Source of the DNA: an uncultured Oleiphilaceae bacterium
GTDB taxonomy: Bacteria > Pseudomonadota > Gammaproteobacteria > Pseudomonadales > Oleiphilaceae
NCBI GenBank assembly: GCA_913060665.1
Contig: CAJXUY010000024.1
Span: forward strand, 1 to 59,248
DNA length: 59,248 nucleotides
Direction: 5' to 3'
The position numbers and the translations under genes are program-made. Below, one piece after another: positions 1-59,248 of this stretch (positions within the stretch are counted from its first letter, which is position 1; each line of letters starts with the position of its first letter). The notes below the pieces were generated by a model, which saw nothing but the letters and a program-made list of their open reading frames with translations, was not told the DNA's origin and did not search any database.

Positions 1-268
1 AAATTAGTCATTAACTATGAAAGTCTAAATTTTACGTGGTCATGCAAAGCTCTCATCATAATAATAAACTGCGGATAAAATTCCGCGATAGGGTAGGACT
101 ACCACTTAGTACTCAGGGGTAGAGAACTCGTCGTCTATAGAGCCGAACGATATAGATGGTATGGCGTGTAAATATGCCGGTTCTCGCGAATGTGTCGAGC
201 GATTATGTGTATGCTAGCAGCATCCTCGGACTATCTGGATACAAGTGGAAAACGAAAGGAGCGGCCTC

Positions 269-469
269 ATGGCCAAAGACTTTTCATTAGGATGGGATCT
301 AGAATCCCTCAATAAAGCATACCAGCAAGGTTATATGGCCGGACTGATGGGGATGAACTGCCAAAAATGTCCATACAACGGAGAGGTCATATCAGCAGCA
401 TGGGAAGCAGGCTGGGAAGACGGATATGAGTCATGCGAACTTAAGGCACCTGTCCATAAGATTGCGTAA
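269..469 (+). CDS. rmf: Ribosome modulation factor (RMF)-like protein
   Basis: A 66-residue protein with the RMF pattern: GYxAG (GYMAG), a CPY motif (CQKCPYN) and a closing WxxGWxxG (WEAGWEDG). RMF binds 70S ribosomes in stationary phase and drives formation of inactive 100S dimers. The E. coli protein is about 55 residues, so this one has a slightly longer N-terminus and a C-terminal tail of about ten residues. An in-frame GTG lies at 245, but the ATG at 269 has AAAGGA eight bases upstream and gives the more family-like length, so I chose it. It stands alone, and the 268 bases before it hold no gene I can see. The family call is fairly firm; activity is inferred. Confidence 0.8.
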   Translation: MAKDFSLGWDLESLNKAYQQGYMAGLMGMNCQKCPYNGEVISAAWEAGWEDGYESCELKAPVHKIA

Positions 470-596
470 CGAATATTCAGATACAGATTTGCAGATCAGG
501 TTTCATCTTGGGTGAAGCCCGGTCTACAATCTATCATGCATTTTAGTTATATATGACCGGCAGATTAGCGGGCGTTTATTGTATTACGCTATACCG

Positions 597-1079
597 CTAG
601 CGCTGTAATACGAAGTTAGTAAACAGAAGATCCTCTGCGGTGGGTGATCCCGTCTCTTCCTCGAGTACTTTCTTTACTCTTGTCAGTGCTTCTAACCTTA
701 ATTTCTCTTGCCCTTCGATTGAGCTAATATCGGCTTCGGCTTGTGCACTCAGCAGTAGTACTATTTCGTTTCTGATAAGGGGCATATGCTGCTCAACCAA
801 GTTAGCAGCTTCTATCGTATTAGTTCTTACTGAAATATCGGCTTTAACAAATTTTAGTTTCGGTGCTGGGCCTCCAAAGTTAGCAACGAAAGCGGGCTTT
901 AAGTCAACATACTGAACGTTGATGACCGCTTCCTCACCTTCTTCCGCAAAACTTAGGCTGCTCATCAACGCAAAAACAGTGAGTGAAATGCTCATTGCCA
1001 GCGCTTTTATGCTCTGTTTCAACCTAGTCTGTAGTAGTAAAGACTGTTTCGGTAGATTGATATGTATAGGATGTATCAA
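597..1079 (-). CDS. FliL-like protein (flagellar basal-body-associated family)
   Basis: A 160-residue protein with a hydrophobic export or anchor segment (about residues 28-45) followed by a FliL-like periplasmic domain. The segment PLIRNEIVLLLS, the later LRLEALTRVKKVLEEE and the ending LLFTNFVLQ match the FliL C-terminal half. FliL proteins sit at the flagellar stator and basal body. The frame opens at a TTG with AGGG about eight bases upstream; an internal ATG gives a shorter leader, so the start is uncertain. The gene follows the soluble chemoreceptor by 20 bases and is probably co-transcribed with it. No other flagellar gene is in the window, so this is likely a FliL paralogue outside the main flagellar operon. 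Confidence 0.75.
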   Translation of the reverse strand: MIHPIHINLPKQSLLLQTRLKQSIKALAMSISLTVFALMSSLSFAEEGEEAVINVQYVDLKPAFVANFGGPAPKLKFVKADISVRTNTIEAANLVEQHMPLIRNEIVLLLSAQAEADISSIEGQEKLRLEALTRVKKVLEEETGSPTAEDLLFTNFVLQR

Positions 1080-1099
1080 TGGATCGCCCTGTTCCTTTG

Positions 1100-2002
1100 T
1101 TAACGGTTTAATGTGGATAATTGAGTGACAATTTGTTGACCGAGATTTACGTTCTCTTCAGACCCGACAATGGCCTCTTGCGTATCTTCAACTAACTGCT
1201 GTACGCGGCCACGGATTGTTTCTGCATCCTGTAGTTGATGAGAAATGTTTTGAAGCACTGCTTGTACGGCTTCAGCACTGGTATTGGCCACATCCTTTAA
1301 CCCTGATAGATTACTCATAGTCTCATTTGCAATGGTGACACTGCTGTTAATGACTTCGGCGACTTCTTGTTGTTTGCTGATAACTGAGTTAGAAATTTCA
1401 GTGATCTTGGTGATCTCGCGCTGAATTTCTTCAGCAGATTCGTTTGACGTATTGGCGAGCTGGCGTACCTCATCTGCAACTACCGCAAAGCCACGGCCAT
1501 GCTCACCCGCACGGGCTGCTTCAATCGCCGCATTGAGTGCGAGAAGGTTTGTCTGGTCAGCAATCGCCTTAATGGACTCGAGTAATTTACTGATCGTCTT
1601 ATTACTTTCATCAAGGCTTTCAAGTAGTGTTGTAAATTCAGTGATGTCACGAGCAGAGGCTTCGATGTTATTCGATAGCTGACTCATATCGTTATAGCAC
1701 TGGCCTGTCATGTCAACCGTATGCTTAGCAGACTCTTCTGACTCTTGAGCACTGCTTTGGATATGCTGTATTTGGTCAACAAAGGATTCTAGTCCTCGAT
1801 GACTTTCCTCTATTTCGTTCAACCTTCTGCCAGAAGATGCGTGTACACGCTGTGCATTATCTACCACGTTCTTGGCTGAATGCAGAGGGTTGTCGGCTAG
1901 CAGTTGATCCAGAATTGAAGCTTTACGCTCTAATTCGCTCAGCTCTTTTTTATCAACCGCCACTTCATTGTCTTTGAGTGAACTATTACCAAATCCAAAC
2001 AT
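1100..2002 (-). CDS. Soluble methyl-accepting chemotaxis protein
   Basis: A 300-residue chemoreceptor without any membrane segment. It consists mainly of a coiled-coil signalling domain with the hairpin-tip signature around residues 150-185 ([12 protein letters not shown], then [15 protein letters not shown]), where receptors contact CheA and CheW. The N-terminal 60-70 residues are charged and helical, with no sensor fold I recognise. ATG at 2002 has AGGT seven bases upstream. Its partner is the FliL-like gene just downstream. Cytoplasmic receptors of this short type usually read intracellular signals or another protein. The call is firm for the family; the ligand is unknown. Confidence 0.9.
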
Positions 2003-2617
2003 AATGATACCTGTTATTCATTATTTGTATTTTCAAGCGTCGCGCCTACGGCAGCATAAGTAGAAACTGCCTAGGGGACAAAGTAAGTTAGTAACATTTT
2101 TATTAATTGAGATGTGCCAAATTCTCCTTATATCAACAGATCACGATGGTTGATACCTACGAGAATGCTATTCACAACAATTGCAACTTTTAGTGCTCTT
2201 TTTCTTATCGGCCGAGAGCAAACGGTCTTGAGCCAAACGTTCGATATTCTTCACAATTCCGGTGTTTCATTTAGCGATTACGTCGCTTCTGTTTGCAGGC
2301 ATATACTATCTACATGCAGGTTACCGATCCGCTGAAAAAAACTGATAGCGTCATGTGTTTTAGGTGTTTGGCTGATATTTAACCCCTCTAGAGTCTGATG
2401 GGATCTTCTAGGTTATCTGTAAAGTTTAGACGGGGATTCTGAAAAAGCCTGAAAAAAGTGAAAAAACGTTGTAATTCTATGTTGATATGCTTTTTATGCA
2501 GGTCGCATATGTTGAGATCAATAGATAATCATCAGAACCGGTGCTGCGGTTAGACCTCCCATCAAGTAGAATAATGTTCTAGAGCAGTGTTATGTTGAAT
2601 CATCTATAAGGCGAGAT
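2003..2617. other. 615-bp intergenic region without a convincing gene
   Basis: This lies between the divergently oriented chemoreceptor and TetR genes. An open frame of 73 codons at 2114-2335 starts with GTG, has no ribosome-binding site and resembles nothing I know, so I do not call it. The only structure I noticed is a short palindrome near the TetR start (listed separately). Promoters for both flanking genes must lie here, but I cannot place them with confidence. Confidence 0.5.
2567..2581. promoter_or_regulatory. Possible TetR operator palindrome
   Basis: TAGAA-taatg-TTCTA is a perfect 5-bp inverted repeat ending 36 bases before the TetR-family start codon. TetR proteins often repress themselves from such a site. 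The arms are short, so chance is a real alternative. Confidence 0.3.
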
Positions 2618-3211
2618 ATGAGAAAGCCACAAGACCGAAGCGAAGGACGCCGCAGAGAGATTCTAATGGCAGCGTTAGCCTGCTTTTGTGAACAGGGTAT
2701 TTCGGGTGCGACCATTGATATGATCAAAGTGCGCTCAGGTGCGAGTGTTGGCAGTTTATACCACCACTTTGGCAACAAGGAGCAAATTGCCGTTGCGCTT
2801 TATACCGAGGGTATGAGAGATCATTACACAAAGCTTCGGGATGCTCTGGCTAAAACCCATTCAGCAGAAGCCGGTGTTAAAAGTATTGTCGCGACGTTTA
2901 TCAACTGGATTGCAGATAATCCTGAGTGGGCAAGGTTTGTGTTTTATTCTCGGTCACAAATAGCTCAAATCGATAAAGATGAGGCGATTAAACAGGATAA
3001 TCGAGAGCACTGGGGGATGTTAAAAGAGTGGTTCACACCGCTAGTCTCTGATGGGACAGTGAAGCGCCTGCCTTCTGAGTGTTATAGTTCAATTATCGTC
3101 GGCCCAGCACAAGACTATGCGCGACGCTGGCTATCGGGAAGAGCGAATCGTGATATTCGCGAATATATAGACCTGTTTTCTGATGCAGCCTGGCTGGCGC
3201 TAAAGCCCTAA
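2618..3211 (+). CDS. TetR/AcrR family transcriptional regulator
   Basis: A 197-residue regulator with the TetR N-terminal helix-turn-helix at about residues 8-55: GRRREILMAAL, then FCEQGISGATIDMI and the recognition helix SGASVGSLYHHFGNKEQ. The remaining all-helical domain would bind a ligand and dimerise. ATG at 2618 follows AAGGCGAG at the right distance. It lies upstream of plsC on the same strand with a gap of about 225 bases, so it could act on lipid genes, but that is only proximity. The inducer is unknown. Confidence 0.9.
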   Translation: MRKPQDRSEGRRREILMAALACFCEQGISGATIDMIKVRSGASVGSLYHHFGNKEQIAVALYTEGMRDHYTKLRDALAKTHSAEAGVKSIVATFINWIADNPEWARFVFYSRSQIAQIDKDEAIKQDNREHWGMLKEWFTPLVSDGTVKRLPSECYSSIIVGPAQDYARRWLSGRANRDIREYIDLFSDAAWLALKP

Positions 3212-3436
3212 CATTCTAATTAGGGTGCATATTCCAAATTAAATCGTTAAACCCACCCTAAGATGAGCGCATATCGCAATTTATTTGGTTTCTGAAATGA
3301 TCAAAAAAACCTAGTTCTGAATTACTGTAATAACTAATATAACGTAGATTCGTTTGGGAGTACCCTATAAAACTTAAGTTGAATAATACTAAATGCAAGT
3401 GTACGCTGGCCGAATTCTTGGGAGTTGAAACATTTC

Positions 3437-4162
3437 ATGCTGATGTTTATTCGTGTTCCTTTAGCTTTGTTTTATTTTGTTGCAGTGGCCGTTGTCGGTT
3501 GCTTTTTATTACTTTTCCGGCCTTTTAATCCCGATAATAGTCGTGTTTTTGGTCACATTTATTCGTGGGGCGGTACTCGAATATTGGGGATTAAACTTAA
3601 TGTTGATGGATTCGATAGTCTCGCTCAGATGCCCCCTTCAGTCGTAGTTGCTAATCATCAGGATAACCTAGACCTGTATGTCTGTGGTGGTGCAGTGCCT
3701 AAAAGAACTGTATCGGTCGGTAAGAAAAGTTTATTGTATATTCCAGGCTTTGGTTTGCTGTATTGGCTTGCGGGGAATGTGCTTATCGATCGAAGTAGCA
3801 GTAAAAATTCAAAAGCTACATTAGATGCCACCACTGAAGTGTTAACAAAAGGGAACCGGTCAATTTGGGTGTTTCCTGAGGGAACTCGAAATCATGGTAA
3901 GAATCTTCTTCCGTTTAAGAAAGGGGCATTCCGTATGGCGATAGAGGCTGGGGTGCCGATTGTGCCGATTTGTGTTAGTAGTTACGCAGGTAGGCTGAAG
4001 TTAAACCAGCGAGTCAGTTGCACCGTGAATATTGAGGTGCTAGACCCTATCAGCACCGAAGGCCTGACGGTTAAGGATACTAAACAGTTGATGACTACGT
4101 GCTGGAATCAAATGATGCAAACGATTGAGCGATTAGACGAACAGACTTCAGTCGCCGAGTAA
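3437..4162 (+). CDS. plsC: 1-acyl-sn-glycerol-3-phosphate acyltransferase
   Basis: Transfers an acyl chain to lysophosphatidic acid to give phosphatidic acid, the second acylation in phospholipid synthesis, at the inner membrane. Motifs are in order: NHQDNLD (the NHx4D catalytic block), a GKKSLLYIPGFG block, FPEGTRNHG for glycerophosphate binding, and GVPIVPICVSS. An N-terminal hydrophobic segment covers residues 5-28. The frame can begin at TTG 3425, but GGGAG lies only a base or two before it. ATG 3437 gives an N-terminus (MLMFIR) that lines up with E. coli PlsC (MLYIFR), so I prefer it. The 3' end overlaps the convergent CHASE-PAS gene by 15 bases. Confidence 0.92.
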   Translation: MLMFIRVPLALFYFVAVAVVGCFLLLFRPFNPDNSRVFGHIYSWGGTRILGIKLNVDGFDSLAQMPPSVVVANHQDNLDLYVCGGAVPKRTVSVGKKSLLYIPGFGLLYWLAGNVLIDRSSSKNSKATLDATTEVLTKGNRSIWVFPEGTRNHGKNLLPFKKGAFRMAIEAGVPIVPICVSSYAGRLKLNQRVSCTVNIEVLDPISTEGLTVKDTKQLMTTCWNQMMQTIERLDEQTSVAE

Positions 4163-5629
4163 GTGCCCCGTCCCACGAAAACCGTCCCATTGGCCTATTG
4201 TATCAGCCAATGGGACGGCTCTAATGAGCTCAGTAATCGCATCACCTGAAGGGCCAATAAACCTTAGCTCCAACTCGATATTAGACTGCGTTTTTTGCGA
4301 TGCCTGTAGTGCTTCCTTAGCCTTGTCACGGTCTTCTTCTACTAAACATTCAAATATACTTTTTCCGCCCAATTGTTTTGGTGGGAAACCTTTTATTTTC
4401 GCTGCTTGAGGCGAAAGAAAGGTGTATTCATGATGGGTATCAGTTTCCCAGGTGTAATCCCTTGAAAGTGCAATAACATCGCGGCAACGTTTTTCGCTAT
4501 CCTCTAGGGCGCGAGACAGAACGCCCTTTTCAATTATCTTGTTTTGCAGTGCTCGCCCTTCTATATCTTGTTTCTCTTCTAGTGCTGCCAGCTGAGTTGC
4601 CTGTTTTAACCTGACTCTATAGTTCCAGTGCAGACTTAAATAAGCTATAGCGGTAAGCAACAGTCCGCCTAGCAATAAGTATCGAGGAGCGCTGGAGCGT
4701 TGGCTTTTTAGGTAGCGATGAGTAGGGGCGCTCATGACTAGCCATTGTCGGTCAGCAAACGGAATGGTTTCACGTGCCCGAGCATTCTCTGTTTTAACTG
4801 ATGAGAGGTTGGCTTGTCCGCCAAACCATGAATAAATGGGGTTTTTGGATTGTTGGTTCAGGTCAAACAGTTTCGTATTGATAGAGCTAAGGCCGTAACC
4901 CTGTATGGTAAAGCGGACAAAAGGATCTAGCTTAATGACCATCGAGAGAAAGCCTTTTATTAAGTGCTCGTTATCGAAAACGGGATAGAATATGCGAACA
5001 CTTACCTGCTCCTGATCTCCTTGACTGATAGTCGTCACGGCAGTGGCTACTGGCGCGTTTTGATCTTTGGCTTTTTGTAGCAAGTCAGTCCAGTGTACAA
5101 CGCTAGACAGGTCTAACCCTAGAGCTGTATCGCGTTCTGAGGGAGGTTCGACGAACTGAATAGGGAGGTAACTTTGTCGAGTACCGCTTGGTGTGATTTC
5201 ACCCGTAGTACTGTATTGGCGTATCTGATAACGCTCCGTGCCGCCTGACTGGATGGACGACTCAAAATCAGATCGTAGTGCATCAGGGATTCGAGGTGCC
5301 CACTCAATCGCAAGAATATCGGGGTAGTGATTGAGAAAGAGGGACGCTTGCTGAGAGAAGTCGGTATCGGTCAATGTGTCTTGAGCTTGAATATAGCGGC
5401 GAAGAGATCGCAATATAATCAAACGGTCGTTGGCATTTGAGGCAATGGCCAGTGCGCGTTGCTTGTTTTGACTGGCAATTTGATTGAGTGCTTTTTGATC
5501 GTCCAGGGCAGACAGGTAGAAATAGCAGCCGACCGAGAGCAGTACACCAATGCTTAGAATAAAAAAACGAGGAGCCAAATATCGTAATGTTTTATCGGTG
5601 CTAGAGTCTTGAGGGTAGGCTTTTTCCAT
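4148..5629 (-). CDS. CHASE-PAS membrane sensor protein without an output domain
   Basis: A 493-residue inner-membrane protein. A first transmembrane segment (about 20-42) and a second (about 315-335) bracket a periplasmic domain that reads as CHASE (DILAIEWAPRIP, the later RIFYPVF and KGFLSMVI). A short coiled coil (about 340-380) leads to a cytoplasmic PAS domain (about 385-490; YTWETD, FLSPQAAKIKGFPP, GPSGDAITELI). The frame stops there: no histidine kinase, GGDEF, EAL or methyl-accepting region follows. CHASE proteins normally carry such an output, so this one either lost it or signals through a partner. The call is by motif reading. Confidence 0.75.
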   Translation of the reverse strand: MEKAYPQDSSTDKTLRYLAPRFFILSIGVLLSVGCYFYLSALDDQKALNQIASQNKQRALAIASNANDRLIILRSLRRYIQAQDTLTDTDFSQQASLFLNHYPDILAIEWAPRIPDALRSDFESSIQSGGTERYQIRQYSTTGEITPSGTRQSYLPIQFVEPPSERDTALGLDLSSVVHWTDLLQKAKDQNAPVATAVTTISQGDQEQVSVRIFYPVFDNEHLIKGFLSMVIKLDPFVRFTIQGYGLSSINTKLFDLNQQSKNPIYSWFGGQANLSSVKTENARARETIPFADRQWLVMSAPTHRYLKSQRSSAPRYLLLGGLLLTAIAYLSLHWNYRVRLKQATQLAALEEKQDIEGRALQNKIIEKGVLSRALEDSEKRCRDVIALSRDYTWETDTHHEYTFLSPQAAKIKGFPPKQLGGKSIFECLVEEDRDKAKEALQASQKTQSNIELELRFIGPSGDAITELIRAVPLADTIGQWDGFRGTGHLLGD

Positions 5630-5713
5630 GGCTTAAATCCTGCTTGTTACAGTGCCCAAAATGCGTTCCATTCACATCAAAGCATAGCAGGATGAATCTA
5701 ATTTGACAGCCTC

Positions 5714-6502
5714 TTAGCCTTTTTGAGGCCTTGCTAGATAAAAGAAAATAAACAATATGAACGCACTCACAACAACAGAAGGGCCTGCAGGGGTATCGAA
5801 ATAATAGGAGAGCGTAAGACCCAGCACAACAGACAGCATACCCAATAAGCTAGCATTTAACGCCATTGATTCCGGGGTGTTGCTGACTCGTCTTGCAGTA
5901 GCGGCTGGAATGATTAGCATAGCGGTGATGAGTAGTACGCCGACGATTTTCATCGCAACGGCAATAACGATAGAAAATAGCAGCATCAGCACGAGGCGAA
6001 GCCAGTCAACGGCTAAGCCTTCCACTTTGGCTAACTCTTCATGAATCGTCATCATAAGCAACGGCTTCCAGAGTATCGCCAAAATCACGCCTACTGCTAT
6101 TGCGCCGCCGTAGACCCAGGCCAAATCGGTTGGTGATATGGCGAGCAGGTCGCCGAATAGGTAACCCGTTAGATCGACTCTGACCTCTTCTATAAAGCTC
6201 ACTGCGACAAGACCTATCGATAAGCTGGAGTGTGCCAAAATGCCGAGTAATGTATCTGAGGCAAGCTGTCGCTGCTTGAGTAATATCACCAGAGAAACGG
6301 CGATAAATATACATACCACCGTGATGGCGATGTTCATATTGATATCAAGCAAAAGGCCTAGAGCAATGCCCATCAGGGCCGAGTGGGCTAGTGTATCGCC
6401 AAAGTAGGCCATGCGGCGCCAAACCACAAAACAACCCAGAGGGCCGGATATCGCTGCAACTCCCAAACCACCCAGAAGTGCATAAATCATAAAGTCAGGC
6501 AT
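5714..6502 (-). CDS. znuB: Zinc ABC transporter permease
   Basis: A 262-residue polytopic membrane protein of the ABC-3 family (ZnuB/MntB type), with hydrophobic stretches along its whole length and family motifs such as GPLGCFVVWRRMAYFGDTLAH near the N-terminus. It would form the membrane channel for zinc imported with ZnuC and a periplasmic ZnuA. It starts 11 bases after znuC ends and is surely co-transcribed with it. Manganese-type relatives look similar, but the neighbouring ATPase with a histidine-rich tail favours zinc. Confidence 0.9.
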   Translation of the reverse strand: MPDFMIYALLGGLGVAAISGPLGCFVVWRRMAYFGDTLAHSALMGIALGLLLDINMNIAITVVCIFIAVSLVILLKQRQLASDTLLGILAHSSLSIGLVAVSFIEEVRVDLTGYLFGDLLAISPTDLAWVYGGAIAVGVILAILWKPLLMMTIHEELAKVEGLAVDWLRLVLMLLFSIVIAVAMKIVGVLLITAMLIIPAATARRVSNTPESMALNASLLGMLSVVLGLTLSYYFDTPAGPSVVVSAFILFIFFYLARPQKG

Positions 6503-6513
6503 AAGTGGCTCGT

Positions 6514-7287
6514 TTAAGAATTCTCTTTCTGGGTAATAGACGGTGCATCATGTTGGCATGCAACCACTTCACCGTTGATGGTGTGCTCATGGTTGTGGTG
6601 ATGATGATACACCGCAATTTGGGCCGCACCTGTTTGACCAAATAGCTCTTGATAAGCAGGGTCATTTGATACGGTTTCGGGGTGACCTGAACAGCATACG
6701 TGCTGATTAAGGCATATGACATTGTCTGTGGCGGCCATCACAAGATGTAGGTCGTGAGATATCATTAATACACCGCAGCCAAGTTGGTCACGTATCTGTT
6801 TTATGAGTGCGTATAACTCTGTTTGCCCGGTAATATCAACGCCTTGAGCGGGTTCATCAAGCACGAGTAATTCAGGCTGTCGTAGAACGGCTCTAGCAAG
6901 CAAAACTCTTTGTAGTTCACCTCCTGAGATGGCTTGAATCGGTTTTTGGCCGAGATGCTTTATGCCAACCAGCTTAAGCGCATCGTCAATATTGCGGCTA
7001 TGGCGACTGGCGAGGGCGAGAAACCGGTTAACCGTGACGGGTAGCGTGGAGTCAATCTGTAATTTTTGAGGCATATAGCCAATAGATAACGCAGGTTTTT
7101 TAGTGAGCAGCCCCGATGAGACTGGCGTAAGGCCTAAAATAGCGCGCACCAGAGTGGTTTTACCGGCGCCATTGGGGCCAATAAGGGTCACAATCTCACC
7201 TTTGTTGATGGTGAGGGTGACATCATTAACAGCGGTATGGTCGTTATATCGGACACATATATGCTGAGCTTCTACTAATAATGTCAT
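6514..7287 (-). CDS. znuC: Zinc ABC transporter ATP-binding protein
   Basis: A 257-residue ABC ATPase with Walker A GPNGAGKTT (about residues 36-44), signature SGGELQR, Walker B LLVLDEP and the switch histidine in ISHDLH. The C-terminal tail contains a run of histidines (VYHHHHNHEH), consistent with a zinc-binding or sensing tail as in other ZnuC proteins. It drives ZnuB. Neither znuA nor a zur regulator gene is adjacent, unlike the usual znuA-zur-znuCB arrangement, so the binding protein must be encoded elsewhere. I looked for a Zur box in the 234 bases upstream and found no convincing one. Confidence 0.92.
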   Translation of the reverse strand: MTLLVEAQHICVRYNDHTAVNDVTLTINKGEIVTLIGPNGAGKTTLVRAILGLTPVSSGLLTKKPALSIGYMPQKLQIDSTLPVTVNRFLALASRHSRNIDDALKLVGIKHLGQKPIQAISGGELQRVLLARAVLRQPELLVLDEPAQGVDITGQTELYALIKQIRDQLGCGVLMISHDLHLVMAATDNVICLNQHVCCSGHPETVSNDPAYQELFGQTGAAQIAVYHHHHNHEHTINGEVVACQHDAPSITQKENS

Positions 7288-7521
7288 TGAATTCTCTGCG
7301 TCGCTATGTTTCTTATCATCGTTTTTGGGGCACTGTCGTCAAGGGAATGTTACTGAGCCAGATTATAGCATTAATTATGAATTCATTAACGTTATCCGAT
7401 AATCGTCTATGACTTGATCAGCCTTAATCAATAATCGGCTTGAATCTTGTATATTCTGATTTTATTGAGATATTTATTATTGTGTTAAAGTGTGCGCCTT
7501 TTAGGCTGTAGGTGTTTAGTT

Positions 7522-8868
7522 ATGATAGAGCAGGCTCCCAAAATTTCATCGATGATGTTTGATTTTCATGATCAAAGAGATGAGCTTTTTAATGAGCTTC
7601 ATACTCGGCCTTTTCCGGTTATTGATTCTCAATCCCGTATTTCACAGCTTGCGGTGCTGAACTCTGGCGGTGATAGTGAGCGGGCAGAAAACCGGCTTAA
7701 AGAGTTTCAACATATCTGTGCGCTATGCGCCAGGCATAGCGTTAATCCCCCCGCTGAAGAGGCATCTTGCTATTATCAGAATTTTGGTGGGTTTGAATTC
7801 AGGTGGGAACGCCATACAGAGTTCTCGACTTATACATTTTTGCACAAGCTTGAATCAGGGGTATTTCAGCGTACCGCGCTCTCACTGCTTCCAGGTGAAT
7901 GGTTGAGTGCGATTCCAGGTAAGGTGATTAGCGGGCTGCATCTTGAGATAGAGCAGATGCCTGACGAATCACCAACCGTTGAGTCTCAGCGTGTTTACTT
8001 TGAGGGGCACCGATTGCTGAGCTGTTATGCAAATGACAAACGTGCTCAGATCTGGACCGCCTATCGCATTCACAGTGATAATATGGGGCGTTTTCTGGTT
8101 TACAATAGCGGCCTAAATCCATGCCAAACTGGCAGACTCGTTAGGCGTATTCTTGAGCTTGAAACGTATCGAATGGTCGCATTGTTGTCGTTTCCGCTTG
8201 CCAGAGAAATAGCCCCTAATGTTCGTGGAATGGATCAGCAGCTCGCTACTGTTATACAGCAAATTACCGATATCGAGAGCCTTGATGATGAACGCCGGTT
8301 ATTGGGTGAACTGACCACGCTTTCGGCTAAAATTGAGCAGATCATATCAGACACCAATTATCGGTTTTCGGCAACTGAAGCGTACTATCGGTTGTCGATG
8401 AGTCGTTTGGATGAATTACGCGAGGAAGAGGTCTGTGGCTTACAAACATTTAGCGAGTTTTTAGGTCGCCGCTTAACGCCAGCGTATCGAACCTGCGAAA
8501 CAGTAAGAGAAGACCTTGATGATTTATCTAGTAGAATCGATCGAGCCAGTGAGCTGTTGCGAACTCGGGTTAACTTAACGATTGAAGAACAAAATCAAGA
8601 TCTGCTTCAGTCGATGGATCGTCGAAGTAAGCTTCAATTGAGAATGCAGCAGGCGGTAGAAGGGTTATCGGTTGCCGCGATTAGTTACTACTTAGTGGGG
8701 TTGTTTAAGTATCTGGCAGAAACGGCTAAAGCGATGGGCTTGATCAGCAATAGCAGTTTGGTCACAGGGCTTTTTGTGCCGGTTGCGGTGGGGGTCGTGA
8801 TGTTAGGGTTGGTTCGTATGAAAAAGAGTATGAAGTCGGTCAGCAAGCAGCTTAAAAGGGATAGATAA
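7522..8868 (+). CDS. DUF3422 family membrane protein
   Basis: About 448 residues. The N-terminal block FDFHDQRDELFNELHTRPFP and the overall layout match DUF3422, a family of unknown function common in proteobacteria. The middle is helical and charged. The C-terminus carries two hydrophobic segments (about residues 385-405 and 415-430) ending in a basic tail, suggesting a membrane-anchored cytoplasmic protein. The longest frame begins at GTG 7492, but AGGTG sits about eight bases before ATG 7522, which I use; an ATG pair at 7552/7555 is also possible. It is monocistronic and converges on chpC. Confidence 0.8.
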   Translation: MIEQAPKISSMMFDFHDQRDELFNELHTRPFPVIDSQSRISQLAVLNSGGDSERAENRLKEFQHICALCARHSVNPPAEEASCYYQNFGGFEFRWERHTEFSTYTFLHKLESGVFQRTALSLLPGEWLSAIPGKVISGLHLEIEQMPDESPTVESQRVYFEGHRLLSCYANDKRAQIWTAYRIHSDNMGRFLVYNSGLNPCQTGRLVRRILELETYRMVALLSFPLAREIAPNVRGMDQQLATVIQQITDIESLDDERRLLGELTTLSAKIEQIISDTNYRFSATEAYYRLSMSRLDELREEEVCGLQTFSEFLGRRLTPAYRTCETVREDLDDLSSRIDRASELLRTRVNLTIEEQNQDLLQSMDRRSKLQLRMQQAVEGLSVAAISYYLVGLFKYLAETAKAMGLISNSSLVTGLFVPVAVGVVMLGLVRMKKSMKSVSKQLKRDR

Positions 8869-8894
8869 ACCGAGGTCGCTGAGGTGTGTTTCTA

Positions 8895-8923
8895 AACCGC
8901 CCCCCCCGCAAAGGAGGGGAGGG
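8895..8923. terminator. GC-rich convergent spacer hairpin
   Basis: Between the convergent DUF3422 gene and chpC lies a run of eight Cs followed by GAGGGGAGGGTT, which can fold on itself. There is no following U-tract, so this is a weak candidate for a shared stop of transcription. Confidence 0.25.
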
Positions 8924-8936
8924 TTCACGTGGTCAG

Positions 8937-9404
8937 TTAAACCGGTCGGTTTTGCAGAATCATTTTTTCAATATATTCTACGTTTGGGATAATCGCTTCA
9001 TCGCCCATAATCACCACTTTCATCAAATCCGCAGCGCCAAGTGAAGCACCTTCTTCTACTTCTTTTATATTGTCTTGATCTATTTTGGTTTGACGGGGAA
9101 TACCCTGGGTGACGATTGCGAAAAACGGTAATGTCTCATGATCTACTCCGATGGTGTTTATTACTGCAATTCGGGTGTTGCTTAAATCATCAGGTAGAGG
9201 GGTATCGTTAAGGCGTTCGTAAGAGATGACCGGCAGTGTTACCCCCCTCCATTTAATATTGCCAAGAAACCACTCTGGTGCATCTGATATTGCATCCGGG
9301 GTTTGATAGTCCACGATCTCGGCGACTGAAACGTTTGGCAGTACTAAGCTCCCCCCTATGATAGGCAGGTAAAGGCTGGACAAAATACTTATGGACTCTT
9401 CCAC
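8937..9404 (-). CDS. chpC: CheW-like protein ChpC of the Pil-Chp pathway
   Basis: A 155-residue single CheW-like domain (LPNVSVAEIVDY, WFLGNIKWRGVTLPVISYE). In Pseudomonas, ChpC is an accessory adaptor at the end of the Pil-Chp cluster, beside the main adaptor PilI. The start is GTG at 9404 with GAGGAG seven bases upstream. It follows chpB by 24 bases and is the last gene of the minus-strand run. Confidence 0.87.
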   Translation of the reverse strand: MEESISILSSLYLPIIGGSLVLPNVSVAEIVDYQTPDAISDAPEWFLGNIKWRGVTLPVISYERLNDTPLPDDLSNTRIAVINTIGVDHETLPFFAIVTQGIPRQTKIDQDNIKEVEEGASLGAADLMKVVIMGDEAIIPNVEYIEKMILQNRPV

Positions 9405-9428
9405 TTTTCAGCTCCTCAGCATAACTTT

Positions 9429-10490
9429 TTAGTGTCCCGGCGAAGGTCTGGTTCCTGCGCCTGACAGAATTGTTTCTTGTTCAATTGTTTTGATTAGATT
9501 AGCGGCAAGTTGTGCAGGGCTGCCAATAAAGGAACTGCACCCAGTAGCGTCCACAGAATCAGGCATTGAGCTATTTGCGCAACTTTCGGCGTTTTGTACC
9601 CATATTTTACAGCCGTATGCCTTTAGGAGTGGAGCCGCTATCGCTCCGTCATTGCCCATACCGCTAAATACCATTACGTTGCAATTAGCTCCGTAATGGT
9701 TAGCCACATTTAACATGACCTGATCAATGGATGGGCCATATGGCCCCGGCCAGGTAGTATCCTTAAATTGGACCTTTCCCTGTTCATCAAACACCATTTC
9801 ACGTTCGACGGGCACCATTAACACCTGCCCATTTCTAAGACTATCGCCTTCTTGAGCTTGCTTTAGTTCGAAACTAGAGTGTCTGGCTAATACCTTTGAG
9901 AGCACTGATGAGAAGTTTGCATCAATATGCTGTGCATAAATAAATGAGACTGGTAGCCCTGCAGGTAGCTGATCGAGAAATTCTTTGACGGCAGCAGGGC
10001 CGCCCAATGAGGCTGCCAGAATCCAGATCTGTTGCCCAGCGTTGTTTTCTGATGCATTAGATAGGACACTAGGGAGTGGTAAAGGCCCCTTTTGTTGATC
10101 AGATGCGTTGCTTAAACTATCTAATGATGCTTCGGAATCGAGCAGCTCCAGTGTGCCAATTTCATCTCTCAGCTTTGAGAATAGTCTTCTTTCCCAGCGG
10201 GGGTATTCATCACTATGACGTTCGGGGGCGTTGCCTAAACCAAACAGTACACCGGCTTCTGTGGAGTCGAGCAGGCTATCAATGAGGTCAGGAAATTCAT
10301 CCTCATTTTCAAGTTCCAGAATCCAGCACCCAATATTATCTAATTCAGCTTCTTGAGCATTTTCAAATCGGACCGGGTCGCAACTAATAGCGATTTCAAG
10401 CCCATAGTTTGAAATCGCGTGTTGGAGTATATGGCGTTGCAGCGGACTATCAGAAAGAATCCCTATTCTCGGTCGCTCAATTTCGCTCAT
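9429..10490 (-). CDS. chpB: CheB-type methylesterase ChpB
   Basis: A 353-residue protein whose C-terminal half is a CheB catalytic domain. The serine-histidine-aspartate triad is visible: Ser161 in AASLGG, His188 in AQHID and Asp281 in GMGNDG. It would remove methyl groups from the receptor PilJ and oppose PilK. The N-terminal 140 residues resemble a receiver fold only loosely and lack a clear phosphorylation site, as in ChpB rather than chemotaxis CheB. Its ATG overlaps the chpA stop (ATGA), indicating translational coupling. Confidence 0.9.
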   Translation of the reverse strand: MSEIERPRIGILSDSPLQRHILQHAISNYGLEIAISCDPVRFENAQEAELDNIGCWILELENEDEFPDLIDSLLDSTEAGVLFGLGNAPERHSDEYPRWERRLFSKLRDEIGTLELLDSEASLDSLSNASDQQKGPLPLPSVLSNASENNAGQQIWILAASLGGPAAVKEFLDQLPAGLPVSFIYAQHIDANFSSVLSKVLARHSSFELKQAQEGDSLRNGQVLMVPVEREMVFDEQGKVQFKDTTWPGPYGPSIDQVMLNVANHYGANCNVMVFSGMGNDGAIAAPLLKAYGCKIWVQNAESCANSSMPDSVDATGCSSFIGSPAQLAANLIKTIEQETILSGAGTRPSPGH

Positions 10491-13400
10491 GACAGATCAG
10501 TTAGCTTCTCGATGGTGCTGAGCAGTTCTTTTTCTTGGAACGGTTTACCAAGGTACTCGTTCACGCCAATAGACATGGCCCTCTCTCGGTGCTTCTGACC
10601 GGTACGAGAGGTAATCATGCAGATTGGTACATCTTTAAGGTTTTCATCGTGGCGAACCAGGCTTGCTACTTCAAATCCATCCATACGCGGCATTTCAATA
10701 TCAAGCAACATAACGTCCGGCTTATGATCTTGTAGTTGGGCAATGGCGTCCACACCGTCTTTTGCAGTAATTACATCCATGCCATTTCGTTCGAGTAAAC
10801 GAGTGGTGACCTTTCTTACGGTTACAGAGTCATCGACCACCATGACCAGAGTAGGTCGCTGCTCGACCGGTCCGGCTATTTCAACTTCACTGCCTGTGTT
10901 ACTCAGTGCTCGACCATCATCTGCACGTATCAGCGCAGGAAGGTCGAGGATTACGACAACGCTACCATCACCGAGTATCGTGGCACCTGATACACCGGGA
11001 ACTTTACTGAATTGAGCGCCAAGGCTTTTAACCACAATTTCACGGCTACCCATTAAACTATCGACCTGTAGAGCAATAGGGTGGTCGGTCCCGCGTACCA
11101 AAATAACCGGTAGTGGCAATGGTTGGCCTTGCAGTTTGGGCTTGTGATCACTGTGTAGTACATTACCAAGATACTGCAGACGATATTGCTGTCCAGCATA
11201 TTCATATAAAGGCGCGTCTGGCTTGTAATACTCTTCAAGCTCATAAGGGCTAACACGCACAATACCTTCAATGGTGTTGAGCGGTATTGCGTAGAAATCA
11301 TCACCGGTATTCACCATCAATGCACGGTTAACCGAGACTGTAAATGGTAGCCTGACGGTAAATGTTGTACCGGCGCCTTCTTTGGAATCTATACTAATGT
11401 TGCCGCCTAGCATCTTGATTTCGCTAGCGACGACATCCATACCTACGCCACGGCCTGAAATCTGGGTAACTTGCTCTGCTGTACTAAATCCTGCTTTCAT
11501 GATGAACTGTAAAATATCATGGTCTGAGAGCGCGATGTCTTTTTTCATTAAGCCTTGAGCAATGGCTTTGTCACGAATGACATCAACTTTAATACCACCG
11601 CCATCATCCTTCATGCGCAATACGATATCACCGCCTTCCCGGTTAAGAGATAGGCTAATGTTACCCGCTTCTGGCTTTCCTGCGGCTTTTCGTTTATCAA
11701 TGGTTTCGATACCATGATCCAGCGCGTTTCTGAGCATGTGCTCTAGTGGTGCGACCATTCTTTCGAGAACGGTGCGATCCATTTCACCTTCTGCATTTTG
11801 TACATCGAACTCTGCCTTTTTGCCCAGTTCGCCGCTGATTTGGCGAACGATTCTTCTTAACCTTGGAACCATTGACGAGAATGGAATCATACGGGTCTTC
11901 ATCAGACCTTCTTGCAGTTCAGTATGTATTCTTGATTGCTGAAGCAGTAGCGTTTCTGCATCCCTTGCTTTATCAGCAAGCGTTTCTCGCAGGTCCAGTA
12001 GATCGAACGTACTTTCTGTCAATGCTCTTGAAAGTTGTTGAATCGATGAGTAGCGATCCATTTCCAATGGGTCAAAATCAGCGTAATCCGGTCCAACACC
12101 CTCTTTCTCTGTGCGGAAGAGAACTTGAGCCTCTGTCTCCATATCCATTCTTCGGAGCTGCTCACGGAGACGCTCTATAGTAGATACCATTTCATCAAGG
12201 TTGAAGCTAAAGTCGCTGATTTGTTGCTCTAATCGACCACGGGTAATACTGGTTTCACCTGCAAGGTTAACCAAATCGTCAATGAGTGACGCAGATACCC
12301 TTACGGTTTCTTGTTGAGCAGGTCTTGATTTTGCGGATTTTTGTGCCTGGCTATCTGGCTTCTTAGCCGTTGTGGTTACACGATCTTGATCTTCAACTGG
12401 AGGCGTTGGTTCAACTGCAAGGGCCTGCGTGTCTCCTTCTGCGGTTATAGCAGGAGGTTGAGGATCATTCGATTCCTGAACGAAGGGCTTTTCCTCGTCG
12501 TTGGTAGCCGGTACAGCTTGAGTTTCGACCACTTGAGGAGCTTTCTGAGTAGCCTGTTCTGCAGAGAGGGCTATAAAGCGATGATTAACCTCTGTAACAA
12601 GTGAGCTTAGCTTGTCTTGATATTGGTTTACCGTTGCTAGAAGTTCAGTGGTAAGCCCGTCGTTGTTTTCAACCGCTTCGATGAGCTTACTTTCGAGTTC
12701 ATGGCTTACGTTGCCTAACTCCATTAAACCCGCCAGACGTGCACCGCCTTTTAGCGTATGAAGTAGTCGCTGAATTTCACGATTAAAGTCGTTGTTGCTA
12801 GTGTCTGTTGACCAGTCTGATGTTTGCGTGTCGAGTGCTTCAAGTATTTCATTGGCTTCTTCGAGGAATATCTCAAGTATCTCAGCATCGGCAGCTTCAT
12901 CTTCTTCAGCGTTGTCTATATCTGCTGTAGCGATATTTTTTCTTTCTTTAATAGGTATCGCGTTGATGGTATCTATGAGGTCAGTGACAGGCGAGGTTTT
13001 GCCAGCATTTTCAAGCTCAGTAAGCATTGATACAAGTTGTTCAGCGCTGCGACTGGTAACCTGAATCAGTGCTTTATTGTCGGTTGCATTTTCGCTGAGT
13101 GCTACTTCTAGCTTATCGTAAAGAGCATCTGCCAAATCACCAATATTATCAATGTCGGCAAGTCGTGCGCCGCCTTTTAACGTGTGTAACTCGCGTTGGA
13201 TCTCAATTACGTCGTTAAGGTTTGCTGGCGCTTCGTTCCAATGGTCCAAGCAATCAATGATGGCGTCACATATTTCCCGAGCCTCCTCAAGGAATATGGC
13301 CATTAAGTCATCAGCGAAGTCTTGCTCACTAGTGGTCTCGGCTGTTGACTCATCAGACGTCGTCTCTTCACCTGGCTGTTCTTGTTTTATGATGAATTCT

Positions 13401-16400
13401 TCGTTTGAAGAGGGGGTCTCACCTTCCAAGATTGGCGCGGTTAATTGAATAGTACTTTCGTCTTCAGGATCGTCTACCTGATCTACCGGTAGGTTTTCAA
13501 TATCCTGCGATAGCTCTTCTATACCCGTCGATGGTTCTTCTATGTTAGTGGGTTGAGCTTCGCCATTGATCAGTGCGACCACTGATGCAATTAAGTCGCT
13601 GGCAGGATATAGCGCAGAACCGTTGCCTATCTGATCAATCATTGTGGCAAGTTTGTCATGGCAGGCTAGCATTAGATCTGCGATGGAACTGTCCACTACA
13701 AGACCGTTTTCAACGATGCCCTCGAACAGTGTCTCAAGTTCATGAGCCAAGTCACCCAGTGGGCCGATCTCAGCCATTCGAGCGCCACCCTTTAAGGTAT
13801 GGAGCTCGCGTTGTAGTTCTTTGACGTTGCTGCTGTCATGTATGTCTTCGAGCCAAGTTTGAAGAAGCTCTCCAGTATTGTCGATAATCTCATTAGCTTC
13901 TTCGAGGAATATTTCGACTAATTCTGGATCAAGTGATTCAGAAAGAATCGGGGCGACATCTTCTGGTTGGAAGGTGCTATCTGATGTTTCGTCTGCTACT
14001 GCTATTTTCTCAGGCTCTAAAGGTTCAAATTCTTCTACCTCAAACGCTGCTAATTCGTTATCAGTACTATCTTCTTCTGTTGAGCTTAGAAGTTCATCAT
14101 CAGACGGTATATCTTCTAGCGAAGCTAGTGCACCTTCATCCTCTGACTCAAGAGTAGGAATGTTACCAAAATCAATTTCTTCATCATGTTCGTCGTCAAT
14201 TTCTTCATTAGCGGCTTCAATAAATTGCTCGGCAGTTTCTTCTGTTAGCTCGGCAGTTTCGGGTACTAAAGGCGCTTCCTGAACTTCTTCAACTGAATCT
14301 TCAATTGACAGCTGAGGTATTGTTTCAATCGGCTCTTCAGCAGAAGGTGCTGCTTCGCCATTAATCAGTGCGGTGATTTGAGTGATTAAATCAGGAGCTG
14401 ATCGACAAGTTCGACCTGCTTCAATGTCCTCAATCATGGTCGCAAGACGGTCGTGAGCCGTGAGCGAAAGGTCGATGATGTGGTTGGCGGTATTAATCTG
14501 ACCGTCTACGATTCTTTCAAAAAGGCTTTCCAGTTCGTGGGATAGGTCACCGATTGCTGATATTTCAGCCATACGAGCGCCACCCTTCAGGGTATGAAGT
14601 TCTCGTTGAAGTTCATTAACAACTTGATGCTGAGAGGGGTCTTCTTGCCACTGTTGGATCAGGTTTCCTGAGTTTTCGATGATATCATTGGCTTCTTCCA
14701 AGAATATCTCAATCAACTCTGGGTCAAGGTCTATCAGTGCTTGCTGGTCTTCTTCTGCAAGTTCTGGCAATTCTTCTACAACAGCGCCTGAGATTTCGAT
14801 ATCGCTAGAAGATGGCTCTTCTACTTCAGCGACTTCTTCGTGCGTAGAGGCTTCCGCTACAGACTCTGTTGTTGCTGAAATAACCTGCTGTATTTTCGAA
14901 ATGAGATCGGTTGCGGGTATACTGTTATTGCCAGAAGCGACATCATCAATGATAGACGCCAACCGGTCATGGCAGCTGAACAATAATGAAGCCAGCGATG
15001 CGTCTGCTGTTAAGCGTTTATCAGTTAGCCCTTCGAAAAGTGCCTCGAGCTCATGAGCAAGGTCCCCGATAGAGGGGATGTCGGCTAGGCGAGCGCCGCC
15101 CTTTAAGGTATGGAGTTCTCTTTGAAGCTCAACAAGCAGGTCAGGGTTGGTGGTATCTTCTGACCATTGTTGCAGCAATTCACCGGTATTGTTGATGATA
15201 TCATTGGCTTCTTCGAGGAAAATTTCGACCAATTCAGGGTCTAGCAACGACGCGCTGTCTGCTTCTGTTAGTTGAGGGAGTGCAGACTCCGACCCTTCGA
15301 CGGTGTCAAGGGTTGGAATGTCTTCTTCGACCTCAAAGCCAGATAACGTTGGAATTTCTACTTCCAATTCTTCATCGAGTTCTTTTAGTGCGTCTTGTTC
15401 TAGTTGAGTTAACTCTTCGGCTGCCTCGGCTGCTTCAGTGTCTGCTTTCTCTTTAGCGTCGCTTTCTGCTGCTGCTTTGTTAGCTTCTATGTTTAGAATC
15501 AATTCTTTTATTTCAGCAATAAGCTTGTTATTAGGTTGTGTTGCCAAGCCTGCAGCGACTTGATCCATAAGACTTAATAGGGCCTCGTGGCCGTGCGCGA
15601 TAGTATCAAGGAAACTATCATTGGCAACCACATCGCCAGATTCGATTAGTTCATAAGCATTTTCGAGTAAATCAGCGAACTCGGAAATATCCTCAAGTCC
15701 GGCGACCTGAGCACCTTGACTCAGGGTCTTGAGCTCGCCAACTAGTTTTTCAAGCTCCTCACCTGGAACAGGGTTATTGCGCCAGCTGTTAAGGATAGAC
15801 TCAGCGTCGAGCAGAATATCAATACCTTCAGTGAGAAAAATATTGATCAGTTGTGGGTCTGTGGTGACGCTTTGTACCTGCTCTATATCGCTTACGTCAG
15901 CAAAGGTAAGTTCACTAAGCTCGTTTAAGTGAGATAAAAATTCTTCGGTACCTTCGAGGTGGTGTTGCGGGTCGTTGTATAGCTGCTCGATACCTTGTCT
16001 GACATATCCTGCCGCTTGGCGTAGCATATCGGAAACGGCTGGATTGGCTGGAATGTTCAGCGCTCTGGCATCTTTAACAAATTTCTCTACCGGAACGATG
16101 ATATTGGCTATTGGGTCTATTCCCGCTGTGTTTGCACTTCCTTTTAAGGTGTGAAGGGCTCGTGAAATAGAGTCGGTAAATGAAAGTTCGCCTTCTGACT
16201 CTGCATTGTCGACAAATTCATTAATGGTATCGAGATGAGTGTCTGTTTCACTACGGAATATATCTAGTAATATAGGATCGACACCATTGTCGGTATCCAC
16301 TTCATTTTCGAAATTGGCGGCTGACGCCTCTGTTTCGTTGCTGCCTAGAGATGAAGTCGCCCCGCCTTCAGCCAGGGACTCAGCCTGTTGAATAAGTGCT

Positions 16401-19120
16401 GTTACATCATGACGAGGGTTACTTTGAAGTTTAAAATCCTCGACTAAATCCGGAAGAAGTGCTGTCGCATTACTGAGAACATCACCGATATCTTGATTCA
16501 TTTCGATTGAACCATCGATAATCCGGTTCATCACGCTCTCAGCAGCCCAGGAAAGCTCGCCTACTGTGGTTGCACTCACCATCCTTCCACTACCTTTTAA
16601 GGTATGGAATGCTCTTCGCAGTTCAGTTAATGCTTCACTGTTATCATGCTGGCTTAAATAGGTCGGTAGGTACTCGGCGATGGTCGCAAGAACCTCTTCG
16701 GCCTCTTCGATAAAGATCTCAATGATTTCGTCATCAATTAAGTCATCTTCATCAGGGTCTGTTCCCGCATTACTTATCGTAGCGGCACTTATTGGAGACG
16801 CTGCAGGTGTAACCACATTGGAAGTCTCTTCATCAACTACTGCTAGCGTAGGCTCCGCATCCGCATTCTTTTCGCTAATGGTGGTTTCTTCGGTCAGATC
16901 TGTTTCAATTATTGGCGTTTCAGTCTCAGCGGCCTTGTTTGCACCTGAGCGAGGCACACCTGCAAACATGTTAGCTTGGTCTATCAGGTTGCTAACATCG
17001 TCTGAAGATTTCTTCTCTTTGAAGTCAGTTACCAGCTGAGGTAGCGTTTGAATAACATCTTCAAGGAGAGGGAATAGCTCTTTTGAAATAGTAATAGTAT
17101 TGTCGAGAATACGGTTGAGCATATTTTCCACTGCCCAAGCTAGTTCGCCTAGTGTTACCGCGCCTACTAATCGTCCGCTGCCCTTTAACGTATGGAATGC
17201 ACGTCTAAGTTCGACTATTGCATCTTTTTGTTGATGGTCTTTAAGGAATTTAGGGTAAAACTCTGAAATAGTGTCGAGAACTTCTTCTGCTTCCTCAATG
17301 AAAATTTCAATTATTTCATCGTCAATAAGCTCTTCGTCAGAGCCTTTGCTAGGCGCGTCAGGAGAAAAATCAGATACCGTGGTTTCTGGTGATGACTCTT
17401 GTGTCTCGTTCGTTTCAATATAGGTAGGGACTTCACCTGGCGGAAACCCTAGTTCTATGACGCTCTCTTCTGCGACTTGAAGAATTAGTTCGTTATCTTG
17501 AGCGCCTTCAGTGAGTCGCTCAATGTAGTATTCTATGCTGGTAATCGCATCAGCTAGGGTGTCGAGTTGTTTCCAATCCGGAACGCTCTTCTTCGACAGT
17601 AATGCTTGCTGTATGTATTGATTACAGGAGTTAATGAGCTCTGAGGCTTTGGTCAGAGGGATAATTTGCAAACCACCACGAAGCCCATCCAGAATTTCCG
17701 GAACACCTTCAATTTCACTGTGATCCCATTGAGACGCAATAAAATTGACTATGCATGTCTTGGCTTGTTCTAACCCGTTCCTAGCTTCTCTTAAAACGGC
17801 ATCATGTGCGTTACCCAATTGCTCGGCAGGTATGTCCGATTCAGTATTTGCAGATAAGGACGAAGCATGCTCTTCTGTCATGCCTGTTAATGTCGCTTCG
17901 ACGTAGAGAAGGGCGCCGGCAATATCCATAAGTGTGCTATCTTCTGCCTCACCACGTTTGTCTACCAGTGCTTCTATCACTTCAACTTGTTCAAGCGTTA
18001 CTTTTCTTGGAATGCCCAACCCAAGCACGGCCATGGTGTTTGCAACCTGTTTAAGGCCAGGCAATAACTCTTCAAGATCAGCGTTGTCTCTAAACTCTCC
18101 TCGAACGAACAAATCTAGTTGGTCTTTAATTCTAGCGAGTTCTTCATTAAGAGCGGCAACAACTGACTCTATAGCGTCTTTATCCGGTCCTTGCATTCGC
18201 TGTCTTTCAGCATCAACTTCTTCATCTTTAGGAAGAGATTGATCTAGATGAAATTGCTGGCGAACTTTATTGACGTGTTCGGTGTCTGTATCAGCTTTTG
18301 CAATATAATAGAGTAGGTGTTTCAGCAGGTCTTCAGGAATAGGTTGTAGCAGTATATCAACGCTTTCATCAACTAAGCGTTTTAGCTGATGGTCGAGGTC
18401 TCGCAAAAGCGTTTTAGTAGCGGAGGTTAACTCAACCGCATTGTCGTCAAACACATCAATAAAGGCTATGGCAACTGACCAGAGCTGCCCTAGGGATGTA
18501 TTCTGGCAGAGTCGTTCTACCCGCGTTAAAACTTTGACCATATAGGCTGTGTTTGCTTTAACTTCATTGCCGCGAATAACGCCTGCTAAAGAAAACTGAA
18601 ACATTTGACGTAATTTGCGAAGGCTGGCAATGACTTTTTCATCTTGTAGGCGCTGAACAGCCCCTGAAGGTGCAGTAACTCTGGCAGCTGATAGGTCGGG
18701 CGTAAATAGAGATGTGTCAGAGAGTAGTGGCTCCCCTCTAGATGCCCTAAGGTCATTAAGAATTGGGAGTATCACTAATGGCAGATCTTTGCGGCCAGCA
18801 TGTAGGTGCTCAAGATAGCTTGGAAGCTGCAGAACCGCCTGCATCAAAACTTCTACCGCATCTTGCAGGTTAGGAACGGCCTGGTTAAGCAATGCTTGGG
18901 CGAGCTTTTCCATCTCTTCTGCAAGCAGCGCCGCACCATAGAACTCGACCATCTGCAGTGTGCCATGCACTTGATGGATATAGTTCAGACAGAACCGCAT
19001 ACGGGATGTATCTTCCGTATTCTCGACATAGGCTTCCAGCGCCTGTCGTGCCTGATTTAGTGTTTCATCTATTTCGCCTCGAACCCAGTCGAGTGCTACA
19101 TAGTCATGGCTATTACCCAT
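10487..19120 (-). CDS. chpA: Giant multi-Hpt histidine kinase ChpA of the Pil-Chp pathway
   Basis: About 2,877 residues. Order: an N-terminal FimL-like/Hpt-like domain (IHQVHGTLQMVE near residue 50), a long helical region, then eight Hpt modules with HTLKG at His643, 839, 990, 1337, 1509, 1774, 1979 and 2121. A ninth, degenerate module has Lys1131 instead of His. The CheA core follows: dimerisation from about 2270, HATPase N-box HMLRNALDHG near 2460, G-box SGRGVGMD near 2555, a CheW-like domain, and a C-terminal receiver with Asp2807 (LLDIEMP). It phosphorylates PilG and PilH to control type IV pili and surface sensing. P. aeruginosa ChpA is shorter, with fewer canonical sites. The frame extends to 19168, but ATG 19120 follows GGAG and gives the family start MGNSHDYVALDW. 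Confidence 0.95.
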   Translation of the reverse strand: MGNSHDYVALDWVRGEIDETLNQARQALEAYVENTEDTSRMRFCLNYIHQVHGTLQMVEFYGAALLAEEMEKLAQALLNQAVPNLQDAVEVLMQAVLQLPSYLEHLHAGRKDLPLVILPILNDLRASRGEPLLSDTSLFTPDLSAARVTAPSGAVQRLQDEKVIASLRKLRQMFQFSLAGVIRGNEVKANTAYMVKVLTRVERLCQNTSLGQLWSVAIAFIDVFDDNAVELTSATKTLLRDLDHQLKRLVDESVDILLQPIPEDLLKHLLYYIAKADTDTEHVNKVRQQFHLDQSLPKDEEVDAERQRMQGPDKDAIESVVAALNEELARIKDQLDLFVRGEFRDNADLEELLPGLKQVANTMAVLGLGIPRKVTLEQVEVIEALVDKRGEAEDSTLMDIAGALLYVEATLTGMTEEHASSLSANTESDIPAEQLGNAHDAVLREARNGLEQAKTCIVNFIASQWDHSEIEGVPEILDGLRGGLQIIPLTKASELINSCNQYIQQALLSKKSVPDWKQLDTLADAITSIEYYIERLTEGAQDNELILQVAEESVIELGFPPGEVPTYIETNETQESSPETTVSDFSPDAPSKGSDEELIDDEIIEIFIEEAEEVLDTISEFYPKFLKDHQQKDAIVELRRAFHTLKGSGRLVGAVTLGELAWAVENMLNRILDNTITISKELFPLLEDVIQTLPQLVTDFKEKKSSDDVSNLIDQANMFAGVPRSGANKAAETETPIIETDLTEETTISEKNADAEPTLAVVDEETSNVVTPAASPISAATISNAGTDPDEDDLIDDEIIEIFIEEAEEVLATIAEYLPTYLSQHDNSEALTELRRAFHTLKGSGRMVSATTVGELSWAAESVMNRIIDGSIEMNQDIGDVLSNATALLPDLVEDFKLQSNPRHDVTALIQQAESLAEGGATSSLGSNETEASAANFENEVDTDNGVDPILLDIFRSETDTHLDTINEFVDNAESEGELSFTDSISRALHTLKGSANTAGIDPIANIIVPVEKFVKDARALNIPANPAVSDMLRQAAGYVRQGIEQLYNDPQHHLEGTEEFLSHLNELSELTFADVSDIEQVQSVTTDPQLINIFLTEGIDILLDAESILNSWRNNPVPGEELEKLVGELKTLSQGAQVAGLEDISEFADLLENAYELIESGDVVANDSFLDTIAHGHEALLSLMDQVAAGLATQPNNKLIAEIKELILNIEANKAAAESDAKEKADTEAAEAAEELTQLEQDALKELDEELEVEIPTLSGFEVEEDIPTLDTVEGSESALPQLTEADSASLLDPELVEIFLEEANDIINNTGELLQQWSEDTTNPDLLVELQRELHTLKGGARLADIPSIGDLAHELEALFEGLTDKRLTADASLASLLFSCHDRLASIIDDVASGNNSIPATDLISKIQQVISATTESVAEASTHEEVAEVEEPSSSDIEISGAVVEELPELAEEDQQALIDLDPELIEIFLEEANDIIENSGNLIQQWQEDPSQHQVVNELQRELHTLKGGARMAEISAIGDLSHELESLFERIVDGQINTANHIIDLSLTAHDRLATMIEDIEAGRTCRSAPDLITQITALINGEAAPSAEEPIETIPQLSIEDSVEEVQEAPLVPETAELTEETAEQFIEAANEEIDDEHDEEIDFGNIPTLESEDEGALASLEDIPSDDELLSSTEEDSTDNELAAFEVEEFEPLEPEKIAVADETSDSTFQPEDVAPILSESLDPELVEIFLEEANEIIDNTGELLQTWLEDIHDSSNVKELQRELHTLKGGARMAEIGPLGDLAHELETLFEGIVENGLVVDSSIADLMLACHDKLATMIDQIGNGSALYPASDLIASVVALINGEAQPTNIEEPSTGIEELSQDIENLPVDQVDDPEDESTIQLTAPILEGETPSSNEEFIIKQEQPGEETTSDESTAETTSEQDFADDLMAIFLEEAREICDAIIDCLDHWNEAPANLNDVIEIQRELHTLKGGARLADIDNIGDLADALYDKLEVALSENATDNKALIQVTSRSAEQLVSMLTELENAGKTSPVTDLIDTINAIPIKERKNIATADIDNAEEDEAADAEILEIFLEEANEILEALDTQTSDWSTDTSNNDFNREIQRLLHTLKGGARLAGLMELGNVSHELESKLIEAVENNDGLTTELLATVNQYQDKLSSLVTEVNHRFIALSAEQATQKAPQVVETQAVPATNDEEKPFVQESNDPQPPAITAEGDTQALAVEPTPPVEDQDRVTTTAKKPDSQAQKSAKSRPAQQETVRVSASLIDDLVNLAGETSITRGRLEQQISDFSFNLDEMVSTIERLREQLRRMDMETEAQVLFRTEKEGVGPDYADFDPLEMDRYSSIQQLSRALTESTFDLLDLRETLADKARDAETLLLQQSRIHTELQEGLMKTRMIPFSSMVPRLRRIVRQISGELGKKAEFDVQNAEGEMDRTVLERMVAPLEHMLRNALDHGIETIDKRKAAGKPEAGNISLSLNREGGDIVLRMKDDGGGIKVDVIRDKAIAQGLMKKDIALSDHDILQFIMKAGFSTAEQVTQISGRGVGMDVVASEIKMLGGNISIDSKEGAGTTFTVRLPFTVSVNRALMVNTGDDFYAIPLNTIEGIVRVSPYELEEYYKPDAPLYEYAGQQYRLQYLGNVLHSDHKPKLQGQPLPLPVILVRGTDHPIALQVDSLMGSREIVVKSLGAQFSKVPGVSGATILGDGSVVVILDLPALIRADDGRALSNTGSEVEIAGPVEQRPTLVMVVDDSVTVRKVTTRLLERNGMDVITAKDGVDAIAQLQDHKPDVMLLDIEMPRMDGFEVASLVRHDENLKDVPICMITSRTGQKHRERAMSIGVNEYLGKPFQEKELLSTIEKLTDLS
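12650..15245 (-). repeat. Array of five HTLKGG phosphotransfer modules within chpA
   Basis: Five modules, each with an EIFLEEA helix, a linker and ELHTLKGGAR or LLHTLKGGAR, follow one another with acidic spacers. The three at about 13610-13935, 14390-14735 and 14890-15245 are so alike that stretches recur at DNA level, for example the reverse complement of GAGGAAxATxTCxAxxAATTC near 13900, 14705 and 15220. This points to duplication of a module within the gene. Confidence 0.75.
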
Positions 19121-19136
19121 AACTTCTCCAGTATTT

Positions 19137-20036
19137 CTAATTCTTTTCTGGGCGTCGGATGAACGCAAGAGTATTGTCGCTTGGGACCCGTTCTAAATCA
19201 GGGTGCTCCCAGTCGACCATTTCACCTTGGCCTAATACCAGTAATCCACCTGGCACCAGTCTTTCCACCAATCTACTTAAGATTTCTTTACGTCTCCAAC
19301 GACGAAAATAGATCAATACATTTTGGCAAAAAATTACATTCATTCCATGCATGGGTGCGTTGCCGAGATCTAAAATGTTAACTCTTGCAAAACAAACACG
19401 ATCTTTAATGGCAGGAATGACTTCATACTGACCATTATCGTGTTTGTTGAAATATTTTTCCCGTTGCGTACCTTCAACCGTTACCAGTTTACGCTCGGAA
19501 TATATCCCGGCTCGCGCTTTTTCTAGGGCTGGAGTGCTTATATCGGTACCTGTGATACCGTAATAATGCTTGAGCCCTAGCATATACATACTTTCACTGA
19601 GCAGCATTGCCAAGGTATAAGGCTCTTCTCCTGTTGAGCAGCCAACACTCCATACTTCGAGTGTTGATTTTTTAAGGTTATCGACAGGGCGGGTCAGAAC
19701 ATAGTCTGTTACCAAGTTACAAGCATCTATATCTCTATAGAAGCGAGTTTCTTGCACGGTCAGTCGATCAACTAGAGTGGTCCATTCGATTATTCCGCTA
19801 GGACCGCTAATTACCTTTTCAAAATACTCTTGATAGTCACTACAACCAATTTCACGCATCCGAGTACCTAAGCTTGTTTGCAAAAAGACCTTACGGCCTA
19901 TCGGCAAGCTCATGCCCGTCCGGCTCTCCAGTAGCTCCTGCCACTTTCGAAATTGGTCATTATCCATTTCTGGTAATGGTTTCAAGACCCACCCGGTGGG
20001 TTGAGCCTTGTCATTGTAGTTAGCCATCATATTCAC
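19137..20036 (-). CDS. pilK: CheR-type protein methyltransferase PilK
   Basis: A 299-residue CheR-family methyltransferase. The N-terminal helical domain is followed by the SAM-binding fold: VWSVGCSTGEEPYTLAM (about residues 128-145), the acidic GTDIS strand, and FCQNVLIYF, where most CheR proteins have FCRNVLIYF. It would methylate glutamates of PilJ. It sits 28 bases after pilJ and 16 bases before the chosen chpA start. The ATG at 20036 has no strong ribosome-binding site, and ATGs at codons 3 and 4 are alternatives. Confidence 0.93.
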   Translation of the reverse strand: MNMMANYNDKAQPTGWVLKPLPEMDNDQFRKWQELLESRTGMSLPIGRKVFLQTSLGTRMREIGCSDYQEYFEKVISGPSGIIEWTTLVDRLTVQETRFYRDIDACNLVTDYVLTRPVDNLKKSTLEVWSVGCSTGEEPYTLAMLLSESMYMLGLKHYYGITGTDISTPALEKARAGIYSERKLVTVEGTQREKYFNKHDNGQYEVIPAIKDRVCFARVNILDLGNAPMHGMNVIFCQNVLIYFRRWRRKEILSRLVERLVPGGLLVLGQGEMVDWEHPDLERVPSDNTLAFIRRPEKN

Positions 20037-20064
20037 AACAGGGGGTTAAACCTCACCAACTACG

Positions 20065-22110
20065 CTATGCTGCAGTCTCTGACTCGCCTTCTTCTGGTAG
20101 ATTGAAGCCCGCTACTGAGCTTCGAAGTTGGTTTGCCATTTCAGCAAGGTTACCGATCGATTTCGCAGTTGCGTTGGTACCCGCTGAAGTCTGCGAGGTA
20201 ATCTCTTGGATAACATTCATTGTATTGGAAATGTGGCCAGCAGAGGACGACTGCTGACGAGCTGCGTTAGAGATGTTCTGGATCAAGTCTGCAAGGTTCA
20301 TCGATACGTTCTCGATCTCTTCTAGTGCAACACCTGCATCCTGTGCTAATCGAGCTCCGCGTACCACTTCTGCAGTGGTATGTTCCATCGATATAACTGC
20401 TTCGTTGGTATCGGTTTGGATCGTCTTAACCAGTGCTTCAATTTGTTTTGTTGCAGCAGATGAACGTTCTGCCAGTCGCTGTACTTCGTCGGCAACAACC
20501 GCGAAGCCTCGACCTGCATCTCCGGCCATCGATGCCTGGATTGCAGCGTTCAATGACAGGATGTTCGTTTGATCGGCGATGTCATTGATCAGGGATACGA
20601 TATCCCCGATTTCCTGGGAAGATTCACCCAGACGTTTGATACGCTTTGAGGTTTCTTGAATTTGCTCACGGATCGTGTCCATGCCTCTTATGGTGTTTTG
20701 TACAACCTCGGCGCCTTTTTTCGCGATCGCAACCGACCTTTCCGCAACCGCCGATGACTCGCCAGCGTTTGAAGATACTTGGTCGATAGAGACGGCCATT
20801 TCGTTTACGGCTGCTGATGCACCGGCAATTTCCTGTGCCTGATGCTCAGATGCGTCTGCAAGGTGCATGGCCGTCGCTTGTGTTTCTTGTGCCGCGGCGG
20901 CAACCTGAACAGCGGTATCTCGAATTGCTTTAACAAGACCACGCATTTGGTCGATTGCGAAGTTGATAGAGTCAGCGATTGCCCCTGTGAAATCTTCTGT
21001 TACCGTTGCTTCTGTGGTCAAATCACCATCAGCTAGGTCAGCCAGTTCATCAAGTAGTCGCAAGATCGCGTTTTGGTTTTGTTCATTTTGTTCAGTCGTT
21101 GTTTGAAGGCGGGCCTGACTTTCACGGAATAGCGATAAACCGATTAGGACAATAACAGTGATCACCATACCCAAAACAAGGTATGCAAGAGTAGGGCTTA
21201 TAGTTCGTGATTCTGCCTGAGTTTGAAACTGGCTTGAAAGCGATGTCGTTTCTTTAAGAAGAGCTTGAGAGTCTTGGAATATATTGTTTGCAGATTTACG
21301 AACCTTAAATAGTTCTGGTGATGTCTCTAAAATAGCATCAACGTTATCATTGACGAACTCAAACATTTCGGCGATGGCCTCGAGGCCGTAAATAGCATCT
21401 TCGTCTCTTACCTGGCTGATGCCCATTACGTTGTTGCCTTCAACCATACCATTTAGGACTCGCCCAAACAATTTGGCGTCGCGACCGAATCGGTCAGCGG
21501 CTATTACAGCATCTTCATCACCTGAAAGTACGTTGTTAACACTTCGAACAATACGTTCTGCAAGTAGTGATTGGCGTTGAGCAACGGCAATTTGATCTGC
21601 TGGTGCTTCGCTTTCTAATAGAATTTGAACAATATCATCATACTCAACCTGTAGCTGTGGAATGGTTTCGTTGAGGGTTTCTGCCACCAAGTGGAGGGAT
21701 AGCACTGTATCTTGGTTTGCCAGAATTTGGTCGGTGTTGTTTTTTACTTCGTTCCAACGTTTTACTACGCCTGTTTCTGATGCGAGCTCAGTAGGAGGAA
21801 GATTGGTTTCCTGATTACCTTGAACAATAAGGTTTAGTTTACGCTCAAAGTCATCACGAGATCGTTTAAGCTGGTCAAATGCTTCAGATTTACCATCCGA
21901 TGCTTCCGATGCGTTTTTGGCGATTTCCTGCGATAACACTCGAAGGTCACTTGCATGGCCTGCATATTCTTTATCGTGGTTACTGTCTCTTACGATTATG
22001 AACGATACATATGCAAGAAAGAGTAGCAGGACGACCAACACTCCACCTAATCCAAGGAGGAGCGAGCTGTTGCCCTGGCCTGAATTAAACTTTCCAGATT
22101 TACTTTTCAT
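20065..22110 (-). CDS. pilJ: Type IV pilus chemoreceptor PilJ
   Basis: A 681-residue transmembrane methyl-accepting protein. Membrane segments at about 16-40 and 306-328 enclose a helical periplasmic sensor of about 265 residues, as in PilJ. A HAMP-like stretch (LADLADGDL) and a long signalling coiled coil follow, with the tip ADQTNILSLNAAIQAS and [16 protein letters not shown]; the IQASMAG variant is typical of PilJ. It senses pilus or surface signals and drives ChpA. GGGAG stands nine bases before the ATG. Its gap to pilI is 164 bases, the longest in this run. Confidence 0.94.
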   Translation of the reverse strand: MKSKSGKFNSGQGNSSLLLGLGGVLVVLLLFLAYVSFIIVRDSNHDKEYAGHASDLRVLSQEIAKNASEASDGKSEAFDQLKRSRDDFERKLNLIVQGNQETNLPPTELASETGVVKRWNEVKNNTDQILANQDTVLSLHLVAETLNETIPQLQVEYDDIVQILLESEAPADQIAVAQRQSLLAERIVRSVNNVLSGDEDAVIAADRFGRDAKLFGRVLNGMVEGNNVMGISQVRDEDAIYGLEAIAEMFEFVNDNVDAILETSPELFKVRKSANNIFQDSQALLKETTSLSSQFQTQAESRTISPTLAYLVLGMVITVIVLIGLSLFRESQARLQTTTEQNEQNQNAILRLLDELADLADGDLTTEATVTEDFTGAIADSINFAIDQMRGLVKAIRDTAVQVAAAAQETQATAMHLADASEHQAQEIAGASAAVNEMAVSIDQVSSNAGESSAVAERSVAIAKKGAEVVQNTIRGMDTIREQIQETSKRIKRLGESSQEIGDIVSLINDIADQTNILSLNAAIQASMAGDAGRGFAVVADEVQRLAERSSAATKQIEALVKTIQTDTNEAVISMEHTTAEVVRGARLAQDAGVALEEIENVSMNLADLIQNISNAARQQSSSAGHISNTMNVIQEITSQTSAGTNATAKSIGNLAEMANQLRSSVAGFNLPEEGESETAA

Positions 22111-22274
22111 TTTCTGGCTCCCGGCCTCTTATATTCTAAGTTGTTGTTTTCGAGTGATGGTGAACTGTTTAGTAACACCGTTACCGCATTTTATTTATTA
22201 GCCACCGTTTACATACTGCTAGCAGCTACTAACGCAACTTCTAATGCCTATTAATAGACGTTAGAAATTGACAA

Positions 22275-22820
22275 TTACCATTGTGACACGCTTAAAAACT
22301 TTGAATCTTCAGTGAATGTTGAAGCACTGAAGACCTTCCAAATCTCATCATTTTTCATGTAGGCGCCATTGATAAACGGAGCCATTGAGCGCGTGACGTT
22401 TTCAACCGTGTCTTTAAATCCATCCGCTGCGAAATATTGCATTCCTAATACGCTGTCGACAATTAGCCCGCTCAGTACTTCGCCGTGTTCAACGACAAGT
22501 ACGCGTCTGTCTCGGCTAGATACAGCTGTTTTGGATAGCTCAAAAAAATGTCCCAGATCCATGATAGGTAAGAGTCGACCACGAACATTGGCCAAACCTT
22601 GCATCCAGCTTTTGACGCCAGGGATCTGTGTAAATCGAGGGATATGCAGGATTTCAGTGACTTCACCCATCGGGGCAACAAAATTTTCCCCCGCAAGTGT
22701 AAATCCAATGCCGCTCCAGAGTTCGACCGCTTCTTCCTGCGCAGGAAGACCTTCTGCGAACGATTTACTTCTCGAAGCGATATCTGAGAGAGCGGCAAAA
22801 GGGGCTATCTTTGCAGACAT
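22275..22820 (-). CDS. pilI: CheW-like adaptor PilI
   Basis: A 181-residue CheW-domain protein (VAPMGEVTEILHIP, GLANVRGRLLPIMDL, GLIVDSVLGM). PilI couples PilJ to ChpA. It starts 20 bases after pilH ends. No clear ribosome-binding site precedes the ATG, suggesting coupling to pilH translation. Confidence 0.93.
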   Translation of the reverse strand: MSAKIAPFAALSDIASRSKSFAEGLPAQEEAVELWSGIGFTLAGENFVAPMGEVTEILHIPRFTQIPGVKSWMQGLANVRGRLLPIMDLGHFFELSKTAVSSRDRRVLVVEHGEVLSGLIVDSVLGMQYFAADGFKDTVENVTRSMAPFINGAYMKNDEIWKVFSASTFTEDSKFLSVSQW

Positions 22821-22840
22821 GGTTAGTAGTACTCGATCAA

Positions 22841-23203
22841 TTATGAGAGAAGTTGATTAATGGTGCTGATCAAGTCGTCCTCGTTAACTGGCTTAACAAG
22901 GTAGCCTTTGGCTCCTTGTCTTGTACCCCAGACCCGATCTGTTTCCTGGTCTTTAGTCGTTACGATAACAACCGGGATATCTGCAGTTTCTGCAGCGCGA
23001 GTTAGTTGGCGAGTCGCCTGAAAACCATTCAAACCTGGCATAACGACATCCATAAGGACTAAGTCTGGTTTTTCTGCTCGTGCTGTTGCCACACCATCAG
23101 CACCGTTATCTGCGGTAATGATTTCGTGCTTGTGTTTTTCTAAAATAGTTGAGATTTTTCTGACTTCAGTTGGCGAGTCATCAACAATTAAAATGCGAGC
23201 CAT
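22841..23203 (-). CDS. pilH: Response regulator PilH
   Basis: A 120-residue stand-alone receiver domain: acidic pair after ILIVDD, phosphoacceptor in LVLMDVVMPGLNG, Thr in VTTKDQE and Lys in YLVKPV. In Pseudomonas, PilH counteracts PilG, favouring pilus retraction or acting as a phosphate sink. A 100-base gap separates it from pilG, so it may be read from the same transcript. Confidence 0.93.
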   Translation of the reverse strand: MARILIVDDSPTEVRKISTILEKHKHEIITADNGADGVATARAEKPDLVLMDVVMPGLNGFQATRQLTRAAETADIPVVIVTTKDQETDRVWGTRQGAKGYLVKPVNEDDLISTINQLLS

Positions 23204-23303
23204 AATTCCCCCGGATGAATTTCCTGGCTACAAATAAAATATTTCCAAGCATGTCGTATGCTCAAAAAAATGTGTGCAACTGTACTATTATTACCTGCAA
23301 AAA

Positions 23304-23690
23304 TTAGCTGGCGGGTATATATGTTCTTATAGTTCCCAGCAGTTCATCTTTACTAAACGGCTTGGTCAAATATTGATCCGAGCCGACTATGCGTCCTTTA
23401 GCCTTGTCAAAAAGCCCATCTTTACTCGATAGCATAATGACGGGCGTTGCTTTAAACGCACTGTTGTTTTTAATCAGAGCACAGGTTTGGTAACCATCAA
23501 GTCGAGGCATCATAATATCTACAAATATGATATCTGGGTGAGTGTCCGCTATTTTTGCGAGAGCATCAAAGCCATCGGTAGCGGTTATTACTGTGCATCC
23601 AACCTTCTTTAACAGTGTCTCTGCAGTACGACGAATTGTCTTACTGTCATCAATCACCATGATTTTCAGGTTCTCAAAATTGTCTTCCAT
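23304..23690 (-). CDS. pilG: Response regulator PilG
   Basis: A 128-residue stand-alone receiver domain: IMVIDDSKTIRR, phosphoacceptor in IIFVDIMMPRLDG, and the conserved Ser-Ser-Lys and YLTKPF positions. PilG is phosphorylated by ChpA and promotes pilus extension and cAMP signalling in Pseudomonas. It is the first gene of the cluster and is divergent from gshB, exactly as in Pseudomonas. Its leader carries a 21-bp tandem repeat. Confidence 0.94.
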   Translation of the reverse strand: MEDNFENLKIMVIDDSKTIRRTAETLLKKVGCTVITATDGFDALAKIADTHPDIIFVDIMMPRLDGYQTCALIKNNSAFKATPVIMLSSKDGLFDKAKGRIVGSDQYLTKPFSKDELLGTIRTYIPAS

Positions 23691-24041
23691 TATCCAACTG
23701 CCCTAAGCGTTTAGAAGGTCGTTTTACATTTTTTGTGGCCGTGGGGTGGCCTGCTCAAGTCTGTGTCGGCCAAGCTAAAGTCTGTGGCGGCCAATATGTT
23801 AACGTGCATTTTTAACACAGAATTCTAAAGCATTCTATAAACATTTATTATTTATAGTTTATTTGAGAATCTTTATAAAGAAATAGTTTGTATATAATTT
23901 GTCACAAATCTTAACCGAATGATAAGTAGCTCCATATTAAGTACTTTGATAAAGTCTGCGGCACGGTGCAAACTCTTTTCATTTCGGCTTAATTTTAAGA
24001 CTAGTACAAAATAAACAACTTGGTAGGTTAATAGGTATTTT
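23691..24041. other. Divergent pilG/gshB intergenic region
   Basis: 351 bases. The half nearest pilG contains the 21-bp tandem repeat listed separately. The half nearest gshB is very AT-rich and includes TATAAT at 23893-23898, but no well-spaced -35 element, so I do not assign promoters. No gene is visible. Confidence 0.6.
23754..23795. repeat. 21-bp imperfect tandem repeat in the pilG leader
   Basis: Two consecutive units (23754-23774 and 23775-23795) share 18 of 21 bases, with AAGTCTGTG and CGGCCAA in each. They lie 64-105 bases upstream of the pilG start. A spacing of two helical turns would place two protein-binding sites on the same DNA face. Confidence 0.7.
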
Positions 24042-24998
24042 ATGACGATAAGGCTCGGAATAGTGATGGACCCTATTGGCGACATTAATATTGTTAAAGA
24101 TAGCTCGTTTGCGATGTTGCTCGCAGCGCAAAAGAAAGGTTGGGAGCTCTATTATATGGAGCTTAAAGATCTCTACCTTGAGCAGGGCGCAGCTAAGGCT
24201 TCCTTAAGGCGATTGAGTGTCAAGGAAGACCCTAGCGGCTGGTATGAATTGGCAGAACGAGAAGATCAAGAGCTGAGTTCTCTTGATACCATTCTTATGC
24301 GTAAGGACCCTCCTTTCGATAGTGAGTTTTTGTACTCGACGCTCATTCTGAGTCGAGCAGAAGAAGGCGGGGTCTTGCTGGTAAACAGTCAGCAAGGTCT
24401 TCGAGACTGTAACGAGAAGTTGTTTGCTACCCAATTCCCTCAATGTTGTCCGGATGTTTTAGTGTCTCGAGATAAGAGGAGGCTCAAGGCATTTTTCACT
24501 AAGCATAAAGATGTTATTTTCAAGCCGCTTGATGGCATGGGTGGGGCAAATATATTTAGAGTCAAGGAGGGTGATGCCAATATTGGTGTGATTCTGGAGA
24601 CGCTAACTCAGCATGAGACTCAGCAGGCGATGGCTCAGAAGTTTATCCCAGAGATATCGGAAGGCGATAAGCGTATTCTATTAATAGACGGTGAACCTGT
24701 CCCTTATGGGTTGGCACGAATCCCGGCCAAAGGGGAAAATCGAGGCAACTTAGCGGCTGGTGGGCGAGGAGAGGGGAGGCTGCTTTCCGATCGAGATCGC
24801 TGGATCTGTGAGCAAGTTGGCCCCGTATTAAAGGAAAAAGGGCTATTGTTTGTCGGTATCGATGTTATTGGTGACTATCTTACTGAGATTAATGTCACGA
24901 GTCCTACCTGTATTCGTGAGCTTGACCGGGATTTCGGGCTTGATATTGCGGGTCAGCTGATGGATAAAGTTGAAGAGAAGCTAAACGATAGGTGTTAG
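24042..24998 (+). CDS. gshB: Glutathione synthetase
   Basis: A 318-residue ATP-grasp enzyme that joins glycine to gamma-glutamylcysteine. The N-terminus RLGIVMDPIGDI is typical, FKPLDGMGGANIFR forms the ATP-binding loop, and EINVTSPTCIREL closes the active site as in E. coli. Length matches the family. It is divergent from pilG and precedes tonB on the same strand with a 137-base gap, the standard Pseudomonas order. Confidence 0.96.
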   Translation: MTIRLGIVMDPIGDINIVKDSSFAMLLAAQKKGWELYYMELKDLYLEQGAAKASLRRLSVKEDPSGWYELAEREDQELSSLDTILMRKDPPFDSEFLYSTLILSRAEEGGVLLVNSQQGLRDCNEKLFATQFPQCCPDVLVSRDKRRLKAFFTKHKDVIFKPLDGMGGANIFRVKEGDANIGVILETLTQHETQQAMAQKFIPEISEGDKRILLIDGEPVPYGLARIPAKGENRGNLAAGGRGEGRLLSDRDRWICEQVGPVLKEKGLLFVGIDVIGDYLTEINVTSPTCIRELDRDFGLDIAGQLMDKVEEKLNDRC

Positions 24999-25135
24999 CG
25001 GGATGCAGAGGTTAACGTGCTGGACAAAATAACGGTCTGCGGTCAGACTGACCTGCATTTACATACTCGATTACGAGGCTTAGTGGTCAGGTATTTTCAG
25101 CGATATGGTTTTTTACTAATGGGCGCATACAGGTA

Positions 25136-25996
25136 ATGTCGGCAGCAGTGGTGACCGCGGGAGCGGCAGACAGGTTAAGTTTTACGGTGTTCTTGGCATT
25201 GGCGCTCCATGCGATCATCGTATTAGGTGTGACCTTTGGCCTGGAGGACCCTAAGCCTGCGCCTCATACTATGGAGATTACGTTAGCTCAGTATGATGAT
25301 GGAGAGAAACCTGAAAAGGCCGACTTTTTAGCTCAAGCTAATCAGCAGGGAAGCGGGACGGTAGAAGAGGTGTCTAAACTCAGTACGCCTGTTAAAGCCA
25401 AACAGAAAGATACGGTAGTTAGGAAAACCGAAAAAATTCAGCGGGAGGCCGCTAGCAGAGCTGAACCTGTGATTAAAAAGAAAACATTAGTAGCGACTGA
25501 ATCTGCTACTAAGAAAAAAACGGCGATAATAGAAAACAAAAAAACGGACAAGCCTGATCCTGTTAAAAAACCTAGGCGATCTCTTTTAGCCAGAAGTATG
25601 GAAATTGCCAGCCTAGAGGCTGAATTGCAGCGTCAGCAGCGAGAGTACTCCAAGCGGCCTAAGGTTACGAGGTTTAATGCGGCCTCGGCAATGAAGGTTA
25701 TCGATGCTCAATACACCTCTAATGTTACCAGCAAAATTGAGAGAATTGGTGCCTTGAACTTCCCTGAAGAGGCACGCTCGAAGCTTTATGGTCGACCTAG
25801 GCTATTAATAGCGATACGATCTGATGGGACGCTTAGAGATGTGAGTGTCTTACACTCATCTGGAAGTAATGTTTTGGATGATAAGGCACTAAAGATTGTG
25901 CGAATGGCTGCGCCGTTTCCTCCCTTTCCCGAAGAGGTGTTAAGTGAGCGTGACGAACTGGAGCTTATTCGAACTCTGGAGTTTAAGGGCGGGTAA
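25136..25996 (+). CDS. tonB: TonB-family energy transducer
   Basis: A 286-residue protein with one N-terminal membrane anchor (about residues 13-36), a long lysine-rich, proline-poor linker, and a C-terminal TonB domain (NFPEEARSKLYG, LIAIRSDGTLRDVSVLHSSG, ALKIVRMAAPFPPFP). It would transmit proton-motive force from ExbBD to outer-membrane receptors. ExbB and ExbD are not adjacent. The nearest AGG is only two bases before the ATG, so start efficiency is unclear, but no better start exists. Confidence 0.88.
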   Translation: MSAAVVTAGAADRLSFTVFLALALHAIIVLGVTFGLEDPKPAPHTMEITLAQYDDGEKPEKADFLAQANQQGSGTVEEVSKLSTPVKAKQKDTVVRKTEKIQREAASRAEPVIKKKTLVATESATKKKTAIIENKKTDKPDPVKKPRRSLLARSMEIASLEAELQRQQREYSKRPKVTRFNAASAMKVIDAQYTSNVTSKIERIGALNFPEEARSKLYGRPRLLIAIRSDGTLRDVSVLHSSGSNVLDDKALKIVRMAAPFPPFPEEVLSERDELELIRTLEFKGG

Positions 25997-26066
25997 GTTT
26001 TTGCTGTTCAGCATAAATCAAACCTTTATTATTGCTAATCTCAATAACCGGACTGATACTTAGCGG

Positions 26067-26624
26067 ATGAGCGACAACATGATATCACTACGCAATCATT
26101 TTCTGATTGCCATGCCGAAAATGAAAGACCCTAACTTTGAGGGTTCGGTAACCTATATTTGTGACCATAATGAGCATGGAGCAATGGGGATTGTGATTAA
26201 CCGGCCGATGGATATGAGGTTAGGTGAAATTCTGGCGCAGTTAGACTTTGGTGGTGAGGATATTAATAGCCCTATTTATGCAGGCGGACCTGTGCAAATG
26301 GAAAGAGGGTTTGTATTGCACTCTCCACAGGGTGAATGGCAGTCCTCCTTAGCCATCTCTGACGGCATTTGCTTAACAACTTCGCGGGATATTTTAGAGG
26401 CGTTGGCGGCTGATGAGGGGCCGGAACACAACCTGGTGGCGCTTGGCTATGCCGGATGGGGGGAGGGGCAGTTAGAGCAGGAGATCGCAGAGAATTGTTG
26501 GCTGACCTGTGTTGCTGATGAGCATATACTTTTCAGCGCGCCTCATGAGCAAAAGTTTGATTCCGCCATTTCACTTTTGGGCTTTGACCTAAGCCAATTA
26601 AGTGACCAGGCTGGGCATGCTTAA
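26067..26624 (+). CDS. algH: YqgE/AlgH family protein
   Basis: A 185-residue protein of the UPF0301 family. The N-terminal NHFLIAMPKMKDPNFEGSV, followed by ICDHNEHGAMGIVINRP, matches E. coli YqgE closely. Its biochemical role is not settled; in Pseudomonas AlgH affects alginate and other traits. It sits between tonB and ruvX, its conserved position. Confidence 0.94.
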   Translation: MSDNMISLRNHFLIAMPKMKDPNFEGSVTYICDHNEHGAMGIVINRPMDMRLGEILAQLDFGGEDINSPIYAGGPVQMERGFVLHSPQGEWQSSLAISDGICLTTSRDILEALAADEGPEHNLVALGYAGWGEGQLEQEIAENCWLTCVADEHILFSAPHEQKFDSAISLLGFDLSQLSDQAGHA

Positions 26625-26700
26625 ATGCGATACAAGGATACCTTGTTAGGCAACGTCAGCTTGCTAATATTTTTTTGAGCCATTATTTGGGAATACTTCA

Positions 26701-27132
26701 TTGTCTACAGAACTAAAAACATGCCTTGGCTTTGATTTTGGTACGCGCAGAATGGGGGTGTCCATTGGGCGAAGCTTGTTAGGTACTGCCACCCCTCTCC
26801 CCCCTCTTGTTGCTCGTGACGGTATCCCTGATTGGAGTGAAATCGAGAAACTGGTTGCCGAATGGAAACCCGATGGCTTTGTCGTTGGTCTGCCATTGAA
26901 TATGGATGGCACTGCTAGTGAAATGTCACTTAGAGCAACAAAGTTTGGCAAGCGTCTACAGGGGCGATTCAATAAGCCCTATTTTATGATGGATGAACGG
27001 TTATCCAGTCATGAGGCGAAAGGTTATGTTATTGATCAAGGTGGTGATCGAGACTTTGGGCGAAACTCAGTTGACGGTATTGCCGCTGTTTTAATATTGG
27101 AGAGCTGGTTTGCACAACAGTCTTATTCTTAA
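26701..27132 (+). CDS. ruvX: Holliday junction resolvase-like protein YqgF/RuvX
   Basis: A 143-residue RNase H-fold protein: GFDFGTRRMGVSIG carries the first catalytic Asp, DERLSS the glutamate site, and SVDGIAAVLILE the last acidic position. E. coli YqgF is linked to 16S rRNA maturation and anti-termination. The start is TTG at 26701 with GGGA eight bases upstream; no ATG fits the family N-terminus. Confidence 0.93.
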   Translation: MSTELKTCLGFDFGTRRMGVSIGRSLLGTATPLPPLVARDGIPDWSEIEKLVAEWKPDGFVVGLPLNMDGTASEMSLRATKFGKRLQGRFNKPYFMMDERLSSHEAKGYVIDQGGDRDFGRNSVDGIAAVLILESWFAQQSYS

Positions 27133-27192
27133 CCCTGTTACATTGGCTGAACACACTATTATATACTTCGAGAATACTGTCGAGATAAAAAT

Positions 27193-27696
27193 ATGACCGA
27201 GTTACTAGATGTAGAGAGCTTGTTAGGTGAAATTTGTGATGATTTGAGCCAGCATCTGGTGGCTAAGAATATTAGTTCTCCTTGCGTGATTGGCATTCGT
27301 ACGGGGGGGGTTTGGTTAGCGAGTTATATTCAGAAAAATCTAGGGGTGAGTAAGTCCTGTGGTGAGCTGGATATTTCATTCTATCGTGATGACTTTACCC
27401 GTATTGGTTTGAACCCCACCGTTAAGCCTTCAAGCCTGCCATTTGAGACGGAAGGGCGGGATATTGTTTTGGTTGATGATGTGGTTATGTCTGGACGAAC
27501 CATTAGAGCTGCAATGAATGAGCTGTTCGATTATGGTCGTCCCGCTAGCATTACACTGGTAACACTCATTGACCTGGATGGTCGGGAGTTGCCTATTCAG
27601 CCAGATATTGTCGGGCGAAAATTGACCTTAAAAGAGAATCAGCAGGTTAAGTTGAAAGGACCTGAAAAGCTGGTATTAGAAGTGACCGAAAAATAG
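27193..27696 (+). CDS. pyrR: PyrR bifunctional pyrimidine regulator/uracil phosphoribosyltransferase
   Basis: A 167-residue type I phosphoribosyltransferase fold. The PRPP loop reads VLVDDVVMSGRTIRAAM. In Gram-positives PyrR attenuates the pyr operon by binding RNA; in Pseudomonas-like bacteria it lies before pyrB in this order. I see no attenuator-like leader before pyrR or pyrB, so the mode of control here is open. The gap to pyrB is 83 bases. Confidence 0.92.
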   Translation: MTELLDVESLLGEICDDLSQHLVAKNISSPCVIGIRTGGVWLASYIQKNLGVSKSCGELDISFYRDDFTRIGLNPTVKPSSLPFETEGRDIVLVDDVVMSGRTIRAAMNELFDYGRPASITLVTLIDLDGRELPIQPDIVGRKLTLKENQQVKLKGPEKLVLEVTEK

Positions 27697-27779
27697 ACTA
27701 TTGTTTTGGGTTGCAGTTTTGCAACCGTACTAAACTGTTGATTTTGGCAGGTATTGAAATTTGGATTGGATAATACGTT

Positions 27780-28778
27780 ATGGCACACCCTAAAGAGCCT
27801 AATCGCCTTCAGTTGAATGATCAGGGACGGCTTCGACATTTTCTGACCTTGGACGGTCTTGATCGAGCGACATTAACCGAGATTCTGGACACTGCGGATT
27901 CTTTTATTGAAGTTGGCGCAAGGTCTATAAAGAAGGTACCGCTTTTACGCGGAAAAACAGTCGTTAATCTGTTTTTTGAGGCGAGCACCCGAACAAGGAG
28001 TACTTTTGAGCTAGCGGCAAAGCGACTGTCGGCGGATGTGCTGAATTTAAATATTAGTACTTCTGCGACATCAAAAGGGGAATCTCTTTCTGATACGCTG
28101 CAAAATCTTGAGGCGATGGCCAGTGATATGTTTGTCGTTAGGCACTCTCAAAGTGGTGCGCCTCATTTTATTGCCGAATCGGTTACGCCTAACGTGTCTA
28201 TTATCAACGCGGGTGATGGACGGCACGCCCATCCTACACAAGCCATGTTAGATATGTTGACGATACGTCAGCATAAGGGGGCATTTGAAGGGCTAACAGT
28301 TGCGATTGTCGGAGATATTCTTCATTCACGAGTGGCTAGGTCGCAGATCAGGGCTCTCAATACGCTTGGCGTTTCTGAGGTCAGGGTTATTGCCCCTAAT
28401 ACTCTACTGCCGGTTGATATTGAAAGTTTAGGGGTAAGTGTTTTTAGTACTATGAAAGAGGGGCTTGATGCGGTTGATGTGATTATTATGTTGCGGCTGC
28501 AGAAAGAGCGAATGGAAGGCGCTTTGCTGCCCAGTGAACATGAATTCTATGAATTATATGGATTGACAACTGAAAAGCTAGAGTATGCAAAACCGGATTC
28601 CATTGTCATGCATCCTGGACCGATTAATCGAGGGGTTGAAATTGAGTCGGCCGTGGCAGATGGTCCTCAGTCGGTGATTCTTAATCAGGTCACCAATGGA
28701 ATCGCCGTCAGAATGGCAGTGATGTCGATGGCGATGAGTGGGCAGACAGCAGCTATTTCTGCTGCGACACCTGAATAA
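27780..28778 (+). CDS. pyrB: Aspartate carbamoyltransferase catalytic subunit
   Basis: A 332-residue enzyme that makes N-carbamoyl-aspartate. The carbamoyl-phosphate motif [13 protein letters not shown], the HPTQAMLDM block and the aspartate-site [10 protein letters not shown] are all present. The N-terminal extension of about 20 residues relative to E. coli PyrB is typical of the Pseudomonas type, where the enzyme assembles with inactive PyrC' as a dodecamer instead of with PyrI. pyrC' follows after 28 bases. Confidence 0.96.
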
Positions 28779-28806
28779 TGAGATCTGATTGAGCGTTGGT
28801 GAGTAA

Positions 28807-30078
28807 ATGAACATTGAAATAAAGTCAGGCAGGGTTGTCGACCCAGTTAATGGAGTCGACGAAGTTCAGTCATTGTATGTGTCTGAGGGTAAGATCGCAG
28901 CAATAGGGGTGCCGCCTGAAGGGTTTTTGGCCAACGAGGTTATTGATGCGGCAGGTTGTGTTGTTTCTCCGGGTTTTATAGATCTTTGTACATATCTGCG
29001 GGAGCCTGGGTATGAGTATAAGGGCACGGTCGCATCTGAAACCTTTGCTGCAGCAAAAGGAGGTTATACCGCTGTTTGTTGTCCTCCGGAGACATTGCCA
29101 GTCAATGATTCAGAAGCGGTAACCAATCTTATACTTGATCTGGCTAGCAGGGCTGGAAGTGCGAAAGTTTATCCGATTGGAGCCTTGACTAAAGGGTTGA
29201 AAGGGCAGCAGTTAAGTGAAATCTATTCGCTCAAGCAGGCGGGCTGTGTAGCGGTTGGTAATAGTGGTCGCCCTGTTGCGAATCTTAGTGTGCTGAAGCG
29301 CTGTTGTGAATACGCAAAAACTCATGAAATGAGCGTTTTTGTTCGTCCAGAGGATGTTTCACTGGCCTCTGATGGCTGTGTGCATGAAGGGGCTGTTGCT
29401 ACTCGATTGGGCTTGCCTGGAATTCCGGTGCTCGCGGAAACGGTCGCAGTTTCTCAGCTTTCACTACTTGCAGAAGAGACGGGCGCTCATATTCATATGT
29501 CGCAACTGACGTCTGAAAAATCAGTTGAGTTAGTTGCAGCTGCTAAGGCGCGTGGTATTCCCGTTACAGCTGATGTCTCAGTGCAGCATCTACTACTGAC
29601 TGATATTGCGGTTAGTGGCTTTGATAGTCGACTTCATTGTCTTCCTCCATTCCGATCAGAGGCCGACAGGTTGGCATTGATAGAGGGTGTAAACACGGGT
29701 GTAATCGATGCGGTATGTAGTCAGCATCAGCCTCATGAAGCCGCGGCTAAGCAAGCACCATTCGCGGAGTCCGAGCCAGGGGTTTCGTCTATCGAGACGG
29801 CATTGCCTTTGCTGTTGGGTTTAGAGCGGAAATCTGTACTTTCAATGGATATGCTTGTGCGAGCTCTCTCGGCCGGCGCCACTCGCGTGTTAGGTGTGAA
29901 AGGAGGTTCGTTAAGCGTGGGTGAAAGTGCTGATATTTGCATTTTCGATCCATTGGCGCAATGGGTTGTGAGTGATGAATCGATTAAATCTTTAGGTAAA
30001 AACACTCCTTGGGACGGTATAGAGCTACAAGGGCTTGTAAAGGCGACGCTGGTTGACGGTCATACCGTCTATGCATGA
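28807..30078 (+). CDS. pyrC': Inactive dihydroorotase-like subunit PyrC' (PyrX)
   Basis: A 423-residue protein with the type I dihydroorotase fold that lacks the metal site. The usual DxHxHxREPG reads DLCTYLREPG, so both metal-binding histidines are gone, and the late DHAPH motif reads SQHQPH. Such proteins keep a structural role, holding the PyrB trimers in the Pseudomonas-type complex. An active dihydroorotase must be encoded elsewhere. ATG 28807 has GGTGAG just upstream. Confidence 0.9.
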   Translation: MNIEIKSGRVVDPVNGVDEVQSLYVSEGKIAAIGVPPEGFLANEVIDAAGCVVSPGFIDLCTYLREPGYEYKGTVASETFAAAKGGYTAVCCPPETLPVNDSEAVTNLILDLASRAGSAKVYPIGALTKGLKGQQLSEIYSLKQAGCVAVGNSGRPVANLSVLKRCCEYAKTHEMSVFVRPEDVSLASDGCVHEGAVATRLGLPGIPVLAETVAVSQLSLLAEETGAHIHMSQLTSEKSVELVAAAKARGIPVTADVSVQHLLLTDIAVSGFDSRLHCLPPFRSEADRLALIEGVNTGVIDAVCSQHQPHEAAAKQAPFAESEPGVSSIETALPLLLGLERKSVLSMDMLVRALSAGATRVLGVKGGSLSVGESADICIFDPLAQWVVSDESIKSLGKNTPWDGIELQGLVKATLVDGHTVYA

Positions 30079-30227
30079 GTTGTCTGAGTTTTTAGTGGCT
30101 TAATGCCTACTGTTCAGGAAATGCTGCGCTCTGAGGGGATGTAAAATCTGGTTTGCACCTGCTCATATTTGATCTATGTTTAGTATAAACAGTTGTCACT
30201 ATTTGGTTTTATCTTGAGGGGTTTAAA

Positions 30228-30668
30228 ATGTTTTTTTTGATGTTTCTTTTGATGTGCGGTGCTGTTTGGCTGCTTTGGAATATTTGCAAGAATACAGGGG
30301 ATGCACTGGATAAACAGACTGCCATCCAGTATGAATTAGTTTCGTTGGAGAAAAAGCTAGAAGTGCTGTCCGCCAAGCTTAAGCCTGGGTCAGTTGATGC
30401 TGTCAGTGAGGAGGGTAGCGCAAAAAAGACTAAGGCCCCAGTGCTGGTTGATGCGGAATCACCTGATGCTGAGGCGTTGTCAAAGGCTGTTAATATCAAT
30501 AAAGCGAGCTTAAAAGAAATAACTCAATTGCCTCGTATCGGTAAAGCACTTGCGCAGCGCATTATTGATGGTAGGCCCTACACTAATATAGAAGGCGTAA
30601 AACAGGTGCAAGGTATTTCGAACGATATGTTTAGTGAGATAGAGTTACTTATTTCAGCTGGTTCATAA
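30228..30668 (+). CDS. ComEA-like helix-hairpin-helix protein
   Basis: A 146-residue protein. A hydrophobic N-terminal segment (residues 1-20) acts as an anchor, followed by a short coiled coil (about 35-55), a variable linker, and a C-terminal helix-hairpin-helix pair (VNINKASLKEITQLPRIG, then GVKQVQGIS). ComEA proteins bind incoming DNA in competence, but short anchored HhH proteins also occur outside competence loci. No other competence gene is adjacent. GAGGGG stands seven bases before the ATG. Confidence 0.75.
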   Translation: MFFLMFLLMCGAVWLLWNICKNTGDALDKQTAIQYELVSLEKKLEVLSAKLKPGSVDAVSEEGSAKKTKAPVLVDAESPDAEALSKAVNINKASLKEITQLPRIGKALAQRIIDGRPYTNIEGVKQVQGISNDMFSEIELLISAGS

Positions 30669-30690
30669 AGGATCGCGGATACCGCGAAGT

Positions 30691-30742
30691 ATATCAGAAT
30701 CAAAAAAAGAGACCGTGTGGTCCCCTTTTTTGATTCTGATAT
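30691..30742. terminator. Long bidirectional intrinsic terminator
   Basis: Perfect 17-bp arms (30691-30707 and 30726-30742) enclose an inner hairpin GACC-gtgt-GGTC. A-runs and T-runs inside the stem give a U-tract after the GACC hairpin in either direction. It separates the convergent HhH gene and the HU gene. Confidence 0.85.
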
Positions 30743-30764
30743 CAAGCTTATCTAGGTCATTTCA

Positions 30765-31040
30765 TTACAAATTGATAGAGTCTTTAAGTGATTTTCCTGG
30801 TTTAAAGCCGACTGACTTGCTAGCAGCAATTTGAATGGTTGCCCCTGTCTGAGGGTTCTTCCCTGTTCTCGCGCTTCTCTCGCGTTGGTTAAATGTGCCA
30901 AAACCAATTAATGTGACCGCTTCATTGCGGGATAATGCGTTAGTAATCTCGTCTGTAATTACGTTAATTACTTCGTTGGCCTTGTCCTTAGTTAATTCTG
31001 CTTTTTCAGCGATTGTAGCAGCCAATTCTGGTTTACGCAT
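30765..31040 (-). CDS. hupB: HU-family DNA-binding protein
   Basis: A 91-residue nucleoid protein: MRKPELAATIAEKAEL, the GFGTFNQRERSARTGKNPQTG beta-arm region including the intercalating proline, and a closing FKPGKSLKDSIN. It bends and compacts DNA. AGGAGA precedes the ATG. Whether it corresponds to HU-alpha or HU-beta cannot be settled by eye; the sequence looks nearer HU-beta. Confidence 0.93.
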   Translation of the reverse strand: MRKPELAATIAEKAELTKDKANEVINVITDEITNALSRNEAVTLIGFGTFNQRERSARTGKNPQTGATIQIAASKSVGFKPGKSLKDSINL

Positions 31041-31471
31041 AAGACTCTCCTGATTTTATTGATGTTGTTATATTGAGCAAACAAACACTAAATAGTCGCT
31101 GTTAAGCGATGTATTGAGGTGATGAACCAAGTTTGGGGGTGTTCAAACCTGTTGATATCGGGCTCTCTATATTTATAGCGAGTTTCTAACGGCTGTCAAA
31201 GTGATTTGCGAATTTGAGGGCCAATTTCTAGTATAATGGAAGATTATCGCTAGATTCATGATTTTTAGGTGTTTAAGCGGTTATAGTGCTAAAGAATAAT
31301 GATTGAAATTGAACATTTGTTCCTGCTTTTTTTCTGCTTTGTGTAGTTCATCTCACAATTGCGTTTGTATCTAGTTCATAATCTGCTAGCTCAAAATATA
31401 CGATCGTAAAATAATAATAAGTCGACAAAAATAAAACAACAGAATAAAAAGTGTTGTAACAGGAGAAATAG
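31041..31471. other. Divergent hupB/TatT-like intergenic region
   Basis: 431 AT-rich bases. A TATAAT lies at 31232-31237 on the plus strand without a well-spaced -35 element; if used, the lipoprotein mRNA would have a leader of over 200 bases. I see no gene and no clear hairpin. Confidence 0.5.
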
Positions 31472-32518
31472 GTGAAAAACTTCGGGATATTAAAAGGCTT
31501 ACTTAAAAACAGCTTGCTACTGGTAGTTGTCTCATTTCAGCTGGTTGGCTGTCAAACCTTCAAAGATAAGGTTGTTTACGCGCCTGCTGGAGGTGTGATG
31601 CAGAATTTGGCAATGGAGCATACTGTGCCCTACCTGCTCGGAACCGAAGATTTAGCCGTTAGTTGTGCCATGAGTGAGGCAATGTCTCCATTGTTGATGG
31701 CATTTGGTAGAGTGACTTCAAACCCAGATCAATTAGGCGTGATGCTGGGCTTATCTGCGGGCGCATGTGAAGAGCAAAGAGCCTGGGATAACGAGTTACG
31801 CTATTTAAGAGCGATGCGTGACTTGCGCCCGGATGAAGCTGAGGATGCATTGATTACTCAAAAACGACACTTGGTCAATGCCTCTAAGCGACAGTATTCA
31901 GCTTATAAACATCTAGTGAATTATTATGGTGAGCCAGGCGAAGAATGTCCGGATTTAGATCAAGATTTTGACCAGTTTATCTGGATTGCCGGTATGCTAT
32001 CCGGACTACAGGCGCTGAATAACGAAATTCAATCTACTTCGGGTGTTGGTGTTCCTAAGAATATCGCTTCAAAAGTTGAGCTCGGTGCAAGTTGCGTGAA
32101 TGATGATCAGTGGTGGGGTGCCCCGATGGCGATGAAGGCTGCTGTGTGGGCTATGTTGCCGGGAGCGCTACCTCAGGGTGAGAATGCGTGGGAGCGCTTA
32201 GAAACTGCGCAGGCTAAGGGTGAAGAGGCTCGTGTAAGACTGCCGAATGTATTGTATGCGATGGCTGCCTTTTCGAACGGAAAAAACGACCTGGTGAAAG
32301 ATATTATTCGTCGCCATGCAGAGCACGTTAAAAAACATCCAGCGGACCCTGAATATGTGCTTATTGATACGACTGCAACCTTGCAGCTACAAGCAATCTC
32401 GGACCGACTTTGGACGGAAAACACGGGTCATAGAACGCCTGTGGGTAGATTAGGGACTTTTTGGGATGACAAAAAAGAGTCTAATGTAGAAGTAATAGAA
32501 CTGGATGACCTCCTATAA
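31472..32518 (+). CDS. TatT-like TRAP transporter-associated lipoprotein
   Basis: A 348-residue lipoprotein with a lipobox LVGC (Cys about residue 27) after a hydrophobic leader, so it should be lipid-anchored. The mature part is helical, with spacing suggestive of TPR-like repeats (FIWIAGMLSGLQALNNEI, LPNVLYAMAAF, IIRRHAEHVKKHP), resembling TRAP-associated T-components (TatT). Such proteins form trimers that dock TRAP solute-binding proteins. Its position directly before a solute-binding gene and a TRAP permease supports this more than sequence alone. The start is GTG with AGGAGA five bases upstream. It could instead be an unrelated helical lipoprotein. Confidence 0.6.
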   Translation: MKNFGILKGLLKNSLLLVVVSFQLVGCQTFKDKVVYAPAGGVMQNLAMEHTVPYLLGTEDLAVSCAMSEAMSPLLMAFGRVTSNPDQLGVMLGLSAGACEEQRAWDNELRYLRAMRDLRPDEAEDALITQKRHLVNASKRQYSAYKHLVNYYGEPGEECPDLDQDFDQFIWIAGMLSGLQALNNEIQSTSGVGVPKNIASKVELGASCVNDDQWWGAPMAMKAAVWAMLPGALPQGENAWERLETAQAKGEEARVRLPNVLYAMAAFSNGKNDLVKDIIRRHAEHVKKHPADPEYVLIDTTATLQLQAISDRLWTENTGHRTPVGRLGTFWDDKKESNVEVIELDDLL

Positions 32519-32588
32519 GAACTATAAATCAGATGACATGCAACATTCCAGTTTGTACATTTAAATAACTGAAAATAAGGTTAAGGCA

Positions 32589-33608
32589 TTGAAACTATTG
32601 AAAAGTATTAAGGCTCTATCAGTCGCCGCAGCGGTATCTGCAACCGCTATAAGTAGCGCAGTGCAGGCAGAAATGATGGACAGGTCGTTTTGTGTTTGGG
32701 ATCCGGTTGGTGCAAATGGACCTCTGTATAATGTCATGAAGTCTGCTAAACCAAGTGCTATGAAATGGGGCATAAACCTTGAACTTAAAGCGTATACCGA
32801 TGAAAAGATTGCAGCTGACGATTTTAAAGCGGGGCAGTGTGATTCGGTGCTTTTAACAGGGACCCGAGCAAGAGATTTTAATAAATTTACAGGTTCTCTT
32901 GAGGCTATAGGTGCTATTCCAACGAGTGAAGAGATGAAGATGATTCTTCAAACGCTGACTCAGCCTAAAGCTGCAAAGCTGATGGTAAGCGGAGAGTACG
33001 AAGTGGCGGGTATCCTGCCAGCGGGTGCGATTTATTTATATACTCGGGATCGTAGGATCGATACAGTTGAAGAACTTCAAGGCAAAAAAGTGGCCACCCT
33101 TGACTATGATCAGGCGTCTATGACTATGGTTCGCCATGTCGGAGCGTCGGTCGTGGGGGCGAGTACTGCTAATTTTGCTGGCAAGTTTAACAATGGGAGT
33201 GTTGATGTTGCGTATGCTCCAGCAGTTGCATACACGCCCTTGGAGCTATACAAAGGCCTAGGTGAAGACGGTGGGATTGTTGATTTTTCGTTGGGTCAAA
33301 TGAATTTTCAGGTCATTGTTCGTCCTGATCGTTTTCCAGAAGGGTACGGTCAAAAAGTACGTGACTACAGTGCTACCAGATATGAAGAAGCTTACAAGCT
33401 AGTAGAAGAGGCAGAAGCAGAGGTCAAACAGGATTACTGGGTAAAACTTAGTGAGGAAAACCTGGAAAGCTATAGCAAAATGCTACAGGAGGTGCGTATT
33501 TCTCTGCGAGATGAGGGTGTGTATGACGCTAAGGCATTACGTTTGATGAGAAAAGTTAGGTGTAAAAAGAATCCAACAAACTCTGAGTGTTCAGAAAAAA
33601 GAGAATAG
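32589..33608 (+). CDS. TRAP-type solute-binding protein, copy 1
   Basis: A 339-residue exported protein; the signal peptide is cleaved after VQA at about residue 27. The mature protein has a periplasmic-binding fold (LKAYTDEKIAADDFKAGQCDS, AGILPAGAIYLY, GKFNNGSVDVAYAP) and fits a putative TRAP solute-binding family that I recall as DUF6091, not classical DctP. Four cysteines (35, 84, 325, 334) are shared with the second copy. It begins at TTG with AAGG upstream, 70 bases after the lipoprotein, and is probably co-transcribed with it. About two thirds of residues match copy 2 by eye. The ligand is unknown. Confidence 0.75.
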   Translation: MKLLKSIKALSVAAAVSATAISSAVQAEMMDRSFCVWDPVGANGPLYNVMKSAKPSAMKWGINLELKAYTDEKIAADDFKAGQCDSVLLTGTRARDFNKFTGSLEAIGAIPTSEEMKMILQTLTQPKAAKLMVSGEYEVAGILPAGAIYLYTRDRRIDTVEELQGKKVATLDYDQASMTMVRHVGASVVGASTANFAGKFNNGSVDVAYAPAVAYTPLELYKGLGEDGGIVDFSLGQMNFQVIVRPDRFPEGYGQKVRDYSATRYEEAYKLVEEAEAEVKQDYWVKLSEENLESYSKMLQEVRISLRDEGVYDAKALRLMRKVRCKKNPTNSECSEKRE

Positions 33609-33661
33609 TGAGTTGGCGTGTTCTTAAAAATAAACATGTTGCGTAAAAGACATGTATAGTA

Positions 33662-33693
33662 AGGGTCGCTGAATATAGCGGCTCTTGGTTTTT
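33662..33693 (+). terminator. Possible partial terminator between binding protein and permease
   Basis: AGGGTCGCT and AGCGGCTCT pair across GAATAT with two wobbles, and a T-rich stretch follows shortly after. It could lower permease expression relative to the binding protein, a common pattern in transporter operons. Confidence 0.4.
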
Positions 33694-33790
33694 GAGTGTC
33701 GCTCATAATTAGCATTAACGTTATAGCGTCATTTTTAAGATCACATAATAATAGAGAACAATAAATAACAAGCTTTGGGGGCTGTTTTCA

Positions 33791-35857
33791 GTGCAAAATC
33801 GTGGAGTTGCGAATCGATCTATCAGGGAGTGGATATCATCATTGCCTGCATGTCTTTTATTGTTAGCCGTTGTTGTATTTAGTACGGGTAGTGATATTCA
33901 TAATCAAATGCTTAAAATGGGTGAGCAAATATGGGGGGGCTATTACAAGCTTCGAGTAGACCCTCAGTTGCCTGGCTGTGATGCTGATTTTAATGTAGAT
34001 AAGAGGGTTGAGGAGCAGATTTTATTAGAGAAACATAAGCCTGTTGACGACTTTGACCTTTTTGAAGATGAGCCTGTTGACCCAGAAATTCTGAAAAAAT
34101 CGTTGCAGAATGCGAAGAGTGACTGTGCTGCAAAGTATTTGGAATTTGATGAACTTAAAGATCGCATTACTCCAGGGGTTAGAGCTTACCGCTCTGTTGA
34201 GCTATTTATTGCTGATTTGGTGGCGTTTGGGTTAACGGCGCAGCGCTTTATTTTGGCGCTACTCGTGTTGCTTTGTGCGGCTACCGCTACCATGAGTCGG
34301 CACCATATCGCGATGAGAGCTATGCAGACTCAGTTGGATCATACTGTCTCATTCTCGTTGCAGTTTATTGCCAATAGTATGTTGCTGATTTCGACATTGT
34401 CTTTTAGGGCTTTGTCACACTCTGGCGGGGCAGAGGTAGAGCTGTCAAAAGAAATTCTTCATGATGTTTGGATTGCCGGCTTTGGTTTGTTGACGATTAT
34501 CAGTGCTGTTAAATTGTTTAAAATCCCTGCAGATGTTAAGTCTGGGGGGAGTTTGGGGCATGCGCTTCTTTCTGTGCCTCTTTATACGACTATGTGTTTG
34601 ATAGCAGGTACTTACTTTGCGCTTGCTGGTCATATTGCCGGAATTGGTATCTATCTAGATAAAATGATGGATTTGTCTGACATGTTTTTGAATGTTGGGT
34701 TGTATGTCTGGGTTGGTATGATGCTTAAACAAACTAGATTAGCATCACTGGTGTTTGCCGTATTCAAACCTTGGAAAATGCCTCCTGAGATGCTTGCAGT
34801 GGTTGCGGTTATTGCAGCGGCCATTCCAACGGCATACACCGGTGCTTCAGGTATTTTTGTTATTGCTGCTGGTGCGGTGATATATCATGAGCTTCGTATT
34901 GCTGGGGCGAGAAGGCAGTTGGCATTAGCCGCGACGGCTATGTCTGGTAGTCTTGGTGTAGTACTGAGACCTTGTCTATTGGTCGTGGTTATAGCGTACT
35001 TGAACCGAGAAGTAACGACTGATCAGCTTTTCGGCTGGGGTATTTGGGTGTTTCTGTTAACCGCAGGGCTGTTTCTTATTGTAGCGATGACGGTTAATAG
35101 GCAGAGTAAGTTAGAGTTGGCGCCGGTAGGTGAAGCTTTTCCTGCCATGATTAAAGCATTTCAGCCTCTTATCCCTTATATTCTAGTAGTTGCGGGTATT
35201 GTTCTGTTTTATCGTTTTGTGCTTGAGGTCGGTATGGACGAGTTCTCTGCGCCTCGCGTATTGCCTGTCTTAATGCTAGGTATTCTGCTTTATGAGCATA
35301 TTACGTTAAAGGGAGGGAAGCAGAATGTGTCAGGGGAAATTAATCACAAAGGGCTTGAAAATAGCATTAGAGCAGCGACCAATGAGACCACTTCGGAAAT
35401 AGGCGCCTTATTGTTGCTAATCGGGTGCTCCGTTAGTATTGGAGGGGTGATAGAGCGTTCCGGCATGATGGAAATGTTCCCGCACTCGTTTGATAGTGCA
35501 TGGAGTGCGATGCTGTTACTAGTATTTATCTTGGTTATTCTTGGCATGATTATGGACGCATTTGGTGCTGTGATATTGGTAAGTGCGACTATCGCCACTA
35601 TTGCTTATCAGAGCGGAATTCATCCGGTTCACTTTTGGATGGTGACATTGGTTGCGTTTGAGTTGGGTTACTTAAGCCCTCCTGTAGCGTTAAATCACTT
35701 ATTGACCCGTCAGGTGGTAGGGGAAGCAGAAGTAGAGCTTGCACTACAAGAGGGAGATACCTTTTATCAGCGTCATGAGCGCATTATAATGCCGTTAATA
35801 GTCATGGGTATAGCGTTAGTATTGGTGGCGTTTGTGCCTTTGGCTATTGGCTATTAA
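33791..35857 (+). CDS. Fused TRAP transporter permease (DctQ-DctM type) with periplasmic insertion
   Basis: A 688-residue polytopic membrane protein. A first membrane helix (about 15-34) leads to a soluble loop of about 110 residues with two cysteines (63 and 112). Three more helices complete a DctQ-like four-helix unit. From about residue 250 it is DctM-like: TGASGIFVIAAGA, SGSLGVVLRPC, GMIMDAFGAVILV, and HPVHFWMVTLVAFELGYLSPPVALN, the typical TRAP large-subunit ending. It would import a solute with sodium or proton flow. The large external loop is unusual for a Q domain and may contact the lipoprotein. The start is GTG with a G-rich ribosome-binding site. Confidence 0.85.
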   Translation: MQNRGVANRSIREWISSLPACLLLLAVVVFSTGSDIHNQMLKMGEQIWGGYYKLRVDPQLPGCDADFNVDKRVEEQILLEKHKPVDDFDLFEDEPVDPEILKKSLQNAKSDCAAKYLEFDELKDRITPGVRAYRSVELFIADLVAFGLTAQRFILALLVLLCAATATMSRHHIAMRAMQTQLDHTVSFSLQFIANSMLLISTLSFRALSHSGGAEVELSKEILHDVWIAGFGLLTIISAVKLFKIPADVKSGGSLGHALLSVPLYTTMCLIAGTYFALAGHIAGIGIYLDKMMDLSDMFLNVGLYVWVGMMLKQTRLASLVFAVFKPWKMPPEMLAVVAVIAAAIPTAYTGASGIFVIAAGAVIYHELRIAGARRQLALAATAMSGSLGVVLRPCLLVVVIAYLNREVTTDQLFGWGIWVFLLTAGLFLIVAMTVNRQSKLELAPVGEAFPAMIKAFQPLIPYILVVAGIVLFYRFVLEVGMDEFSAPRVLPVLMLGILLYEHITLKGGKQNVSGEINHKGLENSIRAATNETTSEIGALLLLIGCSVSIGGVIERSGMMEMFPHSFDSAWSAMLLLVFILVILGMIMDAFGAVILVSATIATIAYQSGIHPVHFWMVTLVAFELGYLSPPVALNHLLTRQVVGEAEVELALQEGDTFYQRHERIIMPLIVMGIALVLVAFVPLAIGY

Positions 35858-35880
35858 AGGTACTTAACGTATTATTTGAG

Positions 35881-35907
35881 AAAGGTAAGCATTTGCTTAC
35901 CTTTTTT
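35881..35907 (+). terminator. Intrinsic terminator after the TRAP permease
   Basis: AAAGGTAAGCA and TGCTTACCTTT form a perfect 11-bp stem around TT, followed by Ts. It ends the lipoprotein-binding protein-permease transcript, so the second binding protein needs its own promoter. Confidence 0.9.
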
Positions 35908-36008
35908 TATGTCTTAAAGAACGGTTTATATAGCAAAATTTGTTAGCGTTAACAGCATATTCAGTAGGTGTTCACAGTATTGTTTGTTTAAAGTTGGCAT
36001 TATTTGAT

Positions 36009-36047
36009 TGTGATATAGGGTCACTAGGAAAGTGTGAAAATTCACAC
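36009..36047. promoter_or_regulatory. Paired CRP-like dyads before the second solute-binding gene
   Basis: Two TGTGA/TCAC dyads lie in tandem: TGTGA-n7-TCACT at 36009-36025 and a perfect palindrome GTGTGAA-AA-TTCACAC at 36032-36047. The TGTGA and TCACA halves recall CRP sites, but the spacers are 7 and 4 bases instead of 6. They end 33 bases before the ATG, placing them near the transcription start. Another regulator with GTGTGA half-sites is equally possible. Confidence 0.5.
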
Positions 36048-36080
36048 AAAAGACAATAATAAAATAAAAAAGGGATTCAC

Positions 36081-37100
36081 ATGAAAATACGAAAAACTAC
36101 TTTAAAATCCGCATTGGCTGTTGCTGTTACTGCCTGTGCAATCGTAGCTCCTACTCAGGCAGAGGTCGTCAAGCGATCATTTTGTGTCTGGGACCCAATA
36201 GGGGCAAACGGTCCTCTTTTTAATATCATGAAAGCAACCAAGCCTGCGGCTATAAAGTGGGGGGTTGAGCTTGACCTCAAAGCCTACACTGATGAAAAAG
36301 TAGTTGCTGAAGACTTTAAGGCGGAACAGTGTGACGCGGTGCTTGTGACTGGTACTAAAGCTAGAGAGTTTAATAAGTTTACTGGAAGCTTAGATGCTTT
36401 GGGTGCACTACCTAGTGACGAGGAGATGCGTATTATGCTTGAGACGCTGACCAGCCCAAAAGCCGCTAAGTTGCTGAAAAGTGGTAAGTATGAAATTGCA
36501 GGGATTTTGCCTGCTGGTTCCGTATATCTCTATTCTAGAGATAAAACAGTAGATACGGTTAATGAGCTGCAGGGGAAAAAGATTGGGACATTTGATTATG
36601 ACAAAGCTGCTGTGCATATGGTTCGGCATGTTGGTGCTTCAGTAGTGGGTGCGACTACCGCTAACTTTGCAGGGAAGTTTAATAATGGCAGTGTTGACTT
36701 GGTTTACGCGCCAGCCGCTGCTTATACCCCGCTAGAGCTTTATAAAGGAATAGGCGACAGCGGTAGTGTGTTTAGTTATAAGTTAGCACAGTTTAGTTTT
36801 CAGACTGTCATCCATAGTGATCGCTTCCCCGCTGAATTTGGTCAGCAAATGAGAGATTTTTCTGCTACTCGTTATGATGAAGCTTATGAAATTATTGCGA
36901 CGGCAGAGTCTGAAATTAACCCTGAGTTTTGGACTCATCCCACTGCAAAGGATGCGGAGAATTATGCGGCTATGTTTCGCAATGTGAGAATAAGCTTGAG
37001 GGATGAAGGTGTCTATGATGCGAAGGCGTTAAAGCTAATGCGGAAAGTTCGCTGTAAGAAGAACCCTTCTCACGCAGAGTGTACTGAAAAAACAGAGTGA
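36081..37100 (+). CDS. TRAP-type solute-binding protein, copy 2
   Basis: A 339-residue exported protein, the same length as copy 1 and collinear without gaps. The signal peptide ends at TQA-E (residue 27). Cys35 and the C-terminal CKKNPSHAEC pair are kept, as are RSFCVWDPIGANGPL, GKFNNGSVDLVYAP and VRISLRDEGVYDAKAL. Divergence concentrates in the signal peptide and in segments that could line the ligand cleft (about 225-240 and 270-290). It lies behind a terminator with its own palindromes and AAGGGA ribosome-binding site, and ends at its own terminator. It likely serves the same permease with different ligand range or regulation. Confidence 0.75.
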   Translation: MKIRKTTLKSALAVAVTACAIVAPTQAEVVKRSFCVWDPIGANGPLFNIMKATKPAAIKWGVELDLKAYTDEKVVAEDFKAEQCDAVLVTGTKAREFNKFTGSLDALGALPSDEEMRIMLETLTSPKAAKLLKSGKYEIAGILPAGSVYLYSRDKTVDTVNELQGKKIGTFDYDKAAVHMVRHVGASVVGATTANFAGKFNNGSVDLVYAPAAAYTPLELYKGIGDSGSVFSYKLAQFSFQTVIHSDRFPAEFGQQMRDFSATRYDEAYEIIATAESEINPEFWTHPTAKDAENYAAMFRNVRISLRDEGVYDAKALKLMRKVRCKKNPSHAECTEKTE

Positions 37101-37227
37101 TTCTTCGGTCTTGTGGCTATGGCGACAAGCGATTCGGCTGGAGTCAAGGGTTGCTGCTTCGACTTTCCTTGACCCCCTCTTCGCTGCATCATGGCTACGG
37201 GATCATACTCTAGAGGCGGCAATCAAC

Positions 37228-37265
37228 AAAAAGCCCCGGCTGATTACTCAGTCGGGGCTTTTTTT
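37228..37265. terminator. Strong intrinsic terminator, probably bidirectional
   Basis: AAAAAGCCCCGGCTGA and TCAGTCGGGGCTTTTT form a stem of about 16 bp with one G-T wobble and a four-base loop, followed by more Ts. It serves the second solute-binding gene and, read backwards, the convergent pckA. Confidence 0.9.
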
Positions 37266-37303
37266 GTAGTGCCGTCTATTGGCTGTGCTACAAAGCTAAT
37301 GAC

Positions 37304-38839
37304 TTACCCTAATTTAGGGCCAGCATTAACGATTACATCTGAAACATCAAACTTCTTGAAGTTTTCAATGAACTGATTGATTAAATTTTGTTCTTTTTCA
37401 TCATAAGCAGCGGGATCACCCCATGTATTTCGTGGATTGAGTAATCCAGTATCAACACCAGGAACCTGCTTAGGTACTTCAAGGTTTAGATTGTCTAAGT
37501 GCTCGGTTTCGGTATCGCTAATATCACCGTTTTGAATGGCGCTAATAATGGCTCGTGTTGTCGGAATGCTAAAGCGAGTTCCAACGCCATGTGAGCCGCC
37601 AGTCCAGCCAGTATTAACCAAGTACACTCGGCTACCGAACTCTTCCATTCGCTTCATTAGCAATTCAGCGTACTCGCCTGCAGGGCGAGGGAAGAATGGA
37701 GCGCCAAAACAAGTAGAGAAAGTAGACTTAAGCTTGGAGTCTGAGCCCATTTCTGTAGAGCCAACGAGTGCTGTGTAGCCACTTAAGAAGTGATAGGCGG
37801 CTGCTTCTTTAGACAGAATAGATACAGGAGGTAGTACTCCAGTCATATCACAGGTCAGGAAGACGATTGCTTTTGGTTCGCCTGCTAGGTTTTCAGCAAC
37901 ACGTTTCTCTACATGTTCTAGAGGGTACGCGCAGCGGCCATTTTCAGTCAGGCTAGTGTCATTGTAGTCAGGGGTGCGTTTATCATCAGAGATTGTTACG
38001 TTCTCTACTATTGCGCCAAATTTTATGGCATCCCAAATGATAGGCTCATTCTTCTGCGACAAATCGATGGTTTTAGCGTAACAGCCGCCTTCAATATTGA
38101 AAACAACCCCCTTGCCCCAACCATGCTCATCATCACCGATTAAGAAACGCTCAGGGTCTGCTGATAAAGTTGTTTTACCGGTACCTGACAAACCAAAGAA
38201 TAAACATGTTTCACCGTCATCACCTACGTTTGCAGAACAGTGCATCGGTAGCACGTCTTTTTCTGGTAGGAGGAAGTTTTGAACTGAGAACATGGCCTTT
38301 TTCATTTCGCCCGCGTAACTCATGCCTGCCAATAGTACTTTGCGCTGTGCAAAGTTGATCATTACTGTGCCGTCACTGTTGGTGCCATCTCGCTCTGGGT
38401 CGCAAGTGAAGCTAGCAACGTTTAGTATTTGCCACTCTTGCTTGTCTGCAGGGTTGTATTCAGCAGGGCGGATAAATAGGTTGCGGCCAAACAGGTTCTG
38501 CCACGCCGTTTCTGTCGATACTTTTACCGCAAGGTAATGATCAGGGTCTGCGCCTACGTGCAAATGAGAAACAAAGCTATCCTTCTCTGCAAGATAGGCT
38601 TCAACACGATCCCAAAGGGCATCGAATTTATCGGCGTCGAAAGGGCGGTTAATAGTCCCCCAATGGATCAGGTCTGAGGTGCTAGGCTCTTCAACTATAA
38701 ATCGATCTAGTGGCGAGCGGCCTGTCCTTTTTCCGGTTTTTATAACCAGAGATCCGTTATCGGCCAGTTGGCCTTCCTTACGTTCAAGTGCTTGCTCAAC
38801 AAGCTGAGCGGTGCTTAGATCAATATAAGTGTTACTCAC
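37304..38839 (-). CDS. pckA: Phosphoenolpyruvate carboxykinase (ATP)
   Basis: Converts oxaloacetate and ATP to phosphoenolpyruvate, the first committed step of gluconeogenesis. Family motifs include [15 protein letters not shown] near the N-terminus and the kinase P-loop [15 protein letters not shown]. The frame extends to 38899, but GTG 38839 has AAGGGTGAGG at the right distance and yields [15 protein letters not shown], close to the Pseudomonas N-terminus, so I use it (511 residues). It is transcribed alone, next to hslO as in enterics. A palindrome upstream may be its operator. Confidence 0.95.
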
Positions 38840-38868
38840 TTGTACCTCACCCTTTTGCTGGTGTTTTA

Positions 38869-38908
38869 TTACTATTTTGGTGTCCTTTTTAGGTGCCAAA
38901 TATAGTAA
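38869..38908. promoter_or_regulatory. Imperfect palindrome upstream of pckA
   Basis: TTACTATTTTGG and CCAAATATAGTAA form 12-bp arms with one bulged base, 30 bases upstream of the chosen pckA start. It could be an operator over the promoter or a hairpin in the mRNA leader. Confidence 0.4.
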
Positions 38909-39093
38909 TCTAAAAAAATCTGGGGCGCCATTATGCCAAAATGCAGAATAAAAAACGACTATTTGTGATTTTGATTGGCGTTTTTAGTGATATCGTTGCT
39001 GAAATTAGCCGGAAACCCCTTTATAAGTCTAAAAAATAATGCCGAAATGTGTCTGGGGAGGCCCATTAAATATGGGCACCTAAAGAAAGAGCG

Positions 39094-39951
39094 TTAGTGA
39101 AAGTTACGATTGCCAAACAATTGATCAATCTCGGGTTTTTCGTATCGATAGTGCTCATTGCAGAATTGACAGCTGATTTCAATGGCTTTTTGTTCGGCTA
39201 GGATATCATAAATTTCGTCTTGTCCTAGTGATACGATAGTGCTTGCCGTGCGCTCTTTGCTGCAGTTGCATTCGAATTGAACCGTTTCTTTCGGGTAAAT
39301 CGTTACGTCTTCTTCGTGGTACAGGCGATTTAGCAGAGCCTCACCTTCTAACGTATGGATTTCTTCCGATGTTAGTGTGCTGGCTAATTGCGTTATTCTG
39401 TTCCAAGCATCAGTGTCTTTAGCTTCATTGTTTTGTGCGGGTAGCTGTTGTAAAAAAAGACCAGAAGCAACTCCGTCACTGCAAAATAGAAGTATGTTGG
39501 TGCTCAGCTGCTCTGACTGTTCAAAGTATTGCATTAGGCAATTTGCTAACGTCTCTTTTTCTAGCGGGACGACCCCTTGATAGCGTTTGCCCTTGGAGGG
39601 CTCAATGGTAATGGCTAATTGTGCTGCACCCAATTGAGCCGATAACCCTTGTTCAGGTACGTCGCCTTCCCACTGCCCAATGGCTCTGACTTTTTTGTCA
39701 TGTGTGCATTCAGCCATTAACAGACTCACTGAACCATTACCTCTAGCTTGAACGGAAAGAGTGCCTTCAAACTTTAAGGTGCCACTCATCAGTACGGATG
39801 CTGCGAGGGCTTCTCCAATTAAGGTTTGTAGAGGGGCGGGGTATTCCTTACGTTGTTTAACGTCCTTAAAGCTTTTGTCGAGTCGAACAAGTTCTCCTCT
39901 TATCTGATGGTTGTCGAATAAAAAGCGTTGAAAGGTGTCGCTATGTTTCAT
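39094..39951 (-). CDS. hslO: Redox-regulated chaperone Hsp33
   Basis: A 285-residue chaperone activated by oxidation. The C-terminal zinc switch shows ECNCS, then SCQFCNEHY about 30 residues later, the four zinc-binding cysteines that form disulfides under oxidative stress. N-terminal substrate-binding features such as ARGNGSVSLLMAE match the family. It lies 72 bases after hslR in the conserved yrfG-hslR-hslO-pckA order. Confidence 0.96.
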   Translation of the reverse strand: MKHSDTFQRFLFDNHQIRGELVRLDKSFKDVKQRKEYPAPLQTLIGEALAASVLMSGTLKFEGTLSVQARGNGSVSLLMAECTHDKKVRAIGQWEGDVPEQGLSAQLGAAQLAITIEPSKGKRYQGVVPLEKETLANCLMQYFEQSEQLSTNILLFCSDGVASGLFLQQLPAQNNEAKDTDAWNRITQLASTLTSEEIHTLEGEALLNRLYHEEDVTIYPKETVQFECNCSKERTASTIVSLGQDEIYDILAEQKAIEISCQFCNEHYRYEKPEIDQLFGNRNFH

Positions 39952-40023
39952 GCTTGTAACCTGTTTCTGATGGTCAAATTGGGGTAAGGGTATTTAATGG
40001 CTTAAAGTTGGTGTAGTACCGAT

Positions 40024-40443
40024 TCAGCTGTCAGTTTTATCAACGTTATGAATATTCTCGAATCGGTGGATTTGGCGCCTTTGTTTTTTGTTGGGTCGTC
40101 TTGCGGGGGGGAGCTGTCCTGCCATCATGTTTTTACGGTCAGACGCGGCTTTTTCTCGCTTGGCTATGCTTTCGCTTGTTTCGTTGTAGAGCAGTAGTGC
40201 CTCAGGAGCGCCTCGGCGCTTGTCACTTATGGCTAAAATCACGACTTCCTTTTCAACAAACCCCTGCCGTATGTTGAGGTGGGCATTCAGTTCGATGGCT
40301 TTACCTGGCTTCGTTCGAGCTCCATTGTAATGAACCTTGCCGCCCTCTATCGCGTCTTTTGCGATGGCTCGGGTCTTGTAAAAGCGAGCAGCCCAAAGCC
40401 ACTTATCTAATCTAACTTTTTCAGTTTCTACGTTTCTTGCCAT
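40024..40443 (-). CDS. hslR: Heat-shock protein 15, S4-domain ribosome rescue factor
   Basis: A 139-residue protein with an S4 RNA-binding domain at residues 8-70 (VRLDKWLWAARFYKTR, GKVHYNGARTKPG) and a basic C-terminal tail (ARRPNKKQRRQIHRF). Hsp15 binds 50S subunits that still carry nascent chains and recycles them after heat shock. It sits between yrfG and hslO, as in E. coli. Confidence 0.95.
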   Translation of the reverse strand: MARNVETEKVRLDKWLWAARFYKTRAIAKDAIEGGKVHYNGARTKPGKAIELNAHLNIRQGFVEKEVVILAISDKRRGAPEALLLYNETSESIAKREKAASDRKNMMAGQLPPARRPNKKQRRQIHRFENIHNVDKTDS

Positions 40444-40559
40444 TTTAGTGTTTGTTGTTGATGGGTTGAGGTTTTAAATACCGAGCTTAATAAGATGTAT
40501 TGTAGCAGTTTTGATGGCTAAGAGTAGGTGTCACTTAGCGCATACGCTGCCGCCTGTCT

Positions 40560-41219
40560 CTAATTGCCTTTACTAGTGTGTTGGTCAAATCGATCGATTG
40601 ATGGAAACTCTTCGTTGTCTCTGGGTGGTTTTTGGCTATCAGGTTGAACGATCGAATATATGTGTTCGATTCCGTATGCTTGGGCAGATTTTAATACTGC
40701 TAGGCTATCATCTATTAACACTGTGCGGGCTTTATTAAAAGGTTCAACGGTTTGAAGTTTTTTCCAGAATTCAGGGTTTTCTTTAGGTAGTTTAAGGTCG
40801 TGAGAGCAGACTATTGCATCGACGTAATGGTCTAGGCCTGTAATGCTTAGTTTGAGGTTTAGGCTTTTGTTGTGAGCGTTGGTGACTAACACGACTCGAT
40901 GACGGGAGTCTTGCAGTTCCTGTAGAAAGGTTTTGACGTGAGGCCTAAATGCTATTAAATGTTGTATTTCTTGCTTTAACGCCGTGATGTTGACTCCGAG
41001 CGTATCAGTCCAAAAATCTAGGCAATACCAGTTGAGGGTGCCCTCTTCTTGTTTGATTAGCTGAAGTAAGGTCTCATTGGCTTTAGATTTCGAAATGCCT
41101 TTGATTTCGGAGTAGCGTTCTGGCAAATGAGTGAGCCAAAAGTAATTGTCGAAATGAAGGTCTAACAGAGTGCCGTCCATATCGAGAAATACTGAGTCAA
41201 TGTCGTTCCAGTTAATCAT
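40560..41219 (-). CDS. yrfG: GMP/IMP nucleotidase YrfG (HAD family)
   Basis: A 219-residue HAD phosphatase. Motif I is FLDMDGTLLDL, motif II VLVTNAH, motif III the lysine in LKLPKENPEF, and motif IV TVLIDDS. The sequence FDNYFWLTHLPERYSE after motif I is typical of YrfG, which dephosphorylates purine nucleoside monophosphates. It leads the minus-strand stress-gene group and is divergent from cysQ. Confidence 0.92.
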   Translation of the reverse strand: MINWNDIDSVFLDMDGTLLDLHFDNYFWLTHLPERYSEIKGISKSKANETLLQLIKQEEGTLNWYCLDFWTDTLGVNITALKQEIQHLIAFRPHVKTFLQELQDSRHRVVLVTNAHNKSLNLKLSITGLDHYVDAIVCSHDLKLPKENPEFWKKLQTVEPFNKARTVLIDDSLAVLKSAQAYGIEHIYSIVQPDSQKPPRDNEEFPSIDRFDQHTSKGN

Positions 41220-41373
41220 GCAAGGGTTACCTAATATACTTATGGTGATGATTGCATAGTTTACGTTACTTGAATTAAATAGTCAGTGTTGTAGGGGTTG
41301 TAGATGCTGTTTGCTGGCTTGTTATATTAAGGTGTAATCTGTTGGAGGGTAATAGGTATGTGGAGTTTATGTA

Positions 41374-42231
41374 ATGAATGAAAAGAATAAGCACCTGATG
41401 GAAATGCTTCCCGAGCTGTTAAGTATTGCTGAGCAGGCGGGTGAGGCAATATTACAGGTGTATGATGTATCAGATGATACGGTCACGAAGGGTATAGCGT
41501 TTACTACAAAAGATGATGAATCTCCTGTGACTAAAGCAGATCATGCTGCTCATGAAGCGATAGCTGCAGGATTGAGTCGCATCGCGCCTAAGACCCCTCA
41601 GCTCTCAGAAGAGGGTGATATCCCACCTTTCGAAACGCGTTCTTCTTGGGCGCAGTACTGGTTGATTGACCCGCTGGATGGCACCAAAGAGTTTATTAAC
41701 CGAAATGGAGAGTACACGGTCAATATCGCATTAATAGATAATCATGAGCCAGTGCTCGGTGTCGTTTACGTGCCGGTTAAAAAAGTATTTTATTATGGAG
41801 TGAAAGGGCAAGGGAGTTGGAAGAAAACCAGTGCAGGTGTTGCCTCGATTACTGCTCGTAAAGTCAACGGGGGTAGCCAGGTTAAAATCGTCGCGAGTCG
41901 CAGGCATGGGGCGGAAGAGGTTGAAAAGATGATCTCGGAGGCAGAGAAAGCGTTTGGTAGTGTCGAAAAGGTCAGTATGGGCAGCTCACTAAAAATTTGC
42001 ATGCTGGCTGATGGGGCCGCAGACTGGTATCCGCGTCTTGCGTTGACATCTGAGTGGGATACGGCTGCAGCTCAAGCAGTGTTAGAAGCTGCGGGTGGCG
42101 CTATCTATGATGATGAGTTTAACAAGCTGGAGTGTAACCGAAAAGACTCTATGCTGAATCCTTTTTTTCATGCCGTGGCTGATGGGAGTTATGACTGGGA
42201 AGCGCTAGTGGAAAGAGCGCTAGCCTCCTGA
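41374..42231 (+). CDS. cysQ: 3'(2'),5'-bisphosphate nucleotidase CysQ
   Basis: A 285-residue inositol-monophosphatase-fold enzyme that hydrolyses PAP from sulfate assimilation to AMP. The metal motif reads IDPLDGTKEF, the second motif EWDTAAAQAVLEAAGG, and the N-terminal SPVTKADHAA is typical. An insertion near residue 45 (DTVTKGIAFTTKDDES) is slightly longer than in E. coli. GGAG lies eight bases before the ATG. nudE, often the neighbour, is absent here. Confidence 0.93.
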   Translation: MNEKNKHLMEMLPELLSIAEQAGEAILQVYDVSDDTVTKGIAFTTKDDESPVTKADHAAHEAIAAGLSRIAPKTPQLSEEGDIPPFETRSSWAQYWLIDPLDGTKEFINRNGEYTVNIALIDNHEPVLGVVYVPVKKVFYYGVKGQGSWKKTSAGVASITARKVNGGSQVKIVASRRHGAEEVEKMISEAEKAFGSVEKVSMGSSLKICMLADGAADWYPRLALTSEWDTAAAQAVLEAAGGAIYDDEFNKLECNRKDSMLNPFFHAVADGSYDWEALVERALAS

Positions 42232-42346
42232 TAGAGCGGTTATTTCCCTATGCAAGGTGAATTGCGAAGTAAGGCTGAGCACCCAGAGGTGTGAGTGCTC
42301 ACCAGCTCAGCGGCCTAGCATATTGTGAAGGTCGAAAGAGCACCAG

Positions 42347-42682
42347 TTAGCTTGCGTCTTGCTCAGATACTTTCTCTAATTTACGGCCACTCATACTGCA
42401 ACCCAAGCAGCGAACAAATGTTGCTTTTGCTGGGCCGATGACCATTACGTCAGCGGCTTCCCCTGCATTGCCACCCAGAGCAGAAAATGGCAGGGATACA
42501 AGGTAAACAACTGAGCTAACCGCGGTCATTACCAGTAACACAGGTCTTGCTACTAATGCGTCGCCTGTCATGGCTAATGCTGATGGCGTTTCTTGAATGG
42601 TATTTGCTGAACTTACTGCTGGTAGTGTCAGGCTTAATGTCGCCACGATGACGAACAAAGTGCGTAGGAATTTGGATCGCAT
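42347..42682 (-). CDS. Small exported or membrane protein of unknown function
   Basis: A 111-residue protein with a signal-like N-terminus (residues 1-25, MRSKFLRTLFVIVATL) and a second hydrophobic stretch (VLLVMTAVSSVVYLVSLPFSAL). Two cysteines (CLGCS) lie near the C-terminus. I do not recognise a functional domain; similar short proteins are sometimes labelled multidrug transporter without evidence. GGGAG stands eight bases before ATG 42682, which I prefer to the earlier in-frame ATG at 42697. Confidence 0.6.
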   Translation of the reverse strand: MRSKFLRTLFVIVATLSLTLPAVSSANTIQETPSALAMTGDALVARPVLLVMTAVSSVVYLVSLPFSALGGNAGEAADVMVIGPAKATFVRCLGCSMSGRKLEKVSEQDAS

Positions 42683-42936
42683 CAATACTTCTCCCAAAAA
42701 TAAGGTTGAACGCAGTTTAAAATACAGTTCCCCTAACTATAACAGGTATATTCGAAGTGTCTAAAAAATAGTTTAGATTTGCCTTGTTATTTGCTGTTTT
42801 TAGGGCGGTTTTTACGAATCTATGGAATTTGTTACACAACTTAACGTAGCGAGTGTGAATCATCATGCTTAAGCACTGTTTTTATCGCCTATCTGTGTCG
42901 GCTTATCGAATATGTGGGCACGCTATAAATAATCTT

Positions 42937-43746
42937 TTAATGCTGGCATTTTGGGCAATAAACCGTTGATCGTTGCCCAAGTTTAATCTCTTTTAAGCTC
43001 GTGTTGCATTGGGTGCAGGGTTGGCCGCCTCTTCCGTATACCTTTAACTGTTGCTGAAAGTAGCCAGGTTTGCCGTCTCCTCCAACGAAGTCTTTTAGCG
43101 TCGTACCGCCTTGGGTAATGGCTGTTGTCAGTGTTTGTTTAATATGGCTGACAAGTTGTACTATGCGTTTTTTGGAGATATTACTCGCTGGGCGTTTGGG
43201 GTGAATCCCGCTTAGAAACAAGGCTTCGTTAGCATAGATATTGCCGACACCCACAACATTCTTGTTATCCATAATAAACTGCTTTATGTTCGTTGTTTTT
43301 CCTTTAGCTTGTTCGTGAAGGTATTCAGCGTCAAAAGTGCTCTCTAGTGGCTCCGGTCCTAATTTGGAAAACAGCGGGTGCGTTTTCCAGTCATCTACCC
43401 ACAAAACGGACCCAAAGCGTCTCGGATCGTTATATCTGATGATTTTTCCATTGCTCATTTGCAGGTCTATATGGTCATGTTTACCGACTGGCGCACTAGC
43501 GTCAACAACTCTCAGGCTCCCAGACATACCCAAATGGATGATGATGTATCCTTTGGGTAGATGAAGTATCAGGTATTTGGCTCGCCGCTCTAATTTATGA
43601 ACTTGCGCCATCGATAGTGTCGAAAGTTCATCGGATACCGGCCAGCGCAGCCTGCGATCTCTTATCGTGATTGCTCGGATCTGTTTGTGTTCAACATAGG
43701 GTTGTATCCCCCGTCGGGTGGTTTCTACTTCTGGTAACTCTGGCAA
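42937..43746 (-). CDS. mutM: Formamidopyrimidine-DNA glycosylase
   Basis: A 269-residue DNA repair enzyme that removes 8-oxoguanine. The mature N-terminus must be PELPEVETTRRG, since Pro2 is the catalytic nucleophile. Here that proline follows a TTG at 43746, preceded by AAGGTGG, so TTG is the true start and the upstream in-frame ATG (43797) cannot be. The C-terminal zinc finger (CTQCN, then CPKCQ) is complete. Length equals E. coli MutM. Confidence 0.95.
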   Translation of the reverse strand: MPELPEVETTRRGIQPYVEHKQIRAITIRDRRLRWPVSDELSTLSMAQVHKLERRAKYLILHLPKGYIIIHLGMSGSLRVVDASAPVGKHDHIDLQMSNGKIIRYNDPRRFGSVLWVDDWKTHPLFSKLGPEPLESTFDAEYLHEQAKGKTTNIKQFIMDNKNVVGVGNIYANEALFLSGIHPKRPASNISKKRIVQLVSHIKQTLTTAITQGGTTLKDFVGGDGKPGYFQQQLKVYGRGGQPCTQCNTSLKEIKLGQRSTVYCPKCQH

Positions 43747-43901
43747 GGTTCCACCTTTTTTGTATGTGCGGTGTATTTTGTGATGGTCGTGTGTCATCGG
43801 TTGAGCGAATTTATTTCACTCGCATAATACAACGGAACCATGCTCACGTATAATTACGAGATTATTTGCCAGACTAGCATTTACATCAGAAGAGGCTGCT
43901 T

Positions 43902-45884
43902 TTGAAAAACGTCCATTATATGGGTATTGATACCGGAGGTACGTTTACAGATTTCGTACTTTTAAGCGGGAAGAGTATCTCTATCCACAAGGTTCTCTCC
44001 ACACCTGATGATCCGTCTCAAGCTATTATGCAAGGCATTGACGAATTAGGCTTGTCTGACGAGGTATCAAAAGGGTGTTTGGTTATTGTGCATGGCAGCA
44101 CGGTGGCGACTAATGCTGCACTCGAAAGAAAAGGGGTGAAGACTGTTTATGTGGCCAATAAAGGACTAAAAGATGTATTGACGTTGGCTCGTCAGAATCG
44201 ACCTCAGCTCTATAATCTTACACCAGACCCTATAGACCCTCCAGTTCCAGAGGAATTATGCCTGGAAATAGACTGTCGTTTAGACTCTAAAGGCAATGAG
44301 GTTAAGGCACTTGAAGATGAGGATATTAAGCGTTTGGTTGCCGATATCAAAGCACTCAACCCAAAGTCAGTTGCTATTAACTTACTTTTCTCATTTTTGG
44401 ATGGTCGTCATGAAAAGCGAATTGAAGCTGAGTTGGCGGATCTGTTTTGTGTTTCTCGTTCATCATTTGTTCTGCCGGAGTACAAAGAGTATGAACGAGG
44501 CATTGCTACTTGGTTGAATGCTTGGCTTGGGCCCAAAGTTGACCATTATCTGAGCCAGTTGGTGTCTAAACTCCATGGCTGCTCGGTTTCGATGATGCAA
44601 TCATCGGGTGGCACAGTTGATGTGGCTCAGGCGGCTAAGCGCACTGTTAACCTGCTCCTCTCGGGACCAGCTGGGGGCTTGGCGGCCACTCAATTTATAG
44701 GGGGGATGATTGGCGAATCTCGTTTTATCACTTTTGATATGGGCGGGACCTCTACTGATGTTGCGTTGATTGATGGAGGTATTCGATTAACGAATGAGGG
44801 CCGGATAGGCCTTTGGCCTGTTGCTGTTCCCATGGTTGATATGCATACCATAGGTGCTGGCGGAGGCTCTCTGGCTTGGGTTGATGATGGCGGTATGCTA
44901 CAAGTTGGGCCAGAGTCAGCAGGTGCTTCTCCAGGGCCTGCCTGTTATGGGAAAGGGGGTAAAAAGCCGACTGTTACCGATGCAAACTTACTTCTTGGTA
45001 AGCTCAGGCCTGACGCGTTTCTGGGAGGTAATATGTCTCTAGATATTCGTGCTGCTGAAGAGGCGATAGCGCCTTTAGCTGAAGACGTTAACTTGTCGAT
45101 TCAAGAGGCTGCGCTTGGGGTTATTAGTGTGGCAAATGAGCATATGAATCGAGCTTTACGCGCTATTTCAATTCAGCGTGGATATGACCCGACACAGTTT
45201 CGTTTATGTTGTTTTGGCGGGGCGGGAGGGCTTCATGTCTGTGCGCTGGCTAAGGCTATGTCGATGAAAAAAGCAATAATTCCTGCTCATGGTGGTGTCC
45301 TTTCGGCCTTCGGAATGCTGGTCGCGCCCCATGAACGTCAGTTATCTCATACCAATATACAGCTTTTAAGTGATGTCGATGAAGGTATTTTGTTATCAGC
45401 ATTTGGGCATATGGCTGAGACTGGGCAGGCGGAACTTGAACAAGAGGGCGTTGCGTTTTCTGATATGACAGTAAAGTATTCTGTTGACTTACGTTATCTT
45501 GGGCAGAGCTTCACCTTAAATCTTGATTGGAGTTCTCCGATATTGCTGATTGAGCAATTTCATGACCAGCATCGCTTGCGTTATGGCCATAGAATGGATC
45601 GATCAGTGGAGATGGTTAATTTAAGGGTGTCAGTAACCTCCCCTGGGCAGAATTTTAAGGTGAGTGCTCCAGCAGGAGGCTCTGGGGAGCCTTTTGATCA
45701 TGTTTCTATTGTTGGATATGAGCACCTAGTTCCGGTTTATGAGAGAAGAGCGCTTAAAATAAATAAGGGCCTTGTTGGGCCGCTATTAATAGCAGAGACC
45801 GTTTCAACTACGATGGTTGAAAAAGGTTGGCGGGTGTCTTGTGATTCGTTTGGAAACTTACTGCTGGATCGAGTCGAGAACTAA
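43902..45884 (+). CDS. Hydantoinase/oxoprolinase HyuA-type protein
   Basis: A 660-residue protein of the ATP-dependent hydantoinase A / 5-oxoprolinase A family: GIDTGGTFTDF at the N-terminus, STVATNAALERKG, the ATP-site LLSGPAGG and FDMGGTSTDV, and a C-terminal beta-rich domain. Such proteins normally pair with a HyuB subunit to open lactam or hydantoin rings; no hyuB is adjacent. It starts at TTG with AGAGG upstream. It sits alone between mutM and rsmD, which face away from and towards it. The substrate is unknown. Confidence 0.85.
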   Translation: MKNVHYMGIDTGGTFTDFVLLSGKSISIHKVLSTPDDPSQAIMQGIDELGLSDEVSKGCLVIVHGSTVATNAALERKGVKTVYVANKGLKDVLTLARQNRPQLYNLTPDPIDPPVPEELCLEIDCRLDSKGNEVKALEDEDIKRLVADIKALNPKSVAINLLFSFLDGRHEKRIEAELADLFCVSRSSFVLPEYKEYERGIATWLNAWLGPKVDHYLSQLVSKLHGCSVSMMQSSGGTVDVAQAAKRTVNLLLSGPAGGLAATQFIGGMIGESRFITFDMGGTSTDVALIDGGIRLTNEGRIGLWPVAVPMVDMHTIGAGGGSLAWVDDGGMLQVGPESAGASPGPACYGKGGKKPTVTDANLLLGKLRPDAFLGGNMSLDIRAAEEAIAPLAEDVNLSIQEAALGVISVANEHMNRALRAISIQRGYDPTQFRLCCFGGAGGLHVCALAKAMSMKKAIIPAHGGVLSAFGMLVAPHERQLSHTNIQLLSDVDEGILLSAFGHMAETGQAELEQEGVAFSDMTVKYSVDLRYLGQSFTLNLDWSSPILLIEQFHDQHRLRYGHRMDRSVEMVNLRVSVTSPGQNFKVSAPAGGSGEPFDHVSIVGYEHLVPVYERRALKINKGLVGPLLIAETVSTTMVEKGWRVSCDSFGNLLLDRVEN

Positions 45885-45903
45885 AGCATGGCCTGGAGTG
45901 TGT

Positions 45904-46515
45904 TTATTCACAGATAAATAGCATATAGCGAACTTGTCCTGCTTCTTTCTCTCTGTGTAATTGCCAGTTGGCAGGAGTTTGGGGTCGTATGGCTTCTTTT
46001 TCTATCTCAATATAGATATAAGAGCCGGATGTGAGTAGTGGCTTTGATTGAAGTTGCTCGATACATTTATAGACCAGTCCACAGCGAAACGGGGGGTCTA
46101 TAAATACGATATTGTAAGGTGAAAGGGGTGTCGTTGCTGTAAGCCATTTGATTGCATCTGTGTTAATAACATCTGCATTATTTGCTTGTAGTAAGTGAAG
46201 GTTTTGCTTCAGTGAGCGAGTTGCTGCCGACGATTGGTCAATGAATGTTACCGACCCAGCCTCTCTGGAAAGGGCCTCTAGGCCGAGCGCGCCGCTCCCG
46301 GTAAACAGGTCAAGGCAGTGGGCGCCTGTGATGACAGGGGATATCCAGTTAAAGAGTGTCTCTCTTACCCTATCTGTCGTAGGTCTGAGTCCATCAACAG
46401 CAGAAAATGAAAGGCGTCGACTTCTCCATTGCCCTCCAATAATTCTGAGAGTGCCGGTCGTGTCGTTGCTGTTACGACTTTTGCTGTTGCGATTGTTAGG
46501 TTTTCGGCTGGCCAT
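45904..46515 (-). CDS. rsmD: 16S rRNA (guanine-966-N2)-methyltransferase
   Basis: A 203-residue SAM-dependent methyltransferase: IIGGQWRSRRL and LRPTTDRVRETLFNWI at the N-terminus, SAM loop LDLFTGSGALGLEALSR, and catalytic DPPF. It modifies G966 in the 30S subunit head. It is divergent from ftsY, a common arrangement. A basic N-terminal stretch of about 15 residues precedes the family core. Confidence 0.95.
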   Translation of the reverse strand: MASRKPNNRNSKSRNSNDTTGTLRIIGGQWRSRRLSFSAVDGLRPTTDRVRETLFNWISPVITGAHCLDLFTGSGALGLEALSREAGSVTFIDQSSAATRSLKQNLHLLQANNADVINTDAIKWLTATTPLSPYNIVFIDPPFRCGLVYKCIEQLQSKPLLTSGSYIYIEIEKEAIRPQTPANWQLHREKEAGQVRYMLFICE

Positions 46516-46785
46516 ATGAATTTCGACTGATCATTAAAAAGAAGTCTGAGATATTCAGACTGGGTCTGTTATCAACTGTTTTTGAGGGTTATTCAGGGCT
46601 GCATGTTAAAAGGGATTTGGTCTGGTTACAAATCAATAATAGAATAGGCTGCGTTATAACGTTTTAATAATGGGTAATAGATGCACTTGGCTATGGTGTA
46701 TGCACTAGTTTAGTGTGTATCGAAAGGGTAAGCTGGGCACCATACTAGTAATATTGATTGAAAATAAGCGAATAATGGTAATTAA

Positions 46786-47952
46786 GTGAATATGGATACG
46801 GCAAATTTCGTTGCATTAGCAATTTTGGCAGTTCTGGTTACATGTTGGGTTATTGATTTCTACACGCTTAAAAGTCGTCGTCCTGCAGCTAAAAAGGTAG
46901 AACAGCGCCCAGCAGAGAAAGCAACCGCTGCCGATGTTGGGTTGGTAGAGCCTGTTATCGTTGAAGACTTGGGTGTAGTTAAGCGCGAAGCTGCTTCAGC
47001 TGAAGACATTGAGCCAGCGGTCCTAGAAGAACCCGTTAATTTCTTTTCTCGAATTAAAACGGGGTTAAGCAGAACACGCTCAACGCTGTCTGGGGGCATG
47101 GCGAGCCTGTTTTTAGGTCAGAAAACGATTGATGACGACTTGCTTGAGGAGATTGAAACGCTGTTGTTGTCTGCAGATGTAGGTGTTGAAGCAACCACTC
47201 AAATTATAACGTCACTGACTGAAAAGGTTGAAAGAAATCAGTTGTCTGACCCTTCTGTATTAAATGAAATACTTCAGCAAGAGCTTACTAACCTTTTAGA
47301 GGGTAGCAGTCAGCCACTATCAGTTGAAAACAACGGCCAGCCTTTTGTTATTTTAATGGTAGGCGTTAATGGTGTCGGCAAAACCACGACTATTGGTAAA
47401 TTAGCGAAGCGTTTTCAGCAAGAAGGTAAAACGGTCATGTTGGCGGCTGGAGACACTTTTCGCGCTGCAGCGGTAGAGCAACTTCAGGTTTGGGGGGACA
47501 GAAATAACGTGCCGGTTGTTGCTCAGCATACCGGTGCCGATAGCGCGTCGGTTATTTTTGATGCAGTGCAGTCTGCGCAGGCCAAAGGGGTTGATGTCGT
47601 TATTGCAGATACCGCAGGACGTTTGCAGAACAAAGACAACTTAATGGCTGAACTGGAAAAAGTCGTTAGGGTTATGCAAAAGTTAGATGGTGCGGCGCCT
47701 CATGAGGTCATGCTGGTATTGGATGCAGGTACTGGGCAGAATGCGTTGAGTCAGGCACAGCTCTTTAAGCAAGTAGTGGGTGTTTCGGGTATTACGTTAA
47801 CCAAGCTTGATGGCACCGCCAAAGGCGGTATTATCTTTGCCATTGGCAAGCAGTTAGGGTTACCTATTCGATTTATTGGGGTGGGTGAGCAAATTGATGA
47901 TTTGCGTCCATTTGATTCTGAAGAGTTTGTAAAAGCTTTATTTGAAAAATAG
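46786..47952 (+). CDS. ftsY: Signal recognition particle receptor FtsY with N-terminal membrane anchor
   Basis: A 388-residue SRP receptor GTPase. The NG domain is complete: helical N domain from about residue 95, G1 GVNGVGKTTT near 195, AAGDTFRAAAVEQL, DTAGR, and TKLDGTAKGG. It docks the SRP-ribosome complex at the membrane. Unlike E. coli FtsY, the N-terminus shows a strong hydrophobic helix (about residues 6-25, VALAILAVLVTCW) followed by basic residues, and the acidic A region is short. This suggests a true transmembrane anchor. Start is GTG 46786 or ATG 46792, two codons apart. ftsE begins 16 bases downstream. Confidence 0.94.
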   Translation: MNMDTANFVALAILAVLVTCWVIDFYTLKSRRPAAKKVEQRPAEKATAADVGLVEPVIVEDLGVVKREAASAEDIEPAVLEEPVNFFSRIKTGLSRTRSTLSGGMASLFLGQKTIDDDLLEEIETLLLSADVGVEATTQIITSLTEKVERNQLSDPSVLNEILQQELTNLLEGSSQPLSVENNGQPFVILMVGVNGVGKTTTIGKLAKRFQQEGKTVMLAAGDTFRAAAVEQLQVWGDRNNVPVVAQHTGADSASVIFDAVQSAQAKGVDVVIADTAGRLQNKDNLMAELEKVVRVMQKLDGAAPHEVMLVLDAGTGQNALSQAQLFKQVVGVSGITLTKLDGTAKGGIIFAIGKQLGLPIRFIGVGEQIDDLRPFDSEEFVKALFEK

Positions 47953-47968
47953 TTGATTAAACCTGCCA

Positions 47969-48712
47969 ATGATTAAGTTTGATAATATTAGTAAGCGTTA
48001 TGAGGGGGGGCACGAAGCCTTATCACAGGTTAGTTTTCACCTGAAACGTGGTGATATGGCCTTTTTGACCGGGCATTCCGGGGCCGGTAAAAGTACTCTG
48101 TTAAAGCTGATCATGCTAATGGAAAGGCCAACTCATGGGCAGTTGATCGTCGGCGGCCAAAACGTAAATCGAATCCCTCGTCGCCAAGTTCCCTATTTTA
48201 GACGCCATATTGGAGTGGTTTTTCAAAACCATCATCTCCTCTTTGATCGTACGGTTTATGACAATGTTGCGTTGCCGCTAGAAATTACAGGCATGCCACA
48301 CCGCGAGATTGGCCGTCGGGTGCGGGCGGCCCTGGATAAGGTGGGATTGCTAAGCAAAGAAAAGCTTAACCCCATTCAGTTGTCAGGGGGGGAGCAGCAG
48401 CGTATAGGTATCGCGCGTGCGGTGGTTAATAAGCCGTCTTTGTTGTTGGCAGATGAGCCGACGGGTAACCTTGACCCGGAGTTATCCTCGGATATTATGA
48501 ATTTGTTTGAGCAGTTTAACCAGGTTGGTGTCACCGTCTTGATTGCGAGTCACGATCTCGCCTTAATTGCCAATCTTAAACATCGAGTTCTGGAGCTTAG
48601 TTCAGGGCAGCTACTTGAGCCTGTTCGGGATAGTGGTGGGGCTTGGTCGACTGACTCTTTGGATGATGGCTCATTGGCTGACGAATTTGGAGGCAACGAT
48701 GGAGTCTGGTAA
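47969..48712 (+). CDS. ftsE: Cell division ATP-binding protein FtsE
   Basis: A 247-residue ABC ATPase: Walker A GHSGAGKST, signature LSGGEQQR, Walker B LLLADEPTGNLDPE and the switch histidine in ASHDL. With FtsX it links divisome constriction to peptidoglycan hydrolase activation. The C-terminal tail of about 25 residues beyond the usual end (DDGSLADEFGGNDGVW) is coded partly by sequence overlapping the ftsX start. Confidence 0.95.
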   Translation: MIKFDNISKRYEGGHEALSQVSFHLKRGDMAFLTGHSGAGKSTLLKLIMLMERPTHGQLIVGGQNVNRIPRRQVPYFRRHIGVVFQNHHLLFDRTVYDNVALPLEITGMPHREIGRRVRAALDKVGLLSKEKLNPIQLSGGEQQRIGIARAVVNKPSLLLADEPTGNLDPELSSDIMNLFEQFNQVGVTVLIASHDLALIANLKHRVLELSSGQLLEPVRDSGGAWSTDSLDDGSLADEFGGNDGVW

Positions 48713-49802
48713 GAAAAGCAAGGGGGCGAGCCCAATGCGAGCAGGCCAACCTAAGTCAGTTGCCGCGTCATCGTCGAAAGGAGGCGCAACCTTAAAGAGT
48801 CGGCCCAGTATAAAAGAAAAAATGAAACCAAGAGAGGGCCACAACACAGAGGGAGCGGGTGCTCGAACGAGCGTGAAGCAAGGGTCATTTGATAGTTATG
48901 TTGCCAACCACCGTAAGATTGCAAAAGAGAGTTTTAGTCGTTTAATTAAACAGCCTGTTTCAAGTTTAATGACGTGGGCTGTTATAGGGATAGCGCTATC
49001 CCTGCCGGTAGGGTTGTCTGTTTTATTGGCTAACGTGCAACAGCTAAGCAGTGGCTGGGATGGGTCGGCACAGATTACCCTGTTTTTAAGAATGGACGTG
49101 AGTGATAAAGATGCGTCGAACCTAGCGTTACAGCTTTCAACTCGTCCTACCGTTGCTCAGGCTGAGTTTATCAGTCGTAGTAGTGCGCTGGATGAATTTA
49201 AAACGTTGTCTGGTTTTGGTGAGGTGTTGAACTACTTAGATGAAAACCCCTTGCCTCATGTCATTGTTGTTAAACCTGCCAAAACATTGGCGACGGTTAC
49301 ACAAACAGATGCGCTCCAAAAACGTCTTTCCGAGATCAAAATAGTTGAAAAGGCCCAGCTTGATCTTCAGTGGGTTCAGCGACTTCATAGCATGACTGAG
49401 CTAATTCAGCGAGGTGTTTGGGCTCTGGGGTTGCTACTGGCGTTGGCAGTACTGCTGGTGATTGGCAATACTATTAGACTCGCGATAGAAAATCGTCGTG
49501 ACGAAATCGTGGTGGTTAAACTAGTGGGAGCTACTGACGGTTTTGTTAGAAGACCTTTCCTTTATACTGGGCTTTGGTATGGATTAGGAGGGGGGGGGAT
49601 CGCGTTTTTTTTAGTGCAAATAACGCTGTTTTGGCTTGACTCACCGATTAGTGAACTTGCCCGCCTTTATTATAGTTCGTTTAGTTTGTCAGGGTTGAAT
49701 GTAGAGTCTACACTTTTTCTTCTAAGTATAAGTATGCTGCTTGGCTGGGTTGGGGCATGGGTTGCTGTGCGCCGCCATTTAGGCGCAATAGAGCCCAGCT
49801 AA
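48699..49802 (+). CDS. ftsX: Cell division protein FtsX
   Basis: About 367 residues: a cytoplasmic basic N-terminal region of about 95 residues, then four membrane segments (about 105-130, 235-255, 280-305 and 330-350) with a periplasmic domain between the first two that would contact EnvC-type activators. The open frame reaches back to 48567, but ATG 48699 is preceded by GGAGG five bases away and gives a sensible start, overlapping ftsE by 14 bases. The order ftsY-ftsE-ftsX-rpoH is conserved in gammaproteobacteria. Confidence 0.94.
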   Translation: MESGKKSKGASPMRAGQPKSVAASSSKGGATLKSRPSIKEKMKPREGHNTEGAGARTSVKQGSFDSYVANHRKIAKESFSRLIKQPVSSLMTWAVIGIALSLPVGLSVLLANVQQLSSGWDGSAQITLFLRMDVSDKDASNLALQLSTRPTVAQAEFISRSSALDEFKTLSGFGEVLNYLDENPLPHVIVVKPAKTLATVTQTDALQKRLSEIKIVEKAQLDLQWVQRLHSMTELIQRGVWALGLLLALAVLLVIGNTIRLAIENRRDEIVVVKLVGATDGFVRRPFLYTGLWYGLGGGGIAFFLVQITLFWLDSPISELARLYYSSFSLSGLNVESTLFLLSISMLLGWVGAWVAVRRHLGAIEPS

Positions 49803-49956
49803 CTGAACTATTTGTCTTGAGTACTGAGGTGATAACCTGTGAGGGGAATTACCTATTGGGTTTAGTTAAATATTCGTTAAACTCAATAATCACGGTTAAG
49901 TGAAAAAATAGATATTAACTTATGCAAAAAGGAACTTTTTGCGCCACTAGAAGTCA

Positions 49957-49962
49957 TATAAT
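49957..49962 (+). promoter_or_regulatory. Candidate -10 box upstream of rpoH
   Basis: TATAAT lies 43 bases before the rpoH start. The sequence at the -35 distance is poor (CTTTTT), so this may need an activator or be only one of several rpoH promoters. Confidence 0.35.
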
Positions 49963-50004
49963 AAAGATGATATATTCGGCGTCTAGTTAACTTTGGAGGT
50001 TTAG

Positions 50005-50859
50005 ATGGGTACGAGCTTACAGCCAGTAGATATGCTTTCACCAGGGGGTAACCTTGAGTCGTATATGCAGGCCGTTAACAGCATTCCCGTATTGTCAGTT
50101 GAAGAAGAACGTAAGCTGACCGGTAACTTGCATAATGAAGAAGATCTTGAGGCTGCTCGCCACTTAGTCATGTCACATCTTCGTTTTGTGGTGTATATCG
50201 CCAAGAGTTATTCAGGCTATGGCCTAGCTCAAGCTGACTTAATACAAGAAGGTAATGTTGGCTTGATGAAAGCCGTAAAACGATTTAATCCAGAATTTGG
50301 CGTGCGCTTGGTCTCTTTTGCTGTGCACTGGATCAAAGCTGAGATACATGAATTTATACTGCGTAATTGGAGGATCGTTAAAGTAGCGACCACCAAAGCT
50401 CAACGGAAATTATTTTTTAATCTTCGAAGTGCTAAAAAGCGCTTGGCTTGGTTGAGCCATGAAGAGGTTAAAGCGGTTGCTGCAGATTTAGGTGTTGAAC
50501 CGAAAGTTGTTCGTGAGATGGAAGGGCGGTTGAGCTCACACGATGCTGCATTTGATGGTGGTATGGATGATGACGATGATTCCGCTTTTCAGGCTCCAGC
50601 GAACTATCTTGAAGATCATAGTCATGACCCTGCTAAACGCATAGAGCAGGAGAACTGGACCGAGGATTCAAATACTCGCCTGAGTTCTGCTATGAGCACA
50701 CTAGATGAGCGAAGCCAGGATATATTAACTCAGCGTTGGTTATCTGAAGGTAAGGCGACACTGCATGATTTAGCAGATAAATATGGTGTATCAGCAGAGC
50801 GTATTCGTCAGCTGGAAAAAAATGCTATGAAAAAAGTTAGAGTGTTGATGGAAAGTTAA
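50005..50859 (+). CDS. rpoH: Heat-shock sigma factor RpoH (sigma-32)
   Basis: A 284-residue sigma-70-family factor. Region 2 is visible as [19 protein letters not shown], the RpoH box as QRKLFFNLR, and region 4 as [19 protein letters not shown]. It directs heat-shock transcription. GGAGG stands seven bases before the ATG. It follows ftsX by about 200 bases and ends at a clear terminator. Confidence 0.97.
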
Positions 50860-50873
50860 TATTAGACACTGTC

Positions 50874-50907
50874 AAAAACCGCCACTGAACGTAGGCGGTT
50901 TTTTTTT
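50874..50907 (+). terminator. Intrinsic terminator after rpoH
   Basis: AAAAACCGCC and GGCGGTTTTT pair across a ten-base loop, followed by further Ts. Confidence 0.88.
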
Positions 50908-51115
50908 GCTTGGTGTTTATTAGTTTAAGTCTGGTTTGCCGGCTTAGCGGGAATGTGGCTTACAAGTTACAAACAATTAATTATGCCTTTGGTGGCGTCT
51001 CCCTTAAGCTAGGAAGTTACCTTTAAGTGATGATGCGACCTTCAAATTACTGTATGGACTTTAAGGTACGGTATCGTCATTTAAACAACGAGATTATATA
51101 GATGAGATTAAACCA

Positions 51116-51931
51116 ATGAGTTGGTGGGGGAAGGTAATTGGTGGTGCATTTGGCTTTATGCTAGGTGGGCCATTAGGTGCGCTATTGGGGGCAACTTTAG
51201 GGCATGGGTTTGATAAGGGTCTAACAGGTGTTGAAATGTTAGGGTCTGATCAGAACTGGCAGGGTGGGTCGCAAGAACGGGTACAGGCGGCATTTTTTAC
51301 GGCGACATTCTCTGTTATGGGACACCTTGCCAAAGCTGACGGTCGTGTAACAGAAGATGAGATTGAGCTGGCCCGTCAGACAATGGACAAGATGCAGCTT
51401 GATGGTGAGCAACGGCGAACCGCCATTGAGCTGTTCAATAGCGGTAAGCAGGATGAGTTCCCTCTTGCAGAGGTGCTCGAACAATTAAAAAGAGAGTGTC
51501 ATCGCCGGGTCAATTTGATTCAGATGTTTTTGGAAATTCAAATTGCTACTGCGCTCGCAGATGGAGATCTTCATCCCGCTGAACAGCAAGTATTAGTAGT
51601 CGTAGCTGAGAGCTTGGGCATTTCCCGTGGTCAATTTGAGCGATTATTGGCGATGGTTGTGGCTCAGCAGCGATTCTCCAGGCGAGGCGGGAGTAGAGAA
51701 GCGCCTGTGGCAAGGGAGTCAATATCAGAAGCGTATCAATTGTTAGGCGTTACGCCTAGCTCAACAGATGCAGAGGTTAAGAAGTCATATAGACGCCTTA
51801 TGAGTCAGCACCACCCTGACAAGCTGGTATCAAAAGGTTTGCCAGAGGAGATGATGAAAATTGCCACAGAAAAAACCAGAGAAATTAAAGCCGCTTATGA
51901 GGTGGTAAAAGCCTCTCGAAAAAAATCGTAG
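51116..51931 (+). CDS. djlA: DjlA-like co-chaperone (TerB plus J domain)
   Basis: A 271-residue membrane-anchored J protein. The N-terminal glycine-rich hydrophobic segment (GGAFGFMLGGPLGALLGATLG) is typical of DjlA. A TerB-like acidic domain covers about 55-170 (KADGRVTEDEIELAR, ALADGDLHPAEQ). The J domain at about 205-270 carries HHPDK with the HPD that stimulates DnaK. It is monocistronic. Confidence 0.9.
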   Translation: MSWWGKVIGGAFGFMLGGPLGALLGATLGHGFDKGLTGVEMLGSDQNWQGGSQERVQAAFFTATFSVMGHLAKADGRVTEDEIELARQTMDKMQLDGEQRRTAIELFNSGKQDEFPLAEVLEQLKRECHRRVNLIQMFLEIQIATALADGDLHPAEQQVLVVVAESLGISRGQFERLLAMVVAQQRFSRRGGSREAPVARESISEAYQLLGVTPSSTDAEVKKSYRRLMSQHHPDKLVSKGLPEEMMKIATEKTREIKAAYEVVKASRKKS

Positions 51932-52012
51932 AACCGGTAAAGGCTTAGATAGCATCTGCTCAGGCCGCAGTATTGTAGGTTTATGACATTGAATGAATAG
52001 GTTGGAAGATTA

Positions 52013-52690
52013 ATGCGTGTATTAGTAGTTGAAGACGACAAAGATGTTGCAGCATATTTAGTAAAAGGTTTGCAGGAGTGTGATCATGTTGTTGATCACA
52101 CGCTCGATGGTAAAGATGGTTTGTTGCTGGCGGCAAGTGAGAGTTATGACATCATGATTATAGATCGCATGCTTCCCGGCATGGACGGGCTAGCGATTAT
52201 CAAAACGGTTAGAGCAACAGGCAATCAAACGCCGATCTTAATATTGAGTGCATTGGGTGATGTGGATGACCGAGTTGAAGGTCTTAGAGGGGGTGGTGAT
52301 GACTATTTGACCAAGCCTTTTTCATTTACCGAATTGCTGGCAAGAATGGATGCATTGTTACGGCGAGGAAGTTCGCAGGCCGAACAGGTTACTAGTTTGA
52401 CTTTGGCTGACTTAGAGATGGATCTTTTATCTCGCGTGGTTAAGCGAGGTGAACAAAAAATTGACCTGCAACCTCGTGAATTTCGTTTGCTTGAATATTT
52501 GATGCGTCATGCTGAGCAGGTAGTGACCCGCACTATGTTGCTAGAGCAAGTGTGGGATTACCATTTTGATCCTCAGACGAACGTTATTGATGTACACATT
52601 AGTCGACTTAGGTCAAAAATAGATAAAGACTTCGATAAGCCCTTGTTGCAGACCGTTCGAGGTGCCGGATACATATTGAGTGAGAAATAA
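52013..52690 (+). CDS. OmpR/PhoB-family response regulator
   Basis: A 225-residue response regulator: receiver domain with the acidic pair at residues 8-9 and Asp51 (IIDRMLPGMDG), Lys in DDYLTKPFS, then a winged-helix domain (LQPREFRLLEYLMRH, VIDVHISRLRSKID, TVRGAGYIL). The sequence resembles the CusR/PcoR metal-response group, but that is only an impression. GGAAG precedes the ATG. The cognate kinase follows directly through a duplicated junction. Confidence 0.92.
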   Translation: MRVLVVEDDKDVAAYLVKGLQECDHVVDHTLDGKDGLLLAASESYDIMIIDRMLPGMDGLAIIKTVRATGNQTPILILSALGDVDDRVEGLRGGGDDYLTKPFSFTELLARMDALLRRGSSQAEQVTSLTLADLEMDLLSRVVKRGEQKIDLQPREFRLLEYLMRHAEQVVTRTMLLEQVWDYHFDPQTNVIDVHISRLRSKIDKDFDKPLLQTVRGAGYILSEK

Positions 52691-52720
52691 ATGAAGTTGA
52701 GTGAACAATAAGTGAAGTTG
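52679..52720 (+). repeat. 21-bp tandem duplication spanning the regulator stop and kinase start
   Basis: 52679-52699 and 52700-52720 match in 18 of 21 bases and are in frame with each other. Each unit holds a TAA stop immediately followed by a start: ATG in the first, GTG in the second. The first ATG opens a six-codon frame (MKLSEQ) ended by the second TAA, directly abutting the GTG of the kinase. Confidence 0.85.
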
Positions 52721-54100
52721 CTGGCTCTGCTACGTACATCCTCTTTTCAGTTAGCGCTGGTTTATATGGTGCTATTTGCCACCTCGGTTTTTATTCTGCT
52801 GGGTTTTATCTACTGGGCAACTGCAGGCTATATGGCTGACCAGACGGATGAAACCATTGAGGCCGAAATTGTCGGGTTGGCAGAACAGTATAGTCGACAA
52901 GGGTTAAATGGCCTTATCAGTGTTATTCGTGAACGAGTTGCAAGGGATCCAAATGGTAAATCACTTTATCTATTTACCGCTCGCGACTATATAAAACTGG
53001 CGGGAAACTTGGATGAGTGGCCTGATAGTGCGCAGGTGCAAGATGGCTGGGTCAACTTTCAGCTCGACGAACAGGTAGGCTGGGAAGGAAAAGAGCATAT
53101 TGCTCGTGCCCGAATTTTTGTTGTACAGGGGGGCTTGCGTTTACTGGTAGGTCGGGATGTTCACGATTTATTGGTGGTGAAACGGTTGATTGAGAGAGCC
53201 ATAAATTGGGGCATGGGCATTACACTTGCCTTGGCGTTGATTGGTGGCGTTATGATGAGCCGAAGTACAGCAAAGCGAATAGAGGTCATCAATCAGACTA
53301 GTCGTAAAATCATGGCTGGCAATTTGGCACTCAGAATCCCGGGCCGAGGTACCGGCGATGACTTTGATCAGTTAGCCGAAAATCTAAATCAGATGTTAGA
53401 CCGAATTGTTCAACTGATGGATGGTATTCGCCATGTATCAGATAACATCGCCCACGACCTTAGAACACCACTCACCCGTTTGAGAAATCAATTGGAAAGC
53501 GCGCTTATTTCTGCTGAGAAAGAGGAAGATCGCGATCAGATTGCCACAGCGGTTGCAGAGGCAGATCAGCTTTTGGCGACATTTAATGCGCTTCTTCGTA
53601 TTGCGCGTCTTGAAACGGGTGGTAAGGTTGCTAAGCCAGAAGAATTAAACCTGTCCCAGTTAATGAGTGATGCTGCGGAGTTGTATGAAGCGTTGGCTGA
53701 GGATAAAAACCAGACAATGACAATGAATATTCAGACCAATGTCATTACGCTCGGTGATAAGGATCTACTGTTTCAGGTGATGAGTAATTTAATCGATAAT
53801 GCGATCAAATATACTCCCGAAGGAGGGAGGGTATCGTTACAGTTAGTTGAAAATAAAGAGGGGGTTTTCTTTCAGGTTGCAGATTCTGGAATCGGTATAC
53901 CAGAGGGAGAAAAAGAAAAGGTATTTCAGCGCTTCTACCGAGTCGCTAAGAGCCGCTCTTTACCAGGAAATGGTCTGGGGTTAAGTCTAGTGGCAGCCGT
54001 GATTGCAATGCATAAGGGCGAAATTAACTTGTTAGATGCTGACCCCGGATTGAACGTCTCAGTTAAACTACCTAAAGCTGCACTGATTAAACCAAGCTAG
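52712..54100 (+). CDS. Sensor histidine kinase (HAMP type)
   Basis: A 462-residue membrane kinase. Membrane segments at about 12-35 and 168-188 enclose a periplasmic sensor of about 130 residues. A HAMP domain (about 190-245) leads to the phosphoacceptor IAHDLRTPLTRLR and an ATPase domain (NLIDNAIKYT, DSGIGIP, GNGLGLSL). It should phosphorylate the regulator upstream. The start is GTG at 52712, directly after a TAA from the duplicated junction. An ATG in the first copy cannot be used because the frame closes after six codons. Confidence 0.92.
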   Translation: MKLLALLRTSSFQLALVYMVLFATSVFILLGFIYWATAGYMADQTDETIEAEIVGLAEQYSRQGLNGLISVIRERVARDPNGKSLYLFTARDYIKLAGNLDEWPDSAQVQDGWVNFQLDEQVGWEGKEHIARARIFVVQGGLRLLVGRDVHDLLVVKRLIERAINWGMGITLALALIGGVMMSRSTAKRIEVINQTSRKIMAGNLALRIPGRGTGDDFDQLAENLNQMLDRIVQLMDGIRHVSDNIAHDLRTPLTRLRNQLESALISAEKEEDRDQIATAVAEADQLLATFNALLRIARLETGGKVAKPEELNLSQLMSDAAELYEALAEDKNQTMTMNIQTNVITLGDKDLLFQVMSNLIDNAIKYTPEGGRVSLQLVENKEGVFFQVADSGIGIPEGEKEKVFQRFYRVAKSRSLPGNGLGLSLVAAVIAMHKGEINLLDADPGLNVSVKLPKAALIKPS

Positions 54101-54142
54101 TTCGTCGCTACCGCTTAATCAGTGTGCTGTCTAATGGATAAG

Positions 54143-54454
54143 CTATTTACCCACAAAACCTTTCAAGGTGCCCGCAACAGATTTTGCTGGCTTAAGTGCT
54201 AAATCTACGCCGTTATTTACTAATGCTTCAACACCGCTAACTGCTCTTTCAACCTTTACTTGTAACGTTACCGCGCGAGCTTTAATGCTGTCGAGCTCAC
54301 CCTCAAGGTGCTTCTGCTCTGCCATAACGTACCCTATTAGAGTGTGGCGATTAACCTGGCTGGTAATGCCCATGACGTCTAACTGGAAACCTAAGTTGTC
54401 TAATCCACTTAGTGCAGTTTCAATCAAGTTGTTGATGTTCTTATTTACTTTCAT
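54143..54454 (-). CDS. Small helical protein, phasin-like, function unknown
   Basis: A 103-residue, almost wholly helical protein with heptad-like spacing (LEGELDSIKARAVTLQVKVERAVSGVEAL) and an amphipathic ending (KPAKSVAGTLKGFVGK). This recalls short phasin-like or granule-associated proteins, but I cannot assign it. There is no signal or membrane segment. GAGGG lies seven bases before the ATG, supporting a real gene. It converges with the sensor kinase. Confidence 0.6.
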   Translation of the reverse strand: MKVNKNINNLIETALSGLDNLGFQLDVMGITSQVNRHTLIGYVMAEQKHLEGELDSIKARAVTLQVKVERAVSGVEALVNNGVDLALKPAKSVAGTLKGFVGK

Positions 54455-54712
54455 TGGGTTACCCTCTCAAATACAGTGTTTTTTCTGTCTCCTTTTTAAA
54501 ATAGAAAAAGGAGACATTTACAATAAGCGCTATTGTAAATAATGGATCGCAGATTATCGACAAAAAATAGGGGAAACAACCTAATTATAAAACCCTTAAT
54601 AGCCCTTAAGTGCGCTAATAGTCTTTAAGTTCTTAGAGATGACATTAGCTAAATTATTTGTAATACGAGGGCAATATTGTAGTAAGGACAGTTCGGTTAT
54701 TCTAATAATCAA

Positions 54713-54859
54713 CAGATATGAAGTGCTCCCTCTATATGCTGTAATCGTTATTAGTTAGGTTTAAACACTGGTTTTGTCAGAACTGAGTTGTTTACTGTTA
54801 TTGCTCCCTTCGAAGAGTTAAAATGCTTCAGCTCCCCCTAAATTAGGCGGAGCTTTTTT
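54713..54859 (+). ncRNA. Candidate small RNA
   Basis: A plus-strand terminator ends a stretch with no coding gene. A possible promoter (TTGTAG at 54677-54682 and TCTAAT at 54701-54706, 18-base spacer) would give a transcript of about 147 bases. GCTCCC occurs three times in it (54725, 54803, 54831); C-rich motifs of this kind can pair with ribosome-binding sites. The start is a guess from a weak promoter, and no known RNA family is recognised. Confidence 0.4.
54830..54859 (+). terminator. Orphan intrinsic terminator
   Basis: AGCTCC and GGAGCT pair around an inner CCTAAATTAGG palindrome and are followed by six Ts. The nearest plus-strand gene end is 730 bases upstream. Confidence 0.82.
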
Positions 54860-54991
54860 ATTGTTGGCTATCAATGAACTCTGTTAGCCAACTTTTTACA
54901 TATTGTTCTATGCTTTTTGATACATCATTCGACTGATGCTCTTTTGATGGAGCTCACTAGAAATATCAGGAAGGATCTTAGGTCAAGAATT

Positions 54992-55402
54992 ATGAAGCTT
55001 AAGTGGAGTGCGGTAGTTTTTGGGGCTTTGATAGATATCGCATTATCGATTGCCTTGAGTTTTATGGTGTTAATTGCTTACGCTTCAATTTTGGCCGCTA
55101 ATGGCATGCCTGAAGCAGAGATTCAGCTCACGCTAAGTAATCCATTGAGCGCATCATCTTTTGCATTGATATTGATTGCTGTGGGTGTTTTTGCTGATGC
55201 TGTAGCAGGCTACTTAACCGCAAAATTTGCGAGTTATCTTGAATACTGGCATGCACTTTTTATGATTATGACGGTTATGCTTTTACATGCAGCGCTTAGA
55301 GGTGAGTCAATGATACCTCTATGGTATGAAATAGTGGCGCAGGTATTGGGAATCATCGCTGCTTTGTATGGTGCAGGACGGTATAAAAAAATCAGTTTGT
55401 AG
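54992..55402 (+). CDS. Small integral membrane protein, unknown function
   Basis: About 136 residues with four hydrophobic segments (MKLKWSAVVFGALIDIALS, SFALILIAVGVFADAVAGYL, YWHALFMIMTVMLLHAAL, IVAQVLGIIAALYGAG). No domain recognised. The frame extends to TTG 54917, but ATG 54992 has TAGG nine bases upstream and starts just before the first membrane segment. It converges with greB, which ends 29 bases away. Confidence 0.65.
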   Translation: MKLKWSAVVFGALIDIALSIALSFMVLIAYASILAANGMPEAEIQLTLSNPLSASSFALILIAVGVFADAVAGYLTAKFASYLEYWHALFMIMTVMLLHAALRGESMIPLWYEIVAQVLGIIAALYGAGRYKKISL

Positions 55403-55431
55403 TTTTGGTTATAGTTACAGTTGGTGGTTCG

Positions 55432-55902
55432 TTAGGTGTATGAAATGCTAATGATACTCCAATAGGCCTTCGCGGCAGGTGTCTCGACCACGACTTCATC
55501 GTCAACCTCTTTTTTGAGTAATGCGCGGGCCATGGGTGAGTCAATCGAGATATAGTCTTGTCGGCCGTATATTTCATCCACACCCACAATACGAAAGCAT
55601 TTTGTCTCGCCATTTTCATTTTCAATTTCAACCCATGCGCCAAAAAAAGCTCGGCCTTCCTGCTCGGGTGAGTAGTCGATGACACGAAGGTCATCTAAGC
55701 GCTTTTGTAGATACCTGATTCGTCGGTCAATTTCTCGAAGTCGCTTTTTATTGTATTGGTAATCGGCATTTTCACTTCTGTCACCTAAGCTGGCGGCCCA
55801 TGTCACCTTTTTTGTGGTCTCAGGTCGTTCTTCCCGCCAAAGGTGATCAAGCTCGCTTCTTAAGGCTTCGTACCCCTCTCGGGTAATTAGGTTTGTTTTC
55901 AT
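55432..55902 (-). CDS. greB: Transcription elongation factor GreB
   Basis: A 156-residue Gre factor. The N-terminal coiled coil contains WAASLGDRSENADYQYNKKRL, with the acidic tip that enters the polymerase channel, and LREIDRRIRYLQKRL, which distinguishes GreB from GreA. It rescues backtracked RNA polymerase by transcript cleavage. The ATG lacks a strong ribosome-binding site. It is divergent from the VanZ fusion gene. Confidence 0.94.
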   Translation of the reverse strand: MKTNLITREGYEALRSELDHLWREERPETTKKVTWAASLGDRSENADYQYNKKRLREIDRRIRYLQKRLDDLRVIDYSPEQEGRAFFGAWVEIENENGETKCFRIVGVDEIYGRQDYISIDSPMARALLKKEVDDEVVVETPAAKAYWSIISISYT

Positions 55903-56041
55903 GGATGGTTGTCATTCTATTGTAATTTTACGGCTACTGTACCGTGTGAGGATGCTCTGTGACAAGAGTGCTTTGTTCTTAGGAGTATCTATTATACTGT
56001 TACTCTTTATCAGCAAAATAGGTAGTAGTGGGTGATTTCTA

Positions 56042-57004
56042 TTGACAGAATTTAGGCGAAAATTGCCAGCAGTCAGTATTCCAGTGTGGGTTACAGTTGG
56101 TTGCCTGATCATTAGTGCTCCGCTGCTGTTTATTGGGGGGCCGGATTACTATGCAAGTCGCATAACCAAACTTTTATGGGACCTTGGGCATATCCCCTTT
56201 ATGTTTTTTGCCGGGCTGGTGGTGGTGAGACTTTTATCACGCTTACCGCTAAAGTCTTATGGGGTGTTTTGCGGACTGTACTTTTTTATTGTCGTTATCA
56301 TTGCGATCTCGACTGAGTATTTACAAAGTAAAGTTGGGAGAGTACCAAGCGCGTCTGATGTGCTTGCGGACCTATGGGGAGCGCTGCTAGCCTGGGTTTA
56401 TGTTGGCTGGAACCCGCCGCAAAGGGTGTTTGTATGGAGGTATGCCTTCTCGGCAGTAGTTCTGGGTTTTGGTGTTTTAGTATTCATAAAACCCATGATG
56501 ATTCTATATGATGAGATGCTGGCTAAAACTCAGTTCCCGTTAATTGCTGGGTTTGAGGTTGCTAGCGAACTCAGCCGCTGGAGCGCGGGGCATGACCTGG
56601 TTCGCACACACACTAAAGCAACCGAAGGGCATTATTCATTAAAAGTGCTATTATTACCTACAGGCTACAGTGGGGCGTCTATTGGAGGTTTTCCTGCAGA
56701 TTGGCAAGGTTTCGATGTTTTAGAGTTTGATGTCTGGAGCCCTTTATCGTCGTTAGCTATTACAATGCGACTGCATGATAAACTCCATGTAGAGGGTGAC
56801 CAGCAGTATAGTGATCGTTTTAATCGGCGCTACCTACTTGAAAGTGGATGGAACCGAATCAGGGTCGATCTGAGAGATGTACTCACCTCTCCGAAGGGAA
56901 GGTCATTTAAGCTAGACGAAGTCGAAGGGTTTGGTTTGTTTAGCTATAATTTAGGTGCATCGGAGACTATTTATCTAGATCGGGTTATACTACGCCGAAA
57001 ATAA
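56042..57004 (+). CDS. VanZ-like membrane protein fused to a carbohydrate-binding-like domain
   Basis: A 320-residue protein. The N-terminal half has four or five membrane segments and a VanZ-like motif (STEYLQSKVGRVPSASDVLADLWGA). The C-terminal half (about 175-320) reads as a beta-sandwich of the CIA30/galactose-binding type (GHYSLKVLLLP, DWQGFDVLEFDVWSP, VDLRDV, LDRVIL) and should face the periplasm or lie in the cytoplasm depending on topology. VanZ proteins are loosely linked to envelope stress; this fusion has no assigned role. The start is TTG. Confidence 0.7.
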   Translation: MTEFRRKLPAVSIPVWVTVGCLIISAPLLFIGGPDYYASRITKLLWDLGHIPFMFFAGLVVVRLLSRLPLKSYGVFCGLYFFIVVIIAISTEYLQSKVGRVPSASDVLADLWGALLAWVYVGWNPPQRVFVWRYAFSAVVLGFGVLVFIKPMMILYDEMLAKTQFPLIAGFEVASELSRWSAGHDLVRTHTKATEGHYSLKVLLLPTGYSGASIGGFPADWQGFDVLEFDVWSPLSSLAITMRLHDKLHVEGDQQYSDRFNRRYLLESGWNRIRVDLRDVLTSPKGRSFKLDEVEGFGLFSYNLGASETIYLDRVILRRK

Positions 57005-57111
57005 AGTAGTACAAATATTGTTGTAATTCACATTTTTCATGTTTGCTTTTTCTTTAGCTGCGAATTGTCTATAAAATAACCGAAGGAAGTGCATAGTAGG
57101 GAAGTGCCAAG

Positions 57112-57555
57112 ATGAAAATTAATTATTTTATACAAAACAAGTTCTCTGTAGCGGCCCTATTTGTTGCTATTTGCTCTATATCGCCGGTTGCTTTATTGGC
57201 TGATGAAGTGCAGACAATAGACCAGTTAACACACAAAGAAAAGTCGACCCTTGAGTCATTTCACTTAAAAGAGATCGATTCAGATGAATTGTCTGAAGCA
57301 GTTATTGCAGGAGGCTTAGAGCCAACCAGTGCCGGAGGGCAACGTAACCAGCCTGTGACGGTTTATGAAGATACAACATTATTAGAGCCGAGAGATCGAC
57401 AGACTGATTTAGGGAACTATGAAATCCCGGTTACCATCAACTATTCTGAGCCACGAAATGTGCAAGGTAATGTTTATGGTAATAATTATGTTATTGCCCC
57501 AGACCCAGGGAATCGAACTTACGAACAGCAAAACATTAACTTAATCGAGCGTTAA
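57112..57555 (+). CDS. Secreted protein of unknown function
   Basis: A 147-residue exported protein; the signal peptide probably ends at LLA near residue 30. The mature part is acidic, then turns rich in Asn, Gln and Tyr (YEIPVTINYSEP, NVQGNVYGNNYVIAPDPGN). I recognise no domain. AGGGAAG lies eight bases before the ATG and a strong terminator follows, so it is a well-supported single-gene unit. Confidence 0.65.
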   Translation: MKINYFIQNKFSVAALFVAICSISPVALLADEVQTIDQLTHKEKSTLESFHLKEIDSDELSEAVIAGGLEPTSAGGQRNQPVTVYEDTTLLEPRDRQTDLGNYEIPVTINYSEPRNVQGNVYGNNYVIAPDPGNRTYEQQNINLIER

Positions 57556-57568
57556 CGTTACGCCATTT

Positions 57569-57597
57569 AAAAAGGAGGCTAACGAGCCTCCTTTTTT
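57569..57597. terminator. Intrinsic terminator, probably bidirectional
   Basis: AAAAAGGAGGCT and AGCCTCCTTTTT pair perfectly around the stable loop AACG, followed by Ts. It ends the secreted-protein gene and may serve the convergent integrase-like gene. Confidence 0.92.
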
Positions 57598-57612
57598 GCT
57601 TATAGCCCCCGC

Positions 57613-57924
57613 CTATTGCAGGCGAGATCTTTCAGATAATGGCATATTAAGCACCTTCTCATATAGAAATGTCAGCGCTTCTTTGGCTTGATTCAGTTTC
57701 GCTCGTGAAAGCCCTACTCTATTAGCTAGATACCCGAGAAATTCTTTAACATTATTATCTGACAACAGTGTTGGGTTCTTTAAATCATTAAAGAAGATAT
57801 ATTGAGTAATCCAGTGCTGATAAGTCTGCTCTGTACGGATATTGAAATGTTGCTTTTTTACTACCTTGCGAACTTGTTGCAGCAACCCTGATTGGCTTTG
57901 ATCCAATGCTTCTGCATTATCCAT
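57613..57924 (-). CDS. Orphan N-terminal SAM-like domain of an integron-type integrase
   Basis: A 103-residue protein that matches only the core-binding N-terminal domain of tyrosine recombinases, closest to integron integrases: LLQQVRKVVKKQHFNIRTEQTYQHWI, then FLGYLANRVGLSRAKLNQAKEALTFLYEKVL. It stops just where the catalytic domain should begin, so the Arg-His-Arg-Tyr residues are absent and it cannot recombine DNA alone. AAAGGA nine bases before the ATG and a terminator behind it suggest it is expressed, perhaps as a DNA-binding remnant. The alternative is a dead gene fragment. Confidence 0.75.
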   Translation of the reverse strand: MDNAEALDQSQSGLLQQVRKVVKKQHFNIRTEQTYQHWITQYIFFNDLKNPTLLSDNNVKEFLGYLANRVGLSRAKLNQAKEALTFLYEKVLNMPLSERSRLQ

Positions 57925-58051
57925 AATTCGTAATCCTTTATGACTCTTTATTCTAATTATTCAGATTTTGATCGAATTTTATTACATTGTTATGACGGTT
58001 GCAAAAAATGTAGCTGGGTTACTTAATACCGGTCACGATTGACCAAATGTT

Positions 58052-58099
58052 GGCGCTAGAGTGCATTGTTTTAGTACGAAAAACAATAGCGCTAGCGCC
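58052..58099. repeat. Two-part inverted repeat between the integrase fragment and the ACBP gene
   Basis: Outer arms GGCGCTA/TAGCGCC and inner arms TTGTTTT/AAAACAA around AGTACGA make a nested hairpin of 48 bases. It begins 15 bases past the ACBP stop and may act as its transcription stop, though no clean U-tract follows. Confidence 0.6.
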
Positions 58100-58113
58100 G
58101 AACCGTTTTAGCT

Positions 58114-58374
58114 TTATTTTAACGCTTCAACTCGGTCAATATAACGCTGCATGGCTTCATCAGGGGATAAACCTTTACACTCTTCCCATGCGGTGTATTT
58201 CGCACGATTAACAAAGTCCATCATGCCTGGTTTTTTACCGCTTACATCACCTTCAGATGCCTGTTTGAAAAGAGCGTACATCTCTAGCTTAAGTTCATTT
58301 GAAGGTTTGAAGTCACCTGTGGCATTTTGAATATAGCTTACGGTCTCTTCGAACTTTTGTTTTAAGTCGCTCAT
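58114..58374 (-). CDS. Acyl-CoA-binding protein
   Basis: An 86-residue four-helix protein of the eukaryotic ACBP family: KLEMYALFKQASEGDVSG, KPGMMDFVNRAKYTAWEECKG and AMQRYIDRVE. The Tyr, Lys and Trp positions that hold the acyl-CoA head are present. It buffers long-chain acyl-CoA in the cytoplasm. The family is sporadic in bacteria. AGG stands nine bases before the ATG. It is divergent from the DUF4442 gene, another probable acyl-CoA-handling protein. Confidence 0.93.
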   Translation of the reverse strand: MSDLKQKFEETVSYIQNATGDFKPSNELKLEMYALFKQASEGDVSGKKPGMMDFVNRAKYTAWEECKGLSPDEAMQRYIDRVEALK

Positions 58375-58665
58375 TGTTATTACCTAAGGTCTATGAAAGT
58401 AATTGAAACATGTATAAGTAAACTCAACTTTAATTATAACCTGATAGTTAAGCAGGTGACAGTGGCACTCTGGACCGTTCCAGCATGTAGCTTTGGTCAA
58501 TAGTCTCTATCTAGTCCATGGTTGAGAGGCATTCAATAAGTCATGAGTGACAGGAAGCCTTAGATTAGCCGAAGTGTTTTTACAATATGGGTATTTCTGG
58601 CCGGAAAAAAATGGGTTACCCTAGCGCCCGTATTTTTTGAGAATCTACTAGATCGAGTGTTTAAC

Positions 58666-59157
58666 ATGAGCAAGAAAAACAAATTAAATGGCATTGTAAG
58701 CAAAATTAACACATTACCTGAATTTGTACGAGTTAAGGCTCTGACGACGTTTTTCGGAACAGTGGTTAAGTTTACGGGTACTACTGGTATTAAGGTTGAA
58801 GAGTTAACTGAGAAGCGAGCAGTTGTAACTTTAAAGAATAAGAAGTCAGTGCAGAACCACATTGGTTCGGTTCATGCCGTTGCTAGCATTCTTATCGCAG
58901 AATCAGCGACAGGCTATCTGGCAGGCATGAATGTCCCTGAGTCATCGGTTAATGTGATCAAAACGATCAAGGCTGATTATGTTAAGCGCGCTAAAGGTGA
59001 TATGAGAGCCGTAGCGACAATAACGGATGAGCAGGTTAAGTTGATGCAATCTAAGGAAAAAGGCGAAACGGTTGTTAAAGTCACTGTGACTGATGCTGAT
59101 GGAAAAGAGCCTATCTTGATGGAAATGGTTTGGGCCTGGATACCAAAGAAGCGTTAA
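58666..59157 (+). CDS. DUF4442 hotdog-fold protein (thioesterase-like)
   Basis: A 163-residue hotdog-fold protein: VKFTGTTGIKVEELTEKRA, KKSVQNHIGSVHAVASILIAES and the later KADYVKRAKGDMRAVATI resemble DUF4442 and PaaI-type thioesterases. NHIGSVHA corresponds to the usual N-H-xx-x-x-H/A active-site helix. It probably acts on an acyl-CoA, substrate unknown. The frame starts at GTG 58657, but I use the ATG three codons on; both lack a good ribosome-binding site. Confidence 0.8.
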   Translation: MSKKNKLNGIVSKINTLPEFVRVKALTTFFGTVVKFTGTTGIKVEELTEKRAVVTLKNKKSVQNHIGSVHAVASILIAESATGYLAGMNVPESSVNVIKTIKADYVKRAKGDMRAVATITDEQVKLMQSKEKGETVVKVTVTDADGKEPILMEMVWAWIPKKR

Positions 59158-59248
59158 GAAATAGCTATTTGGTATCTTTTGTAGCTTTGATGTAGCGAAG
59201 AGGCTGTGAAAGTATTCTAGTATTACCTGTATTACAATAAAGGCACCA

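Follow-up and report, generated by a model that had tools for sequence, protein, structure and literature searches.

A conserved cluster of a lipoprotein, two AdeT-family receptors and a DctM-type permease in an uncultured Oleiphilaceae bacterium

Organisation of the locus

We analysed a window of 59,248 nucleotides from an uncultured Oleiphilaceae bacterium, in which four open reading frames on the + strand form a cluster. A lipoprotein (31472..32518, 348 aa, GTG start) is followed by the receptor SBP1 (32589..33608, 339 aa, TTG start, with a signal-like N-terminal helix), a fused QM permease (33791..35857, 688 aa, GTG start), a terminator and a second receptor, SBP2 (36081..37100, 339 aa). 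The order of the four frames, their overall span and the 339-residue length of both receptors agree with the original prediction. The lipobox it described is present as well, reading LVGC and ending at Cys27 of the lipoprotein (codon 31550-31552, + strand).

The terminator predicted to follow the permease was recovered in a hairpin scan (35878..35907, + strand); the window and 4/4 congeners all form this fold. An additional stem-loop with a T-run, missed earlier, lies between SBP1 and the permease (33660..33687, + strand) and folds in the same five sequences. It is probably a leaky terminator, which would hold the receptor level above that of the permease. SBP2 probably forms its own transcription unit. 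A palindrome upstream of SBP2 was considered as an operator and rejected, as it is not conserved in the congeners. Another palindromic, terminator-like sequence (37230..37262, no strand) was read directly from the sequence between SBP2 and a convergent PEP-carboxykinase-like gene and is absent from the hairpin scan list.

SBP2 is kept downstream of the permease in all five genomes examined of the genus, the window and 4/4 congeners, which bears out the predicted arrangement of two receptors flanking one permease. The five downstream receptor copies form one clade with longer branches, and an origin of SBP2 from SBP1 within the genus has a support of only 90/51. Another group of the same family has acquired a different extra receptor. 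One explanation is that SBP2 serves another permease, or is a sensor or a decaying duplicate. The conserved terminator preceding SBP2, the long branches of the downstream copies and the other TRAP permeases held by the source genome are consistent with this. However, the conserved position, the identity that SBP2 shares with SBP1 (63%, 214/339) and its retention of the invariant cysteines of its family argue against it, and the source genome yields a single match of this permease type at E<=1e-20. We consider a separate role for SBP2 quite improbable and favour a second receptor for the same permease.

Receptors of the AdeT family

Both receptors, confirmed as a related pair of 339 residues each, belong to Pfam family AdeT1_2 (PF19582), with E-values of 2.2e-86 for SBP1 and 1.9e-77 for SBP2 and scores of 290.6 and 261.1 bits versus a curated cut-off of 27. 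Against the DctP family (PF03480), SBP1 scored 15 bits, below the cut-off of 23.4, and no match was listed for SBP2. Scores against NCBIfam TRAP_S1 were 43.9 for SBP1 and 38.2 for SBP2, both below the cut-off of 50. As had been claimed, the receptors are thus not classical DctP proteins by sequence. Nonetheless, the AF2 model of SBP1 (pLDDT 92.6) has a DctP-type fold, and all 50 Foldseek matches listed were TRAP SBPs (best E 4.7e-16). This fold and the DctM-type permease support the reading of the cluster as a TRAP-type importer. TAXI-type receptors were rejected, with no TAXI family at E<=1 among the Pfam or NCBIfam matches. SBP2 also gave a weak NMT1/THI5-like match (E 0.03).

A survey of isolates of Acinetobacter (PMC5622949) counts AdeT1 and AdeT2 among RND efflux pumps, and on that precedent the AdeT proteins would be part of an RND efflux system. 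Here the receptors are accompanied by a lipoprotein as well as a DctM-type permease. No RND family matched any of the four window proteins at E<=1 in Pfam or NCBIfam, SBP1 has the DctP fold, and the family is named solute-binding by Pfam and placed in the periplasmic-binding clan (PMC11467057). On these grounds we rejected the efflux reading, to which we give very little credence. A family counted among drug-efflux genes now has a permease and a lipoprotein as partners, and the import reading is therefore directly testable. The available text of PMC11970703 does not mention AdeT.

AdeT receptors lack the carboxylate-binding arginine: at this position Arg was found in 0/113 AdeT receptors, of which 39, with both window receptors, make up alignment A4. 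The same position is Trp in 9/9 receptors of TPR-protein-associated TRAP transporters (TPAT), and Arg is retained in 22/23 other DctP rows, the exception (L244) being an antisense ORF. For this count 30 DctP loci were scored, and L240 and L243, which gave no row, were excluded. The window system resembles SiaPQM and other DctP-type TRAP transporters in the DctP fold of its receptor, its DctM-type permease and the fusion of Q and M, but differs from SiaPQM in having no equivalent of SiaP Arg147 and in its conserved lipoprotein partner.

The permease and its relation to TPAT systems

The predicted DctM character of the permease was upheld: residues 259-683 match PF06808 at 62 bits, above the cut-off of 23.8 (E 6e-17). 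The NCBIfam dctM score, 79.6 bits, lies under its cut-off of 268. The extra loop claimed for the Q part is real. It spans about residues 34-142 (33890..34216, + strand), bracketed by hydropathy segments at residues 15-33 and 143-161, and its Cys63 and Cys112 are invariant in 35/35 aligned permeases (alignment A3, 34/74 QM stretches plus the window permease). The loop would lie on the periplasmic side. An hhalign comparison of the Q part with DctQ was weak (probability 3%, P 0.013), covering 42 columns around RHHIA / NHIAID.

TPAT systems consist of TatT (Tp0956), TatP(T) (Tp0957) and TatQM (PMC5812351). The QM permease profile was scored on 29 loci, comprising 4 of its own kind, 7 TPAT and 18 others (7 of these without a hit at E<=10). 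It found 7/7 TPAT DctMs at 75-112 bits, and the best of the 18 other DctM loci reached 28. Consistent with this, other DctMs split from QM and TPAT permeases at 93/99 in a tree of 16/35 QMs, 7 TPAT and 11 other sequences. This tree was rooted at the midpoint, its branches are long and its bootstrap had not settled, and the TPAT rows are not one clade in it. Gene order is also shared, as 9/9 classical TPAT loci run TatT-DctP-(DctQ-size ORF)-DctM. The nine TPAT loci of the host order likewise have receptors without the carboxylate arginine. Alignment A5 holds 17/20 TAtT loci (L182 is out of frame; L190 and L192 were omitted) and A7 holds 8/9 DctQ-size ORFs.

The system also differs from TPAT. 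The window receptors are AdeT1_2 rather than DctP family members, and Tp0957 is absent among the 50 fold matches listed for SBP1. The window permease is fused, and its Q loop is long and bears cysteines; in the nine TPAT loci DctM is separate from the DctQ-size ORF. Window-type systems also often have several receptors per permease. Altogether, the system looks like a distant cousin of TatT-type TRAP transporters.

The lipoprotein and the proposed transport route

The lipoprotein had no Pfam match above cut-off and no NCBIfam match, but it represents a conserved family of 78 named loci. Organism names for these were taken from record titles; many are MAGs, and some genomes contribute two loci. 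A lipobox-like site occurs in 75/78 homologues by a loose pattern, in which chance matches are possible, and in 41/78 by a stricter one. The lipoprotein is probably located on the outer membrane. Four cysteines are invariant in a 68-row alignment and likewise in a 30-row one collected without a peptide pattern. The invariant columns of the 68-row alignment (A2, with 67/78 named loci) are biased, because its loci were picked by the pattern SDR[ML]WTEx[TR]G.

The original prediction of a T-component-like lipoprotein, with structure prediction against TatT as its check, stood in part, on fold and genomic context, and failed by sequence. None of 30 lipoprotein members matched TAtT (PF16811) in Pfam at E<=1; the family was also absent from the Pfam matches of the four window proteins, and the source genome gave no TAtT match. 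The lipoprotein profile matched neither TatT chains in the PDB nor 9 TPAT loci, and hhalign against TAtT gave a probability of only 0.15%. TatT identity by sequence was therefore ruled out, and this is a further difference from TPAT. The AF2 model, in contrast, is all helical (pLDDT 94), and the TatT family takes the top four Foldseek probabilities (0.93-0.97) among the 50 matches listed: 7t1s (0.97, TMt 0.51, E 0.36), 8g53 (0.97, TMt 0.54, E 0.82), 3u64 (0.94, TMt 0.48, E 0.50) and 4di3. These matches are weak (E 0.36-0.82, TM by query length 0.34-0.42), and LGN TPR chains outrank the TatT family by E among the 50 listed. The helical make-up of the lipoprotein, with its weak match to the TatT fold, is a possible point of likeness to TPAT, and the protein is a putative equivalent of the T component.

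The sterol-binding proteins BstB/BstC of Methylococcus offer another parallel, in which the TatT-fold BstC (7T1S) was studied alongside a periplasmic binding protein (PMC10942540). Methylococcales also carry the window-type system. Unlike the window receptors, the sterol-binding BstB belongs to phosphonate-binding family PF12974, and the membrane partner BstA is an RND protein (PMC10942540). The lipoprotein profile had no sequence match to BstB/BstC PDB chains.

The three parts co-occur strongly. Lipoprotein, AdeT receptor and QM permease type are found in the identical 26/145 host-order genomes, mostly adjacent, although a simple co-occurrence probability overstates the case because the genomes are kin. 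In a second family, which we suspect to be Moraxellaceae, they form nested sets of 55, 56 and 58 of 119 genomes, and 46/46/46 of 102 good genomes. Both partners lie near the lipoprotein in 33/41 host-order hits and 62/78 named loci; 10/78 have a lipoprotein and receptor but no nearby permease. Contig ends account for few of the 16 named loci missing a partner (L101, L160, perhaps L159 and L170). Permeases regularly lacking a nearby receptor would, by the original prediction's own standard, count against it, and this was in part the case: 12/51 have none within 3 kb, although all 12 are in genomes with AdeT receptors elsewhere. Near neither partner were 38/88 AdeT hits of the host-order sample. 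This count used 51/67 permease rows, all 41 lipoprotein rows and 88/89 AdeT rows (one short piece was dropped). The permease rows left out were 8 second halves of genes that had been counted once, 2 short fragments and 6 DctM rows whose identity is 28-33%, 5 of which are the sole rows of their genomes and adjoin TAtT genes. Given this co-occurrence, we rejected a chance cluster; the grouping is genuine and conserved, and would encode a bacterial uptake system made up of a lipoprotein, two related receptors and one permease.

The system could still be an ordinary TRAP importer whose cargo, either a small polar compound or an organic acid, binds through another residue, with the lipoprotein as a tether or stabiliser and no TatT role. 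The clear DctP fold of SBP1 and the lack of TatT similarity in the lipoprotein's sequence agree with this; a helical protein could match TatT, C3d and TPR proteins merely generically; and SiaP minus its arginine still functions at high ligand concentration (PMC4646407). However, the absence of Arg across all AdeT receptors and the grouping of the permease with TPAT, apart from other DctMs, make this unlikely. We consider it fairly probable that the system is a divergent TPAT-like TRAP importer of a separate lineage, whose solute lacks a carboxylate and is perhaps hydrophobic and whose duplicated receptors share a permease. In the route we infer, a solute that is hydrophobic, or at any rate not a carboxylate, would be accepted or retained by the lipoprotein and handed on to SBP1, which would deliver it to the fused QM permease for import using an ion gradient. 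SBP2 would feed the same permease with another ligand range or under other conditions. Direction, chemistry, receptor sharing and the T role of the lipoprotein are all putative features of this route, as is the lipoprotein trimer of the original prediction.

Such a lineage would add receptors without the carboxylate-binding arginine to the TPAT receptors of the host order, and bears on the question of the cargo of T-component TRAP systems. Receptor duplications around one permease provide natural pairs for the study of multi-receptor TRAP permeases. It is possible, though rather doubtful, that this is a second T-component TRAP lineage moving lipids or hydrocarbon-derived molecules from outer to inner membrane, with MCE-shared cargo in methanotrophs, specificity gained through repeated duplication of receptors and AdeT proteins as importers. 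If true, this lipid-carrier reading would turn AdeT "drug pumps" into importers.

The hydrocarbon link is drawn from the organism labels of the 78 named loci, judged by eye with no baseline: 36/78 are labelled Alcanivorax or Alcanivoracaceae kin, Thalassolituus or Oleispira, and 9/78 Methylococcales kin. Those genera grow on alkanes or methane. In the available text of two studies of alkane-grown bacteria these proteins are not named (PMC7318663, PMC7284936). TRAP proteins raised under dispersant (PMC7822026) are not identifiable as the window system, and PMC7187450 does not name the window proteins either; there polyesters raise the level of ALC24_2998, a periplasmic binding protein. Lipid-transport-type MlaE and ABC genes are present in 6/78 named loci and MlaD in 5/78.

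Organization of the AdeT-type TRAP cluster

The cluster in the window is a real, conserved and new form of T-component TRAP transporter. An ORF check confirmed four genes, all on the forward strand: a lipoprotein (31472-32518), the receptor SBP1 (32589-33608), a fused QM permease (33791-35857) and the receptor SBP2 (36081-37100). A Pfam/NCBIfam search assigned both receptors to AdeT1_2 (PF19582) and the permease to DctM. In the open-access literature searched, we found no report linking AdeT with a lipoprotein and a TRAP permease; the species lists of subscription papers, such as the original ones on TatT-associated TRAP transporters (TPATs), might include some of these genomes.

The original prediction described two receptors around one permease, with a terminator behind the permease. 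Both features hold: the order lipoprotein-SBP1-QM-SBP2 is kept in the window and in 4/4 congeners (other genomes of the genus), and the terminator 3' of the permease folds in the window and in the same 4/4. The gap that separates SBP1 from the permease holds another hairpin, which also folds in the window and 4/4 congeners, and for both hairpins the stem sequences vary while folding is kept. Because both fold in 5/5 despite differing stems, SBP1 probably outnumbers the permease, and SBP2 probably forms a transcription unit of its own.

In the receptor tree, the five downstream copies of the genus form one clade (support 98/97), and eight upstream copies from other genera of the family form another (100/99). 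Receptors were therefore added at this site at least twice. The downstream copy may derive from SBP1 of the same genus, a weakly supported placement (90/51). More than one receptor occurs in 19 of the 78 lipoprotein-bearing loci from a scan of named genomes, and in Alcanivorax-type loci the number of receptors reaches five, or that of permeases two. Strong receptor expansion is seen in genomes G134, G199, G210 and G219, with 8 to 17 AdeT1_2 match rows each and apparently one gene each of the QM permease type.

Judging from translations, the flanking genes are presumably housekeeping: upstream lie genes resembling those for aspartate transcarbamylase and dihydroorotase, with one for a small HU-like protein, and downstream lie PEP-carboxykinase-like and Hsp33-like genes. 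Elsewhere in the window, there is a pilus-type chemosensory cluster on the reverse strand. Its hybrid histidine kinase of 2893 aa (10487-19168) combines nine Hpt stretches with CheW and receiver domains and lies beside CheR- and PilJ-type chemotaxis genes (19137-20036 and 20065-22110).

Co-occurrence of the three parts

Lipoprotein, receptor and permease occur together at the level of genomes in the sample of the window's order. A permease search returned 31 of 145 genomes at E <= 1e-20, and five whose sole rows were DctMs at 28-33% identity adjoining TAtT genes were set aside; the remaining 26 are the identical 26 with the lipoprotein and with AdeT1_2. At the level of loci, the association holds in part. 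For 33 of 41 lipoprotein matches both partners are on the same strand and no more than 3 kb away (receptor near 38, neither near 3); 12 of 51 permeases have no receptor nearby (39 do), and 38 of 88 AdeT matches lie without either partner near.

In a second family (119 genomes), the three parts occur in 55, 56 (E <= 1e-40) and 58 genomes as nested sets, and in 46/46/46 of the 102 good genomes; the 3 genomes beyond the lipoprotein set are 59-84% complete. Because the genomes within each set are related, these counts do not represent independent events. In the window's own family, 58/61 genomes encode the lipoprotein, and 20 loci picked for having it showed a permease neighbour in 20 and a receptor neighbour in 17. 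Among the 78 named loci, the lipoprotein has a receptor nearby in 72, a permease in 64 and both in 62. The other 16, few of them cut by contig ends, have the receptor only (10), the permease only (2) or neither (4).

Relation of the lipoprotein and permease to TPATs

For the lipoprotein, Pfam gave nothing over cut-off and NCBIfam nothing at all; its family is well conserved, with 27 invariant columns, four of them Cys, among 30 sequences from a whole-protein search. Its model is all helical (pLDDT 94). Foldseek returned no match at E <= 0.001, with LGN-type TPR chains on top when sorted by E. The four highest probabilities in the list (0.93-0.97; next 0.85) belong to the TatT family: 7t1s, which is BstC (PMC10942540), 8g53, 3u64 (TatT) and 4di3. 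Their TM scores are 0.46-0.54 when normalised to the length of the target and 0.34-0.42 when normalised to that of the query. Sequence methods found no link to TatT. The predicted likeness to TatT thus shows in a weak fold match but not in sequence, and for this reason we state that the lipoprotein probably works like a T-component, not that it is TatT. Of the 145 genomes in the order sample, 41 have true TAtT genes, among them 9 of the 26 with the AdeT system; none was found in the window's own genome. In the draft genome of one congener (G004; locus L284, 7184-7819), an in-frame shortening leaves the lipoprotein as a single open frame of 212 aa, without the middle of the family model; the receptors and permease there appear complete.

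The permease profile matched 7/7 TPAT DctMs at 75-112 bits. In the same ten genomes it hit 11 of the 18 remaining DctM loci, none above 28.3 bits. In a 34-row tree with long branches, other DctMs split from QM and TPAT permeases (93/99). The extra loop noticed in the Q part is real, a family trait of about 110 residues in which C63 and C112 are invariant (35/35 permeases). Aligned with DctQ (hhalign), the Q part gave 42 columns around the HHI/NHI motif at 3% probability, and we are unsure whether it descends from DctQ. Some permeases, in G060, G182, G199 and other genomes, are encoded by open frames of 735-903 aa and carry an unmatched insert; it falls near residue 505-520 in the numbering of the window's protein, which lacks it.

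Receptor specificity and possible cargo

The SBP1 model (pLDDT 92.6) matched TRAP receptors exclusively among the 50 PDB chains listed, and AdeT1_2 fold placement is already in print (PMC11467057). Of the 12 PDB chains that a profile of 41 AdeT sequences matched at E <= 10, 11 are TRAP receptors (best E 0.012); the SiaP chain listed is 2xwk, the R147A mutant. Profile position 165 (hand-counted) aligns with SiaP residue 147, where 96.8% of DctP receptors are reported to have an arginine that selects carboxylates (PMC4646407). Arginine was found there in 0/41 AdeT receptors of the profile set and 0/113 of a larger set, 85 of which have Ala. As had been proposed, these receptors are not classical DctP by sequence. 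In one alignment, classical TPAT receptors have Trp at this position (9/9), and other DctP rows have Arg in 22/23, the exception being an antisense ORF. When 30 DctPs were scored with the AdeT profile (2 gave no row), TPAT receptors ranked 1-4 and 7.

TPATs of free-living proteobacteria are reported mostly from species able to degrade hydrocarbons, and hydrophobic cargo has been suggested for them (PMC5812351). BstC is reported to bind sterols and was put in the T-component superfamily by its authors (PMC10942540). Together with the lost arginine, these reports point to a ligand that would be hydrophobic or non-carboxylate. The mechanism proposed for the AdeT-type T-component TRAP system is plausible.

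Counted by eye from the record titles, 36 of the 78 named loci are Alcanivorax-type, Thalassolituus or Oleispira and 9 are Methylococcales; others include Hahella, Ketobacter, Bacterioplanes and a few Myxococcota MAGs. Six loci carry MlaE- and ABC-type genes beside the TRAP genes: L117 (8872-12297), L168 (14139-17547), L126, L152, L158 and, partially, L122. Five of these are from Methylococcales and one is from another gammaproteobacterial MAG. Five of the six also have MlaD- and TPR-lipoprotein-type genes, with names taken from clusters of locus genes and, for L168 only, from a Pfam search. In 6 loci there is a gene that matches an OMP barrel weakly, below cut-off.
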